Shown here: piece after piece, positions 1 to 28,657 of the stretch
How positions within the stretch are numbered: position 1 is the stretch's first letter
Layout of the letters: every line of letters starts with the position of its first letter
Assembly (NCBI GenBank): GCA_903868035.1
Contig: CAIPTQ010000116.1
Span: 1-28,657 of the forward strand
Reading direction: 5' to 3'
Length of the DNA stretch: 28,657 nucleotides
DNA from: an uncultured Phycisphaerales bacterium
GTDB taxonomy: Bacteria; Planctomycetota; Phycisphaerae; WQYP01
Program-made: the position numbers and the translations under genes
The notes under the pieces: generated by a model
What the model was told of the DNA's origin: nothing
The model's database searches: none
Seen by the model: only the letters and a program-made list of their open reading frames with translations

Positions 1-45
1 CCGCCCCGCGGCATTTTTGCAAACACCAATGGAGCCTCCCACAAA

Positions 46-64
46 CAGGCCGGCGCAGGGCCTG
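46..64 (-). terminator. Possible Rho-independent terminator after the fucosidase operon
   Basis: A 6-bp perfect stem (CAGCCG-free core CAGGCC at 46-51 pairing with GGCCTG at 59-64, 7-nt loop) lies 24 bp past the stop codon of the last fucosidase gene. On the minus strand it is followed by TTTGT, a short and imperfect T-tract. It is in the right place to end the long minus-strand unit, but the weak T-run makes the call tentative. Confidence 0.35.
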
Positions 65-87
65 CCCCGAAGGCGCAATTACGGAAC

Positions 88-1680
88 TCACACCTTGGGA
101 CTGATCTTCAGCGCCACCGCGTAAAGGTCGCCCGCCTTCACGGGCACCGTGACGACGAGGCCATTGTTGTCCCGCGTGAACTCCAGCTTGTCGGGCCCGC
201 CCAACAGGCTGATGTTCCCGATCTCCCCCTGGTACAGCGGCGCATTGGCCGCCAGCGCCTTGATCGTGATCTTGCCGCCCGGCGGCGTGCCCAGGCCAAT
301 GGCGTACAGCACGTTCCCCTTGGTGGTGAAGCGCACCTCGGCCGCCGTGTACGCGGGGAGGCCCCGCGGCGGGTTGACCGCGCTCTCCTTGGCGGTCGCG
401 TCGTTTTTCACCGCTGGCCCCTCGCCGTAAATCCCCCACGGCCGCGTGTCGTAGATGCACTCGCTGTTGACGGCCATCCACTTGGCCATTTCATCCAGAA
501 ACGCGGTGGCCTTGTCGTCCAGCGAGCCGTCGCCCGGCTGCGGGATGGCCAGTAGCAGCGTGCCGTTCTTGCTGACCACGTCCACCAGATGATTGATGAC
601 CGCGGCGGGCTTGAGATAACCCCGGTTGTAGTCGGCCAGGGCATAGTGCCACGGGCCGATGACATTGCCTTTGCTCCAGGGTATCCGCAGCATGTCCGTG
701 GAATAGTTGCGTTCCAGATGGTTGACGACGCCGCTCTGCTCCTGCACGGTCAGGCCGTTGCAGATGATGACCGACGACAGCTTGCCGGCGTTCCACTGGG
801 GATTGGTGTTGTAGAAATGCGCGGCGATGTCCAGCCCCGCGTTGCCCAGCGGCAGCTTGGTGTCGTCGAAAAAGAGCAGGTCGGGGTGATATTTGTCCAT
901 CAGGTCTTTCATGCGGTTGACGAATTTGGCGATATACGCCGCGTCCGGTTGGGCGCCGACGGCGTGGTTCTGCGCGTAAAGATCCTGCGGGTCGTAGCCC
1001 TCCCACCACAGGCCCTTGCCGTCGGCCTTGGTCAGCTTGCCGTCATAGGGGACGCCGGCCAGCGGGCCGGTGGCGTCGGCGCCCTGGGCGGCCTCATACC
1101 AGTTCCAGGCGCGGGCGGCGTGGACGCTGATGCCGACGCGGAGGCCGGCTTCGCGGGCGACCTTGGACCAGGTGCCGACGACGTCTTTTTTGGGCCCCAT
1201 GTTGACGGAGTTCCAGGGCTGGAACTTGGAGTCGAAGTTGTCGAAATTATCGTGGTGGTTGGCCATGGAGACGAAGAACCTGGCGCCGGCGGCCTGGAAG
1301 CGTTTGATTTGGGCGGCGGGATCCCACTTTTCGGCCTTCCAGGCGTTGATGACGTCCTTGAAGCCGAATTTGGAGGGGTGGCCGTAATGCTGCACGTGAT
1401 AGGCGTACTGGGCCTGTCCTTGCATATACATACGTTGGGCGTACCAGTCGCCATCGGCGGGCTGGCATTGGGGGCCCCAGTGGGCCCAGATGCCGAACTT
1501 GGCGTCGCGATACCAGTCGGGCAGCTTGTAATTATTCTCCAGCGACGCCCAGGTCGGCTGGAATGGCCCGCCGCCCGCCGCCGCCTGCCCCCAGGCCCCC
1601 GGCAGGCGCCACTCCAGGGCCAGCCCCGCCAAAACGCCGCCGCCCAATGCGCCTATTGCCTGTCTGCGCGTCAATTTCAT
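88..1680 (-). CDS. GH29 alpha-L-fucosidase-like enzyme, Tat-exported (paralog 1)
   Basis: Predicted retaining exo-fucosidase acting outside the cytoplasm. The 530-residue product starts with a twin-arginine leader (MKLTRRQAIGALGGG) ending near PGAWGQA. GH29 landmarks follow: DAKFGIWAHWG around 59-69, HHDN at 142-145 in place of the usual HHDG, GPKKD at 162-166, GKGLWWEGYDPQDLY at 221-235, and LLFFDD with D272 as the expected nucleophile. SKNGTLLLAI and a beta-sandwich C-terminus (EVRFTTKGNVLYAIG) come last. I could not assign the acid/base residue. The start is supported by AAGGGA about 10 nt upstream. It is the last gene of the minus-strand hydrolase unit, 93 bp after the next fucosidase gene. 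Family assignment is firm; actual sugar specificity is inferred. Confidence 0.88.
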   Translation of the reverse strand: MKLTRRQAIGALGGGVLAGLALEWRLPGAWGQAAAGGGPFQPTWASLENNYKLPDWYRDAKFGIWAHWGPQCQPADGDWYAQRMYMQGQAQYAYHVQHYGHPSKFGFKDVINAWKAEKWDPAAQIKRFQAAGARFFVSMANHHDNFDNFDSKFQPWNSVNMGPKKDVVGTWSKVAREAGLRVGISVHAARAWNWYEAAQGADATGPLAGVPYDGKLTKADGKGLWWEGYDPQDLYAQNHAVGAQPDAAYIAKFVNRMKDLMDKYHPDLLFFDDTKLPLGNAGLDIAAHFYNTNPQWNAGKLSSVIICNGLTVQEQSGVVNHLERNYSTDMLRIPWSKGNVIGPWHYALADYNRGYLKPAAVINHLVDVVSKNGTLLLAIPQPGDGSLDDKATAFLDEMAKWMAVNSECIYDTRPWGIYGEGPAVKNDATAKESAVNPPRGLPAYTAAEVRFTTKGNVLYAIGLGTPPGGKITIKALAANAPLYQGEIGNISLLGGPDKLEFTRDNNGLVVTVPVKAGDLYAVALKISPKV

Positions 1681-1773
1681 GGGGATTCCCTTGTATTCAA
1701 GTAGCGCCGCGCCGAACTCCGCCGAAGAACGCCTCCAGCATCAGATCGCCGCGGCATCACCAAGACGCCCGCC

Positions 1774-3288
1774 TCACTGCGGTGGCCTGCCGCCACTGGG
1801 GTCCGTGGGCGTGCCCGTAAAGCCGGTTTGGGACTTGGCAGCGGACAAGGCCATGTGGATCGGATCGGCAAATTCCACGGCCACGACCGAAACATCCGGA
1901 TCGGTCGCCGCGCCCGGCAGCGTCAGCACCAAACCATCCGCTGACATGGCCGAAGACACCGCCGCACCCCCGGCGAGCAGCCGGCCCGAGAGGGCGGGTT
2001 GTTTAATACCCGCCAGCAGGAGCTTGCCATCGGCGGGCCAATTCCACACGTGTACGTAGAGCGTGGTGCCGCCCTTGGCGCTCGCCTTCATCGTGCTGCG
2101 GCCCCAGGCGGGCAGCGGATACAGCGGGCCGGCTTCGGTGGCGTAGATCGCCTCGCCGTTGGTCTTCATCCACTTGCCCATGGCCTGCAGCCGATCGATT
2201 TCGGGCTGGGGGATAGTGCCGTCGGCCATGGGGCCGATGTTCAGGAGGTAGTTGCCGCCCTTGGCGGCGATGTCGGAAAGGTTGCGGATGAGCTGCTGGG
2301 CGGTTTTCCAGCGGGTGTCGCCGGCGTTGTAGCCCCAGGAGTTGTTGATGGTCATACAGACCTCGAAGCCGCGGCCCAGGGGGTCGGTGGCGATGCGTTG
2401 TTCGGGTGTGGCGGTGTCGCCGAGCACGCCGCCGCCGAGGCGGTTATTGATGACGAGTTCGGGATATTGGCACGTCAGATCGAAGATCGGCTTGACGCGC
2501 TCCGGGGTCATGGAATATTCGGTGTCGAAGAACAGGTAGGAAGGATGGTATTTGTCGAGGATTTCGTGGACCTGGGCCAGGGCGATGTTCTTCATGTACT
2601 CGTCGAAATCGCCTTTCTTCTGGTTCTCGTCCCAGGGCTGGGTATTGCCCGTGCCGCCGCCAAGATTGGTCCAGTCCTGCGACTGGGAATAGTAGAGGCC
2701 GAACTTGATGCCCTGGGCGCGGACGGCATCGGCCAGCGGCTGAATCAGGTCGCGCTTTGCGCCCGAGGATTTTACCGCGTTCCAGTCGGAAACGGCGGAG
2801 TCATACAGCGTGAACCCGTCGTGATGCTTGGCCGTCAGGACCACATATTTGACGCCGGCCTCCTTGGCCAGCGCGGCCCAGGCCTGCGGGTCGTATTTCT
2901 CGGCCTTAAAGTCATTGGCGTACGCCTTGTATGTCGCCTGGGGAACCTTGCCCTGATTCATGTACCATTCGCCCCGCCCCGGCACGGCGTAGACGCCCCA
3001 ATGGATGAACATGCCGAAGCGGGCTTCGTGGAACCATTTCACGCGGTCGGCATGGCCCAGGGGGGATTCATCGCGGACCATGACCGGGTAGGCGGGCAGT
3101 TGGGCACCGCCTTCGCGGAACATGATCGCATTGGAGTTGTTGCCCCCCGTGGGGCCGCGCGCCGGACCACGCGCCGTGGTGGTGGCGGGCCGCGCCGGAG
3201 TTGTGGCTGTGGGAGTCTGGGCGAGGGCCGCCCCGGACACCGCGAATGTGAGCAGGGCGGCACATACGGGAAACTTGCCAATCACCAT
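1774..3288 (-). CDS. GH29 alpha-L-fucosidase, Sec-secreted, canonical HHDGF type (paralog 2)
   Basis: Predicted alpha-L-fucosidase of 504 residues. I chose the ATG at 3288 over an upstream in-frame start because GGAGA lies about 8 nt before it and the Sec signal peptide begins there (MVIGKFPVCAALLTFAVSG, cleavage near ALAQ). A low-complexity Thr/Ala/Pro/Gly segment spans about 25-52. Motifs are those of mainstream GH29: FGMFIHWGVYAVPGRGEWY at 91-109 (HWG 96-98), HHDGF at 155-159, GLYYS near 197, and YLFFDTEYS with D255 as the expected nucleophile. AAKGGNYLLNIGPMADG is typical of the end of the barrel. It belongs to a different GH29 branch from the HHDN paralogs beside it. It sits 56 bp downstream of the GH28 gene in the same unit. 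Confidence 0.9.
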   Translation of the reverse strand: MVIGKFPVCAALLTFAVSGAALAQTPTATTPARPATTTARGPARGPTGGNNSNAIMFREGGAQLPAYPVMVRDESPLGHADRVKWFHEARFGMFIHWGVYAVPGRGEWYMNQGKVPQATYKAYANDFKAEKYDPQAWAALAKEAGVKYVVLTAKHHDGFTLYDSAVSDWNAVKSSGAKRDLIQPLADAVRAQGIKFGLYYSQSQDWTNLGGGTGNTQPWDENQKKGDFDEYMKNIALAQVHEILDKYHPSYLFFDTEYSMTPERVKPIFDLTCQYPELVINNRLGGGVLGDTATPEQRIATDPLGRGFEVCMTINNSWGYNAGDTRWKTAQQLIRNLSDIAAKGGNYLLNIGPMADGTIPQPEIDRLQAMGKWMKTNGEAIYATEAGPLYPLPAWGRSTMKASAKGGTTLYVHVWNWPADGKLLLAGIKQPALSGRLLAGGAAVSSAMSADGLVLTLPGAATDPDVSVVAVEFADPIHMALSAAKSQTGFTGTPTDPSGGRPPQ

Positions 3289-3344
3289 ATCAATCTCCAA
3301 TGAATGTGGGCCGGTATTCCCCGGCATAAATTCCGCGACGCCGG

Positions 3345-4865
3345 CTAGGGGGCGGCGGTGTTATGGAACGACGAATCGGTTGGAACAACTGTGGGAGTGA
3401 TTTCACCGAGATCCTGGGTGCCGGTGGTTTTGACGTCGGCATCCAGGGTCGCCAGCCAGGGGCGGGTATCGGGGTGATAGCGGCCGATGGACACGTGGTC
3501 GAAGCGGACAGCCTGGGCGTGGCGGAGGTAGAAGCCCCACGCGGGGGTGTCGCCGAAGAGATTGGATTGCGGATAGAGGCCGGCTTTTTCGCCGGGGTCG
3601 CCGGGGATCGTGTTGCTGCCCCCGGGCATTTCAAAGTAGCAATCGGAGAGGGTGATGTTTTTTAGAGTCGCACCGGCGATGCCGCTGATGGAGCAGGATG
3701 CGCGGGGCCCCTTGGTTCCCAGGGCGCGGACGCGCTGGATCGTCACGCCGTCGATGGAGCCTTGGGGTACGACATCCACCTTGGGGGGATTGAGCAATTC
3801 ACCAGGGCCGCCGACACGGTGGTCGACGCGGATGAAGATGGGCTGGCTGACATTATAGATATCCAGGCCGCGGACGGTTACATCGGTGACCGCCGAGCCG
3901 TCGACGGACTCGAGGCAAAGGCCGCCGAGATTCGCGCCCATGATGGTGTTATTGAACATGTGGATATTGGATATGGGGCCGGCGGTGGCCGTGCCCAATT
4001 TAATCGCGTTGGCGTCGGAATGGATGATGGTGTTGTTTTCGATCAGGACGTTTTTAAGGCCGGGGAGACCGTAGCTTTTGAGGCAAATGCTGTCGTCCTG
4101 GGAGTCGATGCGGCAGTTTCGGATGATGACATCATGGCAGTCGCAGATGTCCATGCCATCGAGATTGGAGCCATTTTCCTTCGGGGCGAGAACGGTGAGA
4201 CGGTCGATGAGGAGGTTGTTACACTCGCTGTAGACTTGGGTCCACATCCGGGGATTGGCGAGGGTGAGATTGCGGACGATGACGCCGTCGCTGTGGAACA
4301 GGCGAATGAGCGAGGGGCGCTGGGGTTCCTTGCCGGCCATCTTGACGCGCCGGCCCTGGCCGTCGATGACTCCGGGGCCGTCGAGGATCAGGCCTGGGGC
4401 ATGGTCGGCATAGAGGAGGCTGCGGCGGTTGCCGGTGGCCAGGGTCTGGGCGGGTACAAGCTCCGGGTAATCGGCCGCTTCGATGCCGCCGAGAAGGGTG
4501 GCGTCTTTTTCGATATAGAACGTCATGCCGCCCTTGAGCGTCAGTTGCGCGGAGAGAAATTTGCCCTTCGCGAGATAGACGGTTCCACCGGTTCCCGCGC
4601 AGGCGTCGATGGCTTTTTGCAGGGCGGGCGTGTCGTAGGTAATGCCGTCAGCCTTGGCGCCGTAAGTTCGCGGATCAAAGAGGGGCTTGGGTGGCGGGAC
4701 GATGACGGGGGCAAGGGCGTGCATCTCCGCAGCCGGCTGGCCGGGACCGACCGCCGGCGCGGATGCCGGCGCGGACGCCGTCGGGGCGCTGGCCCCCGCA
4801 CATCCGGCGCTTACCGCCGCCACGCCTGCCCAGAACGCGAATAGTTTTCCCAGCGGCGCTTTCAT
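3345..4865 (-). CDS. GH28 polygalacturonase-like (right-handed beta-helix) protein
   Basis: Predicted inverting hydrolase of galacturonic-acid-containing glycans (polygalacturonase or rhamnogalacturonase type). The 506-residue product has a signal peptide with a possible but poor lipobox (VSAGC, C22), then an Ala/Pro linker. The beta-helix begins with DPRTYGAKADGITYDTPALQ (about 64-83), the usual GH28/pectate-lyase-superfamily entry. The GH28 catalytic block is visible: SNLDGMDICD with D236 and D239, then DSQDDSICLKS with D257-D258. ANAIKLGT may stand where classical enzymes have their substrate-binding RIK motif. GAGGAAG precedes the ATG. It lies between GH29 genes with gaps of 53 and 56 bp. 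It is the best clue that the target polymer has a pectic (galacturonan-containing) component; the exact substrate cannot be read from sequence. Confidence 0.85.
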   Translation of the reverse strand: MKAPLGKLFAFWAGVAAVSAGCAGASAPTASAPASAPAVGPGQPAAEMHALAPVIVPPPKPLFDPRTYGAKADGITYDTPALQKAIDACAGTGGTVYLAKGKFLSAQLTLKGGMTFYIEKDATLLGGIEAADYPELVPAQTLATGNRRSLLYADHAPGLILDGPGVIDGQGRRVKMAGKEPQRPSLIRLFHSDGVIVRNLTLANPRMWTQVYSECNNLLIDRLTVLAPKENGSNLDGMDICDCHDVIIRNCRIDSQDDSICLKSYGLPGLKNVLIENNTIIHSDANAIKLGTATAGPISNIHMFNNTIMGANLGGLCLESVDGSAVTDVTVRGLDIYNVSQPIFIRVDHRVGGPGELLNPPKVDVVPQGSIDGVTIQRVRALGTKGPRASCSISGIAGATLKNITLSDCYFEMPGGSNTIPGDPGEKAGLYPQSNLFGDTPAWGFYLRHAQAVRFDHVSIGRYHPDTRPWLATLDADVKTTGTQDLGEITPTVVPTDSSFHNTAAP

Positions 4866-4918
4866 ACGAGGGCTTCCTCACAAGACGATCACTACGGGGG
4901 CGTGTCCGGTGGACGCCA

Positions 4919-6604
4919 TCATTGGGGCGTGATCTTGAAACAATAGGCGTAATCGTTGGGCTTCTTGTCCGGCATGGTAATCGTCAATCCCGCGGCATCA
5001 TGGGTGAATGCCACCGCGCCCACGCCCAGCAGTTCCACCTTGGCCACATCCTTCGGGAAGGCCGCGGCGCCCTTGGCGAGCGTCTTGATGAGCGCCTTGC
5101 CGTTGGCCGGCCAGACCATGACAAACGCATACAACGTGTCGCCCTTGGTCGTGAAGCGGACATCGTCGGTCTTGTACGTCGCGAGCGACCCGCGGGCCAC
5201 GGTGGCGGTGGTGGCGGGGCCTTCGCCGAAGACCTTGAAGGGGCGGGTGCCATAGATGCCTTCGCCGTTGGGGGCGATCCAGGAGGCGACGCCTTCGAGA
5301 ATCTTCACTTCCAGCTCGTCGATGGTGCCCTCGCCGCGGACGGGGATGCTGAGCATGAGGTTGCCGTTCTTGCTGACGATGTCGATGAGCATATGAATGA
5401 CCTGCTGGGCGGTCTTGTACTGGTTCTGCTCGAAGCGGCTGCGTTTGTAATGCCAGGAGCCGATGCAGATGTCGGTCTGCCACGGGGTATCCTGGGCGCC
5501 GCCGGCGAATCCGTTCTCGATGTCGTACACGAGGGCCTTGCGCCACGCGACATTGGCCCCGGTGAGGTCCTTGCCGGTCATAATGGCTTCCAGCTTGCCC
5601 TTGCGGGCGAGGTTGGTGTTGTAGAGGTAAGCGGCGATGCGCGGGCCGACGTCGGTGGCGGGATAAATGGGCATCACCGTGTCGTCGAAGTACAGCAGGT
5701 CCGGCTGGTACTTGTCGATCAGGTCCACAATGCGGTTGAAGAACTTCTCACTGAAGTTTTTGTCGATCGGGGGAGTGCCCGCCTGGCCCCAATTGTATGT
5801 GCCGACCTTGTGATACTGGGCGTAAAAATCCTGCGGATCGAGGCCCTCCCACCAGAGGCCCTTGCCCTGGGCCTTGGTCATCAGGCCGTCATAAGGCACA
5901 CCCGCCAGTGGTCCGGTGGTGTCGGCGCCTTGGGCGGCTTGATACCAACTCCAGGCGCGGTCGCCGTGGCTCGAAATCGCGAAACGCAATCCCGCATCTC
6001 GCGTCGCCTTCATCCAGCCGCCGACGAGGTCTTTCTTGGGTCCGATTTTTACGCTGTTCCACGGCTGATACTTGGAATCGAAATTGTCAAAGTTGTCGTG
6101 ATGGTGCGCCATGGCCGCGAAGAATTTCGCCCCGGCCTTCTTGTACAGCGCGATCAGCGCCGCAGGATCCCACTTCTCGGCCTTCCACTCGTTGCAGATG
6201 TCCTTGAACCCGAACTTCGACGGATGGCCGTATTTCGGCACATGATACTTGTAAATCTCGTGCGTCTCGTGATACATGTTCTGCGCGTACCAGTCGCCCT
6301 GCTCGGGCTGGCATTGCGGCCCCCAATGCGCCCAGATGCCGAACTTGGCGTCGCGATACCAGTCGGGCACCTGGAAGTTGGAGAGCGATTCGAGCGTGGG
6401 CTTGAAGGGCCCGTCGGCGACGCCGAAGCCGGGTGGGGGGAGGATGGGAGTGGGGGCGGGGGGAAGGACTTTGGCCGCGGCGGGGCCGGTGGCGGGAGGC
6501 GCGACGGGGTTGGCGTCGGCGGCCTGACCGAAGGCTTTGGGGAGACAGGCGGCAGCGCCGGTTGCGGCGAGGAGTTGGACGGCGGTGCGGCGGGTTATCT
6601 TCAT
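4919..6604 (-). CDS. GH29 alpha-L-fucosidase-like enzyme, Tat-exported (paralog 3)
   Basis: Product of 561 residues from the ATG at 6604, chosen because GGAG precedes it and the twin-arginine leader begins there (MKITRRTAVQLLAATG, ending LPKAFGQA). A Pro/Ala linker spans about 30-62. The catalytic domain has DAKFGIWAHWGPQ (HWG 93-95), HHDN at 168-171, SVKIGPKKD, GKGLWWEGLDPQDFY (247-261) and LLYFDD with D307 as the expected nucleophile. The C-terminal beta-sandwich contains DVRFTTKGDTLYAFVMVWP. It is a close relative of the GH29 genes at 88-1680 and 9958-11655. A run of charged and aromatic residues (NMYHETHEIYKYH) replaces the MYIQGQ segment of its sisters, a possible specificity difference. 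Confidence 0.88.
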   Translation of the reverse strand: MKITRRTAVQLLAATGAAACLPKAFGQAADANPVAPPATGPAAAKVLPPAPTPILPPPGFGVADGPFKPTLESLSNFQVPDWYRDAKFGIWAHWGPQCQPEQGDWYAQNMYHETHEIYKYHVPKYGHPSKFGFKDICNEWKAEKWDPAALIALYKKAGAKFFAAMAHHHDNFDNFDSKYQPWNSVKIGPKKDLVGGWMKATRDAGLRFAISSHGDRAWSWYQAAQGADTTGPLAGVPYDGLMTKAQGKGLWWEGLDPQDFYAQYHKVGTYNWGQAGTPPIDKNFSEKFFNRIVDLIDKYQPDLLYFDDTVMPIYPATDVGPRIAAYLYNTNLARKGKLEAIMTGKDLTGANVAWRKALVYDIENGFAGGAQDTPWQTDICIGSWHYKRSRFEQNQYKTAQQVIHMLIDIVSKNGNLMLSIPVRGEGTIDELEVKILEGVASWIAPNGEGIYGTRPFKVFGEGPATTATVARGSLATYKTDDVRFTTKGDTLYAFVMVWPANGKALIKTLAKGAAAFPKDVAKVELLGVGAVAFTHDAAGLTITMPDKKPNDYAYCFKITPQ

Positions 6605-6648
6605 GACGGTACTCCGAAACAAGGTCCAAGGCGGGACGGTTAGGGGTT

Positions 6649-8190
6649 CTATTTCTTCCAGACGCTGGCGATCTCGGCATCGTAGACCACGGCGACGACG
6701 GAATCCGCCGGGGAAGAGGCGCGGTCGATGTTGCTGATGATGATATCGGGGCCGGCATCCAGGGCCAAGGGCTTGCCGGTGTAGACATCGTAGGCCTTGG
6801 TGGCGTGCAGTTTGCCGAGCGGGGGCATCTTGAACGAAGTGCCGGCGTACTCCTTCAGGAGATGCACATAGACGGTGGAGCCTTTGTAGCAGTAACCGTA
6901 TTGCTTATCGACGGGTTCCCAGGGGCCGCCGCGGGTGCCGTAGACGGCGTCGCCCATTTTGGCCAGCCAGGCGCCCATTTCGCGGAGGCGCGTCTGCTCG
7001 AGGTCGGGTATGACGCCATGGCGATCAGGGGCCACGTTGACGAGGAGGGTCATGTTGCGGATGACGCAGTTGGCCATGAAGCGCACCAATTGGTCGCGCG
7101 TCATCACGTTGCCACTGGCGATGGACTTGGCGTTGTAGCCCCAGCCGCCGTTTTGCATGGTCAGGTTTTTGTCGCAGATCACGCTGCTGCGGATCTTGCC
7201 GACGGTTTCCTGGGAGCCTTCTTCCTCGATGACATCGCCCATCCAGCCGTAGCGGAGGTTGGTGATGGCATCGGGCTGGTACTTGCGGACCATGCCCATG
7301 ATGCCCAGGCCTTTGCCGGTGGATTCTTCGGTGTCGATGTACTGCTTGGAAATCGGCCATTTATTAGCCGGATCCAGATATTTGCCGGATTCGTGGAAGG
7401 GGGCGGCTGCGGCATCGGAACCCGATTGGCCTAACCAACCCCCGTCCCAGTAAATATGGTCGATATGGCCGTAGGCCGTCATGAGCTTTTTGACGTTGAC
7501 GTAGTTTTCCTCCTTCATGAGGCGGGCGTTTTCGAGGTGGGCCGGATCGGTGGTATAGCCGAACTTATTGGGCAGGCAATTGGTGCCGGTGACGTCGTAA
7601 TAGCCGGGATAGCGCCAACTCAAGGGGGAATAATAGAGGCCGACCTTCAGGCCCGCGCCGCGGCAGGCCTTGACGTACTCGTCCACAAGATCGCGTTTGA
7701 GGGTCTGCATGCTGGTGAAGGCGTTGGGATGCGGGCTGTCGAACAGACTGAAGCCGTCGTGGTGGCGCGCCGTCAAACACATCCACTTCATACCGGCGTC
7801 CTTGGCGAGCTTCGCCCAGGCGTCCGGGTGGTAGTCGGCGGCATCAAAGTACGCATCGCCGCTTTCGGGGAAGGCGAACTGGCGGTACTTGTCGGGCAGG
7901 ATGCTTTCATTATTCATGACCCATTCGCCGCGGCCGGGGCCGGAGTAGAGGCCCCAGTGGATGAACATGCCGAATCTGGCGTCGAGAAGCCAGTCGAGCT
8001 TTTCATTGGGGAGCTGGGCGACGCCGAGTTGGGTTTGCGGCACGCGGGGGGCGGGTTGGGGGGGGACGCTGGGCTGGGTGTCGGCGCTGGGCGCGGCGGG
8101 GGGGGGTGCCTGTCCGAAGACGTGGGGCAGACACATGGCGACGACCGTGCCGGCGAGAAGTTGCAAGGCGTTTCTGCGGGTCATTTTCAT
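6649..8190 (-). CDS. GH29 alpha-L-fucosidase, Tat-exported, HHDGF type (paralog 4)
   Basis: Product of 513 residues from the ATG at 8190 (GAGGAA just upstream). Twin-arginine leader MKMTRRNALQLLAGT ends LPHVFGQA, followed by a Pro-rich linker to about residue 52. GH29 motifs: ARFGMFIHWGLYSGPGRGEW (71-90), HHDGF at 143-147, GLYYSPLSWRYP (184-195), and HIDHIYWDGGWLG with D249 as the expected nucleophile. NVAPDRHG occurs late in the barrel. It resembles secreted GH29 enzymes of the more canonical WDGG type and is only distantly related in its catalytic domain to the adjacent HHDN paralogs, although its leader closely matches that of the GH29 gene at 4919-6604. Gaps of 44 and 72 bp to its neighbours fit one transcript. 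Confidence 0.88.
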   Translation of the reverse strand: MKMTRRNALQLLAGTVVAMCLPHVFGQAPPPAAPSADTQPSVPPQPAPRVPQTQLGVAQLPNEKLDWLLDARFGMFIHWGLYSGPGRGEWVMNNESILPDKYRQFAFPESGDAYFDAADYHPDAWAKLAKDAGMKWMCLTARHHDGFSLFDSPHPNAFTSMQTLKRDLVDEYVKACRGAGLKVGLYYSPLSWRYPGYYDVTGTNCLPNKFGYTTDPAHLENARLMKEENYVNVKKLMTAYGHIDHIYWDGGWLGQSGSDAAAAPFHESGKYLDPANKWPISKQYIDTEESTGKGLGIMGMVRKYQPDAITNLRYGWMGDVIEEEGSQETVGKIRSSVICDKNLTMQNGGWGYNAKSIASGNVMTRDQLVRFMANCVIRNMTLLVNVAPDRHGVIPDLEQTRLREMGAWLAKMGDAVYGTRGGPWEPVDKQYGYCYKGSTVYVHLLKEYAGTSFKMPPLGKLHATKAYDVYTGKPLALDAGPDIIISNIDRASSPADSVVAVVYDAEIASVWKK

Positions 8191-8262
8191 CGTGTTCCTC
8201 GATTCTTGTGTGAACATAAAAAAGACATCGGACAGGCTTCCCGGAAGGCCCGGTCAAAGCGT

Positions 8263-9891
8263 TCATTTTCCAGAGATTTTCAATGTATAGGCGTATAGAC
8301 AAGGAGGCGCGGCGGGCAGTTGCACGGTCATGCCGTTTTCATTTTGCGCCCATTTCAATGAGCCTTTTGCGCCGAGCATTTGAATGTCCGCAACGTCTCC
8401 AAACCAGAGCGCCTTTCCCTTAGGCAGCGATTTGATGGTAACTTCCTTGCCCGGCCAGGCCATTAAAATGGCATAAAGGCATTTGCCCTTGGTGGTGAAC
8501 CGGATGTCCTCACTGGTATATTCTTTGGGCCGATTGCTTTGATTTCCTGTGACCGCCGCCACCTTGGTCGGCCCTTCTCCCATAAGTTCCCAGGGCCGGG
8601 TTCCATGAATGGCCTCGCCGTTCACGTCCATCCATTGCGCCATTTCATCCAGGAACTTAACGTAAGGCTCCACGATGGTGCCATCGGACAGAAGGTTGAT
8701 GTTCAGCAACAGATTTCCATTCTTGCTGACGATATCCGCCAGTTGCAGCACAATATCCTTGGTAGGGGTGGGGCCTCTTCCGGGAGTGATGAGATATTTG
8801 GGATTGATATAAAAGAACCCATCCAGGCCGGTATCGGTTTGCCAGGGATACTTTCTCGGCACATCGCTCTGTCCGTTTTCAATATCGGCGACAGCGCTCT
8901 TTTGCCGGTCTTCCGTCCGCGCTCCCTTAATATTAATCACGGCCTGGACTTTCCCATTATTCAATTTTTGATTCTGATTATAATAATAGGAAGCAATATC
9001 CAATCGGCCAAATGGAATGCCCCCGTCAAAATACAGCAAGTCGGGGTGATAGTTGTCTATCAGATCGACCGTCCGGTTGATCAGGCTGGTTTTGAAAAGC
9101 ACATCGGGTTGATCGCCGTCATTGCCGGGAAACGGCCCCTCGTAGGCTCCCTGGGTGCTTCCTTTATGGGGCTGTCCGTACAAATCCCGCGGATCGTACC
9201 CTTCCCACCATTTGCCCTTGCCGTCCTCCTTGGTGAGCCCGCCATCGTAAGGGACTCCTTTCTTGGGCCCGGTCACGTCGGCCATACGGGTAATCTCCCA
9301 ATATCGCCATGTTCCCTCTCCATGATTGGACACCCCGAATTTCATATTGTTATGTGCCGCGGCCTGCTGCCATTCTTTGACAATATCCCTTTTCGGCCCC
9401 ATGTTTACCGAGTTCCATGGCTGGTATTTGGAATTCCACATGTCGAAGTTGTCGTGGTGCATCGCCATGGACACGAAATAGCGCGCGCCTGCCTTGTGGT
9501 ACAGTTTCATCAAAGCTTCCGGATCCCATTTTTCGCACTTGAATAGGGGAATCAAATCCTTAAACCCAAATTCAGAGGGGTGGCCATACTTTTCCAGGTG
9601 ATAAGTATACGCCGGCGCCAAATCAGGGAACGCCCAAGTGCTGTCCTGTATGTACATCCGTCTGGGAAACCAGTCGCCATACTCCGCCACGCTGTTCGGC
9701 CCCCAATGGGCCCAGATTCCAAACTTGGCGTCGCGGAACCAGTCGGGGCAATCATATTGTTGCGCAAGCGATTCCCAGGTTGGATCAAAAGAGCCGGTTT
9801 TCGGAAGAACCGGCTGGGCGTAACCGGGAGCAGCCATGGCCAGATAAAGAAAACCGCAAAGAACTATCCGGATGATGACTTTCATCTTCAT
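8263..9891 (-). CDS. GH29 alpha-L-fucosidase-like enzyme, Sec-secreted (paralog 5)
   Basis: Product of 542 residues with a Sec signal peptide (MKMKVIIRIVLCGFLYLAMA, cleavage near GYAQ). AAAGGAGTG lies about 8 nt before the ATG at 9891. Motifs place it with the HHDN paralogs: DAKFGIWAHWGPN (HWG 62-64), HHDN at 145-148, SVNMGPKRD, GKGKWWEGYDPRDLY (224-238), and LLYFDGG with D289 as the expected nucleophile. It keeps the FDGG found in many GH29 enzymes, whereas most sisters have FDD or FDT. A Gly/Asp-rich loop (GPFPGNDGDQPD) is inserted near 252-263. The gene reads visibly more A/T-rich than its flanks, as does the GH2 gene nearby, and it lacks the Tat leader of its sisters, which may point to separate acquisition. 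Confidence 0.87.
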   Translation of the reverse strand: MKMKVIIRIVLCGFLYLAMAAPGYAQPVLPKTGSFDPTWESLAQQYDCPDWFRDAKFGIWAHWGPNSVAEYGDWFPRRMYIQDSTWAFPDLAPAYTYHLEKYGHPSEFGFKDLIPLFKCEKWDPEALMKLYHKAGARYFVSMAMHHDNFDMWNSKYQPWNSVNMGPKRDIVKEWQQAAAHNNMKFGVSNHGEGTWRYWEITRMADVTGPKKGVPYDGGLTKEDGKGKWWEGYDPRDLYGQPHKGSTQGAYEGPFPGNDGDQPDVLFKTSLINRTVDLIDNYHPDLLYFDGGIPFGRLDIASYYYNQNQKLNNGKVQAVINIKGARTEDRQKSAVADIENGQSDVPRKYPWQTDTGLDGFFYINPKYLITPGRGPTPTKDIVLQLADIVSKNGNLLLNINLLSDGTIVEPYVKFLDEMAQWMDVNGEAIHGTRPWELMGEGPTKVAAVTGNQSNRPKEYTSEDIRFTTKGKCLYAILMAWPGKEVTIKSLPKGKALWFGDVADIQMLGAKGSLKWAQNENGMTVQLPAAPPCLYAYTLKISGK

Positions 9892-9957
9892 GATTTCACT
9901 CCTTTCGTTTCGCGATATTCCGTGTATGCACGTGATTACCCGAGCGTGGTTCGCCGC

Positions 9958-11655
9958 TCACTTTGTCGGCACGCCCTGAATCTTCAGCGTCACGGCGAAC
10001 TGGCTCGGCGCTTTTTCCGGCAGATTCACTGACAAGCCCTGTTCATCCTGCGTCCAAGCGACCTTGCCGTCAAAGCCCAGCAGTGAAACCGCCGTGACCT
10101 TGGCGCCCGACATCTGCGACGATCCGGTGCCGAGGCTCTTGATGAGCGCCTTGCGGGAATCCGGCCACGCTCCGACGAATGCGTAGAGCGTGTCGCCCTT
10201 GGTGGTGAAGCGAATGTCCTGAGCCGTGTAGGCCGGCGCCGCCCCGCGCCCGCCGCCCCGGCCGGCCGCGAGGGACGGCCCTTCGCCGTGAATCTTCCAG
10301 GGCCGCGTGGCATAGATGCCCTCGGAATTGACGCCCATCCAGGCGGTCAGGCCGGCCAGGAACGCCTCCTCATGTTCGTCGATGGAGCCGTCGCCGCGGA
10401 GCGGGAGGTTGAGCATCAGGTTGCCGTTCTTGCTCACGATGTCGGTCATCATCGCCACAATCGCGGCGACCGTCTGGTAGCGATTCCCCTCCGCGACGGC
10501 CCGGCTGTAATGCCAGTCGCCGATGCAGGTGTCGGTCTGCCACACATCGGGGCGGATGGCGTTGGCGGTGCTGCGCTCGATGTCCTCGACGAACGCGCCG
10601 ACATGCGCCGGCAAAATGTGCTTGCCGTTGACGACGACCTCCGCGCGGCCGCCATTGCGCGCGGCACTGAGGTTGTAGTAATGCGCCACCACGTCCAGCC
10701 CCGCCTGTTCCAGCGGCAGCTCGTTGGTGTCGAAATAGAGCACGTCCGGCTGATACTTCTCCACCAGTTCCTTGCAGCGCAAATACCAGTTCTCACAAAA
10801 CGCCGCCGACGGCATCGGGTTGCTCTTGGCCAGGCTGGTGTTGGCGGTGATCCAGGCGTTCACGGCCGCGGCCGTCTTGAGTCCGTCGGGCATCTTCACG
10901 ACGTTGCCGGTATACAACTCCTGGGGATCGAGGCCCTCCCACCATTTGCCCTTGCCGTCCTCTTTTTTCAGCGTGTACGCGTCGTAGCACACGCCCGCCA
11001 GCGGCCCTTCGCCATCGTAGCCGTAGGCCGGCTGGAGCCAGCGGTTCGCCCACGACGCGTGATTCGTCACGCCAAACCGCAGGCCGTTCTCGCGCGCCAC
11101 TTTGGCCCAGGTGCCCACGATGTCCTTTTTGGGGCCGACGCGGACGGAGTTCCAGGCCTGATGGGTGGAATCGTACATATCGAGATTGTCGTGGTGATTG
11201 GCCAGCGCGAAGAAGTATTTGGCGCCGGCCTTTTTGTAGAGGGCCATGAGGCGGGCGGGATCCCATTTCTCGGCTTTCCAGAGGTTGTCAATTTCCATGA
11301 ACCCGAACTTGGAGGGATGTCCGTAGGTTTTGACGTGGTAATCGTAATCGGCCTGCCCCTGGATATACATCTTGCGCGCGTACCAGTCGCCCTGTTCGGG
11401 GACGCACTGGGCCGTCCAATGGGCCCAGATGCCGAACTTGGCGTCCCGGAACCAGTCGGGGACTTGGTAATTGGCGACGAGGGATTGCCAGTTGGCCTTG
11501 AAGGGTCCGGCGGCGATGGGGTGGGGCGTGGCGGCCGGCGCGGGTGCGCCGGCGGCGGCCAGCAGGCGCGCACGCCAGAGGGACGCGGTGAGGCCCGCGC
11601 CGGCGGCGACCGTGGAGGCCTTCAGGAAAGCGCGGCGGCTGAATGGAGGGGTCAT
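9958..11655 (-). CDS. GH29 alpha-L-fucosidase-like enzyme, Tat-exported (paralog 6)
   Basis: Product of 565 residues from the ATG at 11655, preceded by AAGGAGC. The longer open frame upstream has no leader logic and overlaps the GH2 gene. The N-terminus is a textbook Tat signal (SRRAFLK at 6-12, then an Ala/Gly-rich h-region). Motifs: DAKFGIWAHWTAQ (79-81 is HWT, not HWG), HHDN at 154-157, SVRVGPKKD, EDGKGKWWEGLDPQELY (232-248), and DVLYFDTNELP with D309 as the expected nucleophile. An insertion around 255-290 (MPDGLKTAAAVNAW and on) is absent from the paralog at 88-1680. The leader, ribosome-binding site and first codons nearly match those of the GH29 gene at 17211-18851. The HWG to HWT change could alter the fucose pocket. 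Confidence 0.88.
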   Translation of the reverse strand: MTPPFSRRAFLKASTVAAGAGLTASLWRARLLAAAGAPAPAATPHPIAAGPFKANWQSLVANYQVPDWFRDAKFGIWAHWTAQCVPEQGDWYARKMYIQGQADYDYHVKTYGHPSKFGFMEIDNLWKAEKWDPARLMALYKKAGAKYFFALANHHDNLDMYDSTHQAWNSVRVGPKKDIVGTWAKVARENGLRFGVTNHASWANRWLQPAYGYDGEGPLAGVCYDAYTLKKEDGKGKWWEGLDPQELYTGNVVKMPDGLKTAAAVNAWITANTSLAKSNPMPSAAFCENWYLRCKELVEKYQPDVLYFDTNELPLEQAGLDVVAHYYNLSAARNGGRAEVVVNGKHILPAHVGAFVEDIERSTANAIRPDVWQTDTCIGDWHYSRAVAEGNRYQTVAAIVAMMTDIVSKNGNLMLNLPLRGDGSIDEHEEAFLAGLTAWMGVNSEGIYATRPWKIHGEGPSLAAGRGGGRGAAPAYTAQDIRFTTKGDTLYAFVGAWPDSRKALIKSLGTGSSQMSGAKVTAVSLLGFDGKVAWTQDEQGLSVNLPEKAPSQFAVTLKIQGVPTK

Positions 11656-11692
11656 GAGAGCGGCTCCTTGGTCCAGTCTGGCAATTGCCGTT

Positions 11693-13828
11693 TTAGTGGC
11701 CTCGGTCGAGGCATTGAATGGTAACGCTGGCACTCTGTAATCCCGGAGAAGAAGCGGTGATGGTAATATTTCCCGGCACATAGGAGCGCATGGTCATCTT
11801 CGCCATGCCATACCGCATGCACCTGGTGTCCGGCGAGGTGGCATTGTTAAAGGTCATGGCGGAGCCGGTGGGAAAATATCCCCCGCCGGAAGTTACGGTA
11901 AGCGTCACGGGCGGATTATTGTCCAGGGGCGTGCCATCGGCGGACACAATTTGCGCGGTGAGTTCGCAATCGTCCGTGCCGTTGTTTCCGATGGTGAGGG
12001 CATCCGCGGTCAAGGTTATTTTGGCCGGGGTGCCGGGCGCGGGCAGCTTATAGGGAATTCCCAGATTTTCCTGCCGGTATTGATACCATTCGGGCCCGGG
12101 AATCCTGTAGTAATCCACGACCCCGCCCAGTCCGCCGTTATTGGTGAGGAACGAACCGTAGCCAAAACCCACCCACCGCACTTGCCCCGCCCGCCAGGGA
12201 AAGGCCGGAACGCCTTTATGATCGTAATACTCGGTAATCACACTGGGAACCCCCGGATTTTGATAGGTGGCGATCGTCGCGCCGTCGCCGTTATATCCCA
12301 CCACCGGCGCCAGTTTGTCAAACCCCTGTCGTTGCGCGCCGCCCACGGCGGGGAGCCTCGAAGGATCAAGGGTTTGCGCCAGATCCGCCAGAACCCGGTA
12401 GAACGCCTTGCACTTGGCCATGACGGTTCCGCCCGGGCAATCGAAGGTTTCGTTACCCATGCTCCAGACAATGATGCTGGGATGGTTTCTTCGTTCGCGG
12501 ATGAATTCCGTCAGTTGTTGTTTGAGGTTGTCTTCGAACGGTTTCTCGTCAGCCACCTTGGTGGGATAGGAACTTTGGCGCCAGCCGCCGTCCTCGTTGG
12601 TGTTATATCCGCCCACGCCCCAGAAAGAATTTTCCGGCCAGGCCAGCATCCCCACCTGGTCACAGGCGTCATCCCAGGAAACGTCGTGGGGATTGTGACA
12701 TTCCCGGATCAAATTAAAGCCGCACTGTTTCATGAGCAAAACGTCGCGTCTAAAGCCGGCGTTGGTCTGGGCGATGCCCCAGCCGGCGCGATCATCGTGC
12801 GCATTGACGCCATTGATCAGACACCGCGCTCCATTGAGTATGAAGCCCCGATCGGCGGTCCACTGAATCGACCGTATGCCCAGCGGACTTTCGTAATTGT
12901 CCACGATGGCGCCTTTAGCATCCGAAACGATCGTTTTTACTTTGTACATATAGGGCGTTTCCGGAGACCACAAATGGGGATTGGGAATGTCCGGACTGGT
13001 TTGGTCAAACTCCTGCACCGCGCCCGCATTGATCTGCTTGGAGCTTTCCATTGTGGCCACTATCGTATTGGCTGCATCAGCAATGATGGTTCTGACGGTG
13101 CAGTTTGCCGGCAGCGCGTTTTCATTCTTGATTTCGGTCTTCACATTGACCTTGGCCCCGGACGCGGAAACCTGCGGCGTGGTGACAAACGTGCCATACC
13201 AGGTGACATGCAGCGGATTGGTGATCACCAGATAGACGTCCCGGTGAATGCCCCCTAAAAACAGCCAGTCGGCTCCCCGCGGGGCGATTTGCGGGTCCCA
13301 CTTGTTATTCACCCGCACCGCGATGACATTGTCGCCCGCTTTGACGGCGTCGGTGATATCAAAATAAAACCCCGTGAATCCGCCTTTATGTTCCCCCATG
13401 AGTTTTCCGTTGACATATACCTGCGCGACTTGAAACGCCGCTTCAAATTCCAGAACGATCCTGCTGGATTCTTTCCATTGCGCCTGCACATCAAAATGTT
13501 TCCGATACCACCCGTAGCCGACATACCAAAAAATCCCCTGCTTGCCGGAATAATAAGGGGTGTCAAAGACATGGGGCAGGTTGACTTTAGCCCAGGCGGC
13601 GTCGCCGTAACCGAGCGCTTCGGCGCCGGTCATGTCGCCTTTATAAAAAGCCCAGCCTGCATTCAGGTTGATTTTTTCCCGCTTGGCAATAACAAGGTCC
13701 GACGCCGCCGGGATGGCAAGATCCTGGGGCGCGGCCGCCGTGGAAGCCCTTGGGGAGCAGCCTGAAAGACTTGCTCCAACCAGCAGGAACAGAACGCCCG
13801 CCATGATTAGAGTCTTTATAGTTTTCAT
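11693..13828 (-). CDS. GH2 beta-galactosidase-like lipoprotein
   Basis: Predicted retaining GH2 enzyme (beta-galactosidase or related activity) anchored to the membrane. The 711-residue product has a lipoprotein signal with lipobox LSGC (21-24). Domain order: N-terminal jelly-roll sugar-binding domain (about 50-210, with NAGWAFYKGD, NLPHVFD and GGIHRDVYLV), Ig-like domain (about 215-320), then a TIM barrel from about 325 (ILNGARCLINGVNAHDD, NLIRECHNPHD). VWSMGNE supplies the predicted acid/base E460, and VITEYYDHKG the predicted nucleophile E533. A C-terminal bacterial Ig-like domain (about 605-705) follows in place of the large C-terminal domain of LacZ. AAAGGA precedes the start. It is tightly linked to the GH29 genes (19 and 37 bp gaps). 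Likely role: removal of beta-linked galactose once fucose caps are gone (inference). Confidence 0.87.
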   Translation of the reverse strand: MKTIKTLIMAGVLFLLVGASLSGCSPRASTAAAPQDLAIPAASDLVIAKREKINLNAGWAFYKGDMTGAEALGYGDAAWAKVNLPHVFDTPYYSGKQGIFWYVGYGWYRKHFDVQAQWKESSRIVLEFEAAFQVAQVYVNGKLMGEHKGGFTGFYFDITDAVKAGDNVIAVRVNNKWDPQIAPRGADWLFLGGIHRDVYLVITNPLHVTWYGTFVTTPQVSASGAKVNVKTEIKNENALPANCTVRTIIADAANTIVATMESSKQINAGAVQEFDQTSPDIPNPHLWSPETPYMYKVKTIVSDAKGAIVDNYESPLGIRSIQWTADRGFILNGARCLINGVNAHDDRAGWGIAQTNAGFRRDVLLMKQCGFNLIRECHNPHDVSWDDACDQVGMLAWPENSFWGVGGYNTNEDGGWRQSSYPTKVADEKPFEDNLKQQLTEFIRERRNHPSIIVWSMGNETFDCPGGTVMAKCKAFYRVLADLAQTLDPSRLPAVGGAQRQGFDKLAPVVGYNGDGATIATYQNPGVPSVITEYYDHKGVPAFPWRAGQVRWVGFGYGSFLTNNGGLGGVVDYYRIPGPEWYQYRQENLGIPYKLPAPGTPAKITLTADALTIGNNGTDDCELTAQIVSADGTPLDNNPPVTLTVTSGGGYFPTGSAMTFNNATSPDTRCMRYGMAKMTMRSYVPGNITITASSPGLQSASVTIQCLDRGH

Positions 13829-13847
13829 GGGTTCGTATCCTTTATCT

Positions 13848-15518
13848 TCACTTTAGTTTCAATCCGCTGATCTTCAACGCATACGCATAATCGCACGGCT
13901 TTTCCGCCGGGAACTTCACCCTCAACCCCTCGGCATCCTGGGTGAACGTGAGCGCTCCGGCGTGGCCGAGCAACTCGACCTTCTCCACCTTGCCCTGCAC
14001 CGGCTTGCCCGTGGCCAGCGACGTAATGACCACATCCGCGGCCGGCCAGGCCATCACCGTCGCATACAGCGTGTCGCCGTGCGTGGTGAAGCGGATGTCC
14101 TGCGGCTTGTATCCGCCGCCCCGCGGCATCCCCCCGCCGCCGACGCCGTCGCCGGACATGTTCTGCGAGTTGAGCTTGCCGGCGAACCCGGCGGCGCGCA
14201 GCTTCACCATCGACGTCGCCACCGCGTCGGCGACGGGGCCTTCGCCAAACTTCACCCACGGGCGCGTGTAATAGATTGACTCGCCGTTGACTTCCAGCCA
14301 TTTGCCGATCGCCAGCAGCACGTCTATTTGTTCCTGCGGGATGGTGCCATCGGCCTTGGGGGAAATGTTGAGCAGGAGGTTGCCGTTCTTGCTCGTGTTC
14401 TCGATGATCTTCTGGACAAACGAACCGGCCGGCGCGGGGTGGATGCCTTCGACATAACCGAATTTATCCTGAATGGGATCATCCGGCTGCCAGACCCAAT
14501 CGGTCAATTCCATCGGCGCCCGGCCTTCGCGCTCGTAGTCCATGATCTGGCCCGAGACCCAGGCGGCGGTCTTGGCGCTGATGAAGACTTCCTTATTGTG
14601 CTGCTTGGCCCAGTTGTAGTAGTAGGCGGCCACCCGAATCTTAAGGGGATCCCACGCATGGTCGGTGTTCATGTCGAACCAGAGCGTGTCGGGCTTGTAT
14701 TTCTCGATGTTTTCAATTCTTTTGGCGACCCAGTCGTGCATGAATTTGACCCGCGCCGCCTCGCTCTTATCCGCGACGTTGTAGAAGGCGGCCCACTTGG
14801 GGTCGTATTGGTCGCTGCCGGCAAGTGCCGGTATGAAATCGAAATGGAAGGCGGAGTGATCGGAGATGCCGGTCTTCAGGCCGGCTTTTTCGAGTTCCTT
14901 GATCAGGTCGCCGTCGATGTCGCGCTTGGGCCCGTAGTTCACGGAGTTGTAGGGATTGATCGCGCTGTCCCAGTTGGAGAACCCGTCATGATGTTCGCCC
15001 GGAGCCAGCACGTATTTGGCGCCGGCCTTCTTGAACAGCGCCGCCCAGGCCTCCGGATCCCACTTGGCCATCGTGTACATCGGCAAAAAATCCTTGTACC
15101 CGAATTTCGTCGGCGGGCCGAAGTTCTGCGTGTGCCACTGCATGATGCCGGCATTGCCGCCATACATGTAGCGGACGTACCACTCGCTGCCGTGCGCCGG
15201 CACCGAGAAGATCCCCAGGTGCATGTAAATGCCGAACTTGGCGTCGCGGAACCACTCGGGATCCTTGTAGTTCTTCTCGATCGACTCCCACGATTCCCCA
15301 AAGGGACCGGGGGGCGGGGCGGGGATGTCCTTGAGGGCGGCGGCGATCATGGCGGGGGTGTCGCGGACGCGCCGGGCATTGCCGCCGGGTGCGGTGGCGG
15401 GACCGGCAACGCCGGGTTCTTCCACCGGCAATGTGGCCTGCCCAAAAGTTCGGGGCAGACCCAGGGCGGCGCCCATGATGGCGAAGGTTAGGGCGGCGGT
15501 TACGCGGGACATCTTCAT
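13848..15518 (-). CDS. GH29 alpha-L-fucosidase-like enzyme, Sec-type leader (paralog 7)
   Basis: Product of 556 residues, GGAGGAAAA just before the ATG at 15518. The leader (MKMSRVTAALTFAIMG, ending LPRTFGQA) has only one arginine, so Sec export is expected, although its tail matches the Tat leaders of other genes here. Catalytic-domain motifs: DAKFGIYMHLGIFSVPAHG (HLG at 100-102 replaces HWG), EHHDGF at 175-180, NYGPKRD, and DTLWFDMNTDHAW with D282 as the expected nucleophile. SKNGNLLLNISPKADGTI marks the barrel end. A Gly-rich loop (GDGVGGGGMPRGGG) precedes the C-terminal DIRFTTHGDTLYATVMAWP. It is the first gene of the second predicted transcription unit, directly downstream of the conserved element at 15563-15637. 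Confidence 0.87.
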   Translation of the reverse strand: MKMSRVTAALTFAIMGAALGLPRTFGQATLPVEEPGVAGPATAPGGNARRVRDTPAMIAAALKDIPAPPPGPFGESWESIEKNYKDPEWFRDAKFGIYMHLGIFSVPAHGSEWYVRYMYGGNAGIMQWHTQNFGPPTKFGYKDFLPMYTMAKWDPEAWAALFKKAGAKYVLAPGEHHDGFSNWDSAINPYNSVNYGPKRDIDGDLIKELEKAGLKTGISDHSAFHFDFIPALAGSDQYDPKWAAFYNVADKSEAARVKFMHDWVAKRIENIEKYKPDTLWFDMNTDHAWDPLKIRVAAYYYNWAKQHNKEVFISAKTAAWVSGQIMDYEREGRAPMELTDWVWQPDDPIQDKFGYVEGIHPAPAGSFVQKIIENTSKNGNLLLNISPKADGTIPQEQIDVLLAIGKWLEVNGESIYYTRPWVKFGEGPVADAVATSMVKLRAAGFAGKLNSQNMSGDGVGGGGMPRGGGYKPQDIRFTTHGDTLYATVMAWPAADVVITSLATGKPVQGKVEKVELLGHAGALTFTQDAEGLRVKFPAEKPCDYAYALKISGLKLK

Positions 15519-15562
15519 GGTTTTCCTCCGGCCGGAAAGGGTGGATGTGATTTCTCAAGTGG

Positions 15563-15637
15563 AATGCATGGTAGTTCTTCACGCGCAAAGTGCCATGGCC
15601 GCCTTTGGCGCATCATGGCATTTTTTGACTTCCGTGA
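15563..15637 (-). promoter_or_regulatory. Conserved 75-bp upstream element, copy 1 (promoter plus tandem repeat)
   Basis: Aligned without gaps to 18910-18984, 60 of 75 bases agree. On the minus strand it reads GGAAGTCAAAAA, a direct repeat GCCATG (15614-15619 and 15594-15599, 20 bp apart), a central CGCCAAAGGCG hairpin, then AAGAACTACCATGCATT. The -10-like hexamer is TACCAT (15568-15573). A 17-bp spacer separates it from 15591-15596, where the downstream repeat sits on the -35 position. That layout is typical of promoters activated by AraC-family proteins. The GH29 start codon follows 44 bp beyond the element. Conservation and spacing are seen; activator binding is inferred. Confidence 0.6.
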
Positions 15638-15680
15638 TAACACGCGCGGCGGTTTATATAGTTAGTTAACTTACTCTATT

Positions 15681-17141
15681 TCACTTCTTTAACTCGCCGC
15701 CGGGCGCCTGGAGATGGCGCTGGGCGAATTGCAGGAAGGCCGGAAAGTCCAGGGCGTCGGTGTGGCCGCCGGCATGGTAGCGGAAGGCCAGCGCGCCCGT
15801 GGTCAACGCGGCATCGGGCGCAGGCATGACCTCCGAACCCAGATCCTTCTTGCCCAGGAGCCGATAGACCGGCCCGGCGGCCACGGCGGCCAGAAACGCC
15901 CCGTGCGGATCGGCCCATTGATCCCCCGTGCCGCCGTTGAGGAACACCGGCCGCGGCGCGACCAGCGCGAGCAACTCGTGCGCATCCACCGGCAGGTCGT
16001 TCCAATGGCCGGCATACTTGCGGAAATTGACGGCCATCCAATGCGACGCGGCGATGTTGTCCACCGTCTCGCCCCAATTGCGGCGGGAGAGCTTCGCCCC
16101 GCCCTCGCCCGAGCAACTGGGATAGACGATCGCCCAGCGCTCATCCAGCGCGGCGGCCAGGAGCGCGGCCTTGCCATAGCGGGAATGCCCCTCCACGCCC
16201 AGTTGCTTGGCATCGACGGATTTGTCGGTCTCAAAATAATCCAGGGTCCGGCTCAGGCCCCACGACCATGCCGCCAGTGCGCCCCAGTCATCGGGGTTGC
16301 GCGGCTTGCCGGCGGACATCAGGCCGATGATGCCGGAGGTCAATCCGCTCGCGTTGTCGATTTGAATCGGGCCGACTTCCATGGTCGCATATCCCCAGCC
16401 GAGGGCCAGAAGCTGATACAGGGGGCTGCTGGCCGGCGGATTGGGTTGGGGCGCGGGTTCCGCCCCCCCGGCGCCCTGGCCGCCGTAACCACCGGGGCCG
16501 GCCACCACGGACACGATCAGCGGCACCGGGCCGGCGGCCTTCGCGGGCGTGTACATCGTGATATTGATGCTGGGCTTGGCGCCGGGAAACCGGGAATTGT
16601 CGATGTGGCCCACCACGACCTTCATCAGGGCCGCGCCCTTGGCGGCGGTGGCGTCGGTGGCGGTCACTTCCCAGGTGATTTTGGGCGTGTTTTCCGGAAT
16701 CTTCCCATACATCTCGGTGAGAAAATCCCGCAATATCTCGGGGCGGCGCTGTTTCCACCAGGTGTCGGCATCCTTGACGGGCTGGCCATTCTTGAGAACC
16801 AGCGGATCGGGCAACGGAAAAGGATTCGCCTGGGCTTCATCATAATTCGTCCACGTCCCCACGCTCGAACGCTTGTAACTTCTGCCTTGGGCGTCAGTCC
16901 CGGAATTGGGTTGCGCCGGGTTCGGGGTGACGCCCGGTGGAAGATTCGCATCCACCGCCGGCGGCACTGGGCCATTGCGTGGAACCGCGCCCGGTGCTGT
17001 CGATGGGGTCGCTTGGGCAAGGGCCGTGCCTGCACTGATGCCTGCGAGCAACACCAACGTGAGTCCGCCGACATACCATTGGCGCAGTGGGGCGGCGTCC
17101 CCCATCCGCTTTTCCGTTCGTCTGATAAACCGCGTACTCAT
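15681..17141 (-). CDS. CE15-like glucuronoyl / acetylxylan esterase family protein
   Basis: Predicted secreted alpha/beta-hydrolase of 486 residues. CE15 enzymes cleave esters of (methyl)glucuronic acid, for example between lignin or other groups and xylan. A Sec signal with a long basic n-region (RRTEKR) and the core GGLTLVLLAGISAG ends near LAQA. A Pro/Ala linker follows to about 80. The hydrolase domain has INITMYTPAKAAGPVPLIV, the nucleophile elbow GHSRYGK (S320; classic CE15 has GCSRxGK), SCSGEGGAKLSRRNWGE (343-359) and a late His in YHAGGHTDALDF (H460). The acid residue is uncertain: E346, or D407 in GDQWADPHGAF. AAGGAA precedes the ATG by about 12 nt. It lies 69 bp after the GH29 gene at 17211-18851, probably on the same transcript. 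True substrate unknown. Confidence 0.78.
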   Translation of the reverse strand: MSTRFIRRTEKRMGDAAPLRQWYVGGLTLVLLAGISAGTALAQATPSTAPGAVPRNGPVPPAVDANLPPGVTPNPAQPNSGTDAQGRSYKRSSVGTWTNYDEAQANPFPLPDPLVLKNGQPVKDADTWWKQRRPEILRDFLTEMYGKIPENTPKITWEVTATDATAAKGAALMKVVVGHIDNSRFPGAKPSINITMYTPAKAAGPVPLIVSVVAGPGGYGGQGAGGAEPAPQPNPPASSPLYQLLALGWGYATMEVGPIQIDNASGLTSGIIGLMSAGKPRNPDDWGALAAWSWGLSRTLDYFETDKSVDAKQLGVEGHSRYGKAALLAAALDERWAIVYPSCSGEGGAKLSRRNWGETVDNIAASHWMAVNFRKYAGHWNDLPVDAHELLALVAPRPVFLNGGTGDQWADPHGAFLAAVAAGPVYRLLGKKDLGSEVMPAPDAALTTGALAFRYHAGGHTDALDFPAFLQFAQRHLQAPGGELKK

Positions 17142-17210
17142 GATATGGATTGTTCCTTATCAATATCGTTCCGTCGATGCAAGAGGATAGCCGTAAGAAC
17201 AACAGCGCAA

Positions 17211-18851
17211 TCAGGCGGTCGCCAGGCCGGTAATTTTCAGGGCATACCCATGTTCGCAGGGCTTCTGGGCGGGCAGTTGCACCGTGAGTCCCTTGCCGTC
17301 ATGGGTCCATACAAGTTTGCCCGGGAAGCCCAGGAGTTCAACATTCTCGATTTTCCCGGCGACGTTCGGGCTGCCGGCGGCCAGTGGAGCGATGACGATT
17401 TCCTTTTCCGGCCAACCCATAAAGAACGCATACAGCGTGTCGCCTTTGGTCGTGAAGCGCACTTCCGCGGCGGTGAAATCCTGCCGCAGGTTCTCGTTGA
17501 ACGGCTGGCCCGGCGGCGGCTTGAGGTCCGCGCCTGGGCCGGCGCCGAAAATCTTCCACGGCCGCGTGGCGTAAATCGCCTCGCTGTTCACCGCCATCCA
17601 CGCCGTGATGCCTTCGAGGATCGCCAGTTCCTTGTCGTCGGGCATGCCGCTGGCGGGCAGCGGGAAATTCAGCAGCAGATTGCCGTTGCGGCTGACGATG
17701 TCCACCAGCATGTCGATCACGCGCTTGATGGTCTTGTAGCGCGCCCGCGTATCGTAGTGCCAGTTGCCCACGCAGGTGTCCGTCTGCCATGGGCGCGGCC
17801 AGATGGAGTCCACCAAACCGCGCTCCACGTCGAGCACGCACATGCCGGTGACCGAATCGGGCCGGCTCTTGCTGTTGTAGACCGCCTCGATGTTCCCGCC
17901 ATTCCGGCGCGCACTCGTATTGTACAGGTGGGCCACCAGCGCCAGCCCCTCATCGCCAAACGGGATTCCGCCGTCGGTGTACAAAATATCCGGCTCGTAC
18001 TGCGTGACGACATCCAGAATCCGCGCGAAATAGTTCTCCCTCCACGAGGGCGGCCCCTCGGTGCTCATCGCGATCGCCCCCTTCGCCGGCGCCGTCACCA
18101 CCTTCTGCACGAAGTCCGCCGGCATCTTGCTGTAGTCATGATAAAGATCGGCATACTGCGGATCCTGGCCATCATAGGGCACCCCCTTCAGGGCCCCCGC
18201 CTTGTCGCTGCCATGCGCCGACCCAAACCAACTGAAACTGTTCGACAGGTGCTCGCTGACGCCAAAGCGCAGGCCCTGCTTCTCCGCCGCCTTTTTGAAC
18301 AGCCCCACAAAGTCCTTCTTCGGGCCGATGGCCGCCGCGTTCCACACGGGCTGGTGCTTCGAGTTCCACATGTCGAAATTGTCGTGATGGCAGCCCATGC
18401 TCATGTAATACTTCGCGCCCGCCTTCTTATACAGCCCCAGCAGGTAGTCCGCGTCGAATTTGTCGGCCTTCCAGGTCTTGATGACCTCCGCAAACCCCGT
18501 CTTGGAAGGGTGGCCGTAACGCTGGAGATGGTGGTTGTATTGCGCCTCCCCCTCGATATACATGCGCCGCGCGTACCAATCGCCGTACTCGGCCGCGGAT
18601 TGCGGCCCCCAGTGATTCCAAATGCCAAACTTCGCCTGGCCAAACCAATCCGGCACCTTGTACGCCCGGAGCGATTCGCGGCTGGCCGCGAACACGCCCG
18701 GGGGAATCCGCGGCCCGGCGCCCGCGGCGGGCGCGGATGCGGCGGCGGCCGCGGTGGCCAGCCGCGACTGCCACAACGGCGCGGTCAGGCCCGCCCCGGC
18801 GGCGAGGGTTGTGGCCTTCAGAAAAGCACGACGGCTGAATGGCGTTTTCAT
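17211..18851 (-). CDS. GH29 alpha-L-fucosidase-like enzyme, Tat-exported (paralog 8)
   Basis: Product of 546 residues from the ATG at 18851, preceded by AAAGGAGC. Strong Tat signal with SRRAFLK at 6-12. Motifs: QAKFGIWNHWGPQ (HWG 80-82), CHHDNFDMWN (HHDN 155-158), AIGPKKD, and DILYTDGGIPFG with D293 as the expected nucleophile, preceded by Thr rather than the usual Phe/Trp. Unlike its HHDN sisters it lacks the GKG(L/K)WWEG segment: VPYDGQDPQYADLY runs straight across the deletion (224-237). It is the first gene of the upstream unit, 58 bp from the conserved element at 18910-18984. Its leader and ribosome-binding region nearly duplicate those of the gene at 9958-11655. Confidence 0.88.
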   Translation of the reverse strand: MKTPFSRRAFLKATTLAAGAGLTAPLWQSRLATAAAAASAPAAGAGPRIPPGVFAASRESLRAYKVPDWFGQAKFGIWNHWGPQSAAEYGDWYARRMYIEGEAQYNHHLQRYGHPSKTGFAEVIKTWKADKFDADYLLGLYKKAGAKYYMSMGCHHDNFDMWNSKHQPVWNAAAIGPKKDFVGLFKKAAEKQGLRFGVSEHLSNSFSWFGSAHGSDKAGALKGVPYDGQDPQYADLYHDYSKMPADFVQKVVTAPAKGAIAMSTEGPPSWRENYFARILDVVTQYEPDILYTDGGIPFGDEGLALVAHLYNTSARRNGGNIEAVYNSKSRPDSVTGMCVLDVERGLVDSIWPRPWQTDTCVGNWHYDTRARYKTIKRVIDMLVDIVSRNGNLLLNFPLPASGMPDDKELAILEGITAWMAVNSEAIYATRPWKIFGAGPGADLKPPPGQPFNENLRQDFTAAEVRFTTKGDTLYAFFMGWPEKEIVIAPLAAGSPNVAGKIENVELLGFPGKLVWTHDGKGLTVQLPAQKPCEHGYALKITGLATA

Positions 18852-18909
18852 GCGAGCGGCTCCTTTGGCTTGCCTTGGAGGAGTAACGTGAAATGACATC
18901 CTCAATTCT

Positions 18910-18984
18910 AATGCATGTTAGTTCTTTTCGCGCGGACAGCCATAGCCGCCTTTGGCGTGTCATAGCTATTTTTGACTTCCACGA
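18910..18984 (-). promoter_or_regulatory. Conserved 75-bp upstream element, copy 2 (promoter plus tandem repeat)
   Basis: Second copy of the element at 15563-15637, in the same orientation and at a similar distance from a GH29 start codon (18851). On the minus strand the tandem repeat is GCTATG (18961-18966 and 18941-18946, 20 bp apart). The T-for-C change relative to copy 1 occurs in both repeats. A TAACAT -10-like hexamer lies at 18915-18920, with 17 bp to the -35 position at 18938-18943, overlapped by the proximal repeat. The CGCCAAAGGCG core and flanking GGAAGTCAAAAA and AAGAACTA are unchanged. It probably drives the GH29-CE15 transcript. Confidence 0.6.
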
Positions 18985-19075
18985 ATGGCCCTGCGCCAGC
19001 AGCATGCTGTCGGGGGGATTACTGGCCTGTGAATCCGCGCCATCACCTCCCCGCTTGGACAGGGCGCCGCCCCCC

Positions 19076-20011
19076 TCAATGCTCCCCCGCCCCATCCAGC
19101 ACATAAATGCTCGACACTGTCTTCATCGTCGCATGATCGAAGAACCGCCACACCACCTTCTTCTCCGGCGTCACTTCCACCACATGCGCGCTCTGCCCCA
19201 GCGCCCCGTGCCCCAGCCAATTGCACATCACGGTGTTCCCGTTCTCCAGCCGCTCCAGCCCCGCCATGAATTTCAAACTCACCCCGGGCAACTCCTCCCC
19301 CTTCACTTCCCACACCGTCTTGCCCGCTTTGTCCACCTCAAAAACCCGCCCCGGCACTTTGTTCATGTCCGCACACGCTATTAACGTATTCCCATTCTTC
19401 AACCGCACCACGCTATGCGGACCCCCCGCCGCTTTCACCTCCCACACGACTTTTGCCCCACTGTCATACTCCCGCACCACCTCCAGCCCGTAATGCGCCA
19501 CCAGATAATTCCCATTCTCCAACTTCCGCGCATTGCGCATATAAGCCGCCCCGCCGGACGCCCCCTCCGCCAGCAGCTTCACCTCCTTGGCCACCATCCC
19601 CTTCCCATCGACTTCCAGCAGCCGTCCCGTGCCGCACTCGGCCACAAACGTCTTTCCGTCCGCCAGCCGCTGGCACGCATAGATCTCCGACTGCCCCTCA
19701 TACTGCCAGACGATCTTCTTCTCGCGCGAAACCTCCTTCACCGTCTTGCCGTCGTTGAACAGCAGATTCCCATTCCCCAGCACCCACAGGTCATTGCACG
19801 TCTTGGCGGGGTACTCCCACTCCACCTTTCCGGCGGCATCCACGATGAAAACCTTCCCCCCCGTGTAATCGGTGCAGGCGAACCGATGGCCCGCGCCGTC
19901 CTGCACCGCCGCGCGGGTCGTCGCCGGAACCGCCGGCACAGCGCCCCCGATGCCCGCCACCGCCAGCGCCAGCACGACCACCGTCCAACCGCATACCGCC
20001 GAGTGCCGCAT
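19076..20011 (-). CDS. Secreted PQQ-like beta-propeller repeat protein
   Basis: A 311-residue protein with a Sec signal (about 1-30, VVVLALAVAGIGGAVPAVPA). The rest consists of repeated propeller blades, each ending in a strand such as KVEWEYPA, KIVWQYEG, KVVWEVKAA, KTVWEVKGE and KVVWRFFDH, alternating with RLKNGNTLIA / KLENGNYLVA turns. This repeat pattern is known from PQQ-binding-like and arylsulfotransferase-like propellers. I see no catalytic motif, so a binding or scaffold role outside the cytoplasm is more likely than an enzyme role. AAGGTG lies upstream of the ATG. It follows the PDZ protein gene by 41 bp and could share its transcript. A 224-bp spacer holding the 75-bp element separates it from the fucosidase locus. 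Confidence 0.72.
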   Translation of the reverse strand: MRHSAVCGWTVVVLALAVAGIGGAVPAVPATTRAAVQDGAGHRFACTDYTGGKVFIVDAAGKVEWEYPAKTCNDLWVLGNGNLLFNDGKTVKEVSREKKIVWQYEGQSEIYACQRLADGKTFVAECGTGRLLEVDGKGMVAKEVKLLAEGASGGAAYMRNARKLENGNYLVAHYGLEVVREYDSGAKVVWEVKAAGGPHSVVRLKNGNTLIACADMNKVPGRVFEVDKAGKTVWEVKGEELPGVSLKFMAGLERLENGNTVMCNWLGHGALGQSAHVVEVTPEKKVVWRFFDHATMKTVSSIYVLDGAGEH

Positions 20012-20052
20012 GTGCCATCACCTTTTCAAAACGCCCGTGACGACGAGCCGAC

Positions 20053-21447
20053 TCACTTGGTCAAATCCACCCGGCACACCTGGGTATCGCCCGTCGTCTG
20101 GATCACCACGAACACCATCTCCTTCAAATCCGTCTTGGCCTCCTCCTGCTTCATCACGTCCAGAAACTGCTGCTGATTGTCCACCGGCTGATCGTCCACC
20201 TTCGTGATGATGAGTCCCGCCTTCAGGGGCGTGGTGCCCAGGGAGGCGGAAGCGCCTTGCTTCACCAGCACCACCATGACCCCCTTGATGTCCTGCGGCA
20301 GGCGCCGGGCGTAGGCGTCGGCGAAGACCAAATCCCGCGTGACCACGCCGATCTTCGAGGAAAAAACATGCGCCATTTCCGCGGCGATCTTCGGGCTGGC
20401 GCCCAGGGTCACCGGAACGTCGATGGTTTTGCCGTCGCGCAGGACGCCCAGGGTGATCTTGTCCCCCGGTTGTTTTTCGTCCAGCGCCCGGGAAAACTGC
20501 ATGACCATCATCTCGGGCACGGGGTTCTTCGAGAATTCCTTCCCGTCGAGGGTCAAAACAATGTCCCGCGGCTTGAGGCCCGCCTTGTCGGCGCATTCAC
20601 CGGGAATGACCGTCCCCACGACGATTCCCGAGGGCTGCTTGATGCCCTTGAGGGAGCGGATGTCCTCCTGCAGGCCCGTCAGGTCGTCCACTGCCAGCCA
20701 CGCCCGCCTCAGTTCGAAGGGCTTGGTGGGTATGTCCGTGAGCGCCGCCTTCACCTCCGCCTGGGGCATGAACGCGCTGCTTTGTTCATCATCCAGCAGT
20801 TCAATGCGCCGGGTGCTGCCATCGCGGATGACCATGGACTCCCCCAGCGCGGGCAGGGTAATCCCCACGAGGTTGCCGGTGGCCAGGTCGAACACGGGGC
20901 TGGTGCCGCGGGTGAGGCCAAAGGAGGCCGTGTTGCCCAAGGTGTGGGTGAGGTCGATGATGGCGCGGATGTCGCTCTTGCCGGTGTAGGTGGTGTAGCC
21001 GCCGTTGCTGCCGGAGATGCCGACGGAAAACACCGGTTGTCCGAGCTTGATGTCCTTCATGTCGCCGGGGACGAAGGGTACGCCCTCCAGAGGGGTGTCG
21101 GTTTTCAGGTAGGCGAACATGCGGCTCCGGGTGCGCCCCAGCATTTGCGCCGGCACCGCTTCGAAATTCTTGCCCGGGGCGCGGACCTTGATCTCGGCGA
21201 TCCACTCCTTGGGCAGCGACTCGGGAATCAGGCTCCCGGCGATCATCACCACGCCCTCCTTGGACAGCAGGATGCCCTGCCCGGAATCTTCCCGCGAGGT
21301 GTTCTGCGTGCGGATCGTGTAATCCACGATCACCAGCGACTGGGCCACGGCCTTGGCCTTGGCGTCGATGTCCACGTCCGCCCGGGCGGCGGCCAGGGGT
21401 GCGAGAACCAGGAGGGCAGCCAGGGTGCGGCAGGCGGTAGTTTTCAT
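20053..21447 (-). CDS. Secreted PDZ protein with a degenerate trypsin-like (HtrA) domain
   Basis: Product of 464 residues. I use the ATG at 21447 because GGAG lies 8 nt upstream; a TTG two codons earlier is less likely. Sec signal (about 1-23, cleavage near AARA). Residues about 30-200 follow the HtrA protease fold: SGQGILLSKEGVVMIAGSLI stands where SGxxI...TNxHV is expected, SRMFAYLK stands for TDLALLK, and FGLTRGTSPVFDLATGNLVGI for NPGNSGGPL. The catalytic His and Asp are therefore missing and only a Ser (S183) remains, so it is probably not a protease. Two PDZ domains follow (about 255-350 and 375-464). It lies 107 bp downstream of an intact HtrA-type protease gene and may act as its adaptor or substrate binder (inference). 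Confidence 0.75.
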   Translation of the reverse strand: MKTTACRTLAALLVLAPLAAARADVDIDAKAKAVAQSLVIVDYTIRTQNTSREDSGQGILLSKEGVVMIAGSLIPESLPKEWIAEIKVRAPGKNFEAVPAQMLGRTRSRMFAYLKTDTPLEGVPFVPGDMKDIKLGQPVFSVGISGSNGGYTTYTGKSDIRAIIDLTHTLGNTASFGLTRGTSPVFDLATGNLVGITLPALGESMVIRDGSTRRIELLDDEQSSAFMPQAEVKAALTDIPTKPFELRRAWLAVDDLTGLQEDIRSLKGIKQPSGIVVGTVIPGECADKAGLKPRDIVLTLDGKEFSKNPVPEMMVMQFSRALDEKQPGDKITLGVLRDGKTIDVPVTLGASPKIAAEMAHVFSSKIGVVTRDLVFADAYARRLPQDIKGVMVVLVKQGASASLGTTPLKAGLIITKVDDQPVDNQQQFLDVMKQEEAKTDLKEMVFVVIQTTGDTQVCRVDLTK

Positions 21448-21554
21448 GTACAAAGCTCCATTATTGGACCACGCGGGAATGAGCGAAGCGTCATTTTACC
21501 ACAATCAGGCGCGGGGGTACGCCGCCCAACATGCTTCTGAGAGCTGCCGTCCGC

Positions 21555-23012
21555 TCAGGGTTTCAAGCTCAGGGTAAACACGCCCCGGGGTCCGCGGCGC
21601 CCGTCCACGGCAATCATCCCCGGCTTTTTTTGCCACTCCGCCACCGCCGCCTGCAGTTCCTCCACGTTGGTCACCTTCTTGCCGTCGACGGACTGGATGA
21701 TGTCGCCCGACATGAGGGTCGCGCGTTCCGCGGGCAGAGTGTTTTGCAGCGTCAGGACGAGCACACCCTCCGGGCGCGGCTGATTGGGCACTAGCAGCCG
21801 GGCGTCGCGCAGGTAGGTGCGGGTCAGGTCGCGCACGGTGATGCCCCACGCCGGGATCAACTTTTCCTGGGTGACCGACGATTCGAGTTTTTCGGTGGTC
21901 AGGATCAACGTTTTAATCTCGCCCCTGGCCGCCGGGGCGCTGGCGGTGGCCGGCGCGCTGGCGGTCGCGGCGCCGCGGTTGCGCCGAATGGTCAGCGTGA
22001 GTGTGCTGTCCACGGGGAAATCGGCGAGCAGCTTGCGCACGGCGGCGAATTGTTCGGGGAAGCGCGCGCTGACCGGCTTGCCGTTGACGGTCAGCAAAAT
22101 GTCCTCGGACTGGAGGCCGGCCAGTTCGGCGGGCGATGATTTTTCCACGCTGGAGATCAGCACGCCGGTATTGCCTTCGATGGCGTAATGTTTTTCCAGG
22201 TCCAGCAGGGGTTGGAGGACCAAACCGATGTAGCTGCGCGTGACTTTTTTGTTGGCCAGCAGGAGGGAGAACACCTCGCGCGCGGTGTCGATGGGAATGG
22301 CGAAGGCGAGGTTGTTCCCGCTTTCGATGCCGCGGGTGTTGATGCCGATCACCTCGCCCCGGAGGTTGATCAGGGGTCCGCCGGAGTTGCCCGGATTGAT
22401 GGCGGCGTCGGTCTGGATCCAGTTGTTGAACCAGCCGGTTTCATAGCCGCCGTCGATGGTCATTTGGGTCATCTGGTCGAAGGCCCGGTCGGGCTGCGAG
22501 ACGATGCCCGCGGTGACCGTGCGCGACAGCCCGTACGGCGTTCCCACGGCCATCACGGGCTGGCCCAGTATGACCGAGGCTGAGCTGCCCAGGGGCGCCA
22601 CCTCGAAGGTGAGTTTTTTCTGCCGGATTTCCTCCATGTCCAGTTGCACCAAGGCCAGGTCCGTCCAATGGTCCGATCCAAGCAGCGTCGCCTTCACATG
22701 CTCCTGGTTGGCCAGCGTGGCCTGGATGTTCTGGGCGCGGCCGGCGACGTGGAAGTTCGTCAGCACCCGGCCTTCCTGGTCGATGATGAACCCCGAACCC
22801 AAGGACTGCTGCGGCCGGGACAGCCCCCCGGAATAATTCTCCGACACCACGTTCAGTTGCACCACCGCCGGACTGACGCGCCCGATGGCGTAGCTCACGG
22901 CAAAGGACGGCTGGACGTCGATGGCGGCGGGGTCGCGCGCCCCAACCTCACACGCCGCCAAGGTGGCGGCAATAACCAGCATTGGCAGGCTACGCAGGGA
23001 AAGTGATCGCAT
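21555..23012 (-). CDS. HtrA/DegP-type serine protease, lipoprotein (S1C family)
   Basis: Product of 485 residues from the ATG at 23012 (GGAG upstream). The leader ends in lipobox LAAC (18-21), so the protein should be lipid-anchored outside the cytoplasm. The protease domain carries a full triad: H88 in TNFHVAG, D118 in HWTDLALVQLD and S210 in NPGNSGGPL. Two PDZ domains follow (about 230-325 and 385-480), separated by an Ala/Pro/Ser linker (ATASAPATASAPAARG) of unusual low complexity. Expected role: quality control of exported proteins, fitting for a cell exporting many hydrolases, though that link is inference. The gene is 133 bp after panC and is followed by the degenerate paralog-like PDZ protein. 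Confidence 0.88.
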   Translation of the reverse strand: MRSLSLRSLPMLVIAATLAACEVGARDPAAIDVQPSFAVSYAIGRVSPAVVQLNVVSENYSGGLSRPQQSLGSGFIIDQEGRVLTNFHVAGRAQNIQATLANQEHVKATLLGSDHWTDLALVQLDMEEIRQKKLTFEVAPLGSSASVILGQPVMAVGTPYGLSRTVTAGIVSQPDRAFDQMTQMTIDGGYETGWFNNWIQTDAAINPGNSGGPLINLRGEVIGINTRGIESGNNLAFAIPIDTAREVFSLLLANKKVTRSYIGLVLQPLLDLEKHYAIEGNTGVLISSVEKSSPAELAGLQSEDILLTVNGKPVSARFPEQFAAVRKLLADFPVDSTLTLTIRRNRGAATASAPATASAPAARGEIKTLILTTEKLESSVTQEKLIPAWGITVRDLTRTYLRDARLLVPNQPRPEGVLVLTLQNTLPAERATLMSGDIIQSVDGKKVTNVEELQAAVAEWQKKPGMIAVDGRRGPRGVFTLSLKP

Positions 23013-23116
23013 GATGTCTCCATATGGATGCGGCACGGGAAGGGAATCGTTGCCGCTGGCTGGGGTTTCGTTTCGGACCGGCGATTATGCAGGCACTCCG
23101 CGCCCCTCACAAGCGG

Positions 23117-23160
23117 CCGCGGGCTTTCAAGTGCGGAACCTGCTGTTAGCCGGCCCGCGG
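23117..23160 (-). other. Inverted repeat over the panC stop codon
   Basis: An 8-bp perfect inverted repeat (CCGCGGGC at 23117-23124, GCCCGCGG at 23153-23160, 28-nt loop) spans the end of panC. On the minus strand no T-run follows, so a Rho-independent terminator is unlikely. It could stabilise the 3' end of the transcript or be chance in GC-rich DNA. Confidence 0.25.
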
Positions 23161-24084
23161 GTCAGGACTAGTCGGGCGTGGATGATTGGCGTGCATCCAC
23201 AATGGCATATTGTCAATCAGGCGCGTGGCGCCCAGTTGGGCGGCAATCAGCAGCACGCCCCGATTATTCGCCTCCCCATTGACATCGTCGCGCATCGGTT
23301 TGAGCGTCGTGGCATCGGCCACGACGGCGTATTGCGGAACCAATCCGCGCGCCGCCACGCGTTGCTCCATGCCCGTTTCCAGCACGCGCGCCTGCCGCTC
23401 GCCAGCCTTCCAAGCGTTTCTGGCCCACACGAGCGCCTCGAATAGGGCCACTGCTCGCAGCCTTTCCTCGGGGCTCAGATACCGGTTGCGGCTGCTCATG
23501 GCCAAACCGTCGGCCTCGCGCACCGTCTCACAGGTGACCACTTCCACCGGCAGGTTCAGGTCCGCCACCATCCGCCGCAGGATCGCCTGCTGCTGAAAAT
23601 CCTTCTGCCCCAGCAGCAGATGCGACGGCTCGACGATGTTGAGCAATTTAAGCACCACCGTGCAGACGCCGCGAAAATGCCCCGGCCGAATCGCCCCTTC
23701 CAGGATGTTTCCCAGCGGCCCCGGGTCCACGGTGATGGCTGCTTCAGGCTTCAGGCTTCTGGCTTCTCCCCCATACATCTCCTCCACGGTAGGCGCCAAC
23801 ACCGCGTCACACCCCGCCGCCTCCAACAGCACACAGTCCGCCTCCAGCGTCCGCGGATATTTCGCAAAATCCTCGTGGGGGCCGAATTGTGACGGATTGA
23901 CAAATATCGATGCCAGCACCGCCCCCCCCATGCCCGCCGCTCCCGCCAGTTCCCGCGCGGCCCGCACCAGCGAGGCATGCCCCTCATGCAGCGCCCCCAT
24001 CGTCGGCACGAACGGCGCCGCCGCTCCCGCCCGCAGGCCCCGCCGCCAGGACCGGAACTCCGCCACCGTATGCAGCACCTTCAT
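23146..24084 (-). CDS. panC: Pantothenate synthetase
   Basis: Cytoplasmic enzyme joining pantoate and beta-alanine with ATP to make pantothenate, the precursor of coenzyme A. From the ATG at 24084 the product has 312 residues, slightly longer than the usual ~280. Visible signatures: PTMGALHEGH (27-36, the ATP-binding HIGH-type motif), SIFVNPSQFGPHEDFAKYPR, LLLGQKDFQQ (pantoate/ATP site) and SSRNRYLSPEER. The extra length is partly a loop (EEMYGGEARSLKPEAAI) and a short Pro-rich tail. The start was chosen on the conserved MKVLHTVAEFR N-terminus and because its ATG overlaps the folK stop (ATGA), indicating translational coupling. A longer frame upstream only reads through folK. Confidence 0.95.
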   Translation of the reverse strand: MKVLHTVAEFRSWRRGLRAGAAAPFVPTMGALHEGHASLVRAARELAGAAGMGGAVLASIFVNPSQFGPHEDFAKYPRTLEADCVLLEAAGCDAVLAPTVEEMYGGEARSLKPEAAITVDPGPLGNILEGAIRPGHFRGVCTVVLKLLNIVEPSHLLLGQKDFQQQAILRRMVADLNLPVEVVTCETVREADGLAMSSRNRYLSPEERLRAVALFEALVWARNAWKAGERQARVLETGMEQRVAARGLVPQYAVVADATTLKPMRDDVNGEANNRGVLLIAAQLGATRLIDNMPLWMHANHPRPTSPDPRAG

Positions 24085-24578
24085 CCGGCCACCCCTTCCG
24101 CCGCCAACCTGGCCTCTGCCGCGCGCCGCATCTGCAGCGCGGTCTGCCCCAAAATGGGGTGCCGGCACTCCGGCGCGATCTCCGCCAGCGGCTCGAGCAC
24201 AAATAATCGTTCATGCATGCGTGGATGAGGCAGCTCCAGCTCCGGCAGGGACAGCGCGCACTCCCCATACAGCAGCAAATCCAGATCGATGGTCCGCGCC
24301 TGATGGCGCGCCGTGGCCGAACGCTCCCGCCCCAGCTCCCGCTCGATCCGCTGCAACTGCCCCAGCAGTTCCACGGCCCCCAGGGCGGTCTCGATTTTCG
24401 CCGCGGTATTGATGAATGCCCGCATGCCCGGCGGGCAGTCCACCGGCGCGGTTTCCCGGAACGACGCCACCGCCAGTATCTGCGTGCCCGGGAGGCGCGC
24501 GATCCGCGCCAGCGCCGCGCGCAGCGCCGTCTGCCGTTTGCCGATGTTGGATCCCAGGGCCACAAAAGCCGTTGTCAT
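24081..24578 (-). CDS. folK: 2-amino-4-hydroxy-6-hydroxymethyldihydropteridine pyrophosphokinase
   Basis: Transfers pyrophosphate from ATP to 6-hydroxymethyl-dihydropterin in folate synthesis. The product has 165 residues. It starts with the family's MTTAFVALGSNIGKR and contains the HPPK signature ARTIDLDLLLYGE near 99-111, followed by LELPHPRMHERLFVLEPLAEI. The start at 24578 is preferred over an ATG four codons upstream because of the conserved N-terminus; the ribosome-binding site is weak (GGGA). It overlaps panC by 4 bp, so the pair probably forms a small vitamin-synthesis operon. The 291 bp upstream, shared with the divergent spoVG gene, contain no gene I can support. Confidence 0.94.
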   Translation of the reverse strand: MTTAFVALGSNIGKRQTALRAALARIARLPGTQILAVASFRETAPVDCPPGMRAFINTAAKIETALGAVELLGQLQRIERELGRERSATARHQARTIDLDLLLYGECALSLPELELPHPRMHERLFVLEPLAEIAPECRHPILGQTALQMRRAAEARLAAEGVAG

Positions 24579-24869
24579 AATCCCGAGCATAGGGCGTCAG
24601 CCGAGTGCGCGCCAAGCGATCAGTGTATTTCCATGAGTAATTTTACGTATGCGGATCGTGAAAAAGAATTGCTGAATCAAGTTGCCAAATGAGCCGGAAA
24701 GGTTAGAGTGTAGTTGTTGAGGCACGCTCGATTGTCTCGCCGTATCATGTCTTTCGCGGCCGTGAGCGCCCTCTTCGAGAATACGGGCGGAGTGCAGGAT
24801 TCGGCTATCCCTTAAGGCGTCTTTTGGGTGTACGGTCCTGATATTTGTCTCGCTTCAGGAGTCTCTTCC

Positions 24870-25337
24870 ATGAAAGTCACCGACGTGGCCATTCAGCTTG
24901 CTCCCCAGAACCAGGACCGTCTGCGCGGCTTTTGCTGCATCACCCTCGACGGCTGTTTCGTGGTCCGCGACATCAAGATCATCAACGGGCCCAACGGCCT
25001 GTTTGTGGCGATGCCCTCGCGGAAAATCATGGCCAGTTGCCCCGGCTGCCGGACCAAGAATCACCTGCATGCCCGCTTCTGCAACCAGTGCGGGGCGCAA
25101 CTGCCGGCCATGGTGCCCACCGGCGAGCGCGTCAAGATGCATTGCGACGTGGCCCACCCGATCAACGCCGAATGCCGCCAGTCCATTGAAAAGGACATTC
25201 TCGCGGCCTTTGGCAACGAATTGCACCGGGCCGAGCAGCCCGGCTATGTCGGCAAGCAAATCGGCGACGGCGGCGAAACCCCCGCGCCCTGCGAAATGGC
25301 GCCCGCCGTCGCGCTGGCGCCCTCCATCGCGCATTAA
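24870..25337 (+). CDS. spoVG: SpoVG family protein with inserted zinc ribbon
   Basis: SpoVG proteins are small nucleic-acid-binding regulators (first described in Bacillus sporulation, but widespread in non-sporulating bacteria). The 155-residue product begins with the family core: MKVTDVAIQL, CFVVRDIKIINGPNGLFVAMPSRK (29-52), and later DVAHPINAECRQSIEKDILAAF (93-114). Between these two halves lies an extra segment with CPGCRTKNHLHARFCNQC (57-74), a CxxC-x10-CxxC zinc ribbon, absent from the ~95-residue Bacillus protein. The C-terminal 35 residues are Ala/Pro/Gly-rich and probably disordered. The start at 24870 is preferred over an earlier in-frame ATG because AGGAG lies 8 nt before it and the SpoVG N-terminus begins there. 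It is monocistronic and convergent with dapL. Confidence 0.88.
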   Translation: MKVTDVAIQLAPQNQDRLRGFCCITLDGCFVVRDIKIINGPNGLFVAMPSRKIMASCPGCRTKNHLHARFCNQCGAQLPAMVPTGERVKMHCDVAHPINAECRQSIEKDILAAFGNELHRAEQPGYVGKQIGDGGETPAPCEMAPAVALAPSIAH

Positions 25338-25466
25338 GCCCACGGATTCCAATCCCTGGGCCTTCGCGCTCCATCTTGTGTGGCGCGTGATTCATTTGTA
25401 ATCGGAGACGCGACTGTAAGGGAGCGTGGTTCCCCTTGTGGTTTCGGACCGTCGAACAAGGTTCAT

Positions 25467-26633
25467 CTACAGCTTTAACTTGGCAATCCGGTCCACGGCC
25501 TGATGGATGCACGAGACGTCCACCGTCAGGGCCATGCGCAGAAAACCTTCGCCCGCGGGGCCAAAGCCCCCGCCGGGAACGGTGACCACATAGGCTTCGT
25601 CCAAAAGCCGCGCGCACACCTCCATGCTCGGCAGGCCGCGCGGGGTGTTGGCCCAGCAAAAGAAGCCGGCCGTGGGCTTGCGAAATTGCCAGCCCAGTCC
25701 CGTCAGGCCCGAATGCAGGGCGTCGCGCCGCTGGCGGTAGACCGCCATTTGTTTTTTCACCGCCGGATGGTCGTAATGCTCAAGGGCCACCTTGCCGGCG
25801 ACCTGGATGGCGTTGAACTGGCCGGAATCGACGTTGCTTTTCACCTGCCCCAGCGCCGCCACCAGCGCGGGGTTGCCCGCCGCCCAGCCGATGCGCCAGC
25901 CGGTCATGTTGAAGCTTTTCGACAGCGAGTGGAACTCGATGGCCACGTCGATGGCCCCGGGGATTTCCAGGATCGAGTGCGGTGCCTCCTCAAAATACAC
26001 CTCGCCGTACGCCAGATCGTTGGCGATCACCCAGTTGTACCGGTGGGCGAGTTCCACGGCCTTCTGATAAAACGCCGGCGGTGCCGTCGCGGCCGTCGGA
26101 TTGTTCGGATAGTTGAGCCAGATCAGCTTGGCCTTGCGTTTGATCTCCTCGGGAATCGCCTCGAAGTCCGGCAGAAAATCGTTTTTCTCCAACAGCGGCA
26201 TGATGTGCGGCACGCCCCCGGCGAAGAGCGCCCCCGTGTTGTACACCGGATACCCCGGCTGCGGCACGAGCACCACATCCCCCGGATTGACCACCGCCAG
26301 CGGCAAATGGGCGATGCCATCCTTCGAGCCGATCGTGGTGATGATGTTCTGCCCCGCCTCGAGCGTCACCCCGAACCGTTTCCGCATAAACGCCGCCGCC
26401 GCCTGTCGAAATGCCGGCACCCCTTCGTCAAATGGATAGCGGTGGTTCTTGGGGTCATAAATGGCCTGCGCCATCTCATCAATGATGAATTTGTGCGTGG
26501 GCAGATCGGGATCGCCCACGCCCAGGTTGATCACGTCCTTGCCGGCGGCCAAAAGGGCGCGCTTTTTTTTGTCGATCTCGACAAAGAGATACGGCGGCAG
26601 GGCCTGCAAGCGGGCGGATTTGACGAAGGGCAT
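25467..26633 (-). CDS. dapL: LL-diaminopimelate aminotransferase
   Basis: Fold-type I PLP aminotransferase that converts tetrahydrodipicolinate directly to LL-diaminopimelate (lysine and peptidoglycan synthesis), bypassing the succinylase or acetylase steps. The product has 388 residues, normal for the family. Visible: GVGDPDLPTH (38-47), YPFDEGVPAFRQA, NYPNNPTAA (174-182), ND..Y (D206, Y209) contacting PLP, and SLSKSFNMTGWRIGW with the Schiff-base K239 and R247. GAGGAA precedes the ATG. DapL is characteristic of Chlamydiae, other PVC bacteria, plants and some anaerobes. Related class I aminotransferases are the main alternative, but the N-terminal LxxLPPYLFxEID pattern and ending are those of DapL. 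Confidence 0.88.
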   Translation of the reverse strand: MPFVKSARLQALPPYLFVEIDKKKRALLAAGKDVINLGVGDPDLPTHKFIIDEMAQAIYDPKNHRYPFDEGVPAFRQAAAAFMRKRFGVTLEAGQNIITTIGSKDGIAHLPLAVVNPGDVVLVPQPGYPVYNTGALFAGGVPHIMPLLEKNDFLPDFEAIPEEIKRKAKLIWLNYPNNPTAATAPPAFYQKAVELAHRYNWVIANDLAYGEVYFEEAPHSILEIPGAIDVAIEFHSLSKSFNMTGWRIGWAAGNPALVAALGQVKSNVDSGQFNAIQVAGKVALEHYDHPAVKKQMAVYRQRRDALHSGLTGLGWQFRKPTAGFFCWANTPRGLPSMEVCARLLDEAYVVTVPGGGFGPAGEGFLRMALTVDVSCIHQAVDRIAKLKL

Positions 26634-26786
26634 AAGCGATTCCTCAATGTTGACGAACGGGGCAGTGTACGCAATGGGCCGCGGTCTTGAAAGGCGCGGG
26701 TAAAGGCTTGTCCTGTCTCAATAGAAATGTCATGGGCCAAGATACCCACACTCCTCTCATTGCGCATTGTGTGATCATGCGCCGTT

Positions 26787-26814
26787 TTGCATCCCCGTGT
26801 CCATGGCGTATAAA
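26787..26814 (+). promoter_or_regulatory. Sigma70-like promoter ahead of the GH51 gene fragment
   Basis: TTGCAT (26787-26792) and TATAAA (26809-26814) are separated by 16 bp. The ATG of the truncated GH51 gene lies 35 bp downstream. Spacing and hexamers fit a housekeeping promoter, suggesting the broken gene may still be transcribed. Confidence 0.5.
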
Positions 26815-26849
26815 ATGCGTTTTTGAACAACGCTTAATTTTATCGGGGT

Positions 26850-27101
26850 ATGAACATGAACCGCCTCCCGCTGGCCGCGATTTTCGCGGTTTTGACCCTC
26901 CTGGCTCCGGCTATTTCCCTCAGTCGCGGCGAAGACGTCGCGCTCCAGGTGCATGCCGACAAGGTGGCCAACCCCATCAATCCCTTCATCTACGGGCACT
27001 TCTTCGAGCACATCTACAACGGCGGCGACAACGGGCTGTGGGGCGAAATGGTCTGGAAGCGCGGCTGGCGGCGGAGAAGCGTATCGAAGGTACATATGTG
27101 A
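26850..27101 (+). pseudogene. Truncated GH51 alpha-L-arabinofuranosidase (5' fragment)
   Basis: The first ~70 codons encode a Sec signal peptide (MNMNRLPLAAIFAVLTLLAP) followed by the GH51 N-terminal strand ADKVANPINPFIYGHFFEHI and NGGDNGLWGEMVW. Intact GH51 enzymes have about 500 residues or more; this frame stops after 83. From about 27057 the DNA switches to transposase coding in another frame, and the last residues (KRGWRRRSVSKVHM) are out-of-frame readthrough of that sequence. The rest of the arabinofuranosidase, including its catalytic Glu residues, is not in the window. The break is thus an insertion or deletion event, or an assembly junction. The product would be non-functional. Confidence 0.75.
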
Positions 27102-27532
27102 TTTCGACCAGCGAGCCGGCGTTGACCCCGTGGGAGGCGGTGGCGGCCTACAAGCAGTTGCAGGAGGTGGAGCGGGGCTTCCGCAGCCTGAAGGATGTGC
27201 TGGCGTTGCGTCCGATCTGGCATCACAGTCCGGTGCGGGTGCAGGGTCATATTCTGGTGGCGGCGTTGGCGCTGCTGCTGGAACGCGTGCTGGAGCAACG
27301 GCTGCGGGAAGCGGGCGTGCCGCTCTCGGCCCGCGAGGCGCTGCTGGCGGTGCAAACCGTGCGCCATGTCCGCTTCCAGGTGAACGGCAAGACCAGCGGC
27401 GGCGTGGCCAGCGGCAGTTCCCAGGCGCGGCAAGTGCTGCGGGCGCTGGGCCTCGACCAAGTTGAGTCCGCCCACGCCGCCGAAAGGAGACGAAACGGTG
27501 GTGTAGTGACTAATTCAAATTCCGGCCCTTGA
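27057..27532 (+). pseudogene. IS4/IS1634-like transposase, C-terminal fragment
   Basis: From about 27057 one frame reads LAAEKRIEGTYVISTSEP, then AAYKQLQEVERGFRSLKDVL and RPIWHHSPVRVQGHILVAAL, ending at the stop at 27530-27532. The pattern Y-x2-L-x2-V-E-x-x-F-R-x-L-K with a following RPI-x-H and RVxGHI is typical of the C-terminal part of IS1634/IS4-type DDE transposases and includes the last catalytic Glu region. The N-terminal two thirds, with both catalytic Asp residues, are missing. The fragment is fused in a different frame to the GH51 5' piece. No clear terminal inverted repeats are visible, so it is an inactive remnant. Confidence 0.72.
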
Positions 27533-27645
27533 TTTACAAGGACTTACGAGGGCCAATGCCAAACATAGGGTAGTGACGTTCACCATGCCCACCTATTCGG
27601 CGGGGGTGGTGAACGTGGGGAAGAAGTAGTTGGGTGTGATTTTCT

Positions 27646-28657
27646 TCAAGACCTCGCCGCGCGCCCGCGCCGTCTGGCCGTGACGGTTTTTCGCTCCGCG
27701 TCGCCCGCCCATTCATCGAGCTTGCGCCGGAGCTCCGCCTTGCCGGGCAGGTAGAGCCGATACTCCGGGGCATGGATGTGGGCGCCTTTGGGCAGCGTGA
27801 TTTCGACAAGGGCCTTGTTTTTCTGCTTGCACAGCACGATGCCGACGGTGGCGTTCTCGGCGGCGATTTTCACGTGGCGGTCGTAATAGTTGACGTACAT
27901 CTGCATCTGGCCGAGGTCCTGATGGGTGAGCCGGCCGAGTTTCAGGTCGATGAGCACATAGCAGCGCAGGAGGCGGTTGTAGAAGACCAGATCGACGAAG
28001 TAGTGTTCGCCGTCGAAGGTGAAGCGCCGCTGCCGGGCCTCGAACAGGAAGCCTTTGCCCAGTTCCAGCAGGAAGTGCTCGAGGCGCCCGATGATGGCGG
28101 TTTCGAGATCGGATTCGGAATAGGCGGCGCGCTCCTCCAGGCCGAGAAATTCCAGAACCAGCGGATCTTTAAGCAAGTCCTGGGGTTGCGTGATCGTCTG
28201 GCCTTCGCGGGCGAGCCTGCGGACGCCCTCCTGGTCGCGGCTGAGCGCGAGGCGTTCGTAGAGGCTCGAGTCGAATTGGCGCTTGAGTTCGCGGACGGTC
28301 CAGTCCGCCGCGGCGGATTCGATTTCGTAAAAGCTGCGCTCGGCGGGGTTCTCGATGGTGAGAAGAAAAACGTAATGGGTCCAACTGAGGGTGAAGGGGC
28401 GGGGCGGGATTTCGTGGGCGGTCGCCAATTGCCCAGTCGTTGACTGGGCAATTCGGGATTGGCCAGACACTGTCTGGCCAATTGGAACCAGTGCCGATTT
28501 CGCAGCCAATGGCAAAACTGCCGATTGGTCAGTCTGTGACTGACCTTTCTCGTCGGCGGATACGGCCCTGGCAACTGTGGATTTTGCAGACGCTGTCTGG
28601 TATTTCCTGGGCGAACCCAATTGGTCAGTCAGTGACTGACCAATTCGATGCTGGTTC
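27646..28657 (-). CDS. DUF1016/YhcG family PD-(D/E)XK nuclease, 5' end beyond the window
   Basis: The frame stays open to the window edge, so the gene is partial at its 5' end; the TTG at 28618-28620 is probably internal. The C-terminal domain is the YhcG nuclease type: LSWTHYVFLLTIENPAERSF, WTVRELKRQFDSSLYERLAL, then FEARQRRFTF, FVDLVFYN (D encoded at 27991-27993) and LIDLKLGR (DxK encoded near 27942-27948), forming the PD-(D/E)XK core. Then come QMQMYVNYYDR and a Lys/Arg-rich tail. The N-terminal DUF1016_N domain normally preceding the LSWTHY segment is not in the window. The linker is Gln/Ser/Thr-rich and encoded by repeated palindromes (28427-28645). Such proteins are often linked to restriction or mobile loci; the biological role is not established. 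Confidence 0.82.
   Translation of the reverse strand, partial: NQHRIGQSLTDQLGSPRKYQTASAKSTVARAVSADEKGQSQTDQSAVLPLAAKSALVPIGQTVSGQSRIAQSTTGQLATAHEIPPRPFTLSWTHYVFLLTIENPAERSFYEIESAAADWTVRELKRQFDSSLYERLALSRDQEGVRRLAREGQTITQPQDLLKDPLVLEFLGLEERAAYSESDLETAIIGRLEHFLLELGKGFLFEARQRRFTFDGEHYFVDLVFYNRLLRCYVLIDLKLGRLTHQDLGQMQMYVNYYDRHVKIAAENATVGIVLCKQKNKALVEITLPKGAHIHAPEYRLYLPGKAELRRKLDEWAGDAERKTVTARRRGRAARS
28427..28645. repeat. Series of in-frame DNA palindromes inside the DUF1016 gene
   Basis: Four clear inverted repeats are present: 28427-28438/28442-28453 (12-bp arms), 28458-28469/28471-28482 (12-bp arms, 1-nt spacer), 28527-28534/28538-28545 (8-bp arms) and 28619-28631/28633-28645 (13-bp arms). 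A decayed fifth lies at 28587-28599 (5-bp arms). Outer parts share an AATTGG(C/T)CAG consensus, but stem middles differ with matching changes on both arms. On the minus strand each is read in the same frame and encodes a peptide of the form (I)-(G/A)-Q-(S/T)-x-(T/S)-(G/D)-Q. Centre-to-centre distances are about 30, 66, 57 and 39 bp, all multiples of three. Confidence 0.85.

Follow-up and report, generated by a model that had tools for sequence, protein, structure and literature searches.

Genes of the DUF1016/YhcG nuclease family carry short DNA palindromes within their own reading frames, and the entity that is preserved in them is the palindrome, not the peptide that it encodes. The palindromes are a feature of this protein family across Bacteria and Archaea rather than of one gene; they lie mostly in DUF1016 genes and also flank the gene in E. 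coli and in one genome of an archaeal class. In-frame palindromes with co-changing halves suggest a DNA signal inside the gene, perhaps a site on which the gene's own protein acts. Palindromic coding DNA with paired changes, in one gene family of Bacteria and Archaea, runs counter to the usual view of coding inverted repeats as accidental or selfish and offers a concrete candidate substrate for the orphan nuclease family YhcG/DUF1016 in a model organism.

The window (the whole stretch of DNA analysed, 28,657 nucleotides) ends in a gene whose product belongs to the DUF1016/YhcG family, with both Pfam domains above their curated cut-offs: the nuclease domain PF06250 matches with E 1.5e-50 (171.5 bits, cut-off 32.5) and the N-terminal domain PF17761 with E 7.9e-12 (45.9 bits, cut-off 32.8). 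The protein also matches the PADLOC PDC-S02 models (E 1.4e-104), PDC denoting a phage defence candidate; this catalogue label makes defence a candidate role and is silent on palindromes. A search of NCBIfam gave no match. N-terminal helices lead into a linker, which leads into the motif FTLSWTHY, and in the models of two relatives the stretch matching the window linker has pLDDT values mostly below 50. The gene, its domains and the palindromic units of the linker, the latter located by palindrome scan, folding and pair count, are as follows.

27646..28656, minus strand: DUF1016/YhcG-family PD-(D/E)XK nuclease gene (open reading frame and Pfam), its 5' end lost at the window edge
27718..28182, minus strand: YhcG_C PD-(D/E)XK nuclease domain, residues 159-313 (profile search)
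28252..28392, minus strand: end of DUF1016_N, 3' of the linker, residues 89-135, starting inside FTLSWTHY (profile search)
28399..28644, minus strand: variable interdomain linker with palindromic units (alignment; structure models of relatives)
28619..28645, minus strand: unit 1, AATTGGTCAGTCACTGACTGACCAATT, peptide IGQSLTDQ, 13 bp arms, 1 nt centre
28587..28599, minus strand: unit 2, decayed, core CAGACAGCGTCTG (CAGAC GCT GTCTG), peptide KYQTASAK, 5 bp stem
28527..28545, minus strand: unit 3, GGTCAGTCACAGACTGACC, peptide KGQSQTDQ (GQSQTDQ within the coordinates), 8 bp arms, 3 nt centre
28458..28482, minus strand: unit 4, ATTGGCCAGACAGTGTCTGGCCAAT, peptide IGQTVSGQS, 12 bp arms, 1 nt centre
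28427..28453, minus strand: unit 5, AATTGCCCAGTCAACGACTGGGCAATT, peptide IAQSTTGQL, 12 bp arms, 3 nt centre

These are the five related palindromic units, in one frame and spaced by multiples of 3, that the original prediction described, although unit 2 is decayed and unit 3 has arms of only 8 bp. Their centres fall at 28632, 28593, 28536, 28470 and 28440, leaving gaps of 39, 57, 66 and 30 bp, all divisible by 3. Around the centre, units 1 to 5 have 12, 7, 9, 12 and 11 complementary pairs out of 12; we regard unit 2 as decayed because its continuous stem is only 5 bp and only 7 of its 12 pairs match. The units with 12-13 bp arms are the three longest palindromes of the whole 28.6 kb, and in three first-order Markov sequences the longest arms reached 11, 8 and 9. 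Summed over the linker, arm length is 32, compared with a mean of 1.1 in synonymous resamples, none of which (0 of 100) reached 32. Folded as single-stranded DNA, the four better units give -6.6 to -12.3 kcal/mol (z -3.3 to -7.4). The general architecture is an odd palindrome, mostly 25-27 bp long, whose central base is codon position 1 and whose typical peptide is I-x-Q-[T/S]-x-[S/T]-x-[Q/K/E].

A protein search with the window protein scored at least 7,999 relatives, and in an alignment of 28 sequences the same units recur in the linker. Residues are coupled there, judged by eye, as F...K, G...Q, R...E, T...S and S...T, which is what a DNA palindrome predicts. Titles among the best 80 of 574 loci scanned as contigs include Verrucomicrobia, Acidobacteria relatives, Betaproteobacteria, Desulfobacterales, Nitrospirae, Bacteroidales, Lachnospiraceae and Methanomicrobiales. 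From these 80 loci, further searches and the window we extracted 156 genes, keeping 156 of 177 HMM matches and leaving out identical or partial ones; 108 belong to the close subfamily (76 from the contig scan, 31 from later searches and the window) and 48 to distant subfamilies, with an additional set of loci used for flank tests alone. An early synonymous-codon test covered the window and 67 of the 80 loci, the other 13 being dropped because the motif was not found.

Scanning for arms of at least 8 within 110 codons upstream of FTLSWTHY revealed palindromes in 83 of the 108 close genes, window included, from both Bacteria and Archaea, and in 32 of the 48 distant genes; 25 and 16 genes, respectively, had none. 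Mean arm-sums were 12.9 versus 0.46 in synonymous resamples (close) and 8.1 versus 0.32 (distant), and p was at most 1/60 in 70 of 108 and 28 of 48 genes, counts that are not independent events since the genes are related by descent. The start of the nuclease domain, used as a control region, held no palindrome in the 108 close genes and one in the 48 distant genes. A common codon phase of the centre was shared by 125 of 133 close-group palindromes. Much of the window subfamily follows the consensus ATT nnn CAGAC n GTCTG nnn AAT, and other subfamilies have a GACGCANTGCGTC-like core; the distant ones often have a single site directly before the nuclease part, with other arms such as CAATTCGTGACGCGCTGCGTCACGAATTG or AATTCGGAACGCACTGCGTTCCGAATT and mostly the same phase. 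Four of the best 80 of 574 loci bear archaeal titles: palindromes were found in L030 (p 0.08), L036 and L040 (each 0/60), and none was found in L041. On Cetobacterium somerae plasmid p7 (L242:635-4478), a DUF1016 gene with a single unit, AAAACGAAATCAGTGATTTCGTTTT, sits in a type I restriction-modification operon, flanked by its M and S genes.

We considered whether the peptide repeat alone is selected, with the palindrome a by-product of codon usage. The fixed reading frame and the recurrent I-x-Q-T-x-S peptides fit such a reading, which we nevertheless reject on synonymous resampling, codon choice and a non-coding E. coli copy, and regard as practically excluded. When units were picked by peptide with no pairing filter (86 distinct), 76% had at least 10 of 11 pairs complementary, as against 0.5% in the synonymous null. 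Isoleucine was encoded by ATT in 74 of the 86 units, compared with 35% elsewhere in the same genes; the glutamine at codon 3 was CAG in 74 of 86 and that at codon 8 was CAA in 40 of 40, so that the two arms use different codons for the same residue. Serine 6 of the T..S units was TCT in 74 of 75, compared with 15% elsewhere in these genes. The original prediction had named two outcomes that would have told against it, and neither was found: homologs with the same peptides and palindrome-breaking synonymous codons are mostly absent, judging by codon choice in the 86 units, and palindrome frequency far exceeds what peptide and codon usage yield in synonymous nulls. Residue covariation follows the complementary DNA, and the arms of the non-coding copy covary too.

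Picking units by the left arm alone, again with no pairing filter (101 distinct), pairs 7, 8 and 9 were complementary in 88, 82 and 64%, compared with 34, 30 and 31% after shuffling, and the pair types at these positions were GC, CG, TA and rarely AT. A comparison of 2,200 base pairs between related genes yielded 250 changes on one side only, and 271 complementary and 88 non-complementary changes on both sides, with each gene entering at most 3 pairs and some of the aligned units behind the 88 perhaps being non-orthologous; under independence, 106.5 two-sided changes of any kind are expected. The claim that both arms changed together was thus borne out between relatives, and it holds within E. 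coli and in the non-coding copy beside yhcG as well.

Such pairing could also reflect mRNA hairpins governing translation or decay of the nuclease message. The single strands do form stable stem-loops (folded with DNA parameters), and the pair adjoining the centre is relaxed to 60% complementarity in the CAGAC class, as a hairpin loop of 3 nt would permit, though it is 98% complementary in the AAG/CAG class. Over all units this pair is 64% complementary, a figure biased upward because 180 of 406 left-arm candidates were kept on having at least 7 of 11 pairs. Selection on RNA should allow G.U, yet the 200 mismatches over all units comprise 100 A.C, 35 G.U and 65 others; A.C exceeds G.U by 91 to 19 in the I-x-Q-[TS] class and by 30 to 11 in a second class. 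Because A.C mismatches exceed G.U, pairing in mRNA is not favoured, with codon constraint adding to the bias. Flanking and solo copies are intergenic, and an Rfam search of window 26500-28657 returned no family. We therefore rejected mRNA hairpins, lacking both a G.U excess and an Rfam match in that part of the window, and consider them very unlikely. The proposed constraint or copying on DNA or RNA hairpins is accordingly supported for DNA, as a constraint or a copying process, and is not supported for mRNA.

The yhcG locus of E. coli brings the palindromes into a model organism: K-12 has three units in yhcG (IHQTMSGEL, IPQTPSAEF and IWQTLSAKS), the first with one pair broken, and the gltF-yhcG island has a further palindrome at either side. 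Among strains, unit 1 reads ATTCGCCAGACAGTGTCTGGCGAAT (L174) or ATTGTGCAGACACTGTCTGCACAAT (L177), and unit 2 reads ATTCGCCAGACACTATCTGGCGAAT (L177) or ATTCTCCAGACTGTGTCTGGAGAAT (L178). The expectation that the linker varies in unit number also held, with yhcG of O157:H7 (L185) devoid of units 2 and 3. A non-coding unit 3' of yhcG shows the same kind of variation (L174, L185, L190), and since it covaries, the peptide is ruled out as sole cause. In four strains in which the gltD-nanQ region was examined and yhcG is absent from it (L186, L187, L188, L191), a single palindrome stands between gltD and nanQ, and its 27 nt are identical to in-gene unit 1 of L174. In two further E. coli loci (L182:2501-3302 and L183:2501-3302), yhcG breaks off directly behind palindromic unit 3 and a transposase gene comes next. 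Several further E. coli rows share this end point, which may make the third palindrome a hot spot for insertion.

Palindromes are rare outside the gene in the genomes and flanks examined. Across the best 80 of 574 loci, the 79 kb of genes held 42 palindromes with arms of at least 11, and the 504 kb outside them held 8; for core motifs the counts were 69 inside and 2 outside, each of these two at the L012 linker. The 144 kb of close-subfamily genes contained CAGACnnnGTCTG 93 times and the 698 kb outside contained it once, at L153, where a broken DUF1016 frame begins 83 bp further on; in distant-gene loci it occurred 15 times inside and once outside, just 3' of the gene (L118). Distant genes held 20 copies of ACGCAnTGCGT, and the 4 copies outside them all surround the L158 DUF1016 gene, whose own site is palindromic no longer; in close-gene loci it was found 0 times inside and once outside (L078). 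Looser motifs outside genes numbered 6 and 2 (complementary CAG-n7-CTG) and 16 and 7 (CGCAnTGCG). In ten genomes, counts of CAGACNNNGTCTG were near those of a reversed-pattern control, except in G006 (6 versus 1). Two CAGACNNNGTCTG matches lie 51 bp apart in G002 (contig C52:13816-13879), like two linker units; the core of the known DUF1016 gene of that genome (L014) differs from CAGACNNNGTCTG. Among the matches listed for 68 genomes of the L012 family, palindromic ones lay mostly at DUF1016 places, judged by eye, with a reversed-pattern control of about zero.

Solo copies do exist. Of 20 regions chosen because no DUF1016 gene was listed at the match, 18 belonged to the Methanogenium class and 2 to the L012 family; a DUF1016 frame was present in 7 and absent from 13, the latter including solo or paired intergenic copies in Methanomicrobia. 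Cetobacterium plasmids p5 and p2 carry solo copies where no gene is listed. A 33-mer from E. coli matched 15 plasmid records, among them DUF1016 genes of Hymenobacter, Pseudomonas, Citrobacter and Variovorax and a broken Cupriavidus copy. The original prediction had likened the units to Rickettsia elements inserted within genes; spread of such an element over many genes was not supported, and we rejected a dispersed repeat for the genomes and flanks examined. Its interpretation is therefore partly supported, in coupled arms, constraint or copying of DNA and variable copy number, and not in spread of that type or in mRNA hairpins.

Copies outside the gene are what a REP-like family of mobile mini-palindromes would leave if YhcG, as a PD-(D/E)XK analogue of REPtrons, mobilised them into the nuclease gene and at times elsewhere. 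The solo gltD-nanQ copy in E. coli without yhcG there, identical over 27 nt to another strain's in-gene unit, agrees with this, as do the single or paired intergenic copies in Methanomicrobia and on Cetobacterium plasmids p5 and p2, and the K-12 island, which ends with yhcG and is bounded by a palindrome on each side where the empty site has one. Mobility of this kind is nonetheless unlikely. Copy number is low: the E. coli 33-mer occurs at a median of 2 and a maximum of 5 places per genome, and because it is self-complementary, we read the median as roughly a single locus that was counted once per strand. Two contigs of the Methanogenium class have 3 sites per 400 kb each, with 2 of the 6 inside a DUF1016 gene; no target-site duplications were demonstrated, and some solo copies resemble linker remnants.

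We rejected flanking palindromes as a general trait of the family: only E. coli and L158 have clear ones, and in L118 a near-palindrome directly follows the stop codon. At L158 (1405-3055, Methanogenium class), four palindromes with the core GGTACGCACTGCGTACC lie on both sides of the DUF1016 gene, two of them resembling bidirectional terminators in that they end in runs of A and T. At L234:2497-3035 and L236:8853-9236, SLFN_AlbA_2 genes have non-coding clusters next to them, made up of several palindromes or near-palindromes of 25 nt whose arms differ (ATT...AAT). AlbA_2 genes were rejected as a second carrier family: in 99 kb from 30 AlbA_2 loci there were only 2 such palindromes, each lying well upstream of the tested frame and none within the tested frames, some of which were picked short and may not be the AlbA_2 gene.

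We compared the units with known palindromic elements, and RPE, PARCEL and REP each fail a defining test. Rickettsia palindromic elements (RPE), together with related coding palindromic repeats of Wolbachia and Methanocaldococcus, likewise place in-frame palindromic DNA in unstructured protein parts, according to the available portions of PMC4316617 and PMC2996958. RPEs measure ~100-150 nt and are scattered across many genes as well as intergenic sites (PMC4316617, available portion); here the units are mostly 25-27 bp, their arms covary, and instead of one consensus in many genes and intergenic sites they occupy, where examined, mostly DUF1016 genes of Bacteria and Archaea. Palindromic amphipathic repeat coding elements (PARCELs) share repeated coding units with dyad symmetry and, as given in the accessible part of PMC2996958, spread horizontally as 25-residue tandem amphipathic repeats in ORFs to which no function is assigned, many of them membrane-targeted, with imperfect palindromes and variable phasing. 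The present units differ in having 8-9 residues, being spaced, keeping a single phase and lying in a nuclease linker. REPs, in the accessible part of PMC3733652, are high-copy extragenic palindromes with conserved tags and a tyrosine transposase (RAYT). REPtrons and YhcG alike pair a gene for a DNA-processing enzyme with short palindromes that also adjoin the gene; here, by contrast, copies are few and mostly within the enzyme's own frame, and the palindrome-bearing gene itself encodes, by Pfam, a PD-(D/E)XK enzyme rather than an HUH tyrosine transposase. The open-access literature searched, as far as its text was available, gave no account of palindromes in DUF1016/YhcG genes, and the available portions of PMC4316617, PMC1913061, PMC1189080, PMC2672614, PMC11341870, PMC2996958, PMC3733652, PMC8649781 and PMC7383237 leave palindromes in the YhcG gene unmentioned.

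As modelled by AlphaFold, the N-terminal domain of DUF1016 can be aligned with ParB/Noc DNA-binding domains, and it may resemble proteins that bind palindromes: the available part of PMC7383237 gives TATTTCCC-GGGAAATA as the consensus NBS, a palindrome bound by Noc. Units such as ATTTCCCAG...CTGGGAAAT are similar at their ends, a resemblance only. YhcG departs from ParB/parS and Noc/NBS in its attached nuclease domain, in sites that vary and covary, and in a linker that interrupts the DUF1016 N-terminal domain. A first structure model was poor (pLDDT 48.8), and a PDB sequence search gave no match for A1 and only OhrR for A4 (E 0.26-0.31), none significant. Profile analysis predicted a Holliday junction resolvase likeness for the YhcG nuclease (PMC1189080, available portion); no such resolvase is named among the best 50 structural matches, an absence that decides nothing.

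We tentatively propose, at not quite even chances, that the palindromes are cis-acting DNA recognition sites for the encoded protein, which would make the self-target or binding-site meaning suggested by the original prediction the likeliest mechanism. On this proposal, YhcG genes carry phase-locked sites of 25-27 bp, either a single one before the nuclease domain or several in the disordered linker, and a dimer of the N-terminal domain, which the AlphaFold model shows as ParB/Noc-like, would bind the site with its two-fold symmetry. The site might be bound as an extruded cruciform, which we suggest because the nuclease domain is resolvase-like. Binding would tie the nuclease to its own locus, leading to autoregulation or recombination of that locus, and co-change of the less conserved nnn pairs would probably be aided by hairpin-templated correction. 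A bolder version, possible although we hold it doubtful, is that this is a nuclease family encoding, within its own frames, the palindromic sites recognised by its proteins; the coding sequence would double as the target, and the YhcG-site pair would form a self-targeting locus, with autoregulation, recombination or homing at flanking palindromes and arms that diversify by paired changes. A homing endonuclease gene is inserted at the empty site that its enzyme cuts; the E. coli empty site holds one identical palindrome, and that the gene split it, or that the protein cuts it, would be supposition.

The main rival dispenses with a reader: an ancestral palindrome in a neutral, disordered linker would perpetuate itself without function, its arms kept perfect by template switching (quasi-palindrome correction), its copies multiplied by slippage, and no protein recognising it. 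This is somewhat unlikely in our judgement. In its favour, arms are complementary even at variable positions, complementary double changes slightly exceed single ones (271 versus 250), and the linker is disordered in models. E. coli intergenic copies of L174 and L185 differ solely in the central base, as inversion would give, and the centres ACACTGT and ACAGTGT are about equally common (19 and 16 of 86). Template switching leaves unexplained the near-confinement to one gene family, set against 2 palindromes in 99 kb of the AlbA_2 control, the subfamily-specific core, the conserved ATT...AAT ends, and the shared codon phase where the site adjoins the nuclease part. If binding by YhcG is true, a protein's recognition site is encoded within the protein's own gene; if it is not, the palindromes are natural evidence of hairpin-templated mutation shaping protein sequence.

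Elsewhere in the window, many consecutive minus-strand frames at 88-15518 resemble, to the eye, secreted enzymes of the alpha-L-fucosidase/GH29 type. A frame at 26687-27532 matches a DDE transposase weakly (PF01609, below cut-off). It emerges from what appears by eye to be the start of a secreted glycosidase gene directly ahead of the YhcG gene, possibly marking an insertion or an assembly junction.
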